NCBI RefSeq assembly: GCF_033568475.1
Contig: NC_133120.1
Coordinates: 91,592,151-91,656,150, forward strand
Origin: Henckelia pumila
Lineage: Eukaryota > Streptophyta > Magnoliopsida > Lamiales > Gesneriaceae
Direction of reading: 5' to 3'
DNA length: 64,000 bases
The position numbers and the translations under genes are program-made. This document shows, one piece after another, positions 1 to 64,000 of this stretch (its first letter is position 1; each line of letters starts with the position of its first letter). The notes beneath the pieces were generated by a model. The model searched no databases and was not told where the DNA came from. It was given only the letters and a program-made list of their open reading frames with translations.

Positions 1-238
1 GTTGAAGTATCAAAGATGGATTATGCATGAGCATACATTTGTGATTATCATTTTCCTTAGCTTTATAAAATTTAGGAAGAAAACTAATATATCAAGATTT
101 CCCTCTCCCGCCTTCAGATATATGGCGTCTTTCGCTTCTATCTCTCAGTGATGAATGCATGTCAATGAATATATATCCTTGATTACAATTTGATCGGAGT
201 TTTGAATAGGTTTTCACTAATGCTCACTTGTTTATCAG

Positions 239-2093
<1,855 letters not shown>

Positions 2094-3560
2094 CGATCTT
2101 TAGATTCACTTGCAGCATTTCTTGTCATGTGGCCTGTGACTGCTCCACCAGCATCATCTTTTTTATGCTTCTGGTGAGATCTTTTTTCGTCTTACCAGTG
2201 TAAACACTTAAATTGTTCATATGTCAATTTGCACTTTTTTCTTTATTTTGAAAAAAAGTACAGAAATATTTATTTAAATTGTAATGTCATATTTCTTGTT
2301 TAATTTGCATGTTTCATTTTGGTGGAAAAACTTTGCTCTAGAAACATTTTTTGAATTATGAAGTTGTACAGAGTTTCATTTTTGTTGATAAAGATTTTGT
2401 GCAATTTGTGATGACATATATAATATATTTTGGCCATTTAGAGTGTTTTTCCCCCTCCCATTATAGCTATTAGCCTGCGTATATTATTATTGCTGTCAAA
2501 TTAAAGAATTGAGAGGAAATTGACGATTTGTTGACCTAGGATCTTTTTCCCCCCATATATTTCCCGACTTTCCAAATGGTACAAACTATTTGAACTTAAT
2601 TCGAAACTTTTCCGGTTGACCCAAGTTTCTTTTACGATACGATCAAATTCTCGCACTCTTTGACTTCAAAAGAAATTTTTTTTTTTCTTGTACTCGACTT
2701 AGTTTGAATATATGCAAATATATTTCAAAATTTAGATTTAAATATGTTTGCTTAGTATATCTCAAATCGCTCATGTGCTTTGATTTATTAATGTTAATGT
2801 TAATATAATTCATAAGTATATTTTAGATCAAGCCATTATATAATCTCACTTAACAAGGTTCAAAAACCATATTCAAAATCAAACAAAATTAAGCTTTAGT
2901 TTCAAACGTCCTAAACTCAAATGCAAAATAACCCATTTTCCAGTTTCAAGGCGAGTTTTAAGACACCTCAAAAAATTTAACTTGAGCTCAAACATAAAGA
3001 TGTGAATGCTATTCTATTCTTGTGTCGACCATACCAATCCAACATGAATCTGATGACAAACCCAATCACTCACTTGGACCAAGCAAATTAAATCTTCAGT
3101 TGAAAAAAATTAACGAGGGAAAAAAAACCCACCCCGAGATTCTTTCACAAAAATTGGTTACATTCTTACTTCTGTAACAAGGCGGGAGATTGGGTGGAAA
3201 TATAGATTTAAATTTTTAACCAACACAAGTATCGTTTCTTTTGCTCAAACAGTACAATACTTTGAAACAAGGAGTTGCCATAAACTGTAAGACATTCCTA
3301 AACTTAGATTTTGATAAGGCTACGAACAGGACTAAAAGTTTCAGATGCTAATTTTGGAGATTAAAACATTCTGGTCTTCAAATTGTACACAAGTCAGAAC
3401 CATCAGCCAAATATCAATACATAGGGGTGGTAGAGTAACATTTTGTATCAAAATTGTAGGAAATCCACATTTCGAAGACGCGTGAGAAGAAAACCTGCCA
3501 AGAATTCTTGGGCAGCTCCCCTAAATACGCAGAAGACTGGTGGGAGATTGCGAGATCCAT
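2094..3560. other. Gap between convergent BONZAI and PAM16 3' ends
   Basis: AT-rich sequence between the stop codon of the copine gene (+) and the stop codon of PAM16 (-). It must contain both 3' UTRs. I see no further coding exon, RNA gene or element with clear ends here. Confidence 0.6.
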
Positions 3561-5667
3561 TCAATTCGTTTCTGGTGGTTTGGTTTCGTGAAATGCTGTT
3601 TCCAGACATTCTTTGGCTCTGTGGACCTTTGATTGAAGATAAAAACTCCCATTCTTGGCGTTCCGTTCGAACAGGTTATCATACCTCTGAAAACAAGAGG
3701 TGATATTCCAAGTCAATGCCATTATTTGAAGAATATAGAAAAGAATAGAGACATGAGACTTCTTCTTTTAGTGATTGTTAGGGAGGTGAAACCTTCAAAA
3801 TCTCTTCCCATGTTGTCTGTTCGGTGACACCTAAAATTTGCCTTGCCTCTGCTTCGGTCATTGTCTTACCTGCCCTTTTGATGTTCTCCACAGCTTCTTG
3901 AGCTACTCCATTCTTTGAGGCATCTGAATTAAATGGTAAAAGTGTAAGAAATATTGAAAAGAGCCAATCCTGAAAAAGAAACTGACCACATAGCATGATC
4001 ATAATCCAAGAGATAGTCCCAAACTAATTTCAATGAAAGCAAACTATACATACGATCGATTTGAATTGAATATGATGAGGGTTTATATGAACCAGTAGTG
4101 ATCCGTTATCAGATTCAAAGCTACTCAATCGAAAACAAAGAGACCTCCAACTATTTTCTTACCATAAACCAACTTCCTTGCTATTTCACCATATAATAAA
4201 AAGGTTGTCATTGGGAACATCCTATGATCTGTAGAAGCTTCTAAGCTGTTCACAATAATCTTACACAAGAACTTAAGTCAGAATCCCAAAAGAGGACTTA
4301 CTTGCAAGTGCCTGACGATATGCTTGCACCAACGCTCGGGCCATTATTCCAGAACCCATTACAATCAAGTTTGCGAGAATCCTCGCAGCCTACAAGATTG
4401 AGTGACAATAATAATAAATTAGCAATTGAACACAGCCTCCCAAATAATTACTCTTGATTTTCATTGGTGGAGTTAGTTAAGTTCAATATAAACACGGGAG
4501 TCCAACGATGATTATCTTTTGTTTAAATACTGGACGCTTACGCTATTTCAGGAATGCCCAGTATAAAAACAAGATCCAGGCATAAAAACAAGCATGCAAT
4601 TGCGTTAAGATAAATGTAGTTATATACAACACATAAAAGTAGATGAGTTATCCATGAAGCTCAATTCAAAATTTGCAGGAGACCTGAATACTATCAAGAT
4701 AGATCAAATTTGCATGAGAAAATGTAGCATTTGGTCAGAGCTAATCGAATAGCGCATTTTCCAAGTCGTATCATTACCATGTTACCTGGGCAAGAAATAA
4801 TACTTGCAACACAAAAAATGTCGCATCGATACAACAGACACAGAGGAACATACATAAAATAGCCTTTCGATTGTTCTGGATAAGAATCTTATATCCCTAA
4901 AGTTGCATGCCAGGAAGGGATCACTCGCACAATATCATCCTTGAATATGAGCAATCGAAGATAAAACAATCTTGGCACGCAAAAAATGAAACAAATGACA
5001 TCCACAGTTTACTTTCCTGGAGTATTAATGTACTACCAGACTCTCAAAGTACCTTCTATGGGAAATAGATAACAGTTTGTGATAGAAGATTAAAATGTAA
5101 AGAAAGTGTATCAAAGATAGAAATCAAAAGTCGGCAGATTGCATAACACTCTCCAGATCCTTCAAAAATTGACATCCTCAAATTCCATGAAGAGCTATAG
5201 AACTATCCATCTGATCAGATAAAATACATATCTTAACTTTTGGTTTCTACCAATTAAATCTCTTGAAAAGCACTTCGATTTTCGTAAGTTTTCCTCCAAT
5301 ATTCACCAAATTATTACAATCGAAATTCATGGGTTTTTCAGCATCTGCAATCCACCATATTTATGAATGTAATTCAACAGATGAATACAGAATCCATGAT
5401 ATAAAAATGAAAGAATATGTTTAATTCTGAGCCTAAAAAGGCCATTTGGATAACAAAAATACATAGTAAACCACATAAAATGGCTAGAGCAAGCTGAACG
5501 AAAAAAAAGGTAGCTCCTTTTTCATCTCTTTTTCCGCGTTTCAACCATGTCCGCATTTCATAACATATGTGCGTGAAAATAGGTTTACCAAGTATTGAAA
5601 ACTGGAGAAACGTATCAGTATTGAAATGCACAAAAGAAAAGAAGGGAAAGACAGAGGGGTGAACCAT
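3561..5667 (-). CDS. PAM16: PAM16-like mitochondrial import motor subunit
   Basis: This encodes a 115-aa homologue of PAM16/TIM16 (Arabidopsis TXR1/MUSE5). PAM16 is the inactive J-like partner of PAM18 that regulates mtHsp70 at the TIM23 import motor on the matrix side of the inner membrane. Coding exons on the minus strand are 5667-5665 (ATG only), 4389-4302, 3923-3793 and 3686-3561 (TGA), totalling 348 nt in frame. The protein runs MAARILANLIVMGSGI.., then KNGVAQEAVENIKRAGKTM, TEAEARQILGVTEQTTWEEI and NAKNGSFYLQSKVHRAKECL, the PAM16 J-like domain without an HPD motif. The hydrophobic start (about residues 5-18) is typical of the family. The start codon is followed directly by an intron of about 1.28 kb opening with GTTCAC. 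The divergent PPR gene starts 290 bp away. The ATG-only exon is inferred from phase and similarity. Confidence 0.9.
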
Positions 5668-5956
5668 GGCAGGGCGGCGGAGGTAGCGTCGTCGGGGGTT
5701 GATGAAGGCGGCGGCGTCGATCAGGGCGGATGGTGATGGAATGTATGTGGGGACATAATGGACTTTTTCTTGATTTTATTTATTGGCTTTACATTTCAAC
5801 CTTTTTTTAAAAAAAATAAATAAATAATTAGAAATATAACCGGGCGGAACCGGGTTTAGCAAAAAGCCGGGCTTATTAATAACCCCGTCTCTTGAGGAAT
5901 TTTATTTTTAAATGATATTTTTAGAAAATGTTATTATGATTTGAGAAAGAAATGGA
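5668..5956. promoter_or_regulatory. Divergent promoter region between PAM16 and the PPR gene
   Basis: Only 289 bp separate the two start codons, so the 5' UTRs and both promoters must share this stretch. It contains a GC-rich island (5835-5895, with repeated CCGGG/CCGGC motifs) in AT-rich DNA, a feature seen in TATA-less bidirectional promoters. Transcription start sites were not identified. Confidence 0.5.
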
Positions 5957-8085
5957 ATGAAGGTTCCGCAGCAAAGGAACCTATTTTCTTCAAAAACACC
6001 GTTTCTTGGATCATTGAACAAAGCCACTTTCATCCCACAATCTTCTCCAATCATTCGCCCAGCTCGAACCCTTTATTCAGAGACAGGTACTTTGCTTTTC
6101 ATTTGATCTGATTCTGCTTGTTTCGTTTCGTTTTTGTTTTCTGCTTGTATATTCGTTTGTGGCATTTCAGTGTTTTAAAGTGTAATCTTGTATTTTAAAA
6201 GACCATAGAATTTTGCGTTTGAAGAAAATGAAAAGTGGACGGATCATTTAAGTTCAACTTTGTTTGGGAGTTTGATTCATTCTCCGACTGGGGATTGGTG
6301 TGCTGGTTTTGATGAGTGTAGTTCTTTTGGTAAATGTTTTTTCTTTTTATATTTAAATTTTACATGCTTTTAGATGGTATTTTGTTGTTTGATTAATGGG
6401 CATTTTCTCGTGGATATGTGGCTGAAGATGGTTTGAGGATTGCAATATAAAATTGCCAAATCAATGAACTTTAAATTCCAGCGTGAATTCTCATATTCAG
6501 ATGTAAAATGCTTACGTTCCTTTTCTCAGCTCTATAATTTATTCTCCTATATGTGCTGATTTCTTTAGATGATCGAACACTTCTCCATATTCTTGAAGGG
6601 TGCAAGCTACCCCCAAATTTCAGAACAGCAAATTCCGTACACGGAAAAATCATTAAACATGGGTATGGAATGCACGCGCCCCTTTTATCTCTGTTGATTA
6701 CGGTGTATACATCGTGTGAACAACTCAACCTTGGTAGAAAACTACTAAATGAATTTTTCTGCCTTAATTTTGATGTGGTTTCTTGCAATTTGGTCATCGA
6801 TAGTTTCATGAAGGTTGGGGAATTTGGTGTTGCCAAAAAAATATTTTTGACATCATCTGCCCGAGATGTAGTCACATGGAACTCAACGATTGGAGGTTGT
6901 GTAAAAAACGGATACTTTCTTGAGGCAATTGGCCTATTCAAAGAGATGTTAAATGCTAGTATTGAACCGGACGGATTTACTTTTGCGTCTGCCATTACCG
7001 CTTGCTCCAGGCTTGGAGCTCTGAATCACGGACAGTGGGTGCATGAGATGATGATCCAGAAAAAAATTCAACTAAATTATATTTTGTGTTCTGCACTCAT
7101 AGATATGTACTCAAGATGTGGAAGAATTGAGATAGCTAAATCTATATTTGGGACTGCTGTAAGAAATGATGTTTCCATATGGAATGCTATGATTAACAGT
7201 TTAGCGATACATGGCCTTGCTTCAGATGCAATATCAGTGTTCTCAAACATGCAAATAGAAAAAATTTCACCTGATCCTTTAACCTTTATCGGTATTCTGA
7301 CAGCATGTAGTCACTGCGGATTTGTAGACCACGGTCGCTATTATTTTAACATAATGCAAAAGAATTTCTCGATTCAGCCACAACTTGAGCATCATGGAGC
7401 AATGGTTGATCTGTTTGGGAGAGCAGGACTGCTAGAAGAAGCTTATGCGTTAATTCAGGAAATGCCGATGGAACCTGATGTTGTTGCATGGAGGGCACTG
7501 CTTAGTGCTTGTAAAACATACAAAAATCACGAGTTGGGTGAAATTGCGGTTGGAAAGATAAAGAATCTTGGAAGTGGAGATTATGTATTGCTGTCAAATA
7601 TGTACTGCTCTTTAAATAAATGGGACAATGCAGAAACTGTGAGGTATGTCATGAATAAGAAGGGAGTCCGCAAGTGTAGAGGAAGAAGTTGGGTCGAATT
7701 GCACGGTTCAATTCACTACTTTAAGTCTGGTGATAGGTCACACCCTGAAACTGACGCTATCTACAGAGTATTGGAAGTGTTGATCCATCGTTCAAGAATG
7801 GAAGGTTATGTATGTGCACGAGACTCAGTTTTCATGGATATATCTGAGGAGGAAAAGGAGGAAAACTTGAATTATCACAGTGAGAAGCTGGCCTTGGCGT
7901 ATGGGATCCTGAAATCGAGCCCAGGAACTGAAATTTTGATTTCTAAAAACTTGCGCACTTGCTCTGACTGCCATTCTTGGATGAAAATCGTGTCGAAGTT
8001 GTTGAACAGGACTATAACAGTAAGGGATAGGATGCGGTTTCATAGTTTTGAAAAGGGCTCTTGTACCTGTGGAGATTATTGGTAG
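5957..8085 (+). CDS. PLS-class pentatricopeptide repeat protein with E and DYW domains
   Basis: Probable organellar RNA C-to-U editing factor. I model two exons: 5957-6086 and 6569-8085 (TAG), with a GT..AG intron of 482 bp, giving 548 aa. Exon 1 encodes a basic, Ser/Thr-rich N terminus (MKVPQQRNLFSSKTPF..) like a mitochondrial or plastid targeting peptide. It joins in phase to DDRTLLHILEGCKLPPN. Without it the long frame has no ATG before about 6670. The PPR tract follows, with motifs such as DVVTWNSTIGGCVKNGYFLE, LCSALIDMYSRCGRIEIAKS and DVSIWNAMINSLAIHG. After the E motifs comes a DYW deaminase domain with HSEK (about residue 479), CSDCH (about 508) and the terminal GSCTCGDYW, so the zinc-binding signatures HxE and CxxCH are intact. 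A polyadenylation-like AATAAA lies at 8129-8134. The edited site cannot be predicted here. Confidence 0.88.
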
Positions 8086-9899
8086 CTGAACTCGAGTTTA
8101 TTGGTCCTGCATCGACTTTGCAACTTGCAATAAAGATGCCTCTCCAACCGGGTAGCAAATCTGATGGTGAACACTGAACAGAGGCAGGGCTGCAGCCTGC
8201 ATGGGATGAGCTCATGAGGGCTTTGTTTCTTCCCGTGGCAATGAGACACTCGACCCAGGCCGAGCACTTCAGTCTATTCCCGGAAACCTCAACTAGAAGT
8301 TTGTAATTTTTGTCAGAAAAAATTCAAGTTCTGTGCACATAAATTTTCAAGTTTTACTTGTTGAGCTTGGTTGCTTCTTAATCCATTGCAGTGACTTTTA
8401 GTGTTGCTTTCAATATGTTGATTCTTGAAGCTATGGTTGCTTCTTAATTAGTTGAAAAACATTTCTACTAGTGCATTATATATGTAATCATATAAAATAT
8501 TTTAATATCTAAGCGACACCAACAAAGAGAAAAAAAGAAAGAAAAAAGGAAGCAATGCAATCTTGAAAGTGAGGCCTGACCTTCTCAATTTCGACGCACC
8601 ATCAAATCTTGTAAAAGGAAAGGTATTTCCCCACGGATTAAATATCAATCACATTTTTTATATGTATAGATATAGATATAGAAAAATAAGAATATGACTA
8701 ATGTTCCATGAGTATTTCACCACCACCACGAGGTTTCTCTATATAGAGACACTAATTGTGTATTTCATTAATTTAAAACATCTCATGTTTCTCTTACAAG
8801 AGATTCACGTATGTTCCTTTGTTTTTTCCAAAGGGGAAACAAAAGTTGACACTAATGAATGTAAAGTATATTAATTTAGAAACTTCGGAAGTAATTAGCT
8901 TGGAAAATAGTTATACTATACATAATCAGAAATCCACATGCAAGAATAGATTAGAAAATATTTTTGATTTACAATTAAGCGGAAAAAAATACAATTTTCT
9001 ACATTCATGCATCATATTTGTCCTCCGACTAGTATATATTATGAAACTTTTAAGTCAATGCAATTCAATTATTATTCAATAAATAAATGATTAACCATGA
9101 TTTTGCAAATTTATCACAATAAAATAATTGGTTGGGGAGTACTATTTGTTAAAATAATCCTGAGACGAATCAATTTTGTTCATATTCACTAATAAATAAT
9201 ATTTTTTTATAAGTGATCCAAATAAAACATTTATCTCATATATTAAACTGTCTCAATAGTTTTTTTGAAAAAATATAATATAAATTGTTTGATCACATGT
9301 AAATCATGTGACATCGCGATTTAAGTTAAAAGACGTTTCGATTTAAAAACTTATCTCTAACAATCTCGGATCCAACTAAAAAAATTAAAATTGAAGGATA
9401 AACTATTAAGCAATGTTTGTTAAAAAAATCTCCATAATCACTTATTTTTAGAGTTTGCAAACACTATCTAAAACTGATGCATATATATCAAGATTTTCGG
9501 TACGCAAAAGCAACTTGACAACCACTTACCCGTCCGGACCAAACATCCCTTCTTCCTCCGCCAAAATATAAAAAAATATCGAGCTTACCTGTTTCTACAA
9601 GCAAATCACATACCTGCAATTTCTTTAATATCTTTTTTTCCCCCCTTTTATGGTGATGCATTGCCAAAAATCGCAGCTTGCAAGAAAGGGCTAACCCGCA
9701 ACTACCCTTTGTGATGACATTCCAACTATCCAAGTTCTCTCGCTCCAACCTTTAGCTTTAATACCAAGTTAATGTTTTGTTTTTGTTTTCCATAATTGTT
9801 CTTTGGGGCTGATTTTAATGTGATAAAGCATTGGGATTTCCTTGAATTATTGTCTAATTTGGTTGACTCTTGAGGGAGAGTGGTGGAGAAGTGTGAAAA
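8086..9899. other. Intergenic spacer and promoter of the IRX10-like gene
   Basis: AT-rich, with the PPR 3' UTR at the left and the 5' UTR and promoter of the glycosyltransferase gene at the right. Short open frames are present on both strands but none shows family similarity, splice-consistent extension or codon bias. No element with clear termini was found. Confidence 0.55.
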
Positions 9900-12800
9900 A
9901 TGAAGAATGGAAGACGGGTTTTTGCTGTGATTTTGTTTTTGTGTTTCTGTTGGAGGATCGGAGCTTTCAAGTTTCAAAGGACTCAACAAACGGAGAGAAT
10001 TTCCGGTAGGAATCTTGTTTTTCTGTGTTCCTGGTGGCCCTTTTCCATTAGTTTGTCCATTTAACTTCAGTACTTTACCATTATCAGTTAAGTTGGATTA
10101 ACATCTTGTGGTTTGTATGGGTTCAATTTTGTTGAACTGTTTTTGATTTGGGAAAGCGAGGATTTGTTTGTTCGCAATTCAATTTTCTTTTCTTTTCTTT
10201 TCTTTTTTTGTTGGAAATGCAAGTTTCAAAAATTTTGTGACTTTGTGCTGATGCGGAAACAAAATTGGGGGTTGTTTTCAACTTTTCATTGTGATTTTTG
10301 GCTTTTGCTCTTTGAACATACCTGAGAAGTCTTGATGAATTGAAGTTTGGTTTCATATTACAATACGTTGTATAGGCGAAAGAAATGAAAGTATATACCA
10401 TCATAATGACTTGCTCCAATAGGGTTTTGCTGGACTTTTATTCAATTTGGATGTGTTTGTTCCCACTTCCCATTTATCTTCTATGGGTAATAAACGAGAG
10501 TGTTTTTGCTTCGGAGGATTATTTTTCAAAAAACTTAGTTTGACCAAGGTCATTTTTCACAATTTTCCTGTAAAATTAACTTTAAGGAGATGTGTTGTTT
10601 TTTGTTGGCCAGACTTGAAAACTTGGTCCAAACTGTAAATGCTTGTTGAAATATCAAATCATTCACGAGTTTGTTTTTAGCTCCTTCAAAACATCTTGTT
10701 CATGGACCAAAACCATAAAATAAACTTCTTGAAATACGTGTTTCGAGTATGCTCTGACAGTCACAACTTCGCACAGAGTACTTTCCTGAATCATAATATT
10801 GGCAAAACAACTTATTGAACTTAGTGTGTCCGGTATGTTCAACAGACACACAAATTCACACAGAGCACTTTCCGGAAATCACCATACTAGCATTCACTGA
10901 ACATACCACACTCTACTATCAGGTGAACTCATTTTCTAAGGTATAGCTCGTGTGATCCATGATTTTCTGATGTGTCAAATTTTTCAGTTTTGGACCTGCT
11001 TTCAGTTGTTTGTAGATCAAATTAATCCAGTCTTTTAAACTATTTTTGGTGGGATCTGATGGCATGCTTAGCCATGTGGGTTTATTGTGCAAGCTGTTGT
11101 TAAAGCCTACGAAGCATGTCTTTTGGGTATTTGTGTCAGTCTTTTTGGGACTACTTTTGGTGTTAATTAAAAGTGCACATGTATACGATTGTTTTGAGAT
11201 GTGTTTTAAGCAAATTGATTTGTTTAGTGGGTTTCAAGTATTTGCTACTGTCAAAAACGGTCAAACAAAAGGAGTGCATGCCCCGTTGTTCATGTTTATA
11301 CTTTGTTGCTAGCTCTCCAATTTGTTCAAATTCTTAAGGTATGCCCAGTAGAAAGAACAACTGGTACTGTTTGATTTGACATGACATCGACTGTTAGGAG
11401 CAAAAAACACCTGCTTAACAAATCTATCAATCGGATTTCAGGGAGTGCTGGTGATGTCTTGGAAGATGACCCGGTTGGAAGGTTAAAAGTTTTCATTTAT
11501 GAGCTCCCCAGCAAATACAACAAAAAGATTCTACAGAAGGATCCAAGATGTCTCAATCATATGTTTGCTGCAGAGATTTACATGCACCGTTTTCTTTTAT
11601 CAAGCCCTGTTCGAACTCTTAATCCTGAAGAGGCTGATTGGTTTTACACGCCTGTCTATACTACTTGTGACCTCACACCAAACGGTCTCCCTTTACCTTT
11701 CAAATCGCCTCGTATGATGAGGAGTGCAATACAGCTTATTGCTTCAAATTGGCCTTATTGGAACCGGACTGAAGGTGCTGATCACTTTTTCATTGTGCCT
11801 CATGATTTTGGTCCATGCTTTCACTATCAAGTAAGAAATTCGATTAATGCATCTCTATGTTCTATACTTACAAATTCAGGATTTGGGTATCGTTTTATTT
11901 TATTTATTTTTTTGAAGGAAAGATTTGGGTATCATTTGCTAAGCTATATAAATATGAGAATCTGGTATTATTAAAGAAACCGAATAAAAGTTAACAAAAT
12001 CTTTCTATCCCTGACAAAGTGTCATCCAATGCATTTGTATGTCAAAATACCAATAAACATCACTCAAACAAATTACATCATATATTTAATAAATTATGTC
12101 AAGTTTTATTTTGAAATAACGAGTTAAGTAGTGTTTATCTCAGTTTTAATTTAAATTTCTTGAACTTACTATTCAATATTGGAAGTAATTTTGTTACATC
12201 ATGGAATATTCTTTTGTTAAATGTATGTACCATTCTTGTTGCAGGAAGAGAAAGCTATTGAAAGGGGGATTCTTTCACTACTCCAACGGGCTACCTTGGT
12301 TCAAACTTTTGGACAACGAAACCATGTTTGCTTGAAGGATGGCTCTATCACAATTCCTCCATATGCTCCTCCACAGAAAATGCAAGCCCACTTAATCCCT
12401 CCTAGTACTCCTCGGTCGATCTTTGTTTACTTCAGAGGTTTGTTCTATGACGTTGGTAATGATCCTGAAGGTGGTTACTATGCAAGGTATTCTCTCAATC
12501 TTTACTCGGTAAGAATGTGTATTTGTAAAAATAAACCTAAATGGGTGAATCCATTATTAAGCATTTTTAAAAAAAAGAACTAAATAAGCCAACAACATTG
12601 TCTATCGTTTGAAAATAGCTGCTGTCACATTCAAACAGAGTCATTCATTATGAGAGTCATCTGAAATCACTGTTTACTCCATGTTTCTGGGTTTATGAAA
12701 ATTACGATAATTATTTGATGATTTCTTTGAGTATCGAGAGACATGCGCTGTTCTTTTTGTAAACACAAAAACCTCCTCACGTCATTGAACAGAGGTGGGG

Positions 12801-13452
12801 ATAGTAATTTAACCACGGGAGAGAGTTCATAAAATTTAGTTTGTGAACATTCATCTAAAATTTCACCACTGTGCTTGAAGTTTGATATTCCCATATGGAA
12901 TCTAGATTTTGTGGTAACATATGCTGCTAACTTCGCAGAGGAGCCCGAGCGTCAGTGTGGGAAAACTTTAAGGACAATCCTTTGTTTGACATCTCGACAG
13001 AGCACCCAACCACCTACTATGAGGATATGCAGAGGGCTATCTTTTGTCTGTGCCCACTTGGATGGGCTCCATGGAGCCCCAGATTAGTCGAAGCAGTTAT
13101 TTTCGGTTGCATCCCTGTCATTATAGCTGATGACATTGTCTTACCATTCGCTGATGCTATTCCATGGGAAGAAATAGGGGTATTTGTAGCAGAAAATGAC
13201 GTTCCTAAGCTGGATACAATTCTTACCTCGATTCCCATTGACGAAATCCTAAGAAAGCAGAGATTGCTCGCCAACCCTTCCATGAAACAGGCGATGCTTT
13301 TCCCGCAACCTGCTCAGGCTAGGGATGCTTTTCATCAAATCTTGAATGGGCTTGCTCGTAAGTTGCCACATGGTAACGGTGTCTTCTTGAAACCTGGTGA
13401 AAAGACATTGAACTGGACAGCAGGTCCAGTAACTGATCTTAAACCTTGGTAA
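9900..13452 (+). CDS. IRX10L: IRX10/IRX10L-type GT47 glycosyltransferase (xylan backbone synthesis)
   Basis: A complete 416-aa exostosin-family (GT47) protein nearly identical in layout to Arabidopsis IRX10-L, the beta-1,4-xylosyltransferase subunit of the Golgi xylan synthase complex. Exons are 9900-10005, 11442-11830, 12245-12486 and 12939-13452 (TAA); all introns are GT..AG and total coding length is 1251 nt. Exon 1 gives MKNGRRVFAVILFLCFCW.., a signal-anchor-like segment, and joins in phase to GSAGDVLEDDPVGRLKVF. Family blocks follow in order: YELPSKYNKKILQKDPRCL, NPEEADWFYTPVYTTCDL, SNWPYWNRTEGADHFF, FRGLFYDVGNDPEGGYYARG and GCIPVIIADDIVLPFADAIP, ending NWTAGPVTDLKPW. An in-frame ATG at 11381 just upstream of the exon 2 acceptor could mislead a predictor, but the spliced start matches the family. 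IRX10 and IRX10L are hard to tell apart. Confidence 0.95.
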
Positions 13453-14017
13453 GATGCTGACGGGTAATGGTCAGAATTTCACACTCGAACAATGCCTTTT
13501 TTGTTGTTGCAGCAGGATTTTGTGTATCTTGAAATATATTTGATTACTGTATTTTTTTTTCTTGTAAAATAATTCTTTACGGCTTTGTGTTAGCTTCATA
13601 TCTTGATGTCGTTTGCCCCAGAAGGTGGTTTATCTAGCATTAGGATATGATATTTGAGTTAAAAGTAAGTATGCTCGTGTTTTTAATATAGATCTTAGTA
13701 TAACAGAGTCAAGTAACTTTTTTTTTTTGTATTTTTCATTTGATTTTAAACCTGAGATTTATCGAGTTATTCGAGTCGGATCGCATTTTGGGCTTAAAAT
13801 TTATTTTAAATGGTATTCAATTTTTCCGTTTTCTACTTGAGATTTTTATACTATGCTTTAAGTTTGGAGGTTTGTTTCATTTCGACAAACACACAGGACA
13901 ATTACGAGAGGAGAAAGTATAAACTCGAAATAATCTGGCATTTTCGAAAATTACAGTGTGTTATTTACATAACAGGATTCATTAAACTGAATAATTAATA
14001 GAAGAAAAAAACCATCA
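13453..14017. other. Gap between convergent IRX10-like and CRL 3' ends
   Basis: About 560 bp of AT-rich DNA holding the two 3' UTRs. No gene or element is apparent. Confidence 0.55.
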
Positions 14018-17000
14018 TCACTCTTGTAGAACAAATGACCCTTCTATCTTTTTCTCCAAGAATTTAGGAAAACTTAAAGGGGCAAAAGGGTCGCTAAAAC
14101 CCGAGGACGGCGCAGGTTTGAACGCGTACGGGCCACCCTTGACACCCCAAACCTGGAAAACAAGGGAAAAGATCATTCTAAATTACTACAACATTAAAAG
14201 ACTTGGAAAATAAAGTTTGAGAGAGTCAAAAGCTACTTGGTTCCCATCTTCATCGTATCCTTTGTCCCATTTGTGTATTTCATTATTTTTCAACACAGCG
14301 AGTTCTGAGGTACAGTATGTAGCACCATTCTGCAACGCGTTGGACATCATTAATTCCTTGGCGTGTCAAACTCTACGGTTATAAATCGGATTATTCTATG
14401 CTACACCTGGAGTACTTCTCCCCCCTCATGATGTGGTCAAATATCAACCATTGGATCATCAAGACATATGTCAATTTCCATAAAAATATATGGGTCCCAC
14501 GTTATCTAATGGTGTTGAAATAGGGAGAGAAACACTCCCGGTGTAGCATAGACTAACCCGTTATAAACCTGACGCGGATTTATCAATTCAAAAGAAAGAT
14601 CAGTTGACATACCCATGTATTGGGAAACCCGTCTCCTGGAGTTGAACCTTCATATAAGCAACGTTTCCCTCGTTCACAACGTTTCAGATATATGGTAGTC
14701 AAATGCTCAGCAATGTCCTACAGTTAAAGTTGAAGTTATCGTCCAAAAATGTCCTTGTCTGACAAATGTTCTGCTACAAAATCCAATTGCCTCGAATTAG
14801 ACATCTGCAACTCGGCTTCCAAGCACTGGAAGAAGACTCACTCCTTTTCTCTATGATCCTTACCTACTATCCTAGCCATAGTTCTCTTAACCCTTAGGAG
14901 ATCCGTTTGGGCTTTTTTAAAATAAAACACCTACTGTGTATTTTATTTTGAAAATCAGGTCTCCCCCATGCGTTAGACCTAACAATCCAACTGTCCCATG
15001 CATATGGGAGTTTGACCGACCACATCCCCTATGATCCAATGCGACTTGGTGCAAACAAACTTTACAACTGAAAATTTACCCATCTGAATTTTTCTTCAAG
15101 AATCTACTGCCTAAATTAAAATAATCTTATAGCCTAATCTATTGTGATCTCTGGGCTTACTTTCAACAATTTGAGACAGTTGTTTTGCTCTTTCTGTCTG
15201 CTAAATGTCAATGTCGCCAACTACTGATTTAGTTCAAAGCAATTGTTAATGGATACCCCTTCCTTGACACCAAAGGAAAAGGCAGGGAGAAAGGAATATA
15301 TCAACTGACGAGCTTTTTATAATTCATTTTATCAAGCATGATGATAGGAGGTTTTCCATGGCATCGTTTGGTACAAAGACGTGACATTAATGAATTTCAC
15401 ATCTTTGTTTCATCCAGCATTTGCCTCAAATTGTATCCTAAATCATTGTGTTGTCCATATATATTGATTAATCATATCCCCATATTATACTATAGATCCT
15501 TTATCAACCGATCCCACAAACCAAATGGTGCCTCGATAATAGCGCACAAGTTATGATTGATACGTTCTTGGAGCCAAAAGTAAGAGGCAGCAGAGATAAA
15601 TAGCATCAATCACAACTACTCTTTTAATTTCACATTCAAATATAAAAGAAAGCTTACTCCAATAACTTCATCAGGTTGAGGCCGTTGTTCCTTTGATCGA
15701 TCACAAAAGTTCCTATATTCTTCTGCGTCCCTGATTGCATATGTACTCAACTGTTCATTGAGCAGGGAGGGGTGTCAATCTCAAAATATTACAACTTGGC
15801 TTCAGGGATAGAAGAAAGAAGAAACACAACATTGATTTTTGAAAGGTCCTAAGATTCTTCAACCACTCTGAAATTATGACCAAAACAAAAAAATAAAAAG
15901 TGCAAATCATGACATACAAAACCCAAGAAGTTGTCTGTGATCACAAACCCATTAGATATACTATTCCACAGACTATGAAAATAATCATCACTGATGGATG
16001 AGAAATCAAAAGTGTATGCCTACAGGTCGAGTGAAAATACAGGTAACCAGGTCAAAACATTACTCCATGGACAGTTTTATCATACTCTTAATGCTTGATA
16101 AACCAAAGACACGTACTTCATTTTGGGCCATTAACAATTGTTTCATGACCATAAGCATGTTGACCTAAGAATGTATAAATTGTTAGAGAGAATCATTCTT
16201 CTCAGTAATAATGGGTTCTCCAAAATCCATGGAATGTATAATAGAAAATTCTTAATTTTTATTCAAGAACTCATATGGTGCACCACTTTAATGCAGTATT
16301 CGAGAGTTACTGTAAATGAACACTGGTAAAGTTGCATATCAATTTCGAAAGGTAACAGCTACAAAATTAAGTAAAATACAGACTTGAAGCTGACCTCAAC
16401 GTCGCATTTCATCTCCTTCGAACAAGGTTTAACCATGTAAAACCTCTGCATCCAAACAATACGTATATGAATGAAAGAAAGAAATAGACTTTGAAATATA
16501 GGCAATCTAACATCCTAGCAATAATTACTATAGTTTCAGAACCAAGAAGAACCGGAGATAGAAATGAATTAGGAACATCGTGAATAAAATGGAACCATGT
16601 GAAGTACCTGCCGAAAAGGTTTGTGAGGAGTTCTCCAGAATGCCTAACCACAGAAAAATGAATTAAAAGGCCAATCATGCAAATGAAAAACATATCCAAG
16701 CAAAAACCAAAGCTTCTTCAAGATACTTCACAAATTCTCACCTGTTCAAAATATAAAACCTTTGAACCATCCACCATTTCTGCAGCTGGACATGAAAGCC
16801 ATCTGCAAAATAACATTTGAAGTCAAAGAAATTTTTCGATGAAGAAAAAAAGAAAAATTCTTTCGAATCATATTTTACACTTAAAAATGCCCATTTAAAA
16901 AGATTTTGAGGATAAGAAACTTTTAAACTGACCAGAGCTTGGAAGCACTAAATGGCAAACTAACATTCAAAACCAGAAAACATTTATCCAAATTTCAAAT

Positions 17001-17585
17001 GGTTTTTCATAAATTCAAATTCCGGGTCCCCAAATTCTCCGGCTGTCAAACATAAGCAAATATATTTGAAGTTTCAAAGCTTCAACAGCAATATTTTCAC
17101 CAATTTCACAAAATGGTAAATAAAAATCAAGCACCATCCATTGATTTCCTTCCACACATTTAACAACACAGACAAAAATGAAAAGCCAACATCAATTGAG
17201 CAAACCCCATCTCACCAATGAAGCTGTAAACCGCTGCTAGAGTAAACTTTCGTGGTTGAAAACAAGCAGTACCTTATATTGAAGTAATTTTCCGGGTCCC
17301 TCGATGCTTGCTCCCTCGAAAACTAACGAATTTGAAAAACAAATTTTAAAACAAAAAAAAGATAACTGAATCGCATGAAAAGAGTATCAAGAAACCGACC
17401 TTCTCACCGGCGAGAGAGTCGGCGACGATGCGAGTATGGTCCCAGCGCGTGGTAGACTTGGTAACGCGCTTCAGCAATAACGCGCCGCCGATCAATACTA
17501 GAGCTTTGAGCACCACACCGCGAGTTTTGTTCCAGCCATTCGCGTCGGAGCCCGAGCCCGAGCCCGAAGTCGAGCCAGTGCACAT
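14018..17585 (-). CDS. CRL: CRUMPLED LEAF (CRL), CpcT/CpeT-like chloroplast envelope protein
   Basis: A 269-aa homologue of CRL, a chloroplast outer-envelope protein needed for plastid division and normal cell differentiation, with a CpcT/CpeT chromophore-lyase-like domain. Nine exons on the minus strand: 17585-17400, 17322-17273, 16802-16742, 16643-16608, 16445-16395, 15750-15658, 14717-14613, 14329-14237 and 14152-14018 (TGA). All junctions are GT..AG and the sum is 810 nt in frame. Exon 1 has a Gly/Ser-rich start, a membrane segment (VVLKALVLIGGALLL, about residues 24-38) and RVTKSTTRWDHTRIVADSL. Later blocks are SREQASRDPENYFNIRWLSC, PAAEMVDGSKVLYFEQAFWR, MKCDVELSTYAIRDAEEYRN, LKRCERGKRCLYEGSTPGDG and a terminal GSFVLQE. 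A MULE-type MITE lies in the intron between exons 7 and 8. The domain is complete with no break. Confidence 0.95.
14388..14559. mobile_element. MULE-type MITE in a CRL intron
   Basis: This 172-bp element has terminal inverted repeats around CTATGCTACACC(G/T)GGAGT at both ends. It is flanked by a 9-10 bp direct repeat, GTTATAAATC (14378-14387) and GTTATAAACC (14560-14569), which differ at one base. A 9-10 bp duplication is the Mutator-superfamily signature. The interior is noncoding. A diverged relative starts at about 35794. Confidence 0.8.
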
Positions 17586-18811
17586 AGTATGGCGCTACTC
17601 AATCCACACACTGCTCATTCATTCACCATCCAATTTTTAGAACAATAATTAATTAATATTCATGGAATTTAATGGACTTTTTTAAAAAAATCCATGTGAA
17701 TTGCATTTTGCACCCTAAATCTCTTTTAATTATCGATTTATCTCTTGAACTATGAATTACATTATTTTGCCCCCACTATTTCACTACACTGGGAGAGCTC
17801 CCACAAAATTTTGAAAATTTTGAAATTTTGTAAAATAAAAGCAAACACTTCCTTAATCTCTCCTCTTTCGTGGGTTGAAATTTTTTTAAACAAAATATCT
17901 AAAAATAATAATAAAATTTTAGAAATCACATTTTATTGGTATAAAAGTCTTTTTTTTAATATGTTGAATCAGACAAACGATAATCAGTGGTTAATATAAC
18001 ATGAAATATTACAGGATTTATTGCTGATAAATTTTCTCCTTTTAATTGTCACCGCACTTAGTTCGTTTGTTTTGTAGCGTTTTTTAAACGATAATTTCTA
18101 ATTTTGAAATTTGTAAAATGATGCAAATGGGAATTGATGTGAACTATGAGTCCATGATTTTATATGAATGAGTTTCAAGCAAATGGACCTGATGTTTGGT
18201 CCATTGAGTTTTGGACTCAAGAAATTAAGTATTGTTCCCCTATTTTAGTTTCAAGCTATTATGAAATTTTGGATCCATATATTTCGGTCCAATATGATAA
18301 GTCTTGTTTGGCTGTTTGAGTTTGAAACCTGGTAATTCAATCATATAAATAGTGTATGCAACTTTTAAAAATAAGTTATTATATTTTTTTAAAAAAAATT
18401 ATAATCACTTATTCTTAAAAATTGCAAACACTCATCCCTAAATTGTATCATAGAACTTTTTAAGAAGAAATCTCTAAAATGAAGATTACATTGAGATTTG
18501 TCGATAATCCTACACAATTTGGGTTTAAAAACAATGATCTCCGTTTGATTGCACATATGTTTTATTAAATACATAAATATGCACGGAATGCCATGTATTT
18601 TAAATGGCCCGATTTTATAAGACACCAAACCAGAAAAATTGATCACCCAAAAAAGTAACTGAGTAAAACATTGGGCTAACGCGATAATTTGCAAATTATG
18701 TTATCAAGTTCGCACCGAAGGGTAGCGACTATGGATACATACATTATTAAAAAAATAAATAAGAAAAATCATTTCCAATTACTCACAAGCTTATATCCAA
18801 ACATAAAATGA

Positions 18812-18834
18812 CATATATATATATATATATATAT
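18812..18834. repeat. (AT)n microsatellite
   Basis: An uninterrupted AT dinucleotide run. Confidence 0.95.
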
Positions 18835-20957
18835 ACATATATCTATTACTATTTAATGAAGTGAGAGTATGTTATAGTAACTGTATTTGATATTTTTAAG
18901 TGAATTTTCAAAATTTACCCTCCACCTAATAAAACGATTTTTAAAAGCAAAAGTGTAATTTAGTAATTTCAATATTTTCATGAAAAGTAACTCTCCACCA
19001 TGCATGTTTTAGCTGTTTGAGTTTTTTTTTATTGAAAAATAATAATAACTATTACATATATTTTATCTTCTAAAATGGTAAATTAATAATATATATATTA
19101 ACAAACACACACATTGTGTGTGCAAACTACTAGTATATATAAAAGGTGGAGGTTGTCTACCGAACTTGGTGGAGTTCATATTATCATAAGAGTAATACCT
19201 AATATTAAATATAAAGAAAACAATAAAATAATTAATATATATACTGCGAATACATGCATCCCGCTGCAAGGAAGTTAATATTTTTCTTGTCAAAGGGCTC
19301 TTTGTGGAGCAACAAATTTAGAAACCACGATCACAAGTAAATGTATTTCACAATTATTAGCCAATGTGCACTGAGATCACATTTCATATAAATTATGGCA
19401 AATGGTATTTGTTTATGCTTTAACCATAAAAGATTACTTTCAAAATAATAAAGACTGTTTCAAAATAAGATATACTCGAAACATGATGTATTGAAAGTTA
19501 CCCAATAATTATAGATGAAAAAAAAAAGAAAATTACCCAATAATATTTGACTTTTATGCCTTCTACTCCAATAGTCTTTTTTCCAAAAAAATAAAATAAT
19601 AAAAGGAACTAATAATAAAACAAGAAACATAAATAAAATCAAATGATGATTATTATAATATCATATATGGACCTTATTCTATAATCCCAAACCAATAATT
19701 TGGAGGATGCGAAACAACTATTGATAATACAGGATAGAAACTAATTAAATAATTATGAATATGATCTACATACATAAAGTTAAATGATTTTAAAAGCCAC
19801 GGTCCACGGACAATACATAAAAGCTTTTAGAAAACAAATATGAAATTTTTATTTTTATTTCAAAAAAAAAAATTAAATTAAAAGGCGATATTTACTTGGA
19901 AATTCGTACAACTGAGTCATTGACCTTATTTCCATCGGATTTTCCGAGGATCTTCTTGGTTATTTATTATAAAAATATTGTAAAGAACTAAAGATCACAC
20001 TGTGTACGTACTGATATCTCTTGGAGACAATGCAAATAAATTTCCCTGCTTTTGTTAATTCAAACTTATAAAAACTTCATCACTAAGTATTTGGTAGCTT
20101 CGAAAATTTGTCACGCGCACATGATAATTACTCTTTAATCGGGGCAATTTTGATTTTCTATATTTTATTAACTGTAATCAACTCAAAATAATCAATGCAC
20201 CATGTATCATGAAAACAACTGATATATATATCCAAAACGTGTGTTTGGTAAACTGTACCCATTGTGTTGACTCTTGATCAATTAATAGGTTTGTTTCTTG
20301 GCTCGTAGGAGTTTGACTAATCGGTTTATGTATTTGATTTGATTTTGTTCTCCAGATGGTAGAAAATTCGCCAGGTTTGATTTTAGTGTTTCTTTAAAAG
20401 GATATACAGTTATTCAAAAAAAAAAAAAAGGATGTACAGAAAAAATATCTTTAGAGAAAGGGAATCATGATATGGGATATATAGTTATTTAGTTAATATT
20501 TTTGGATGGATTAATTGGTTACGTAAATTATAACTAGTTCATACTACGACAAGCCTAGTTAGAGGCACGCAAATTCTTACTAAAGGCTTCTCCCAATTTC
20601 TTAAAAATAACATTCCACCAGTTGAAATCCAATACATCATACATGCATGCACTTAATATATATAAATTTTGGGAGTCTAATTAAAGTTCTATAAAATTAT
20701 TCTTTATATAAATTTTTAAGAAAACAATAAATTTTAGTTGCCTTTCGCATTCATCTATTGATTTATCCGAAGAGATGATATAATAACACACGTAGTCACA
20801 TATAATTAATTAATATTCTAAGTAAAAAAATAAGATGATTAAATATTGGATGATGAATTAGAAGATAACGATAATATACACAATTATTTGTCAACTCTTA
20901 TTGTAAAATTTGAATCAAATGAATGATGATGAATATATATTGTTGGATCCAATGATA

Positions 20958-21008
<51 letters not shown>
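20958..21008. repeat. Compound (AC)n(AT)n microsatellite
   Basis: About ten AC units run directly into about fifteen AT units and abut the left end of a foldback MITE. A second TA run follows the MITE at about 21151-21180. Confidence 0.95.
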
Positions 21009-21010
<2 letters not shown>

Positions 21011-21147
21011 TTTTGTTATGCTGTCCAACAACTTTACCCAACTCCGTGTCGACCATGTGAAAGTCAACTCACTTATTGTACTGGTCAACTCACTTATTGT
21101 ACATGGTGGGCACGGAGTTGGATATAGTTATTGGGCATCATAATAAA

Positions 21148-21150
<3 letters not shown>
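21009..21150. mobile_element. Foldback MITE inside a TA microsatellite, copy 1
   Basis: This 142-bp element is almost wholly an imperfect inverted repeat. The left end AGTTTTGTTATGCTGTCCAA pairs with the right end AGTTATTGGGCATCATAATA..., and inner arms around AACTCCGTG..CCATGT also pair. TA runs flank both sides, suggesting a TA-targeting family (Tc1/mariner-like). A second copy with the same arms is at about 62561-62698, also next to a TA run. Confidence 0.7.
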
Positions 21151-21182
<32 letters not shown>

Positions 21183-23178
21183 GGCAATTTAACCAATAAA
21201 ATAAAATATATTGTTTGACGAAAACCAACAGAAGAGTCAAAGACCAATCTAACCCTGATTAATATAAGAATTTCACAAATTTCATCAGTGGAGAAGGAGT
21301 CAGGACTTCCATGTATTTTAAACTTAAAAAAAAAAGGACTTTGTCGGGTTTGACATAATGTAAACTACCGGATTCAAAAAGAAAGGAAAAAAAAAAGAGA
21401 AAAAGTAAACTACCGCAAGAAAGATATACTAGCTAATATTTAGTTATTTACTATATTATTATTAATATTAATTAATTAAATTAATATATATACATCTCAT
21501 GAGTTAGAATCATGATTCATGACATAAAACATATCATGTATACCAAAATCGTTGTATACAACTAGCTATATAGAAGTAATTCACGTTTCATAATATATTA
21601 GCAACAGATGCACACGTTCATGCGTGTGTAAAATAGATGTTATTTTATATGTAATTTTTTGTAGGTAGAGTTATGATAGGAGGTTTAGTGGGATAATGGA
21701 TATGAAAAAGAGGAGAGGGTAAAATCGGAACTGATGTAGCCAAAAATCGCTTGTATATGACACGTTGCTTTCGTAAAGTCCGTAATATCAACAAATCATT
21801 GTATGTTTTCGGTGGAGATCTTCAGTGGATTGTTCCTACGTCACAAAACAAAGTCAGAGGAGCCGGGGGTTCCCGGCGAAGGCACTCCGACGCTCAAGTC
21901 AGTGATTACTCAAGGAATAATAATGAAGAGTAGCGCGTTATAGTGCTAAAAAAATGTGTGCCTTAATAATGAGGTGACTTGAGCTATTTATAGATATTCG
22001 GAGAGTTTTTCACGGGCTTGAGCCTCTTATGGCTTTTGTAGAATTCAGGGCCTGCTTAAATATATATAATATTTAAATAAGTTTGGGCCTGAAAAATATT
22101 TGGAGTGGACCTTCATGATTGGGCTCAGGCCTAGTTGAATTTTTAGGTGTAACCCATCAAGAACAAAAATTGGTGTCCTCTTGAGAACTGTTATTAAGAG
22201 CCTCTCAATTATTATTAAATAGTAGAGATATCTACATAGATATGTTTAAGTTGATTGACTAAGTGAGCATTGGATCACCTGTCAGGAGTTTGATTTTTTC
22301 TTTTAATACTCTCTAGAGTCGAACGGACACAATTCATATCAAGTCACATAATTATAATTTTTATCAAATAAAAGACAATCTAAAAAGTTTGAAAATATCA
22401 TAAATTCATAATAACTTATGATACAATTGATTTGATAAGCTACTAAATATAATTTTTGGGAAAATTTCTTTTTTGGTCATGTATGTTTGTTACTTTGCGA
22501 TTTCAGTCATTTATATTTTTAGATTTCAGTTTTAGTTCGCTATTTTTATTTTTTTGGAAATTTTAATCATTTTTTCGACGTGGCGCTGACGTGACACCAA
22601 TTCAGTGCTGATGTGGAGCTGACGTGTGCAGTGTCACGTAAGAATTTTTGAATAAAAAGAACCAAAATTGCCAAAAATTGAAACATGCAGGAATAAAACT
22701 GAAATATGAAAACAAAGAGGACCAAAATCGCAAAGTGACAAACATACATGATTAAATTTACAGTTTCTCTACAATATTTTTCAATATATACCATAAATGT
22801 GACTTGCAATTGGTTTTTACGATATTTCATTTTGTAAACTCAATTTATTAACTAAATAATAAAAATATCATTAATTTCATATCAAAAGTTGAGAGGAGTC
22901 CATATCCTCAATCGACCTTTAATGGACCAACCTCTATTCTCGGGCCGGTGAGTATATGATATATCGTTAGAATTTGTTCAAACATTTTACCTGTCTGGCT
23001 CGCTCTGGCATGATTTCATACTATAATATTCATACTCGAAGAAATATATATAGTCTTAAGCTAACTTTATATTTGAGTGTTTCCCTCGCTTGAATAAAAA
23101 AAAAAATTAAGAAGTTTATCTGAAGATAGTCTTTGTTAATTCTATATATCATCATATAGTAAGTTTAATATTTGTAAC
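21151..23178. other. Spacer with unclassified repeat fragments
   Basis: AT-rich. At about 21640-22140 lies a GC-richer stretch with a CACTCCGACGCTCAAGTCAGT motif (21880-21900) and a GAGCTATTTATAG motif. I recall this pattern from plant repeat termini but cannot assign a family or ends. No host gene is seen. The foldback element at 22474-22756 is listed separately. Confidence 0.4.
22474..22756. mobile_element. Long-TIR foldback (MITE-like) element
   Basis: The left arm GGTCATGTATGTTTGTTACT.. pairs with the right arm ..AAGTGACAAACATACATGAT over at least 30 bp, and pairing continues imperfectly inward. The centre is rich in GACGTGGCGCTGACGTGACA-type motifs. The outer ends are blurred, so coordinates are those of the readable arms. 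No coding capacity. Confidence 0.6.
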
Positions 23179-24014
23179 TGAAAGAAACGGTATACGTGGT
23201 TGTTATGTAAAATAAAACAGTGTTGTCGTTTGTGTTGTAACACCACAGACAACACAGTGCAGCGGAAATTTAAAGCGTAAATAAAAACACAAGTAAATAA
23301 TTTTGCACGAGTATAAAACTCGTGCGGGTGCCTTAGGGCTAAATATCACTAGTAAACGTAAGAATAGTCTTACAAAGTAATCCTAGTGATTTTACGAAAA
23401 GTCATTAAATCCTAAATTTCTCAACGAGTTGAGAAATCAAACTTGCATCCTAAAATACAATAAGAGTATAAAAGAAATTGGACGCAACTCCCGTAGCCTA
23501 AATTGAAGAGACAGAAAATATCTTCAACAACACAGTTCCCACAGTGTTGTCTCTGATGTCTTCAACACGAACGGCGACACGGGGACATGCAACAACGATG
23601 GTTGCAAACTTTGCTTCAGAATTCTTCAAGATCTTCCTCGAATTCTTCAGAGTATGCGCAGAGTATTTTTCGTCTGAAGCTCTCACTTTTCTTGTGCGTG
23701 GAAATCTCCTTTTATAGATAAGCATCCAAATCTTGAAGATTGCCTTAGATAGAGTCCTACATAAATAAGGAAACTAGTTTTAGTAGGAAATAAACTGTAT
23801 CAAATCTTGTAAATCAAATCTTGATAATATCGAATTATATTATGTCAAATAATCACCTTATCAAGATCTAATTTAAATTTTGGCAAATATATCATTAACA
23901 TATTCGAAAATATACACTCAATATTTACCAAATATCCTATCTTGTCTAGAAAGAAAAATCTTATAATTTCCAATTAATTAGGTCCGAAATATTCAAGGAA
24001 TAAAATTCCTTTCA
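23179..24014 (-). repeat. Sirevirus 3' LTR
   Basis: The left LTR on the plus strand (3' LTR of the element). About 97% identical to the right LTR by hand comparison and of the same length. Confidence 0.95.
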
Positions 24015-24334
24015 ATCTCCCCTTTTTTGCTTTCTGGACAACATATTGCACAAGTGTAAGATAATCATAAACTCCCCCTGAGTTTAAAAATCTTCTCCCC
24101 CTGAATTTTAAAGTCTTTCCCTGAAGTGTTGTCCTTCGTGTCGTAACACGGTGGATAACATGGACAATAACCCATGGGATTCTTTAATTCATATAACAGA
24201 GCATAAGTGGGGTAGAAGATGTTAGTCTAGTTAACATATATGAGCAATTAAGGCACGTAACTAGAACGAACAAAAACAGTTATATTAAAATCAGAATGAA
24301 GCAAATAAAGAAAAGATGAGAGAAGAAGAAAAAT

Positions 24335-26380
24335 CTAAATTTGATCACTATCAGAGTTATCTTGATCAGTGGCTTCATTCTCATCATCCTTAGTCCCAGA
24401 TGGACCAGCTTCATTTTCATCTTGTGCACTATCGCCCCCTGTTTGGCCAGAAATGCCAAGTTGTCGCCGACAATCAGCCAAGACCGTGCTATAGAAGGCA
24501 ATGTCTTCTTGAGCTTGAGCAATCTTTTCCTCGGCACGAGTCATCAGCAGCTGAATGGTGGTAGTTGTGAATTCCAGGGTAGTAGGAGTAGGCACTGTTT
24601 CTTCAGTGTTGTCACCTGTGTTGGCAACACCGGGTGCAACACCAGTAGCTTCAGTAGCAGGAGTAGGAGTAGGAGTCCAGGGCAAATCCAGAACTCGATT
24701 TCCCTTGAGAAGACCAGCTGCTAGCTTCAGAATCTCAGGTTGATCAGTGAGATTTTCTGTAATATTGAGGATGAAAGCTTGAGATTCCAAAATGCCGTAG
24801 ATCAAAGATGGAAATGGCAGCTTAGTAGACCCGAGTCCTCCATCAGCAAACTGGAGCACTGTCTTGAATACCATCTTCCCAAAATTAAAAAGACAGCCAG
24901 CCCCAATGGCATACAAAATGACCGCTTGTGGTCTTGTGATAACTGTGGAGTTGGAAGAAGGAGTCCAATTCCTCACTGCTATCTTATGTAGTACCGAATA
25001 GAACGAGGTGAGATTTGATGCAGAAAAATGGTCAGAGAATTGTTTGATCATACCATCAGTGAGCACATTGATCACTTCATTGATCTCTGGAGGATTTCCT
25101 TCATCAACATCTGGGGTGGAATAGTGAGCATTGATCACGGCCAGAGAGAACTCGAACAGCCGACCCCGTAGATACACCAATCCATACTTTGCAGACTCTG
25201 GATCTTCAATGATCGCGGTCAAGTTTGCATAGAATTCCAGAATCACCCTCTTACAGTAGGGTATCACGGCAACAACAGTAGAATATAGCTGTCGAAGCTT
25301 CAAAAAGTCAATTAGATTGTACCTATCGTAGGAGCGTACATCTATATTTCTTTCATCCAGAAGACCTCTGTGAGCGAGAAGAGGCCAAGTAGCAGCAGCA
25401 TCACCAGAGTAAAAAATGAGGGAATGGGCAGCATCCATGTCATAATCCTCATCAACAGTGTTGTCTGTGGTGTTGACGACACCAACAGCAACACTGGCAG
25501 CAGCAGCAGAAACATCCTCTTGGTCCAGAGGGTCTTCATCAGCATCCATGCTGGAAACATCCTCAGAGTCTTCTTCTTCTCCAATATCAGCACTCTTATC
25601 AGAAGAGTCAGCAGCAGAATCGGTAGAGGAGGAAGAGGATGAAGAGGCAGAATCTTGATGTGCTTTGCCTTGTGCAAACTCCTCCATCATCTCAGCATCA
25701 GGCTCATCATCGGAGATATGAGCAGAGGGAGGAACATAAGAGGAAGCCTTTCCTTGTTTGAGGCTTTCCAAAATTTGTGCCAGAGTGGCATCTTCATCCG
25801 AATCAGCATTTTCTTGAGGATCAGTAGCTGCAGAAGTGTCCTTAGGAGGAACACCATCAGATGGACTCGAATCATTGCTGTCAGAAGCAGATTCAACAAT
25901 CGGAGCGGAGGCAGAGGCAGCAGCAGAGCCAGAAGGTTTCTTCCTTGCCACAAATTCATAATCGGCATCCTCCGAATCATCACCAGAGCTGCGATCCTCT
26001 TTGGCCATGGAGATACGAGGACCCTTGTAGAATCTCTTGGATTGAGTAAAATCAGGGTTGTAGCCTACATGCCTTTTTGATCGGCGAGCCATTGGTGCAG
26101 CAGGATTCACCCTATTCAAAACGGAGAAATCAGGAAGATTCTCCACATCAATTGCATTCCCTGGTTCTCCAGGCATAAGAACAGCGAGAGGAACAGGTTC
26201 CATGGGTACTGGAACTATCGACAGAGAAGGAGTGGAAGATGGGTTTTCTGGTGTTGTAACACCGACAGCAACATCAGGCTCTTTGTGGCCCATCTCACTT
26301 CGAATATCCTGTGGATCAAATCCTGCCATTGAACGAAAATTTGAGAGTGAGAGAAGGGTAGGGTTTGCAGAGAAAAACAA
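24335..26380 (-). CDS. Sirevirus env-like third ORF (681 aa)
   Basis: An open frame between pol and the 3' LTR on the element's coding strand, the position of the env-like gene in SIRE elements. The N-terminal part has a basic patch (ARRSKRHVGYNPDF). Residues of about 120-320 are Ser/Asp/Glu/Ala-rich and probably disordered. The middle (about 345-540) holds a folded-looking domain with LEFYANLTAI, YLRGRLFEFSLAVINAHY and VITRPQAVILYAIGAG, which resembles the so-called putative plant transposon protein domain. The end has a short helical, possibly coiled-coil stretch (MTRAEEKIAQAQEDI) and an acidic tail. I see no clear signal peptide or transmembrane helix, so an envelope role is not supported by the sequence itself. 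The frame looks whole. Residue numbers are approximate. Confidence 0.75.
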   Translation of the reverse strand: MFFSANPTLLSLSNFRSMAGFDPQDIRSEMGHKEPDVAVGVTTPENPSSTPSLSIVPVPMEPVPLAVLMPGEPGNAIDVENLPDFSVLNRVNPAAPMARRSKRHVGYNPDFTQSKRFYKGPRISMAKEDRSSGDDSEDADYEFVARKKPSGSAAASASAPIVESASDSNDSSPSDGVPPKDTSAATDPQENADSDEDATLAQILESLKQGKASSYVPPSAHISDDEPDAEMMEEFAQGKAHQDSASSSSSSSTDSAADSSDKSADIGEEEDSEDVSSMDADEDPLDQEDVSAAAASVAVGVVNTTDNTVDEDYDMDAAHSLIFYSGDAAATWPLLAHRGLLDERNIDVRSYDRYNLIDFLKLRQLYSTVVAVIPYCKRVILEFYANLTAIIEDPESAKYGLVYLRGRLFEFSLAVINAHYSTPDVDEGNPPEINEVINVLTDGMIKQFSDHFSASNLTSFYSVLHKIAVRNWTPSSNSTVITRPQAVILYAIGAGCLFNFGKMVFKTVLQFADGGLGSTKLPFPSLIYGILESQAFILNITENLTDQPEILKLAAGLLKGNRVLDLPWTPTPTPATEATGVAPGVANTGDNTEETVPTPTTLEFTTTTIQLLMTRAEEKIAQAQEDIAFYSTVLADCRRQLGISGQTGGDSAQDENEAGPSGTKDDENEATDQDNSDSDQI

Positions 26381-27358
26381 TCGAGAATCAAGAATTGTGA
26401 GAAGATGATAATGCCCGATAATTATTAAAAATCATATATATAGAACCCTTATCTCAAACAGTAACAAAATCCTAACAAACCCATAATTACCCTGATCCCT
26501 GATCTCCCTCCAGTTACAACGGTAACTTTCCTGACGGCCAAAAATTAAAAACTAGATTAAAGAGATAAAATCCCATAAATAAGGCAATAATCTGAGATAA
26601 CTATTTCAGCCCAAATCTTTCAGAATTAACTCCACATCGGCTTAACTCCACTGAAACAAAAATCAATCACAAAAATTCAATTTTTAGTAAATAGGATAAA
26701 TCATCAAAATTCGTCTATGTAGAACCTTACCCAAAAACAGGACCTTATGAGCAAAAATGCATATGCATGACCTATTTTATGCCTAAACAGAGTGTCACAT
26801 AAAATAAAAATGCAATCACAAGTGAAACAATATGTTGACAAGTGTAGTGTTGCCTCTCGTGTTGCCAACATCATCAACAACACCAAAGTTTTTCAAAAGA
26901 ATTTGAATTTTGCACACTTGATTACCCTTAACAGACAAAATTTCAGAAGTGGTAGCTTTCACACTAATCGAACAGTCTTCATTAGACTCAACTAGGTAGC
27001 TTTTTCCATTTTCTTCCGATTTGACAAAGTTTGTTTTTATGACATTGGTCACCAAACTTCATAAAAGATTTTAACACTGAAAGTGCGAGACCACCTTTCA
27101 CATGGAACAAGAACATGAAATACACGTACATTCCTCAAATACTCGGTGGTTTGATCAGAGTTCTAAGCCAAAAAGGGTCAGTGTGCCAAAAAGATTTTTG
27201 CAGAAAAACTTGGCATCAATTGAATCATTGTAACAGAAATTCAAGCACTACACAAAACAAAATGAGTGCAGAATGCCTAAAATCCTAAAAATGCATGACA
27301 AGAAAAACAACAGTGTTGTCGGTAGTGTGGTAATACCGCAGACAACACATGCAAAGGA

Positions 27359-30300
27359 TTATAATGCACACATGCTGAGAGACCTCCGAAGAGTTGAGAA
27401 TCTCTCATGATCTAATGCTTTAGTAAAGATGTCTGCCAATTGGTTATTGGTTCCAACAAACTCCATTCGAATCATACCTTTTTCTACCAAATCTCGAATA
27501 AAGTGATGACGAATATCAATGTGTTTTGTGCGTGAGTGTTGAACTGGATTCTTTGATATATCAATAGCACTCGAATTATCACAATAAAAAATGGGGGGTT
27601 CACTCTTAAAACCATAGTCTTTAATCATTTCGTTCATTCAAAGAAGTTGTGAACAACAACTTCCGGCTGCCACATATTCAGATTCAGCGGTCGAAGGTGA
27701 CACACAATTTTGCTTACGACTATATCATGAAACCAAATTATTGCCAAGGTAAAAACACCCACCCGTAGTGCTCTTTCTATCATTCACATCACCAGCCCAG
27801 TCAGCATCACTAAAACCTACAAGGTTAGTGTTGGTTTCCCTCGTATACCACAATCCCAAATCCAATGTACCCGAAACATATTTCAAAATTCTCATAACAG
27901 CTTTTAAATGGGTAACCTTTGGATCAGATTGGTACCTAGCACATAAACACACACTGAATATGATATCAGGACGACTAGCAGTCAAATACAAAAGACTCCC
28001 TATCATGCTGCGATACATGGTGTTGTCAACACCAGCCGCAACACTGTCTTTTCCTAATTTTTCACTTGAGCGGTTGAGCCCATAGAAGTTTTCATGTTCT
28101 TAACATTCTCTTTGCAAAACTTTTTTACCAAATTCTTTGCATACTTACTTTGACAAAGAAAAATCCCATCATTTGTTTGCTTAACTTGCAATCCAAGGAA
28201 AAAGGTTAACTCTCCTACCATGCTCATTTCAAAAGTAGAAGACATGCATTCAACAAAATTATCAACATGCTTTTGAGACGAAGCACCAAAGATAATGTCA
28301 TCCACATAGACTTGACAAATAAGAATTTCACCTTTGGCCTTTTGAATAAAAAGGGTTTTGTCAACCTCACCTCGTTTGAAGCCAATTTCGAGTAAATACT
28401 CGGTCAACCTACCATACCATGCTCGTGGAGCTTGCTTCAAACCATAGAGTGCTTTTTTCAACTTGTAAACATGATCCAAGTGGTGTGGATCCTCAAAGCC
28501 TTTGGGTTGCTTCACATACACTTCCTCATTCAAAATACCATTCAAAAACGCACTCTTTACATCCATTTGGTAAAGTTTTATACCCATATGACTTGCAATT
28601 GCTAGCAATAGTCGGACAGACTCAATGCGGGCAACAGGAGCGAAGGTCTCATCAAAATCAACCCCCTCAACCTGAGTATACCCTTGAGCAACCAACCTTG
28701 CTTTGTTCTTTATAATGTTTCCTGATTCATCGGTTTTATTTTTGAAAATCCATTTTGTACCAATGACATTACCATGATCAGGTGGTGGAACTAAAAACCA
28801 AACATCATTTCGGACAAATTTCTCAAGTTCTTCATGCATGACATTTACCCAAAATTCATCATTCAAAGCATCATTGACATTCTTGGGTTCAATATTGGAA
28901 ACAAAATAGGAATGCATTACCTGTGAGTATACGGAACTCATGCATACTAACCCAACCATCTTGCGGTAGTCAACTTTGTCCTTAGCACGGGTTTGCCTTG
29001 TTCCATGAACATCTCCAATAATCTGAGATGAAGGATTATTCTTCTGTATCTTGCTTGGAATGTCCTTTACAGTAATCATCTCAACTTTCTCATTTTCTTG
29101 CGAATTTTCCTCATGAACAGTTTTTGGAGGAACCAGTGTTGTGTTTGGTGTTGCAACATCAGGAACAATACTGTGTTCTTCGGAGGAAATTTCCAGCGAG
29201 CTTTCAGTATCATCTTCAGCAGTTTTTCCCTTGAGATCTGCACCATCATCAAAAACAACATTAATAGATTCCATCATTGTTTTGGTTCTAAGGTTATACA
29301 TCCTATATGCACGACTATTAGTAGAATAACCAAGGAACAAACACTTATCACTCTTGGAATCAAATTTTGCTAGGTGATTTCTATCGTTCAAAACATAACA
29401 CACACAACCAAATATATGAAAATAATTAAGATTTGGTCTCTTTCCCATGAGGATTTCATAGAAAGTCATCGAAGATCCACTTCTCAAATAAACACGATTG
29501 GAAATATGGCACGCTGTGTTCAATGCTTCTGCCCAAAATCTTTTGGAGATATTTTTTGAGCTCATCATCACCCTAGCCATCTCCTGCAACGTTCTATTCT
29601 TCCTTTCGGCAATTCCATTCTGTTGAGGAGTTTTTGGGGCAGAGAACTCTTGTGAGATGCCCTTCTTATCACACAAAGAAGAAAACAATGAGTTCTCAAA
29701 TTCCTTTCCATGATCAGTTCTGATCCTTGCTACAGTCAAAGTATGTAGGTTAGTAATCTTGGTAAACAAATTCTTAAAAACACCAAAAGTGTCTGATTTT
29801 TCTCTAAGAAATCTTACCCATGTAAAACGAGAAAAATCATCAACACATACCAAAGAATACTTTTTACCTCCATAACTTTCGACTTCCATGGGACCCATCA
29901 AATCCATGTGCAAAAGTTCAAGACACCGTGTTGTCCCACAGTGTTGTAACACGGGATGCGCAACACGGGTTTGCTTACCTTTTTGGCATGCACCACAAAC
30001 ATGTGGAATACCAGTCTTTAGATTTGGAAGAACTCTGACAGCTTCATACTTACTCAGATTCTTTAAGGTCTTGAAATTCACATGTCCAAGTTTTTGGTTC
30101 CATAGACTAAACTCATCAATCTTTGAGTGTCTACATGCCAATTCTTCACCGAGTTGGTAGCAGTTATCAACTGATCTTGTACCTGTGATAACACAACGAT
30201 TAGCATTATCAAAAACTTCACAAGTATTCTTATCAAACTTCACATGCAAGTCATCATCACACAGTTGACTAATTGAAATTAAATTTGCATTGAGTCCTTC

Positions 30301-31616
30301 AACGTGTAAGACGTTATGAAGCTTTGGAAACCCTTCCACATTGAGTGTTTCTTTGCCAATAATTCTTCCCTTTGCACCACCTCCGTAGGTCACTCTACCA
30401 TCATTTTGTTCAATGTAGTCCGTGAGATGATCTTTCAAACCTGTCATGTGCCGAGAGCTTCCACTATCAAAATACCAATTACCTGCAGTGTTAGCTTTCA
30501 AGGAAGTATAAATAACAAAACATCTAACATGAGGCTTTTGTATCCAAACTTTCTTCATAGTGGGCCTCTTTCTGCCAGTGTTGCTCTTGGTGTTGGACAA
30601 CACGGAGGGTAACACTTGCTTAGATTCCCACAAAACATAGTCATTTTTAAGCTTACGACAAAAAGGCCTGATATGACCAGATTTGAGACAATAATGACAT
30701 ACAAAAGGACGCTTCCATTGTTTTTGCTTAGGAACAGAAACATCCTTTTCAACAATGAGTTTCTTACCTTTCGAAGTAGTTGAAGGATGGTTCAAGGAAT
30801 CATTACCTTCCTTCACAAACACTGGTGTTTTGGAACATTCACCAGTTTCAAAAACACTTTCTTTAAAACCAAGTCCAAACTTATCATTCTTACCCATAGT
30901 CAAAATGGAATCAAGTTTGCTCGAACTGGAATTAAATTTATCAAGTGTAGTTTTTGCTCTTTCAAGTTCAGAATTCAGCAACCCTAATTCCAGATCTTTC
31001 TTACTCATGAGAATTTCCAGTCTAGCCACAGCAGCTTTCAATTCAGTATTCTCTTTTATAAGAGTTGTGTTCAACTGATTCCTCTTGTTCCAATCACTGT
31101 ATAACTCTTCATAGAGTTTTTGAATACCTTCCAGAGTATAAGGATCAGCTACCTGTTCTTCATGATTGCTGGAATTGTCAAGGTTAGAAGCAACAAAACA
31201 AACAGATTTTTGAACATTGTTGCGTCCAGGTGTTGCAACACCGGAGCCAACACCGAGAGGATTAATCTGAAAATTTTTCTTACTCTCCAGTAAAGCAGTA
31301 AAAGATATGAGATCTTCCTGTTCAACCTTTTCTTGTTCTTCTTCAGAATCATCATCACTCAGAGAAACATTCATACCTTTTCGAAGGCGATTTGCGCATT
31401 CATAAGCATAGTGGCCATATCCCTTACATTCCCTGCATTGAACATTATCAAAATTTTTGCTTGAGGACTGATTCTTACCTTTATACCTTTGACGAGGTCC
31501 TCGAGTAGCAGCAGGTTTTTGAGGTTTCTCTGACGTAGGCAGTCTAGGAAACTTTGAGGGTTGTGCACTTTTCACATCCTTCTTTTCTTTCATTACCTTG
31601 AGATAATCAGTAAATT
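27359..31616 (-). pseudogene. Sirevirus gag 3' part and pol region (fossil)
   Basis: Minus-strand coding remains of the element's polyprotein, right to left. They are two CCHC zinc knuckles ([14 protein letters not shown] and [14 protein letters not shown]), a protease with [13 protein letters not shown], an integrase with an HxH/CxxC zinc finger near [12 protein letters not shown] and catalytic blocks around [10 protein letters not shown] and [12 protein letters not shown], a reverse transcriptase with [11 protein letters not shown] and [11 protein letters not shown], and RNase H with SDADWAGDVNDRKSTTGG. All are Ty1/copia in order and kind. The region is broken in a few places and is not expected to give a full polyprotein. 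Confidence 0.88.
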
Positions 31617-33676
31617 TGTGAGACCTCGATTCCAAACAACTAATCTCGGGATTAAACAACAATAAGGCATACAATAACCAAAGGTTAAAAGCAATAATTT
31701 TTTTTTTTGAAACAGTGCCTCGCTCGATCCGCATGATCTTGCGGATCGAGCGAGCAACTTTTCCAAAGTTACTGCCCGAAAAACTCAGCCCTCGCTCGAT
31801 CCGCAATATTTTGCAGATCGAGCGAGCCACCAAAAATTTGAAACAGAGGACAGAACAGCTTGCTCCCACTCGATCCGCAAGATCTTGCGGATCGAGCGGT
31901 GACAGAAACAGAGAAAAAACAGCAGAAATCATGCTAGAACTTGAGTCCAAAACCAACAACATTTTATCATGCATTACAATCACAAGTTCTCCAACTAATA
32001 CATGAAATTCTAGGGTTACACAACCGCTCAAAAGTATTGGATTTGTAACGACAAACTTTCAACACAGCTCGCATAAACAATACAATAACATAACGAAGTT
32101 CGATATCTAAACATGTTCAAATACAACTAGGTAGACATGCTGACACGACTTCTAAACCGAGTCTCACTACTAGCTCTCCCTCTTGTTGCTAACCAGGCCT
32201 TCGCTGACTTGGTCCTGCCCCACCTGTTGCCAAGTACACATACAAAACAAAGCAACAGCCGGATAAACCGGTGAGAATGACATTCCCAGTAAAAACAACA
32301 TAACAAGTAATGAATATACAACATGCTATCAAACAACATATTCAAGTCGAAGCTAATGATATGCATATTTTTAAAACCAGGATATCAATTCTGATAAACA
32401 AGGGAGTACTGCTCTGCTTTTGGGATCCCGAGGATGAGAACACGTAATGACTCACCGACTCTCCCAATCGAGGTGGTGCCACGTATCCCACTCCTCTAGA
32501 CTTTGAGCAACCATACTGAGTATGGTAGCACTAGGCAAAATACTACAACCTAGGTCACTCAATCATAGTTCCCAAACGTCTAAACAAAAAGGGCGGTTCT
32601 ACCCGCTGAAATCAAAGTAGGCTCAAGATGAATGCATAACAGAAACATAAACATAAGCCACATAACAAAACTCAATCAATCAACCAAATACAAGTTTCAC
32701 ATGCTAGAACAAGTATCGATGCAATATGTGATTTAAAAAGGGAAACTCGAGAACCAACAGTCCCGAGTATGCTATCCCGCTACGATGACTGCTTTAACCT
32801 TTCAATGCAGTAGTTCCAACTCTGGCTAAGCTACAACAAAAGATTGTATCAAAAGCTATACAATCTAAACAACAACAACGGTTCAAGGCGAATCTCTTTA
32901 CCGTTCTTCGTCCAATCTCTTGACGATCAAAAGGCTGATTAACACTGGCTTCACAAACTCCAAACGAATCTGTACGGAGACAAAAAGTGATCAACAACAA
33001 CGTTCAACTCAAGCAAAAGTCCAACAACCCAAAAACGGTTCAAATCTCTAAAACTCAAACCGGCGGCATAACGGCTATAACTGAACAAACCGACAACGCA
33101 GACAACAGTTCAATAGCGATAACAATTCATATCAAAGCCAATACACCCATATCAAGGCAATTCCAACAAATCTCAAAACCATATTTTCGAAAATGGCTTC
33201 CAAAAATCATAACAAATCCGGACGTCGCTCTAATTCAAAACCAACAGATAATAAACGATCAGAACTCTGAAGAGAACAACATACTCGAATCTAGAACGAT
33301 TCTAACAACATCCAAAAACTAAAATGTATCTGATCGTAGAAAAACTTACGATAGAACGAAGCTCTCGCAGTAGTGATCGCTAATCTGCCTTCAGAAATAA
33401 TTTCCAACGGACGGATCGAGCTCGGACTGAAATCCTAAAGCTTGGAATGAGAAGGGGGCGGCTCTAATGGAGGAGGCGTGCAATGAGGAAGAAGGAGAAG
33501 ACTTCCCCAATCAAATCCAAGTGTAGATAATATATAAAAATCAATATTTGCGTTTTAGTCCCTGAAATTTCCAAAATTTGCAAAAAGGACCCTGATCAAA
33601 TTCAAACCGGCTCGAGAACTCTGTAATCTTTGATTAACTCAAATAAACTCATTTAAGATAAAAACGGGGCGTTACA
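31617..33676 (-). mobile_element. Nested solo LTR (Ty3/gypsy-like, about 2.06 kb)
   Basis: Read on the minus strand it begins TGTAACGCCCCG and ends GAGGTCTCACA, with a 5-bp duplication AATTT on both sides (AAATT on the plus strand at 31612-31616 and 33677-33681). It has no protein domain and no internal primer-binding site, so a solo LTR is the simplest reading. The TGTAACGCCCC start and great length suggest a Tekay-type chromovirus LTR. Near its 3' end it holds three long palindromes (about 31715-31757, 31791-31828 and 31862-31900) built from CTCGATCCGCAAGATC-type arms. Confidence 0.75.
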
Positions 33677-33736
33677 AAATTTTTTCGAGATCAAGGCAAT
33701 AGAATTTTCCTCAAGATCAGAATCTTTTACTTCCTG

Positions 33737-34375
33737 TTAAACTTCAGCAAAATCATTGTAAACATCATTAGATACTTGAAAAGCAATAGACTTACCTTTC
33801 GAGTCATCTTCGGCTTCCAACTCCATCTCATAGGTGCGAAGAGAACTAATTAACTCATCCAAACCCATTATAGATGTATCTTTTGATTCATCTATAGCAC
33901 AAACCTTGGTGTGAAATCTTTTGGGAACAGAACGAAGCACTTTCGATACAAGTCTTTCGTTCGAAATAGGATCACCAAGAATAGATGCTTCATTCGCAAG
34001 GCTCTTCAACCTTCCATTGTATTCCATGATGGTCTCTGATTCCTCCATTCTCATTTTCTCAAATTTTGAAGTTATGAGACGCATCCTTATCTTTTTGACA
34101 CTAGCCGAGCCTTCACAGTGGGTTTGTAGTTTCTCCCAAGAATCCCTAGCACAAGTACAAGTACCAATTAGATTAAACATGTTCATATCAACTGAAGTGA
34201 ACATAGCATTAAGAGCTTTAGCATTATAAATAGCCGCTGTATTCTCATCGGCTGTCCATTGTGATCTTGGCTTTGGTCCTGGTACGTCATCATCTCTCAT
34301 GGGTGGTGTCCAACTGTCAAGAACACGCTGCCAAGCCCTGGACTCAATGGATTGAATATACATGCTCATCTTCAA
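33737..34375 (-). pseudogene. Sirevirus gag N-terminal part (fossil)
   Basis: A 212-aa stretch of copia-type Gag (UBN2-like), with ENTAAIYNAKALNAMFTSVD, AWDSWEKLQ-type sequence and MEYNGRLKSLANEASILGDP. It lies just inside the 5' LTR and is cut off from the rest of gag by the nested solo LTR at 31617-33676. Confidence 0.85.
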
Positions 34376-34508
34376 TTTTCAAGGGCCGTAGTTTGTCCCA
34401 TCCAAAATAGGTGGACGAATTGTACTTGTGTACGGAGTGTCCAAAACTAACCTGAAACACAAACCAGGAACTCATTTAGTAAAGTCAAGTGGTGGCTCTG
34501 ATGCCACG

Positions 34509-35344
34509 TGAAAGAAATGGTGTACGTGGTTGTTATGTAAAATAAGGTAGTGTTGTCGTTTGTGTTATAACACCACAGACAACACAGTGCAACGGAAATT
34601 TAAAGCGTAAATAAAAACACAAGTAAATAATTTTGCACGAGTATAAAACTCATGCGGGTGCCTTAGGGCTAAATATCACTAGTAAACGTAAGAATAGTCT
34701 TACAAAGTAATCCTAGTGATTTTACGAAAAGTCATTAAATCCTAAATTTCTCAACGAGTTGAGAAATCAAACTTGCATCCTAAAATACAATAAGAGTATA
34801 AAAGAAATTGGATGCAACTCCCGTAGCCTAAATTGAAGAGACAGAAAATATCTTCAACAACACAGTTCCCACAGTGTTGTCTCTGATGTCTTCAACACGA
34901 ACGGTGACACGGGGACATGCAACAACGATGGTTGCAAACTTTGCTTCAGAATTCTTCAAGATCTTCATCGAATTCTTCAGAGTATGCGCAGAGTATTTTT
35001 CGTCTGAAGCTCTCACTTTTCTTGTGCGTGGAAATCTCCTTTTATAGATAAGCATCCAAATCTTGAAGATTGCCTTAGATAGAGTCCTACATAAATAAGA
35101 AAACTAGTTTTAGTAGGAAATAAACTCTATCAAATCTTATAAATCAAATCTTGATAATATCGAATTATATTATGTCAAATAATCACCTTATCAAGATCTA
35201 ATTTAAACTTTGGCAAATATATCATTAACATATTCGAAAATATACACTCAATATTTACTAAATATCCTATCTTATTTAGAAAGCAAAATCTTATAATTTC
35301 CAATTAATTAAGGCCGAAATATTCAAGAAATAAAATTCCTTTCA
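34509..35344 (-). repeat. Sirevirus 5' LTR
   Basis: The right LTR on the plus strand. It is followed inward by the Met-tRNA primer-binding site, which fixes the minus orientation of the element. Confidence 0.95.
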
Positions 35345-35793
35345 GTAACTAATTGGGTCAACCTAACAATTAACACTGTTGCCGCACGTCATGCATGCGT
35401 ACTCGCAATTTAACACTGTTGCCGCACGTCAAATAGCGTGTTAATTAGTCATTTGGCTGACAATTCTTTGAAGAAATACATATTCTCATCTCTTAATTTG
35501 TACTCTACAGTTTACTCCAATCATAAATTACTTAAAAATATTTTAATATCCATACCCTGATATATATCAAATCTCACAATATTTCCTCGTACTTTCGTTA
35601 TCTTTTTTTAAATCAAAGGTCAAACTAAACATTTATACATGAATAATTATCAGTTATTAATTAATAGGAGGTTTTTTTAAATATATATAGATATATATTA
35701 ATATATATTAAAAAGTTGCAACATCCATATTGTTTATTATAAAAATTTGGATTGACGTAAATCTAAGTTCTGCATCGTAATAATTGGGTACAA

Positions 35794-35958
35794 GGTTAGT
35801 CTATGCTACATCGGGAGTGTTTCTTCCCTTATTTTAATATCATTAGATCACGTGAGACCCTTATAGTTTTATAAAAATTGACATATATATTGATGATTCA
35901 ATAATTGGCATTTGACCACGTTATTGGGGGAAAAAATACTCCAAATGGGCACAACCCA
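35794..35958. mobile_element. Diverged relative of the CRL-intron MITE
   Basis: The left end GGTTAGTCTATGCTACATCG matches the terminus of the 14388-14559 MITE, and the overall length is similar. The right end is degenerate (GGAGTATTTT, GGGTTGTG on the reverse strand). Ends are approximate. Confidence 0.5.
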
Positions 35959-36414
35959 CAAACCATCAAATGTGAAAGCAAACATTTATGAATAATTATT
36001 GCACGAGTATATATCCAAAAGATCCGGTTCACAAATCAAGGTCAAATCCCCGCCCCCGGTTCACGTCACTTCATCCTGAGTTGACTACTGGATTAAAACG
36101 CAAAACCTAAGCTAAAGTAATGTTACGTAAATTAAATAATCATTATATGTCCCATTCAAATTGAAAGATTCAACAAACGTGGTAGGTACGTATCGAAATT
36201 TATATTATTTTTCGATTTTCACTAAATCCATCTTGATAGAATAAGGTAGTGTTCGGAATTGCTTCAAACATGAGATCATGATCTGCCGCAAACAACCTTA
36301 AACAATCTACGCATTTTCGTTTTTCAGCAAATGAAGTAAAATCTAATATACATTGTATTTCAGATCTACATCTTAAATATAATGCATCACTATTACTCAA
36401 AATTATTAGGGTGT

Positions 36415-36415
<1 letters not shown>

Positions 36416-36461
<46 letters not shown>
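36416..36461. repeat. (TA)n microsatellite
   Basis: About 23 uninterrupted TA units. Confidence 0.95.
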
Positions 36462-36467
<6 letters not shown>

Positions 36468-39400
36468 ACTTGCTATTTATTTAATAAGATAAAAAATCGT
36501 AAATTAGTTAATTGTAAGTTGCATTAGTTGTACATATTGAAAAAAAAATTAGCAACTTATCAAATTATTATATCATGAATTTGTTATGAACTGACGATAA
36601 TTTTTTTGCTCGGATTTTCATTTATTATACTTTTGTGATTTTGTATTAATTGCATGCGGCGCCAAACAAAATTTTTAGATTCGTCCATGATAGTTAGATT
36701 AAATAGGAAATTCCTATACCTCATTTGTATTATATATATTTTTTGTTTTGTTTTGAAATCTCCTTACAAGTTCAATCTTTTAATTTAATGTCTCATAATT
36801 TACCACATCAACAATATACCATTAATTATGCTCATGTGTATAGATATTGATCATCGAATATATAATTTGAGTAATACTCACAGTTTAGGATCTAATTACC
36901 CCAATTGCAATCACACGTGAACTACTTACCATATATTTTCGGGAATCAAGGGATATGTAAACCGTCAATAAATCAAAGCATATAGAAACATGTGTATATA
37001 CAGTTAATATATATCTTCATATCTATGCAAAATATGTCGTGGATTGAAAAATAAAAAAAAAACCCTCATATCGAAGCCCATCTTTTCCCGGCTATAATAA
37101 TAATAGTAATAATAAATTAGTAAAAGTAGAGGAAAAAACACTTTCCTATTATTAAACTATGAAGTTGATGCATATATAGACTATGTTTACTTAATGAAAT
37201 TAGTTATATATAGATAAAAAATAATAAAACTATTAATCTAATTTTGTGATTAATCATATCTTAAATTATTATAATTTTTATTCACCATGTTTTATAATTT
37301 TTAAATAAATTTTTCATATATTTAAATCAAATAAATTAATGTATTAAATGTATCTTAAAGTATTTGAAATTTCTATTCATATTTTATAATTTTTTAAATG
37401 TTGTTTTCATATATTATTTTTTGGGAAGTAAAGGATGTTATAATGTAATATTTTTCAATTGGAAAGATAATTAGTAAAAATGATTATTTATCATATATTT
37501 TATTTGTGACAAATCATCAAGTTTTAAATTTTAAATTAATTAGGTAAATCTGAATAAACTTTATGAATTAATACGGGTCGTAAAAAATAAGTAAACATGA
37601 AATTGATAAAATTAGTAATATAATAATATGTTTAACATCACAATTAACAAGTGAACGCTTCTAGCGTCCTTTTTCATTTACTTGCAAGTAATATAAAATA
37701 TGGTCATGCAGGACGTCGATTTATTTCATAACAACCAGCCTCCATTGTTCTTTTCACATTGAGATATTCACTCATTTTCTTTAAAGGGGTTCTTCGTACT
37801 AAAGACGATTTAAATTATTCAACTTGAACATAAATAAAGCTAAACGATCTTATACACAAGATCAAATAATGTATTTGAGATTTAAACTTTGAACATCATG
37901 TTCACTTTATATTTCATTGGGATCGATCTCAAATATTCTTGTAGCTTCTATTTCCTCCCCCTCAATGTTGGAAACATTGTTTTACAAGAATAATAAATGA
38001 GAATGTCGCGTCATAAAATCTCATTTTTCAAGATAATTGATCATAAGATTCAATATATTTCCAACATATTTACAATCCCTTCAAAAGATTTATTGTAGTG
38101 CATTTCTCGCACAAACAATAACTTTCAGTACATGAGCATTTGACATAATATTTATAATATATCTTTCAGATATTTCCAAATATGACGCATTTATTCTCAT
38201 GGTTTAATAGTTGATTGGAGGCAAAATAAATCAACTAAACCAATGTATTTATAATCATGAAATTGATATGCATATCATCTTTTGATCAAGCTTGTCTTGA
38301 TTAAATATTCTGGAAATTTTCTCAATATTGCGTATTTTCGCAAACATCATGTTGCGATTCGTGGGCCCACGTTATTTATTCATTCCAGATAATATGGGGA
38401 TTCTCTACCAATTTGAGCTAATGATAGTGATATCAAATTTGATAAGCCAATAAGAATTCATAAAATCTTCTGGATCTTTGATTCAAAAACATCCATATTT
38501 ATCGATCCAAGAACTTTTGGATTGTTCATTAACAACTTTGTGCACTATCAATAGTTTTTCAACTATTTATATAATTTGAATGCTCAATTCAATCTATTAT
38601 GCCAAACTCTGAAAGTATTTGTATCAATGATACTTTTGGAGCTCTTTAGCTCTTCTAGAAATATTGATTTGTAATATACTATTTAAACCAAATCAATATC
38701 TACTAGATTAAAAAATACATATACGTCATTATTGTGTATCACTATTTTATAATATCAAGCACATCATCTTTTTTCATCGTCAATCAAGCGATCTTATAGA
38801 TATTTCAAACATTCAATCAACATACGATGAAACATATGATTTGGATAGACATCAATGGTCTCCACAAACTTTTATATCTTGCTTGATAGATATCAATAAA
38901 TTTTTTTTACGTACTTCAGGTACGATAGTGATACGAGATACCGATGTACGTTTAGTACAATACTTGATTATGACGTATATCTCAATATTTTGTGCCGAAT
39001 TTATGATTCACATCTCGCTTCATACGAGATGACATATTCTTCCTTGAAGAATTAAACTACAATGTATCAACTGTGTTCATTGGCACTGCCACGTTCTCTT
39101 AAAAGAACGGACAACATTAATCAGACAATTTTCACAATTGTTTTCCTTGAACAAAATACTATAAATAAGATATTATAATTAAAGAATAAAAAATCAAACG
39201 TACCTTTTCAAATACCTGTATGCATCAAGTAGATCGTTTACCTTCAAAAGTAACATTCGATCTATCACGAATATCGTTTTACATTAAATTCATGTTCCTA
39301 CATGTAAGATAATAACATGTGATAAAAATACTCTATCATTCATTTAAAAAATGATAGCTTAATCAAATGATTGAAAAAATTTAAAATTTATATCCACACT

Positions 39401-40663
39401 CAAAATTGAGGAATTTAAAATTCATAATCAAAATTTTATGGAATAAAGATTTAACAACCCAATATATCCTTAAACTATAAAAATTTTTAAATTAGAAATT
39501 TTTTCACCAAATTGCATATTCAATTAATGCAATAACTCATGCAATATATTGATAGAATTTATAAACTATAATCAAAAGTTTATATAATATCTAAAATATA
39601 TATAATCAATACATTAGGATTCATACTCCGAATACAAACATGAATCAACCAAATAATAAAATCAAATATGAAATATAAGATATAAACACGATCCATTTAT
39701 GACATGATATATATAATTATTATCAATGAATATCAAATCATGATCACTTTTCATAAAAAGTGTGACAAATAATAGATAATGTTTCTTCTAGAACATTAAC
39801 AAATATATGATTTGAATTGATATTTATTCAATATATTTTGATATATATCTCACATATATCTTTAATAATCTTTTCTTATGGATATTGACAATTTTAGATC
39901 ATATATCGATATTCTTTGAGAAATTGTACTAAATTTCTCAATTCATAAGATCCTCAACAACCAAAAGGGCATTATATTCTTCGAGAATATTTCCAAATCT
40001 TGGATCTTATATTAATATTCTTCATGAATATTATCAAATCTTACATCTTTTTATCAATATTTCAATATTGATATATTTTGACATGAGATCAATTTCTTCA
40101 ATGATATTTATAGATCGTGGATATCATATCAGATATCAATCATGATTTCTTCACTTTCTCAATATACGAAATCATATATCACATCTTTATCATGAATCTA
40201 TTCAGATTCTCAATATATTATATTATAACTAGGAATCTCTTTAGATTCTCAATATATTTGATCTTATATCAAATCTTAATCTTGAATATTTCAATATTCA
40301 ATATATTATATCATGAATTCATGAATATCTTTTGATATATCAAAATTGTAATCAGGAATCTCTCAAAATTCTCAATATATTATATCATGATCATTAATTT
40401 CTTCAAATTCTCAATATAAAATCATGTTGTGGTACTTTATAGCCATCAACATATTCATGATATTTCATGGGCACCAATATATCAATTGTTTTCATTGTGC
40501 TACTTTTAGAACACCGATGAATATATCTTTGTGCTACTTCTAGAGCACCAATGAATATCTCTCATAAATTTGAGTATTGACAACACGTTGTGCTATTCCA
40601 ATAGCATCAATAAAACGAGAATTATTTTTATTCTCAGTTGGTTACAACATCGTGCTGATAACG

Positions 40664-40889
40664 TGTTATAAATCATAATAGAAATAGAGATGAGTAAAGA
40701 GAATTCATGAAAGAAGAGAGAATTCATATGAGTCAATACTCAGGTGCAAATTTCATTGAACTCAATCACCCCTATTTATAAGAAAAGATTACAAGATACA
40801 AATCTGTACAAATATTATCTTTACATATTTATCTTGATCACATATCTTTAATAAGATAATCATCTATAAATAATAATATATTTATAACA
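40664..40889 (-). mobile_element. 226-bp LTR of a noncoding LTR retroelement
   Basis: TGTTATAA..TTATAACA inverted ends define a short LTR. On the minus strand it has a promoter-like TATAAATAGGGGTG and is followed directly by CGTTATCAGCACGA, a primer-binding-site-like sequence commonly found next to short LTRs in dicots. The interior therefore lies to the left (toward about 37.7 kb). It shows no gag or pol frame, and I could not find the second LTR. The element is broken or non-autonomous. Confidence 0.6.
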
Positions 40890-41112
40890 ATAGCTACTTA
40901 TTTCATATCATGTTATAAGCCTCCACCAATTAATTTATATCAAAATCACTTACTTTTTTTTTTTTTTAAAAAAAAGGTAAATCAAACATGAAATATTTTT
41001 ATATATTTGAAAATCAAACATGAAAATTTTAATATTCTCATTCTCGTGGTTGAATGTGGCATGGAGTTTTCTCCTAGACCTTACACCGTTACACGTGTGT
41101 TAATAAAATGTA

Positions 41113-41435
41113 GGGGAAATGTTTTTTTTGTTAAGATAAGTTATCCATTTTTTGTTTAGGTTCATTAACTTTTCAAATTTTGGTTTTGGTACACTAACTT
41201 TTAATTTTCAGTGATTTTGGTATGATTGTTGACGTGACAGCTAGATCCGTCATCATTTTCCAGTGCCACGTCATCATTTTCCGATACCAAGTCAGCATTT
41301 TTCGATGCCACATCAGCAGTTGGACCAAAATACCCGAAAACTAAAAGTTAGTATACACCAAAACAAAAATTTGAAAAGTTAATGGACCAAAATTAAAAAA
41401 TAGAAAAGTTAATAGACAAAAAAAAATATTTTCCC
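41113..41435. mobile_element. Long-TIR MITE with 9-bp target duplication (MULE-like)
   Basis: This 323-bp foldback element starts GGGGAAATGTTTTTTTTG and ends ATATTTTCCC. The arms pair imperfectly over about 100 bp (CATTAACTTTTCAAATTTTG against its complement). The 9-bp repeat TAAAATGTA flanks it at 41104-41112 and 41436-41444. Duplication copy B holds the same site once, without the element (60209-60217), which proves insertion after the duplication. Confidence 0.88.
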
Positions 41436-41598
41436 TAAAATGTAATCAGCAAGAAACTCGGTACTAGAAATTTCATGGAAAAACCCTAGATTTTCTACTA
41501 GAAAGAAGAATATTTATATATATATTGGTCAACTTTGTTATAAAATTGACCAATAAATTAAAGCAAGAGTTATATATATAATAAGGATTAAAATTTGT

Positions 41599-41607
41599 CT
41601 ATATATA
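41599..41607 (+). promoter_or_regulatory. Probable TATA box of SURNOD19 gene A
   Basis: A TATATATA motif is followed about 30 bp later by a sequence conserved in both paralogues (AAACCACATTCCATT). The equivalent motif in copy B is at about 60379-60388. Confidence 0.55.
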
Positions 41608-42014
41608 GCACCCAAAGTTGAAACCACATTCCATTAATCGTTAACCATATCTTTTCACTGGACCCTATCTAGCTCCTGTATTAACATTGGTACGTGAGTC
41701 TCTGCTTGAACTCGTTCTTCTATTTTATTCATATTTTGATTGAAAAATTATCCAAAAGAGAACTCCAATAAGTGAGAGTATTAGTTTAATTTTTTCATAA
41801 ATGTTCACTCTTACATATATCTCTGTGTGTGTGTGTGCGTTTTGTAAATGCTTTTCTTTTGAAGCTAGCCTAGCTCTATAAATGCTTTTCTTTAACAAAT
41901 AGGTTTATTCAAGTGCGTGCGTGTCCATATATGATCTTGTCCTAAAATAGTTCAAACAACATCAATCGTGTTTCTATCATTTTTTTGCAGATTGATCGAG
42001 TTCATACCCCTGCA

Positions 42015-43470
42015 ATGGTCAACTTTTCAAGAATATCCCGGCAGCTGTTACATCTGCCAATCCTCCTTCTTGTCCTAGCTTCAGCAGTACATAACTCACA
42101 AGCCAAAACCAAGAATGATCAAATCAAAACCAAAGTGTACTACTCCCCAAAAATCGAGTTGGAACCAGGCATGGTCTCCAACAAAAACTACCCCAGCATG
42201 GATTTCCCCCAAGGCCACGTTGCCATCAAGAGCTTCGAAGCCGAGGTAGTCGACCAAGATTACAAATCGGTCCCTCTCACCCAAGTTTATCTACACCATT
42301 GGATCGTCGACAAATACTTCCAACCCACCCTAAACGCCAGCCTCCCCCCCATTTTCGGAAACATCAGTGGTGTGTGCAGCGGTAATGCTCTCATACAGTA
42401 CTTTGGATCCGGGTCTGAGACGAGAAGGACCCGGAGCGACGTGCCGGACCCTTACGGGATAGTCGTCGGCAATCCGTCGGATGCTCCCGCCGGGTACGTG
42501 GAGAAATGGCTGCTCAACGTGCACGTTATCGACACACGAGACGTGGTGGATAAACTAGGATGTCTCGAGTGTACGTGCGAGCTGTACAACGTGACGAGGG
42601 ACGGAGACGGCCAGCCCTTGCCGCCGGATTACTACGGCGGCTTGAGCTGTTGCCTGGATGGGACTAGGTGTAGGATGGAGCAAGGGTACAACAAGCTGGA
42701 TGGGAATGTAACGTATTACTTGAAGTATACGGTGAAGTATTTGGAATGGGATCCGTACATCGTGCCGGTTAGAGTCTTTGTTCTTGATGCAACGGATATC
42801 GTAACAAAGACCAACAATTCACAAGGGATCGTTTATCAACATGATTGTCAGGTACTAATCAATATTCAAGCATATATTGCATTAATTATATCCATGTCAT
42901 ATTATAATAATATTTGTTTCAAAAATATATATATATATCATATATTTTGCTCATGCTGCAGGTTGAGTATCAAGTGAAATCTTGCAACCCCAGAAGTATT
43001 GATTTGGCTAAGAAATTTTGCATCGACACAAAATCCGTGAGTTTTACGTTACCAAAAGGGGGCAATCTGGTATATGGAGTTGGGCATCAGCATGTTGGAG
43101 GCGTGGGTATTGCCCTTTATGGACAAGTAAGTATATATTAGTATAGACCTTTTTTAATTTGTGATCATGAAATTCATATATATATATATAGCAAACCATA
43201 TATATTGATTTAAAATAATAAATTAATGGATGGATCCTGCTGCAGGGAGGAAGAAATATATGTACGTCGATTCCAAGATACGGGACAGGAAAACGTGATG
43301 AACCTGGAAACGAATTTGGGTACGTTGTGGGATTTTCAACATGTTACCCAAAGCGAGGCTCGGTCAAAATTAGTGATGGGGAGACTCTGACTCTGGTATC
43401 TAGATATAGCAGTGTGAGAAGACATGCAGGAGTCATGGGACTCTTCAACATCTTGCTTGCTGATTCATGA
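42015..43470 (+). CDS. Stress up-regulated Nod 19 family protein, paralogue A
   Basis: A 408-aa secreted protein of the Stress up-regulated Nod 19 family (SURNOD19, MtN19-like), whose biochemical role is unknown. Exons are 42015-42851, 42962-43126 and 43246-43470 (TGA), 1227 nt. A 5'UTR intron (donor at about 41691, acceptor ending 41990) precedes the ATG; the frame can be read upstream to 41985 but only by entering this intron. The N terminus MVNFSRISRQLLHLPILLLV.. is a signal peptide with likely cleavage after NSQA. Family blocks follow: TKVYYSPKIELEPGMVSNK, VYLHHWIVDKYF, RRTRSDVPDPYGIVVGNPSD, EKWLLNVHVIDTRDVVDKLG, HQHVGGVGIALYG and GFSTCYPKRGSVKISDGETL. Many Cys and several N-x-S/T sites fit an extracellular protein. 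It is nearly identical to paralogue B. Confidence 0.93.
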
Positions 43471-44689
43471 CCATTTATTTCATTATATATACCTTAGTTA
43501 ATTATTAATATTACTCGTACGTTTCAAATTATATATATCTGCGTGTGTGTGTGTGTTCTTATTTTCATTAATGGACGCTAGCTCCTGTTACACTTGCTAT
43601 TTGCTAATAAACATCGATCTTTGTTTCCAGTCAGCACATGCATAAATTCATTTTCAACATTAATCTGTGTTTCCGATCCATTTTACAGTTGTTTAATAAT
43701 TAATGTTAATTAGTTGAATCAAATGTAATGTCATTCATCTGCACTTTGTATTTAAGTACATAAATAATAAGAATATCGGATTATGGATTAATGATTATTT
43801 GTAATTTTTTTTTTTTTTTTTTTTTTGCTTGATCAATTGTTTCAAATAATCTGCTTATTGTCGTTAGCTTGGGTATCGATTAAAATTCTTATACGAGTAT
43901 ATATCATAAACTAAGCCTGCAATTATACTCTATAGTCTATATCTGTTGATCTTTCAACAAATTAAGCCCATATATACATTCGACAAAGCTGCCATATACA
44001 AAAACTATCAATTACTTTTAAGAATCTATTTTACTATTTTGCAAAAATAAATAAATATATTTTACTAAATTTTAAAATAACTTAATAATTTAATAATTAA
44101 TAGTTAAATATACTAAATAATAATCAGTAACTTAAATATTTTTAAAAATAACTAGTTATGATAAAAATCCATGAATGCGAATGATCACGTGCATGATTTG
44201 CTAATATAATTTAAACTAATGTTTTATTAGTGCGATGCACGGATTGTATCGTTTATATAACAATTTAATATTGGAGAGTATAAAAGTTTGAGTTTGCAAT
44301 TAAATAGAAGCTCGAAAACCGTGTTCTGGAAGGAAAAATTCTCACAGGAACTCCAGAACATCTAATTCTATTAAAAAATTCTGGAGTAAGCAAATCATGC
44401 AACACATCAACATTTTTCTCTGAATGAAATGTCGAATCAAAACTTAAATACAACCTTTCATTCGAATTGTTAAGTGATATCATGTATTTATTTATGAATT
44501 GAACAACATCAAGAGTCAACCTCAAGAGTCGGTGGAAGTATGTTGTATCACTTATTGTGCTACCAAACAACGGATATGTACTTTCAAAGAATGTTGTGAT
44601 AGGGTCTTCGAAATTTTTAAGCAAAAATTCATCCGGAATACCAAGATTCCCTGCAAATAGAAGTGACTTAAGCTTGAGTTTCGTATTTT
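43471..44689. other. 3' flank of SURNOD19 gene A and end of duplication copy A
   Basis: The 3' UTR (conserved AATAAACATCGATC near 43607) is followed by AT-rich DNA that matches the flank of copy B to about 44220. A 142-codon open frame at 44265-44693 (-) resembles nothing I know and lies antisense beside a decayed repeat. Confidence 0.5.
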
Positions 44690-45375
44690 TCATGATATTG
44701 TGGTCAAGTCTCTTCTGGTCACAGCAGAATCCTATGATTCAATCACCGTTGAGAAGTTTGATATCATGATTGCTATCTCTACTGGAACTCAGATCAATTG
44801 GTCAGAGGTACAGTTTAAAGTCTTTACTTGAATGATTACTATTCCTTCCATTCAATATCAGTTGTAGTCCAGATCAGTTACATTCTTAACGAGTTGAATG
44901 TACATATATATGGGTGTTTCGACTGCATTACATCCTCACAAAACACTGAATGAGCGAGCCATTAAAGCCTACAAGGCAAAGCAGTTGATTGTCTTTAAGA
45001 AAGAAAGTATGTATTCATGAGATTGAAGATCTCATTGTCCAGATAGAACAAGATAAGAATAAAGCACCAGCTAGCCACTTCACTCCAGCTAAATGGATTG
45101 TTGTACCCATGAGGAAGTGAGTAAAAATAAAGTTGTCTATCTATGAATTGGAATCAGAAGAATCAGAGTCAGATCGATTAACTTTGGCCAGCATTATTGC
45201 TTCGCCAAAAGTTTAGACCAAGATCACTTCTATAGAGTCTGGACCGACTGAGTTCAAAGACAAGGCTCCAGTACAAATGTTGAGCCTCAATTTCTCTCTA
45301 GTGCTCAAATTGCAATCAATCATGCACTACAAGCTGTCACAGATTAAGTAGAAGTTAAGATAAAGCTATTTGAAA
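44690..45375 (+). other. Decayed coding repeat, left piece
   Basis: Plus-strand translation shows patches such as FHDIVVKSLLVTAESYDSIT and FDIMIAISTGTQINWSEV. They resemble, from memory, an abundant family of predicted proteins in Gesneriaceae gene sets that is probably transposon-derived. It is broken. The CACTA element at 45379 inserted into this repeat; another piece of the same kind lies just beyond it. Confidence 0.45.
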
Positions 45376-45398
45376 AATCACTACAAGAAAAACGCAAA

Positions 45399-45710
45399 AA
45401 GACAACGGATTTTCTCCGTTGTCGTACGGGGTCTAAAACCGTTGTAACTGATGGTGTTGTCAAAACTGCGCCCCTACGACAACGGATAAAATCCGTTGTC
45501 GTTTCCCTCAAAGACAACAGATAAAATCCGTTGTCTTTGAGGGGCAACGACAACGGATTTTATCCGTTGTCGTAGATACAAATATGTTGTATTTGAAAGA
45601 AACGACAACGGATAAAATCCGTTGTCGTAGGGGCGCAGTTTTGACAACACCATCAGTTACAACAGTTTTAGACCCCCTACGACAACGGATAAAATCCGTT
45701 GTCGTTTTCT
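45399..45710. repeat. Left subterminal repeat array and large hairpin of the CACTA element
   Basis: Six or more copies of ACAACGGATAAAATCCGTTG, each itself a palindrome, are present. The whole block 45424-45695 is also one near-perfect inverted repeat: the arm GTCTAAAACCGTTGTAACTG.. pairs with ..CAGTTACAACAGTTTTAGAC. This could fold into a stem of about 130 bp. Confidence 0.85.
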
Positions 45711-45998
45711 ATATAAAAAAAATAAATAAATAAAAATTTTTATATAAATTTTAATATTATAAATAAACAAAAATTTAAAATTTCATAAATAAAATTTAAT
45801 ATACAATTTTTTAGTATTACAAATTACTCGAAATTAAAATTCTAATTCAATGCACACTACAGAAAAATGCGAAAAAAGTTCAGAAACTAAGGACTAGAGA
45901 CGTGAACAAAGCGAACATAATCTTTTGCTTCCCATCCACGTTAGTGTTCTCACACGCAGAGTATGCTGGAAATCCTTGTTCAACACCAGCGACTGCAA

Positions 45999-46094
45999 TT
46001 CAATTGATGTTGAATATTCTGCTGCACCAAATATGAGTTCTGAAGCGCAATAGTAACGAGTGAAAATGTAGGCTATGTTAGTTTCACCCTTCAC
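45999..46094 (-). pseudogene. Captured GSK3/SHAGGY-like kinase exon fragment
   Basis: Behind an acceptor TATCAG, the minus strand reads [20 protein letters not shown] then [12 protein letters not shown]. This aligns with the activation-loop exon of plant SHAGGY kinases ([20 protein letters not shown]..). The conserved Arg and Pro of the RAPE stretch are replaced (CASE). Beyond TSIE similarity continues only with small deletions that change the frame. It is a decayed fragment with no kinase activity expected. The other exons of the gene are absent. Confidence 0.75.
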
Positions 46095-46941
46095 CTGATA
46101 ATCATATAGTTTGTGGTGAGAAAAAATCATAATTGATAAGATCAAACCATTTAAGTTCACAGAGAAGATTAGTTTAATAAGAAAACATAACAAAAGTTTA
46201 ATTGGACTTAGTGGGGTAGGTTCCTGGCTCGCACTAGTTAAATTTGAAAACAAACATGCCTCAGTCATTTCCTTCGCAACAAATCAAGAACTATGTTCCA
46301 TAATACCAGCTATTCTCCAGACAACAAAAACCCAAGGCTAACATTTTTGGTGAATTAAATCAAATACCAAGTAAACCCTTTCACCCTTTTTGGTATAAGA
46401 CATGCATCACTAATTTCACTTATGACATAAGACATGCTCGGTCGAATTAACCTGATATACTGAGCCCATTAAAGCATTGTCTATATCATTTTATATGTGT
46501 CACTACAATCACTATTTCTTAAGTTGCATATTATTAGTGATTACATAATTTTTTAGAACAAACACATATATATGCTAATCAACCTGCGTGTTTATCGTAC
46601 TGGAATAGCTATATTTAGGTATAACATAATAATGGGTGAAAATTAATAATTAGTAGAATATAACAAATCTTATGGTTATTAAAGTCAACACTTGTATCAA
46701 CGAAATTAAACTTACTCAATATAGCTTCTTGCATATTACACTTAAATTTATTATTAAATCTCTCACGATTATTACAGACAAATAACTATAAGTTACTAAT
46801 GAATAAACTCTGTATAATTAGTCAGTGATATGCTGATAGTCTGCCAATCGAGCATAAATAGTAAGGATACAAATAAAGAGCACAAGACATCAAAAACAGA
46901 CGAGAAAAATGATTTTTGAAGTAGACAAATAAATGACCAAC

Positions 46942-47042
46942 CTCCATGACTTTAACTTCATAATCACGTAGCTGTTGTGCATATGTCATTTCCTTATTTG
47001 AAACTCTGAAAATATAAGTAGAAATCCATCCAACCGTAAGAC
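46942..47042 (-). pseudogene. Captured exon of a small single-pass membrane protein
   Basis: An exon-like block with acceptor TTTTAG and donor GTTGGT reads GLTVGWISTYIFR then VSNKEMTYAQQLRDYEVKVM. This is a hydrophobic helix followed by a charged helix, as in a small uncharacterised plant membrane protein family I recall but cannot name. It sits 55 bp from the preceding ArfGAP exon on the same strand, too close to be an original gene neighbour. Confidence 0.6.
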
Positions 47043-47097
47043 CTAAAACCATAATCATATATCACCTCACAAAACCAAGATAGTCGATCTAACATAC

Positions 47098-47758
47098 TGA
47101 TTTTTGTGACGAAGCTGAAGATCGAAAACTATCCATGATCTTCCTGGATAAACTTGCTTGCAAAGAATGCTTTTTTGAGGCACCTGACATTATACGCAGG
47201 CTTGGTTTTAGAAATTCTTGAAGCTCATATTTAGACCTACAACATACAAGTCAAGAATTGTAAATCAAGTGTTTAGCCTCGTGTTAATTTTTGGTCTTAC
47301 AGGTGGGGTAAAGTGACAAGTTCTGTAAATAACAAAAATAAAAAAGAAACAACAATTGGTCTTCATCTCAATAAAAAAACGGTCACCAATTAACAATTAA
47401 ACCCACCTGATAAATCTTGAACGCTCTTCATGGGCAGCGTCTAGTCCAGGTTTTGACACTCCTTCAGGAATATAAGCCTCGTAAATAGAATTTGCCGACG
47501 CATTTCCACCAACCTCCATCATCGCATCAATTTAATCATCAGAACATTCATCTAATGTCACGGACAAAACCTGTAGGATAGAAATTACGAGGTGAAAACA
47601 AAAGGAATCAAAGACATTAGCAGAGACTGAATGGGGCCCTTCAGAGGTTAGGGTAAAAATCTCGTAAACGAGTGTCAATCACCTTAGAAATATGAGTGCC
47701 AAGGCTTCTGTGAACTCCGCAGCACTTCAAGCATATAAACACTCCAATATTTGCGGAC
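47098..47758 (-). pseudogene. Captured AGD12-type ArfGAP exons
   Basis: Three consecutive exons of an AGD12/ZAC-like ADP-ribosylation-factor GTPase-activating protein: 47758-47683 ([25 protein letters not shown]), 47570-47407 (VLSVTLDECSDD.. and GGNASANSIYEAYIPEGVSK) and 47236-47098 (SKYELQEFLKPSLRIMSGAS..). Intron borders are preserved. The 5' exon with the first two zinc-finger cysteines and the whole C2 domain are missing. Exon 2 carries a nonsense codon where the family has Glu (DD-stop-IDAM) and a Trp to Cys change. It cannot make a working ArfGAP. An undecayed parental copy should exist elsewhere in the genome. Confidence 0.88.
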
Positions 47759-48138
47759 CTGAAGGGGGAAAAGAATAATTGATCGGACCATAACCAGGAA
47801 CAAATGAATTCTCTTCGAAAGTTTTTAGATATCTTCGTCTCCATTCCATCATCACTCTTTTAAAAGCATGACGCTCCTTTCTAGCCAGAACTTTTTGTTT
47901 TATTTTTGTTTAAAACAAGCTATCACAACAAATACAGGGACGAAAACCACTTAATCTGGTGTCTGTGATCGCTGATAAAGGGCAAACGCGAGCACCTTGA
48001 ATCTGTAAGGCCACATCTATGGGGAGGCCAATAACTACATATTTTTTAATAAAATCAATATCAATAATTTTGAGTCGAAGTCGTCTCCATCTTTAAGCCT
48101 CACAACAAAAATTCGGATAATAATGACATATGCTATAT

Positions 48139-48362
48139 TTTCTCCTAAGGATTGACAGGAATATAAACAAGTATTCGAGAATGGAATAGAAGTATTTAGT
48201 AACTAAAATCACCTGGCATTGTTGACCTGATGAAACTTAATCCAGTAAATTTTCTCCTAAGGATTGACATGAATATAAACAAGTATTCGAGAATGGAATA
48301 GAAGTATTTAGTAACTAAAATCACCTGGCATTGTTGACCTGATGAAACTTAATCCAGTAAAC
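48139..48362. repeat. 112-bp tandem duplication across an RBM48 exon-intron border
   Basis: Two copies (48139-48250 and 48251-48362) are identical at all but about one base. Each holds the last 30-odd bases of captured RBM48 exon 3 plus the splice donor and part of the next intron, so the donor GTGATT occurs twice, 112 bp apart. The near identity shows a recent local duplication. Confidence 0.9.
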
Positions 48363-48826
48363 ATCAGTAAATGACTCGCACTCTTCATCATCCATTGGCT
48401 TACATCTGAACAAAACACACCAAAATAATCAAAATATTAATCAATTACTGATACTAAAATTCTGCTTCCACAGAATAAACCTATATTTTTTAGGTGATAA
48501 CTGACACCAATAAACCCCAAGCACAACAAGATGAATTCTATGGGGAAATAAAGAATAAAAAGAAAACATGATTCAGAAACTGCCCAATTTCCAATTATTA
48601 ATAGTGAAACATGCATCCATGTTAAATATAGGATGATTAACAAGCACTCACTCTTCAAATTTGCCATAGGTAGAGAATAAATTTAATAACTCATCACCGC
48701 AGCCAAGCTCCGGAACGTTTCTCACAATCAAATATCTGCAGTAAAAGTATTTTGATACCCAATTATTACTTGAGTAAATCCAAAACTAAAACAGAATGAA
48801 TTTATGGGGAATAAAAAGTTAGTCAC

Positions 48827-50280
48827 TGTAGTAACCCAGATACCATTTTAAGATAATAATATGTTAAACATGATTAAGGGTTGGTATTTAACCAATTTCG
48901 GAGTGTTATTGGACTTCAGAAGTAAAATTTGGGCTTTTTCATTTTGGGCCGGATAGTAAGTTCCGATCCCGGATAGTAAGCTCTGATCCCGGATAGTAAG
49001 CTCCGATCGGAACGGAAGCTCCGATCCTGGAACGGAAGTTCCGATCCCCAGCTGTCAAAAATGATCGATGACTCAGTCGCGAGTTTTGACAAGTGTCGGT
49101 CATAGAGCAGATCGGAAGCTCCGATCGTAGATCGGAAGTTCCGATCCTGGCGTGGCAGACATGCACGCAATGAGCTGGATCGGAAGCTCCGATCCCGAAA
49201 TCGGAAGTTCCGATCCTGGCCGAGAAATTTGGCTATAAATAGGGCCGTTCAGAGTTCATTTTTAATTACGAATTCCCGAGTTTCCTTCTTCAGTTATATA
49301 GTGTGAGATATACACTTGAGGGCCCTATCGGTTATAATAGAGGTTCTGGAATAACCAAGGTGTGGTTATAGTCATCCGGGACTAGCAACTCCAAAGGGCT
49401 AACTACGGACGAAGGTATGGTTCGGGAATCTATTTAAGTTTTGGGAGTACTTATTAGCTTAGTTAAGGCTTATAGAATTTATGTAGTGATACGGTGAACT
49501 TTTGAATATAGGCTTGGAACCTAGGATCCTATTATACTTGAACTAGCCTAGAGGTACGTACACATTGACTGAGATTGCCAGCGAGTATACATGTTTATAT
49601 GTTGCATTTATTTGGCATTATTATATGGCATGAGATATGATTTACCATTTTATATATTCATATGTCATGTGCATATACACATTGAGCCTATACCTTGTTA
49701 TACCTGACTATAGAGCCGCTCAGCTCTATACTCGATAGTCTGTCACTGAGAGTACCGCGACGGCGGGGGCATTTATGTCTGTCTACTATGGTGTACTAGA
49801 CGAGTGTGGTTGCACCCAGAGGTTGATCCGTGCGGTGGCAGCACTCATATGGCGCCGGTTCTGAGCATGACTTTTCAGATGACCCTGTACCAGTCATCAT
49901 GTTGCATGCATTATATACATATATTTACTCATGTCTATATACTGGGCGTAGCGCTCACGTCCTAGTTGTTATCTTGGACACCCTATTCCATGGGGCAGGT
50001 CGCAGGATGGACGGAGCTGGTAGTTCAAGGCAGGACTAGGGAGCAGGAGCTTTGAAAGTTTTTATACAGCACGATTTATTAGCTGTATAATGTTTACTTT
50101 TAAGAATTTTGATATGGTTGTATCACTACAGATTTAAGCCTGGATTATATTACTAAGCTGATATGTAAATTATGGATTATGTTTCCGCACGTTTTTACTC
50201 TGTTAAGTTTTTTGCTGTATTAAGTTTAATGCATGCTATTAGTTGCCAGTAAGTAGGTGATACCATGCAGGGTCACTACA
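48827..50280 (+). repeat. Ty3 element 5' LTR
   Basis: 1454 bp. It contains a 20-bp tandem array (GGATAGTAAGCTCCGATCCC type) and GATCGGAAGCTCCGATC palindromes at about 48952-49215, followed by GGCTATAAATAGGGCC, a likely TATA region, at about 49230. Confidence 0.93.
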
Positions 50281-53200
50281 TTTTTGGTATCAGAGCATGC
50301 ATAGATTTTGGGATTAGTACTTGGGATTTAGTTTAGTCTTGAGTAATTCTTGCGCATTTGGGATTTTAATGTGCAATTCTTTTCAGGATATGGCTGACGA
50401 GAGTCACGGTAGTGTTGGCCAGGGAGGTGGTCATCATCATCGTCGCCATCATCATCAGGATGATCAACATCGTCCTCATGAGGGTCGACGTCGCTATACT
50501 ATTAATAAGTTTATGCAGGTAGGACCGAAACCCTTAGTGGGAGGCGAGAATCCTGAACAAGCTAGAAGCTGGATGTCTAAACTTGAGAGCACGTTCCGAG
50601 CTTTTGAGTGTACTGAGGAGCAGAAACTGGAAGTTCTAGAATTCGTTCTAGAGGATAGAGCACGTTTTTGGTGGGTTGCCAAGGTTGCTCAGGCACGTAC
50701 TGAGAGAGGATAGGTGACTTGGGGGGATTTCTGTCGGGAGTTTCAGAAATTGTATTTTCCTCCGGCTGTTCGCCAAGCACGATCTATGGAGTTGCTTACT
50801 TTGAGGCAAGGATCAATGACTATTGATCAGTATCAACAGCGATTTCTTGATCTGCTACCTTTCAGTCCTCATATCAATGAGAGTGATGCGTCGAAATATG
50901 ATATCTTTTTACAAGGCCTGAACCAAGATATCTACTCTCAGGTTGTCGTCTGTGATGACCCGGTATCTTATGAGACTTTGGTGAACCGTTGCCGTCTTGT
51001 GGAGACCAGCAACAGGCGTGGACAGTTGATGATGCCAGCACAGCCTAGTGGATTTATTGAGCCTCGAGCTCAATCTGTTGTGTCATCTGTACCTACGTCT
51101 TCTTCTACTCCTACTACTTCGTCTGGTTCTCGTGGTTCACGAGGTACTTTCCGCTTTGGGAAGAAGAAGAAGAGGGAGGAGTTTTGTAGCCACTGTGGTG
51201 GGAAGCATCCTGCAGCTTCATGTCGGAGAGCTACTGGGGCTTGTTATATTTGTGGTCAGCAGGGACATCTGCGGAGAGATTGTCCTCAGCGCATGGGTTC
51301 TGCTAGTGGATCGGGATCCCAGGTTGGATCTCAGGCTTCTACTTTTCCACGTCAGCAGCCAGCACCACAGAGTTCTTCTGGTTATCGTCCCCAGACTCAA
51401 GGGCAAGTGTTTGCTCTGTCTCAGGAGCAGGCTACTGAGGGAAGCGATCGCATGTTGGCAGGTAACTTCTTGTTATGTGGTATTCCTGCACTTGTATTAA
51501 TTGATACGGGAGCATCGCATTCCTTTATTTCTAGTCGCTTCGTTAAGAGACATAGATTACCTTATGTATCATTAGATATGGATTTAGTTGTATCTACTCC
51601 ATTGGAGCAGGAGGTAGTAACTAAGCGTCTAGTGATGGGTTGCCTTCTGGAATTTGAGGGTAATGTGTTATCGGCTAATTTGATGATATTAGCGATGACG
51701 GATTTTGATTGTATTTTGGGAATAGATATGCTGACTTTGTATCACGCTACTGTGGATTGTTATCAGCGTTTGGTACAGTTTCATCCCGTTGAGGGTGATA
51801 GCTGGTACTTTTATGGTGAGGGTGCGCGACCTCCGATGCCACTTGTTTCGGCTCTGAAGGCATGTCATGTCTTGGAGTCAGGTGGGGAGGGCTACCTCAT
51901 CTATGCAGTTGATATGTCCATGAGTAGTACGGGTATTGATCAGCTACCGGTTGTCAACGAGTTTCCTGACGTATTCCCTGATGAGATTCCTGGTTTTCCT
52001 CCGGTTCGAGAGGTTGAATTTGGTATTGATCTAGTACCAGGAACTACGCCTATATCCCGAGTACCTTATCGTCTGGCACCGTCAGAGATGAGGGAATTGA
52101 AACAGCAGTTGCAAGATCTACTTGATAAGGGATATATTCGTCCGAGTGTTTCTTCGTAGGGAGCACCTGTTTTGTTTGTCAAGAAAAAAGATGGATCGAT
52201 GCGATTATGTATTGATTACAGGCAATTGAATCGTGTCACCATCAAGAATAAGTATCCTTTGCCGCGGATTGATGATCTGTTCGATCAACTACAGGGTACT
52301 TCTGTTTATTCAAAGATAGATCTGAGATCTGGATACCATCAGATGCGGGTACGAGACTCAGATATATCTACGACTGCTTTCAGGACCAGATACGGGCATT
52401 ATGAGTTTCTGGTGATGCCATTCGGTTTGACGAATGCACCGGCAGTCTTTATGAATCTGATGAATCAGATATTTCGAGATTATCTGGATAGATTTGTCAT
52501 CGTCTTTATAGATGATATTCTTGTTTATTCTCATGACAAGGATGAGCATGCACAACATTTGAGGATTGTTCTACAGACGTTACGAGATAAGCAGCTATAT
52601 GCGAAATTGAGCAAGTGTGAATTCTGGCTTGATCGGGTAGTATTTCTCGGTCATGTGATTTCGAGTGAAGGGATATCTGTTGATCCTAGTAAGATAGAGG
52701 CAGTGCTGAACTGGTCTCGTCCGACGACGGTTGCTGAGATTCGTAGTTTCTTGGGTCTAGCGGGATATTACCGTCGGTTCATCGAGAATTTTTCACAGTT
52801 GGCCAGGCCTTTGACTCAGCTTACTCGGAAAGATGTTACCTTCATTTGGTCCTCGGATTGTGAGGAGTCATTTCACGAGCTGCGTAGACGTCTTACTATT
52901 GCACCTGTGCTAGCTCTACCTTCTGGATCAGGAGGTTATGTTGTCTATACTGATACCTCTGGTCATGGGTTAGGATGTGTTTTGACACAGCATGGATATG
53001 TTATTGCCTATGCTTCTCGACAGTTGAAGTCGCATGAGAGTAATTATCCAGTGCATGATCTCGAGTTAGCCACCATTGTATTTGCGCTCAAGATTTGGAG
53101 ACATTATCTTTATGGCGAAAAATTTGAGATATTTACGGATCACAAGAGTTTGAAGTATTTATTCACTCAGGCAGAGTTGAATATGCGACAGAGACGCTGG

Positions 53201-54969
53201 ATGGATCTCTTGAAGGATTATGATTGTGAAATCAAATATCATCCAGGTTCTGCTAATCTTACTGCTGATGCCTTGAGTCGGCAGGTGAGACTGTCTGCAC
53301 TTCAGACTAATGAAATATCTCATATGATTCAAGAATGCTGTTCATTGAGTTTTACGCTCAAGCACAAGAAAGGGAGGAATGGGATTCATTTGTATACTAT
53401 TCTATCTGAGCCGGTATTGTATTCTCGGATAAGAGATGCTCAGATATCTGATGTTAAGACTCAGCGATTGGCACGTCTAGCCAATGGAGTTAATACATCT
53501 GGATTCCATTTTCAGGCAGATGGTTTATTGTGCCTATCCAATAGAGTGGTTGTACCTAATGTTGCGGAGCTCAGGAACAATATTCTATCTCAAGCTCACA
53601 GGAGTCGATTATCAGTTCATCCTGGAAGTATGAAAATGTATAAGGACTTGCGAACTAGATTCTGGTGGAAGGGAATGAAGCGAAGTGTTTATCAGTTTGT
53701 TTCGAGATGTTTGATTTGTCAACAGGTCAAGGCTGAACATCGACGACCAGGTGGATTACTGCAGAATCTTGAGATTCCCGAATGGAAGTGGGAGCACGTA
53801 ACTATGGATTTTGTCACCCACTTACCTATGACGTCACGTCAGTGTGATGCTATCTGGGTCGTTGTTGACCGTTTGACGAAATCAGCACATTTCATTCCTT
53901 ATAACCGGGAATATTCTTATGATCGCATGACACGTTTATACATCCAGGAGATTGTGCGATTACATGGGATTCCAGTGAGTATTGTCAGTGATAGAGATCC
54001 GCGATTTACTTCACGTTTTTGGGGTAGTTTTCAGCAGGCGTTGGGTACCACTCTGAGTTTGAGCACTGCGTATCATCCGGAGACTGATGGGCAGTCAGAG
54101 CGCACTATTCGTACGCTGGAGGATATGCTACGTTCTTCTGTCATGGATTTTGGTTTATCTTGGCAGGATCAGTTACCTTTGATTGAATTTGCCTACAATA
54201 ACAGTTATCATCGTAGTATTGATATGGCACCTTTCGAGGCATTGTATGGTCGACGGTGTCGTACTCCGTTATTTTGAGATGAAGTTGGGGAACGGCAAGT
54301 CGAGGGTCCTGAATTGGTGCAGCAGATTAGACAAGGTAGATTTGATCAAGCATAGGATCAAAGTTGCTCAAGATAGACAAGCCAGTTATGCGAATATTCG
54401 CCGTAGGCCACTTCAGTTTGAGCCTGGTGAATATGTATTTCTCCGGATATCACCTTTCAGAAAGGTGATGAGATTCGGTGTGAAAGGCAAGTTATCTCCT
54501 CGTTATATTGGGCCTTTCCAGATATTGGAAAAGATAGGAGATGTTGCTTATCGTTTGGCTTTACCGCCATCTCTTTCCAGTATACACAATGTTTTTCATG
54601 TGTCGTTGCTTCGACAGTACATAGCTGATGAATCTCATGTGATTCAATCTACTGATATTCAGCTAGAGCCAGATCTGTCTTTTGTTGAACGACCAATCTG
54701 TATCCTAGACAGGAAGGAGAAAGTTCTTCGAAACAAGACTATACCACTTGTGATGGTACAGTGGCAGCGCCGAGGCGTTGAAGAAGCAACTTGGGAAACT
54801 GAGAGTCGTATGCGAGCAGAATATCCTGAGTTGTTTGCTTTGTATTTTTGATTATCATATAAGATGTAATTACCGTTGTTGTAATAAGACATAGTTTGAT
54901 GTTTCATATTGTTATCTTTATTGTCTTTAGATGTTATTTCGCGGACGAAATATCTAAAGGTGGGGAGAA

Positions 54970-56443
54970 TGTAGTAACCCAGATACCATTTTAAGATAAT
55001 AATATGTTAAACATGATTAAGGGTTGGTATTTAACCACTTTCGGAGTGTTATTGGACTTCAGAAGTAAAATTTGGGCTTTTTCATTTTGGGCCGGATAGT
55101 AAGTTTCGATCCCGGATAGTAAGCTCCGATCCCGGATAGTAAGCTCCGATCCCGGATAGTAAGCTCCGATCGGAACGGAAGCTCCGATCCTGGAACGGAA
55201 GTTCCGATCCCCAGCTGTAAAAAATTATCGATGACTCAGTCGCGAGTTTTGACAAGTGTCGGTCATAGAGCAGATCGGAAGCTCCGATCGTAGATCGGAA
55301 GTTCCGATCCTGGCGTGGCAGACATGCACGCAATGAGCTGGATCGGAAGCTCCGATCCCGAAATCGGAAGTTCCGATCCTGGCCGAGAAATTTGGCTATA
55401 AATAGGGCCGTTCAGAGTTCATTTTTAATTACGAATTCCCGAGTTTCCTTCTTCAGTTATATAGTGTGAGATATACACTTGAGGGCCCTATCAGTTATAA
55501 TAGAGGTTCTGGAATAACCAAGGTGTGGTTATAGTCATCCGGGACTAGCAACTCCAAAGGGCTAACTACGGACGAAGGTATGGTCCGGGAATCTATTTAA
55601 GTTTTGGGAGTACTTATTAGCTTAGTTAAGGCTTATAGAATTTATGTAGTGATACGGTGAACTTTTGAATATAGGCTTGGAACCTAGGATCCTATTATAC
55701 TTGAACTAGCCTAGAGGTTCGTACACATTGACTGAGATTGCCAGCGAGTATACATGTTTATATGTTGCATTTATTTGGCATTATTATATGGCATGAGATA
55801 TGATTTACCGTTTTATATATTCATATGTCATGTGCATATACACGTTGAGCCTATACCTTGTTATACCTGACTATAGAGCCGCTCAGCTCTATACTCGATA
55901 GTCTGTCACTGAGAGTACCGCGACGGCGGGGGCATTTATGTCTGTCTACTATGGTGTACTAGACGAGTGTGGTTGCACCCAGAGGTTGATCCGTGCGGTG
56001 GCAGCACTCATATGGCGCCGGTTCTGAGCATGACTTTTCAGATGACCCTGTACCAGTCATCATGTTGCATGCATTATATACATATGTTTACTCATGTCTA
56101 TGTACTGGGCGTAGCGCTCACGTCCTAGTTGTTATCTTGGACACCCTATTCCATGGGGCAGGTCGCAGGATGGACGGAGCTGGTAGTTCAAGGCAGGACT
56201 AGGGAGCAGGAGCTTTGAAAGTTTTTATACAGCACGATTTATTAGCTGTATAATGTTTACTTTTAAGAATTTTGATATGGTTGTATCACTACAGATTTAA
56301 GCCTGGATTATATTACTAAGCTGATATATAAATTATGGATTATGTTTCCGCACGTTTTTACTCTGTTAAGTTTTTTGCTGTATTAAGTTTAATGCATGCT
56401 ATTAGTTGCCAGTAAGTAGGTGATACCATGCAGGGTCACTACA
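54970..56443 (+). repeat. Ty3 element 3' LTR
   Basis: 1474 bp, about 99% identical to the 5' LTR. It is longer by one 20-bp unit in the array at about 55095-55170. Confidence 0.93.
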
Positions 56444-56934
56444 GTCACAAACTTGTATTCATCACAAACTGTATACACTCGAACGGCAGGAACCTCATCT
56501 TTGTATTTAGGCATTTTCTTACCTAATCACGCCTAAAAAATCCCCAATCGCCTTTCGTCAAATTTTTTCCTTAAAAAAAAGAGAGGAATACAAGTGGACC
56601 TAGAGATCGGGAGCTTGGCTGGAGACATGAGCCTGTACTTAGCTCCATTGCAAGATCCACCTATGCCGCCGGGTAAAGTCGTATCCGGAGCCGCCGCCTG
56701 GAAAATGCTCGGGAGTGAAAGAGTGACCGAATGCCTTCCATCATCGATCCTTCTTCTACAACCGCTCTCGATCTGAAGTCGGCTAGAGTGCTATGGCAGC
56801 TAGGGTTTGATAATGGATGGGTGAGAGCGACGAGGAGAGAAACGAGAGAAGAGAGATGAAAAGAGAACGAAAGGGTGTTTCTCATTATAACATATTTAAA
56901 AAAATTTAATTTTATTAATATATAAAATAATAAT

Positions 56935-57260
56935 ACAACGACGGTTTTGTAGAATCCGTTGTCATAGGCCATAAAAAACACGCTCAAAGACAACGGATTT
57001 TAAAATCTGTTGTCGTAGGCCATAATCCGTTGTCGTATGACCATAAAAAAACGCCCATCGACAACGAATTTTAATATCCGTTGTCGTAGGCCATAAAAAA
57101 AGCGCTAATAAAAAACAGATTTTAAAATCCATTGTCGTAGATCATAATCTGTTGTCGTTCTTTAACAAAATAAGGCAAACGACAACGGATTTTAATAAAT
57201 CCGTTGTGAAAGCTCATGAGACAACGGTTTTGTGACAAAACCGTTGTCGTTTAGACGTTG
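56935..57260. repeat. Right subterminal repeat array of the CACTA element
   Basis: Diverged copies of GACAACGGATTTTAAAATC and CCGTTGTCGTAGGCCAT occur every 40-60 bp in both orientations. They match the motif of the left array but without the large perfect hairpin. Confidence 0.85.
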
Positions 57261-57287
57261 TTGTACATCAAATTTGTTGTAGTGAAT

Positions 57288-58192
57288 GGGTATAACACAT
57301 AACAAAGACACATTTCTCAAACTTTCGATCCTGGAAGATGCTCACAAAATTGGCAAATCTTGAGCAAAAGATCTTAGAATGGGCTGAAACCAAAGGCATA
57401 TCTCAATCTCTTCAAATAAAAGAATTCAATGCTGCAAAGATGAAGGAGGGTATGTTACGACAACTTCTGCGATACATGCGAGCTCAATATAATCCTCGCA
57501 GTCCAAATGCTTTTGACCTCTGCTGTGATCATTCAGATTGACTGCCCAGACTATGCGTCGGGATCTAAATTTGGATACCCCTGAAGAACAGTTTGACTAC
57601 AATAAATCTGTAGATCAATTCTCTGCACCATATCAATTTGATCCAGATACTGCTAATGTTCTAGTTGAACCCATTCCAAAACAAACTTCTGAACATGAAT
57701 ATATTCCAAATCAAGACAAGATTACTGTTGCTGAATAGATAGAAATGATAAATTTTCAGCCATATCGATTTGATCAACTTTCCGATCATTTGCCTGAATT
57801 GCCATTAATGTCAACAGATGAGATGTTGAAGACTATTGATGATATTACCTTTCCTTAGACAGATCCAATGCATGCAATTATTAATGTCATACAATCTCTA
57901 CTGAATGTAGATGTTCCATCTGAAGATAGTGTTAGGAATAAACTTGCACTGGTAGTTGTAACAAGTCCTCTCAAAACTCATCAAGAAGATATTTTAGTTG
58001 AGGATGCTGCTCTATCTTATTCATCATTAGAGCAAGATCATATTGAAATCATTGATGATATTCATGTTTTATCCTCAGTTGGTATACAAGACATCAGTGA
58101 ACATACAGTTGGTATCAGGATCAATGTCATGTGTTCGATTCTGATTGATTGCAAGGAGTATAATTATTGAAAGAGAGATTTTTGGGTGCAAT
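57288..58192 (+). other. Decayed coding repeat, right piece
   Basis: Plus-strand patches such as LEQKILEWAETKGISQSLQI, MKEGMLRQLLRYMRAQYN and DLNLDTPEEQFDYNKSVD look like the same hypothetical protein family as the piece left of the CACTA element. It is broken. A TRIM is inserted at its right end. The function is unknown and I would not call it a host gene. Confidence 0.45.
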
Positions 58193-58772
58193 TGTGATAC
58201 CCCTGTCCCATATGGGAACAATGAAGGCTTTAAAATGAGCTTATAATGGGCTACAATTGACTTCTATAGCAACTTGTGTTAATCATTTTCGTAAAATGAT
58301 GACGAATACGAATTAGTTGCTATAAAGGGCCCATTGTGCAGTCACTCAAGCGCGGGCCCGGGGCGTGACATAATGGTATCAGAGACGGTTACTAGCAGGA
58401 AGCCCGAGAAATAAGTGTTATGCAGGACAAAGTGCTACGTGCATGGGAGCCACCTCTTGAACCTGCGGGACAAAGTGCTACATGACGGGAGCCACCTCTT
58501 GAATCCATAGGAGCCATCTAGATTTCCGGTGTTGGTGGATCGAGAGGTCAGGTCACGACGAGGACGTCGTATTTTGAATGAGGGGTGATTGTGATACCCC
58601 TGTTTCACATGAGAAAAATAAAAGTTTTAAAATAAGTTTATAATTGGCTACAATGGACTTCTGTAGCAACTTGGGTTAATCATTTTCGTAAATCGAGAAC
58701 GAATACGAAGTAGTTGCTTTAGAGGCCTATTGTGTAGTCACGCAGACGCGGGCCTGGGCCAGGGGCATGACA
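58193..58772 (+). mobile_element. 580-bp TRIM (terminal-repeat retrotransposon in miniature)
   Basis: LTRs are 58193-58370 (178 bp) and 58590-58772 (183 bp). Both start TGTGATACCCCTG and end TGACA. The interior is 219 bp, opening with a TGGTATCAGAGACGG primer-binding site (58374) and closing with a purine-rich GAATGAGGGGTGAT before the second LTR. It has no coding capacity. Flanks GCAAT and ACAAT may be a degraded 5-bp target duplication. The LTRs are clearly diverged, so it is older than the Ty3 element. Confidence 0.85.
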
Positions 58773-59751
58773 ACAATAATTTTTCCTGTTTGGTCGATCG
58801 ATCGAATCATGTCGCTTGGGCTGATGTGCGGTTTAAAATATTTGAGTTGCACCATTACCACCGGTTATAATTTTTGTTAAAACGACAAGCGTTCTCCTAC
58901 ATATTTAGATATATATAATAGAAAAATTATATCAAATAAGAAAAATAGCAAATAATAAATAGTAGATGCACAAAATTTTAAGTTTTTATTTGAAAGATGC
59001 ATGATATACTTTTTTTAAATAAATTAGTTAATTGAATAGTCACATAAATAGTTAATAATTGAAAATAATACACATTAATTATGTAGTAGTGAAAAATAAC
59101 AACCATATAAATTCATAAATAAACTAACATATTTATATATGTAAGTATAAGTAAGTAATAAATATAATATGTAATAGATATATAATAAATAATAATAGAG
59201 TAAATAAATAGATAGATAGATATATATTTGAAATCTCCTTAATTACAAATTCAAATACTTCCATCCAATTGCAATCTTACGTTAATTACCATATATTTTC
59301 GGGAATCAAGGGATACGTAAATCATCAATAAATGAAAGCATATAGAAACCTGTGTATATACAGTTAATATATATATCTTCATATCTATGCAAGATATATC
59401 GTGGATCGAAAGGAGAAAAAAAAAAAAAAAAAAAAAACCCTTCATGTCCAAGCCCATCTTTTCACGCCTAAATAGTAATAATAAAGAAGTAAAAGTATAG
59501 GAAAAAAACACGTTCCTATTATTTAATTGTGGAGCTGAAGGTGATCAAACAACACAGTATATGCCACCTTTACAATTTACACTTATCCCATTTTACGAAG
59601 CAATTTTTATTTTCTTTGTGGTTCTCATTAATTTACGTAGCTTGAATGCGTACTTGAGTTATTTAGAAAATTACGATCCTCATATTCAATTATCCCCTCG
59701 TAGCAACTTATTTTCATATCATGTTTTTATAGATCTAAGTAGATAAGATAT

Positions 59752-59929
59752 GAGCAATGCTATATGTACAACGAATTTTGTACACCAAATCTTATAATAC
59801 ACAATACAAAAATTAAATATATCACGATAAATTGAATATAAAATCTCGCGATATAATAACAAAATATCACGATATAATTGTTGTAAATATCGTTGTACAC
59901 GATATTTGTTGTACCTTTAGCATTATTCA
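59752..59929. mobile_element. Small MITE in duplication copy B
   Basis: The left end GAGCAATGCTATATGTACAACGA pairs with the right end TTGTTGTACCTTTAGCATTATTC. The interior repeats TATCACGATATAA-type motifs. It is about 178 bp, noncoding, and absent from copy A. The target duplication was not resolved. Confidence 0.65.
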
Positions 59930-59978
59930 TATGATATAAGCCTCCACCAATTAATTTATTTATATTAAAACCATTGTG

Positions 59979-59985
<7 letters not shown>

Positions 59986-60050
<65 letters not shown>
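59986..60050. repeat. (TA)n microsatellite
   Basis: About 32 TA units; much shorter at the equivalent place in copy A. Confidence 0.95.
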
Positions 60051-60055
<5 letters not shown>

Positions 60056-60378
60056 GTAGATGTCTAAAAAAAAAAAGGTAGATCAAACATGAAATTTGTT
60101 TATTTGAAAATCATACATGAAAATTTTAACTACTATTCTCATTCTCTTGGTTGAACGGTGGAAATTTCTCCTAGCCCTTAGTACCGTTAGGTCCGTAACA
60201 CGTGTTAATAAAATGTAATCAGCAAGAAACTCGGTACGAGAAATTTCATGGAAAAACACTAGCTTTCCCACTAGAAAGAAGGAAGAATCTTTACATATCG
60301 GTCAACTTTGTTATAAAATATTTGACCAATAAATTAAAGAAAGAATTATATATAATAAGGATCGATAAAAATTTGTCT

Positions 60379-60388
60379 ATATATATAG
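60379..60388 (+). promoter_or_regulatory. Probable TATA box of SURNOD19 gene B
   Basis: A TATATATATA motif at the same place relative to the conserved AAACCACATTCCATT as in gene A. Confidence 0.55.
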
Positions 60389-60772
60389 CAGTACCCAACA
60401 TTGAAACCACATTCCATTGTGAATGAATCGTTAACCATATATCTTTCACTGGACCCTATCTTCTTCTACGCTTGGTACGTACGTCTCTGCTTCAACTCTT
60501 TCTTCTGTTTTATTCATGTTTTGATTGAGAAATTATTCAAAAACGAGAACTTCAATAAGTGAGAAAAAAAAAAAATTTAGTGTGCGTTTTAGTTTATTCA
60601 TAAACGTTCATTTATACTTGCATATATATATGTAAATGCTTTTCGTTAACAAATATATAGTTTAATATTCAAGTGCGCGCGTGTCCGTATATGATCTTGT
60701 CCTAAAATAGTCCAAATAACATATATCAATTGTGTTTCGATCATTTTTCTGCAGATTGATCGAGTTCAAATA

Positions 60773-62204
60773 ATGGTGAACTTTTCAAGAATATCCCGGC
60801 AGCTGTCATATCTGCCCATCCTCCTTCTTCTCCTAGCTTCAGCAGCACATAACTCACAAGCCAAAACCAAGAATGAAATCAAAACCAAAGTGTACTACTC
60901 CCCAAAAATCGAGTTGGAACCAGGCATGGTCTCCAACAAAAACTACCCCAGCATGGATTTCCCCCAAGGCCACGTCGCCATCAAGAGCTTCGACGCCGAG
61001 ATAGTCGACCAAGATTACAAATCGGTCCCTCTCACCCAAGTTTATCTGCACCATTGGATTGTCGACAAATACTTCCAATCCACCCTTAACGCCAGCCTCC
61101 CTCCGATTTTCGGAAACATCAGTGGTGTGTGCAGCGGTAATGCTCTCATACAGTACTTTGGATCCGGGGCTGAGACGAGAAGGACCCGGAGCGACGTTCC
61201 GGACCCTTACGGGATAGTCGTCGGCAATCCGTCGGATGCTCCCGCCGGGTACGTGGAGAAATGGCTGCTCAACGTGCACGTTATCGACACTCGAGACGTG
61301 GTGGATAAGCTAGGATGTCTCGAGTGCACGTGCGAGCTGTACAACGTGACGAGGGACGGAAACGGGCAGCCCTTGCCGCCGGATTACTACGGCGGCTTGA
61401 GCTGTTGCCTTGATGGGACTAGGTGTAGGATGGAGCAAGGGTACAACAAGCTTGGTGGGAATGTAACGTATTACTTGAAGTATACGGTGAAGTATTTGGA
61501 GTGGGATCCGACGTCCATCGTGCCGGTTAGAGTGTTTGTTCTTGATGCAACGGATATCGTGACAAAGACCAACAATTCACAAGGGATCGTTTATCAACAT
61601 GATTGTCAGGTAGCAACATACATTGATAATTTTACGCATAATGAATGCATATAATATACATATGTTATATTATATAACATATTGTACTCATGCAGGTTGA
61701 GTATCAAGTGAAATCTTGCTCCAACAGCACTATTGATTTGGCTAAGAATCGTTGCATCGACACAAAATCCGTGAGTTTTACTTTACCAAAAGGCGGCAAT
61801 CTGGTATTTGGATTTGGGCACCAGCATGTAGGAGGCGTGGGTATTGCCCTCTATGGACAAGTATGTATTAATTAGTATATATAGACCTTTTAATTTTCTG
61901 ATGAAATTCATATATATAGCAAACCATGCATATAATTATATTATTGATTTAAAATATATATGAATGGATCCTGCTGCAGGGAGGAAGAAATATATGTACG
62001 TCGATTCCAAAATACGGGACTGGAAAACGTGATGAGCCTGGAAACGAATTTGGGTACGTTGTGGGATTTTCAACATGTTACCCAAAGCGAGGCTCGGTCA
62101 AAATTAGTGATGGGGAGACTCTGACTCTGGTGTCTAGATACAGCAGCGTGAGAAAACATGCAGGAGTCATGGGACTCTTCAACATCTATCTTGCTGATTC
62201 ATGA
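60773..62204 (+). CDS. Stress up-regulated Nod 19 family protein, paralogue B
   Basis: The second SURNOD19 copy, 408 aa, with exons 60773-61609, 61696-61860 and 61980-62204 (TGA), the same lengths as in paralogue A (837, 165, 225 nt). The 5'UTR intron is also shared (donor at about 60474, acceptor ending 60754). The signal peptide MVNFSRISRQLSYLPILLLL.. and all family blocks are intact. Length is conserved through two compensating codon changes: one codon fewer near KTKNEIKTK and one more at WDPTSIVPV. Exon 2 has SNSTIDLAKNRCID where A has NPRSIDLAKKFCID, and VFGFGHQHVGG where A has VYGVGHQHVGG. Introns differ more than exons. Both copies look functional. Confidence 0.93.
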
Positions 62205-63170
62205 CCATTTATTTAGTTATACCTTAATTAATTAATTAATTAATTCCCACAGCTACATATGTTCTTAATTATTTTCATTATTAATGGACGCTAGCTCCTG
62301 TTACACTTGCTAATAAACATCGATCTTTGTTTCGAGTCAGCACATGAATTCATTTTCATCATTAATTAATCTTTGTGTTTCCGATCCATTTTACAGTTGT
62401 TTCATAATTATAGTTGGTGGAAATGTAATGTCATTTATCTGCACTTTTTTGTTAAGGGATTATCATAAACAATAAAACCGGCTTATATATGGATTGATTA
62501 TTTGTACTTCTTCTTTTTTGCTTGATCAATTGTTTCAAATAATTTGCTCATTGTCGTTAGGGTCGCTCACTGCCCAACAAATATGTCCAACTCCATGCCC
62601 ACCATGTACAATAAATAAGTTGACCAATACAATAGGTGAGTTGACTTGTACATGGTGGACATGAAGTTGAGCATAGTTGTTGGACAACATAATAAAACAC
62701 TATATATATATATATAAATCAACAAAGCCATATATAAAAATTATTTCAACTTTTAATTATCTATTTTGCTAATTAAAATTTAAAATAACTAAATAATTAA
62801 TAGTTTAAATTATACCAAAAAATAATCAATATTTAACTATTTTAAAACACAACTAATTATGTAAAAATCCCATGCATGCGAAATATCATGTGGTTATTTA
62901 ATAGCATAATTTAAATTTGAAAGCCTAATTGTAGAAATTTTAAAGTATACTTACTCAAAAAAATAAAAAAAATTTTAAAAAATAAAAAATGTACAAAATA
63001 ATTTTTTAATTATGTAAATTTATTATATCAATATATACAATAATTTTTTTCAAACTTCTAATATATAAAATGCAACCAACATTTCTTAATTCTAAATCAG
63101 AAGCTAGCAATAAAACAATATAATAATTGCGAATACATGCATCCAGCTAAGTTACTCTTTTTCTTGTCAA
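62205..63170. other. 3' flank of SURNOD19 gene B and AT-rich spacer
   Basis: It matches the flank of gene A except where the foldback MITE sits. No gene is apparent. Confidence 0.5.
62561..62698. mobile_element. Foldback MITE, copy 2
   Basis: The same family as 21009-21150: the left arm CTGCCCAACAAATATGTCCA and inner arm CAACTCCATGCCCACCATGT pair with ACATGGTGGACATGAAGTTG and GTTGTTGGACAACATAATAA. A TA run follows. It interrupts the flank of copy B and is missing at the corresponding place in copy A. Ends are approximate. Confidence 0.65.
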
Positions 63171-63289
63171 ATATAATGGTGAAAAGATTTTTTTGGTTCA
63201 TTAACTTGTCCATTTTTTTTGGTCCATTAATTTTTCGAAGTTTGCTGCACTAACTTTTATTCCAGTGTCATGTCAGCATTTTTCATTGC
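63171..63289. mobile_element. Left half of a long-TIR foldback element
   Basis: The motif series GGTTCATTAACTTGTCCATT, GGTCCATTAATTTTTCGAAG and CACTAACTTTTATTCCAGTG, then a GTCAT(G)TCAGCATTTTTC centre, matches the arm of the 41113-41435 MITE. The other arm would lie beyond the Cassandra insertion, outside the window. Confidence 0.55.
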
Positions 63290-64000
63290 TGTAACGACCC
63301 ACTGTTGTATCAAGACGGGTCTTTTCAGCGTGCTTATGTCCTCACTCACACGCACCCTGGAAAACTTCCCAGGGGGTCACCCATCCTATAATTGCCCCAA
63401 GTCAAGCACGCTTAACTTTGGAGTTCTTATGTGATGAGCTTCCGAAAAGAAGATGCACCTTCGTGATATGAGCAGTACATATGAAACCTTTTAAGCCCTC
63501 CTCAATTATGTAGTCCCATACCTACACAGTCTCAGAATCCCCTCTCATTCCGGCACAAGATCGGTTCATTCATGTCTCCCTCCGCCTAGAAGCCTACCAG
63601 GAGCCGCTCATTGTCCGTGCAACCTCTTGGCACCGGCGATCACTCCCTGCCTCTTCAGCCCCGGGCGTCACATGCCCACCAGCTTCCGCTTGGTTCGTCC
63701 CCGAACCATACCGTACTAAGAGAGGTCGGCTTTGATACCATTTGTAACGACCCACTGTATCAAGACGGGTCTTTTCAGCGTGCTTATGTCCTCACTCACA
63801 CGCACCCTGGAAAACTTCCCAGGGGGTCACCCATCCTATAATTGCCCCAAGTCAAGCACGCTTAACTTTGGAGTTCTTATGTGATGAGCTTCCGAAAAGA
63901 AGATGCACCTTCGTGATATGAGCAGTACATATGAAACCTTTTAAGCCCTCCTCAATTATGTAGTCCCATACCTACACAGTCTCAGAATCCCCTCTCATTC
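63290..64000 (-). mobile_element. Cassandra TRIM with 5S rRNA-derived LTRs (runs off the window)
   Basis: Read on the minus strand. The plus-left LTR (the element's 3' LTR) is 63290-63572, with ends TGTAACG and TTCATTCA. The interior is 63573-63742, with a polypurine tract GGCGGAGGGAGACA (reverse strand) and a Met-tRNA primer-binding site TGGTATCAAAGCC (reverse of about 63728-63740). The second LTR starts at 63743 and is cut by the window end. Each LTR holds a 5S rRNA-like segment (reverse of about 63350-63430) with the internal promoter boxes AAGTTAAGCGTGCTTG and AGGATGGGTGAC. This is diagnostic of Cassandra. The visible part looks whole, but the right flank and target duplication cannot be checked. 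Confidence 0.92.

Follow-up and report, generated by a model that had tools for sequence, protein, structure and literature searches.

A Pack-CACTA element in Henckelia pumila that carries fragments of six host gene families in one orientation

Results

The CACTA insertion and its ends

We analysed a 64-kb stretch of the genome of Henckelia pumila (Gesneriaceae), which we will term the window. Positions 45379–57284 of the window are a single CACTA insertion of 11.9 kb. The left end, CACTACAAGAAAAACGC, lies at 45379, and the right end, ...TTTGTTGTAGTG, closes at 57284. The terminal inverted repeats (CACTACAAGAAA versus CACTACAACAAA) are identical at 11 of 12 positions, and the insertion is flanked by a target site duplication of AAT (45376–45378 and 57285–57287). 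The window contains 26 ACAACGG/CCGTTGT motifs, and 20 of them are within the subterminal arrays (12 on the left and 8 on the right), in both orientations and with inverted pairs. So, the two termini, the duplication, and the subterminal arrays that a first-pass annotation had reported are all present. The flanks of the insertion site gave no Pfam match above the cut-off (the sole match was SNAPC3, E = 0.069).

The left shell of the element (45379–45906, plus strand) is made up of the CACTA terminus, the subterminal array, which contains a 127-nt inverted repeat (91% complementary), and an AT-rich stretch. It is common to many elements with other cargo: by itself (about 476–534 bp), it matched at 29 places among the 40 that were scored of 1487 candidates. 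The left shell also contains a relic of a second CACTA-like left terminus (CACTACAGAAAAATGCGAAAAA, 45855–45876, plus strand). Dinucleotide shuffling of the element (300 rounds) never gave an equally good match. We dropped the idea that this internal terminus marks the boundary of the cargo, as the sister copies have it at the same position, inside the shared left shell. The right shell (56745–57284, plus strand) consists of leader-like and AT-rich stretches, a subterminal array, and the right CACTA terminus. In a six-frame reading of the element, no transposase gene was recognised outside of the nested retrotransposon described below. The data support a non-autonomous Pack-CACTA with fragments of several unrelated host genes, all in the same orientation.

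A nested retrotransposon

A Ty3-type LTR retrotransposon (48827–56443, plus strand; LTRs at 48827–50280 and 54970–56443) lies inside intron 1 of the captured RBM48 fragment. It is 7617 bp long, or 64% of the CACTA interval, and is flanked by its own duplication of GTCAC (48822–48826 and 56444–56448). Its domain order (Gag, protease, RT, RNase H, integrase, and a weak match to a chromodomain) and its long LTRs resemble those of the chromodomain-bearing Ty3/gypsy chromoviruses (Tekay/Del type). In contrast to those elements, it is merely a nested passenger here, and its frames are broken by stops. The retrotransposon-free site, with a single GTCAC, is seen in all nine of the other elements that we checked (L029–L032 and L034–L038) and in the parent gene of the RBM48 fragment (L048). 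The retrotransposon is younger than the CACTA element: it landed later, and in the window copy alone among the ten elements compared. It had been overlooked in the first-pass annotation. Because a later retrotransposon makes up most of the interval, the size claimed for the element is weakened, and we reject the reading of all 11.9 kb as captured DNA. Without the later insert, the Pack-CACTA is about 4.3 kb.

Fragments of six gene families

The cargo consists of fragments from six unrelated plant gene families, all on the minus strand and all with protein matches of E = 2e-7 or better. An RPS18 (uS13) fragment (45907–45998; plant uS13 in PDB, E = 1e-10) is frameshifted; it has the splice acceptor TTGCAG but is truncated within the exon, without a donor. 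The GSK3 kinase fragment (45999–46184; GSK3 in PDB, E = 2e-7) comprises an exon (45999–46094), which is truncated on its 3' side and also has no donor, and the upstream intron. An exon of a small membrane protein (DUF3007, 46942–47042; PF11460, E = 6e-13) has intact AG and GT borders. The AGD12 ArfGAP fragment (47050–48073; PF01412, E = 1.5e-24) contains three exons (47683–47758, 47407–47570 with an in-frame stop, and 47098–47236) and includes their introns; it matches AGD12 of Primulina eburnea at 93%. The RBM48 fragment is in two parts. Part 1 (48117–48826; RBM48 in PDB 7dvq, E = 3e-11; RBM48 of Phtheirospermum, 82%) contains exon 2 (48652–48735), exon 3 (48325–48405), and introns, and part 2 (56444–56578) contains the start codon and exon 1 (56453–56514) and the beginning of intron 1. 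Finally, a fragment of WRKY20 exon 1 (56588–56744), identified by protein match, runs from the start codon and matches WRKY20 of H. pumila at 79% over 67% of the query. We dropped the reading of 56745–56870 as a WRKY20 leader because the match to the parent gene ends at the start codon. The Pfam evidence is weaker: the RRM of RBM48 scored just below the cut-off, and no family was found for the GSK3, RPS18, or WRKY20 fragments.

The first-pass annotation had named three exons of RBM48, three of AGD12, one membrane-protein exon, and one GSK3 exon on the minus strand, and all of these are present. Its count of at least four host genes stands for those four families but is incomplete, as RPS18 and WRKY20 were missed. 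Similarly, its statement that splice borders are preserved is true for DUF3007 but not for GSK3 and RPS18.

The joins between the fragments are abrupt, with short fillers at 48074–48116 and 56579–56587. A tandem duplication of about 112 bp (48134–48361, minus strand) includes part of RBM48 exon 3. We rejected this duplication as a trace of capture: the segment is single in L029–L032 and in the RBM48 parent gene (judging from overlapping matches), so it is new in the window copy.

Parent genes and the ages of the fragments

Searches for the parental loci, which had been suggested with the first-pass annotation, located parents for five of the six fragments (three that were read and two candidates by best match). 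The parent of RBM48 is L048 on contig C103, that of AGD12 is at C3:198.91 Mb (L056; 96.6% over 1030 bp), and that of WRKY20 is at C1:100.82 Mb (L057). The candidate parent of GSK3 is at C4:6183293–6183478 (89%), and RPS18 has four candidate parents in the same genome, on C1 and C2 (85–89%), including loci at C1:153.1 Mb and C2:15.36 Mb. These loci are on different contigs or far apart, which rejects a contiguous host gene cluster, and with the parents so dispersed the fragments are not pieces of one normal syntenic gene. In the 7–8.5 kb that surround the parents of AGD12 and RBM48, the captured stretches are the only matches to the element.

AGD12 matches its parent through the introns (K = 0.026–0.029 over about 1021 bp), and so does RBM48 (K = 0.033–0.041 over about 684–706 bp; an earlier alignment that took in the 112-bp duplication gave 0.050). 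Thus, these fragments were captured from DNA, as the first-pass annotation had claimed. WRKY20 is further from its parent (K = 0.125–0.175 over 157 bp). The outer fragments therefore appear to be old (about 85–89% to their parents) and the inner ones young (96–97%), in a gradient for which the outer fragments are short (92, 185, and 157 bp), the parents of GSK3 and RPS18 are candidates, and the five fragments with located parents are covered.

Sister copies and modular relatives

Further copies of the element were also sought. Four copies with the full cargo (L029–L032) are present elsewhere in the H. pumila genome, each without the retrotransposon and with its own 3-bp duplication (pairwise K2P of 0.015–0.022). 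Together with the window copy, at least five copies carry the same six-gene cargo, and the element was mobilised as a unit by ordinary CACTA insertion. The 3-bp duplication is perfect in 11 of the 13 elements for which both ends were found (AAT, ATT, GAT, CGT, CTT, CCT, ACC, GTC, TTG, CCA, and TCA). The flanking triplets are unequal in L043 (AAG/GAG) and in L038 (ACG/ATG, with a mutated right end). The element is beyond chance because it recurs at other places with different 3-bp duplications and because of the six protein matches.

Other relatives carry part of the cargo. The RPS18–GSK3 module is followed on its right by a different sequence in L033, L039, L040, and L042; the RBM48–WRKY20 module is found without AGD12 in L034, L036, L037, and L038; and WRKY20 is found without RBM48 in L043–L047. 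L034 has a partial RPS18 plus RBM48–WRKY20, and L035 has the left module, AGD12, an additional DUF2921 fragment, and RBM48–WRKY20. AGD12 sequence was found at seven places in the genome (six elements and the parent).

Discussion

How the cargo was assembled

The way in which DNA transposons acquire pieces of genes remains a matter of debate. In this family, one genome offers an ordered series: the outer modules are old and shared, the inner fragments are young, a relic end is preserved internally, and the parents are there for comparison. We consider it likely that the Pack-CACTA grew by neighbour fusion, spread, and later gained a retrotransposon, with a cargo of passive passenger DNA. A survey of Pack-TYPE elements proposed that they grow when neighbouring insertions are mobilised together and that newer DNA is more internal (PMC8903248). 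The age order of our fragments, the shared modules, and the relic internal terminus fit this model of capture: the internal DNA is newer and the terminal parts are older and shared (for the five fragments with located parents), and a relic internal terminus is found at 45855–45876. Stepwise, a carrier of RPS18–GSK3 on the left and a related carrier of RBM48–WRKY20 on the right would have moved together as a single unit bounded by their two outer termini, which would have trapped the host DNA between them (AGD12 and DUF3007). The fused element would then have spread with transposase supplied from elsewhere. The Ty3-type retrotransposon inserted later, into the RBM48 intron of the window copy. 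No element with exactly the two halves adjacent was found, so we infer the fusion step; and because of the mixed cargo of L035 and L034, the order of the middle events is not fixed. Comparison of the copies makes the neighbour-fusion model testable.

Another possibility is that a single element lineage gained its fragments one at a time as it excised, through template switching or gap repair and with no neighbour fusion. The abrupt joins with short fillers are consistent with this, and successive template switches would likewise yield fragments of differing age. Nevertheless, it seems rather unlikely because the left and right modules are found separately in other elements, because the internal terminus resembles a relic end, and because two long young fragments are inside while older ones are at both edges. 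It is also virtually impossible that the two termini are from different elements and that the span between them is a chance composite. The inner terminus at 45855 does show that the span contains more than a single end, but four other copies share the identical end pair and cargo, with duplications of their own, so the two termini belong together. Neighbour fusion remains our preferred account of the assembly.

A related question is whether capture, or retention, is polar in this family. We think that this is quite unlikely, even though the minus strand accounts for eight of eight fragments (the six in this element, DUF2921 in L035, and FKBP in L034, whose match is barely above the Pfam cut-off). 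The two-sided probability of such a bias is 0.03 for six of six, or 0.008 for eight of eight if they are independent, and the two extra fragments cannot be treated as an unbiased sample, as 7 of the 10 sister-cargo frames that were scanned were on the minus strand. (Pfam gave no family for 7 of these 10 frames.) If there is polarity, then a transcription-linked step could explain it, such as capture from transcribed DNA; alternatively, only those fragments that do not clash with transcription of the element might survive.

Is the cargo functional?

Across the five copies, the divergence of the exons (0.00773) is the same as that of the remaining cargo (0.00753), which gives no indication of a coding function. 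Divergence is higher in the shells (0.0148). The 30 exon changes among these copies, taken as a plain count, include 7 synonymous, 21 nonsynonymous, and 2 stop changes, as compared to a neutral expectation of 0.25/0.70/0.05. With this neutral pattern, we reject selection on a chimeric coding sequence. We see no sign of selection on the cargo. It is a striking multi-gene cargo on one strand that nevertheless looks like passive passenger DNA.

The cargo could still be expressed and useful if a transcript of the minus strand, arising in the right shell, joined RBM48 exons to AGD12 exons by splicing. The product would be a chimeric protein or an RNA with a regulatory role. All six fragments are on one strand, the join of RBM48 exon 3 to an AGD12 exon is in frame with GT/AG borders, and the fragments in Tgm-Express1 of soybean are spliced as cassette exons (PMC1947982). 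However, this seems very unlikely given the neutral pattern in the exons. Also, the best chimeric frame is interrupted by a stop that all five copies share (four of them have it in frame after 113 codons, and L032 has a frameshift), the acceptor of the middle AGD12 exon is lost in L029 and L030, and intron 1 of the window copy now holds 7.6 kb. No chimeric protein is evident among the 120 matches listed of 1129, where P0065, the sole one with coverage above 63%, is an ordinary ArfGAP. Or, small RNAs from the hairpin in the left shell might silence the elements, and the parental genes might be drawn into this silencing by way of the fragments. The left shell does have a predicted fold of −238 kcal/mol (versus a shuffle mean of −77), but the hairpin is formed by shell sequence alone, without any gene fragment, so we view this as unlikely. 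We favour passenger DNA over either role. Overall, the first-pass interpretation of a one-orientation Pack-CACTA with capture of DNA is supported, while its gene count and its size are unsupported or weakened and a coding role is weakened.

Comparison with known elements

Multi-gene Pack-CACTAs are already known, and the Henckelia element is a well-resolved further case. Tpn1-family elements of Ipomoea are non-autonomous CACTA elements that carry host sequences. In a literature search at the level of records, we found no earlier description of this combination of fragments.

Tgm-Express1 of soybean is a 5.7-kb CACTA element with fragments of five unrelated host genes (Zabala and Vodkin, 2007, PMC1947982). 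Like the Henckelia element, it has fragments of unrelated host genes, with retained introns and canonical splice sites (PMC1947982). The H. pumila element is from another plant and has six gene families, and it differs in that five full-cargo copies, modular relatives, and parents are found within one genome. Also, Tgm-Express1 is in the intron of a gene and its chimeric transcripts were demonstrated (PMC1947982), while the Henckelia element is known from its sequence alone. The Pack-CACTAs of Arabidopsis are similar in their CACTACAA-type ends and in having genic DNA from several loci (PMC8903248). As compared to the Pack-CACTA and Pack-TYPE elements described there, AGD12 and RBM48 in the Henckelia element retain introns and all of the fragments have one orientation, the element shows a relic internal terminus, and its inward age gradient was measured against parents in the same genome.

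Ends of the element and its nested retrotransposon

The first-pass annotation described a Pack-CACTA with both termini, an AAT target duplication and subterminal arrays, and all of these are present. The left terminus (CACTACAAGAAAAACGC) starts at 45379, and the last base of the right terminus is 57284; 11 of 12 terminal bases agree between them, and AAT flanks the element on each side. The 64-kb window contains 26 ACAACGG/CCGTTGT motifs, of which the left array has 12 and the right array 8. Within the left array is an inverted repeat (arms of 127 nt, 91% complementarity), and the folding energy of the array is −238 kcal/mol, as compared to a mean of −77 for shuffles. An additional CACTA-like end lies internally, at 45855 (none of 300 shuffles scored as well). 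As sister copies have this end at the identical position, it is older than the six-fragment cargo.

The annotation read 45379–57284 without a nested insert and overlooked an LTR retrotransposon at 48827–56443 (LTRs of 1454 and 1474 bp), with GTCAC duplications at 48822–48826 and 56444–56448. Its domain order is gag, protease, RT, RNase H, integrase and chromodomain (a weak match), and without it the CACTA is 4284 bp. It interrupts the first intron of the RBM48 fragment, where nine other elements (L029–L032 and L034–L038) and the RBM48 parent gene (L048) have a single GTCAC. Between the two LTRs, 12 of 1454 aligned sites are different (K2P of 0.0083, with 20 gap columns excluded), which corresponds to 0.32–0.59 million years under two plant rates.

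The insertion site of the CACTA (45139–45378 joined to 57288–57527; right side LANLEQKILEWAETKGISQ...) resembles a decayed reading frame, and a Pfam scan of these joined flanks found no family above the cut-off. A SURNod19-type gene region occurs twice, at 41879–43867 and 60633–62560 (87% identical, in equal orientation, with the CACTA between), and the adjoining stretches are likewise duplicated. Elsewhere in the window, an LTR-like pair (23179–24014 and 34509–35344, 97.4% identical) encloses a Ty1/copia-type pol frame (28054–32058, minus strand) and a frame with Pfam 'Transposase_32' (24335–26431), and a 261-bp direct repeat (63290–63550 and 63743–64000, 98.9% identical) lies at the right end.

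Captured fragments and their parent genes

The cargo includes fragments of six gene families (RBM48, AGD12, DUF3007, GSK3, RPS18 and WRKY20), two more than the four first named, as RPS18 and WRKY20 had been overlooked. The fragments were identified by matches for RBM48 (7dvq, E = 3e-11; 82% to Phtheirospermum), AGD12 (Pfam ArfGap, E = 1.5e-24; 93% to Primulina eburnea), DUF3007 (E = 6e-13) and GSK3 (E = 2e-7). The start of RPS18 adjoins the GSK3 exon, in a stretch earlier taken as the exon's end (best plant chain, E = 1e-10), and the first exon of WRKY20 lies at the right end of the CACTA (79% to H. pumila WRKY20, with 67% of the query covered). The claim of preserved splice borders stands for the RBM48, AGD12 and DUF3007 exons, which retain AG and GT, except that the first RBM48 exon begins at its own ATG; in the last AGD12 exon, GT is one base inside the assigned border. 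It fails for GSK3 and RPS18, which retain the acceptor and no other splice border.

Parental loci, which the annotation had proposed to seek, were found for three families. The AGD12 parent (L056, on contig C3) matches 47050–48073 without a break at 96.6%, introns included, which bears out the claim of capture at the DNA level; the rest of AGD12 was found by tblastn on both sides of the captured stretch. The RBM48 parent (L048) matches 48117–56578, except for the retrotransposon and a 112-bp duplication, and runs on into the next RBM48 exon. According to overlapping matches, the 112-bp stretch is single in L029–L032, so the duplication is new in the window copy. The WRKY20 parent is L057 on contig C1, which matches residues 1–92 of the H. 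pumila WRKY20 record P0010 at 100%. Candidate parents by best match are C4:6183293–6183478 for GSK3 (89%) and four loci for RPS18 (85–89%).

All six families are on the minus strand, as had been claimed. With the DUF2921 fragment in L035 and the FKBP fragment in L034, 8 of 8 recognised fragments are on this strand of the element (two-sided probability of 0.008 if independent), though these two additions are not an unbiased sample for strand, as 7 of the 10 frames scanned were minus-strand.

Copies and modular relatives

We searched the assembly (884.7 Mb, 133 contigs) with the first 1001 bases and obtained at least 82 matches (40 of 1487 candidates scored; all copy counts are lower bounds). 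Of 20 stretches compared, 19 are element loci. The other copies that the annotation suggested looking for do exist: at least four (L029–L032) have the six fragments in identical order, and others have fewer. Pairwise K2P among the five full-cargo copies is 0.015–0.022. Within the stretches read, both ends were recognised in 13 of 20 elements (the window and 19 loci; the rest are L033, L034, L036, L037 and L040–L042), and 11 of these 13 have a perfect 3-bp duplication (the window, L029–L032, L035, L039 and L044–L047). The flanking triplets are unequal in L043 (AAG/GAG) and in L038 (ACG/ATG, with a mutated right end).

The partial copies are modular. An RPS18-GSK3 module with other sequence to its right occurs in L033, L039, L040 and L042, and an RBM48-WRKY20 module without AGD12 occurs in L034, L036, L037 and L038. 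(L034 also has part of RPS18 and the FKBP fragment, which is barely over the Pfam cut-off.) In L035 all six families are represented (its GSK3 piece is shortened), along with about 1.4 kb containing the DUF2921 fragment; the L041 locus is fragmentary and has RPS18-GSK3 plus a short match on the WRKY side. L036 and L037 lie on C3, separated by about 205 kb and oppositely oriented, and because their 98.8% identity over 4 kb extends into the flank, they are probably a single insertion copied by segmental duplication, judging from the alignment. AGD12 sequence was found at seven loci, with every candidate scored: each of the five full copies has it, as do L035 and one further locus on C3. WRKY20 without RBM48 is found in L043–L047 (reduced to about 57 bp in L047), and three other elements with the right shell (L058–L060) have a WRKY20 piece reaching residue 92–93. 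WRKY20 was probably an early capture in this CACTA family.

Two cargo stretches have distributions of their own. The 161 bp beside the GSK3 fragment (46217–46377) recur at 91–94% at C2:79468543, C4:114822560, C3:121399327 and C3:122010978. Within the 757-bp stretch 46185–46941, which lies between the GSK3 and DUF3007 fragments and is assigned to none of the six families, 46389–46771 matches the five full-cargo copies only, and from 46772 on it matches L035 as well.

Age gradient and coding potential

The K2P distance to the parent is 0.026–0.029 for AGD12 (about 1021 bp), 0.033–0.041 for RBM48 (about 684–706 bp; 0.050 for the window copy when the alignment took in the 112-bp duplication) and 0.125–0.175 for WRKY20 (157 bp). 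The edge fragments GSK3 and RPS18 are 85–89% identical to their candidate parents; the gradient spans five of the six families, two of them by best-match candidates. The young fragments are interior and chiefly intron, while the old fragments are at both edges and at least half coding. This contrast is conservative because parental constraint on the coding edges would mask change. In a published model, as outlined in PMC8903248 and restated in PMC13317346, adjacent elements are mobilised jointly, the ends that become internal degenerate, and the more recently acquired DNA is found inside. The inner and outer ages and the internal end at 45855 fit these expectations; the fusion itself is what we infer. 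No source pair of elements was found within 7–8.5 kb around each of the AGD12 and RBM48 parents.

Could the cargo encode protein? The predicted splice between RBM48 exon 3 and the first AGD12 exon is in frame, which has odds of one in three by chance. In the window and in L029–L031, the predicted chimeric frame ends at a stop after 113 codons, and in L032 it is shifted before that position; L035 lacks this stop and has others. In two copies, the middle AGD12 exon has lost its acceptor. Divergence per site per copy among the five copies was 0.00773 for eight exons, 0.00753 for other cargo (with which RPS18 and WRKY20 were pooled) and 0.0148 for the shells (45379–45906 and 56745–57284). Exon changes were 7 synonymous, 21 nonsynonymous and 2 stop, against neutral proportions of 0.25, 0.70 and 0.05 (raw counts with no formal test, omitting exon rows with gaps). 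Because of these neutral-like changes, the stops and frameshift, and the lost acceptors, coding use of the cargo is not indicated at the sequence level.

Comparison with known elements

A literature search, at listing level, found no publication on RBM48 together with CACTA and nothing on such elements in Gesneriaceae, Primulina or H. pumila. Multi-fragment CACTA elements are known: soybean Tgm-Express1, as described in PMC1947982, is a CACTA of 5.7 kb that carries five fragments of unrelated host genes, and its chimeric transcripts have the introns of these fragments spliced out. Thus, the Henckelia element is a further case of a known type, and what its family adds is a set of resolved copies with their parents, an inward age gradient and one-strand cargo.
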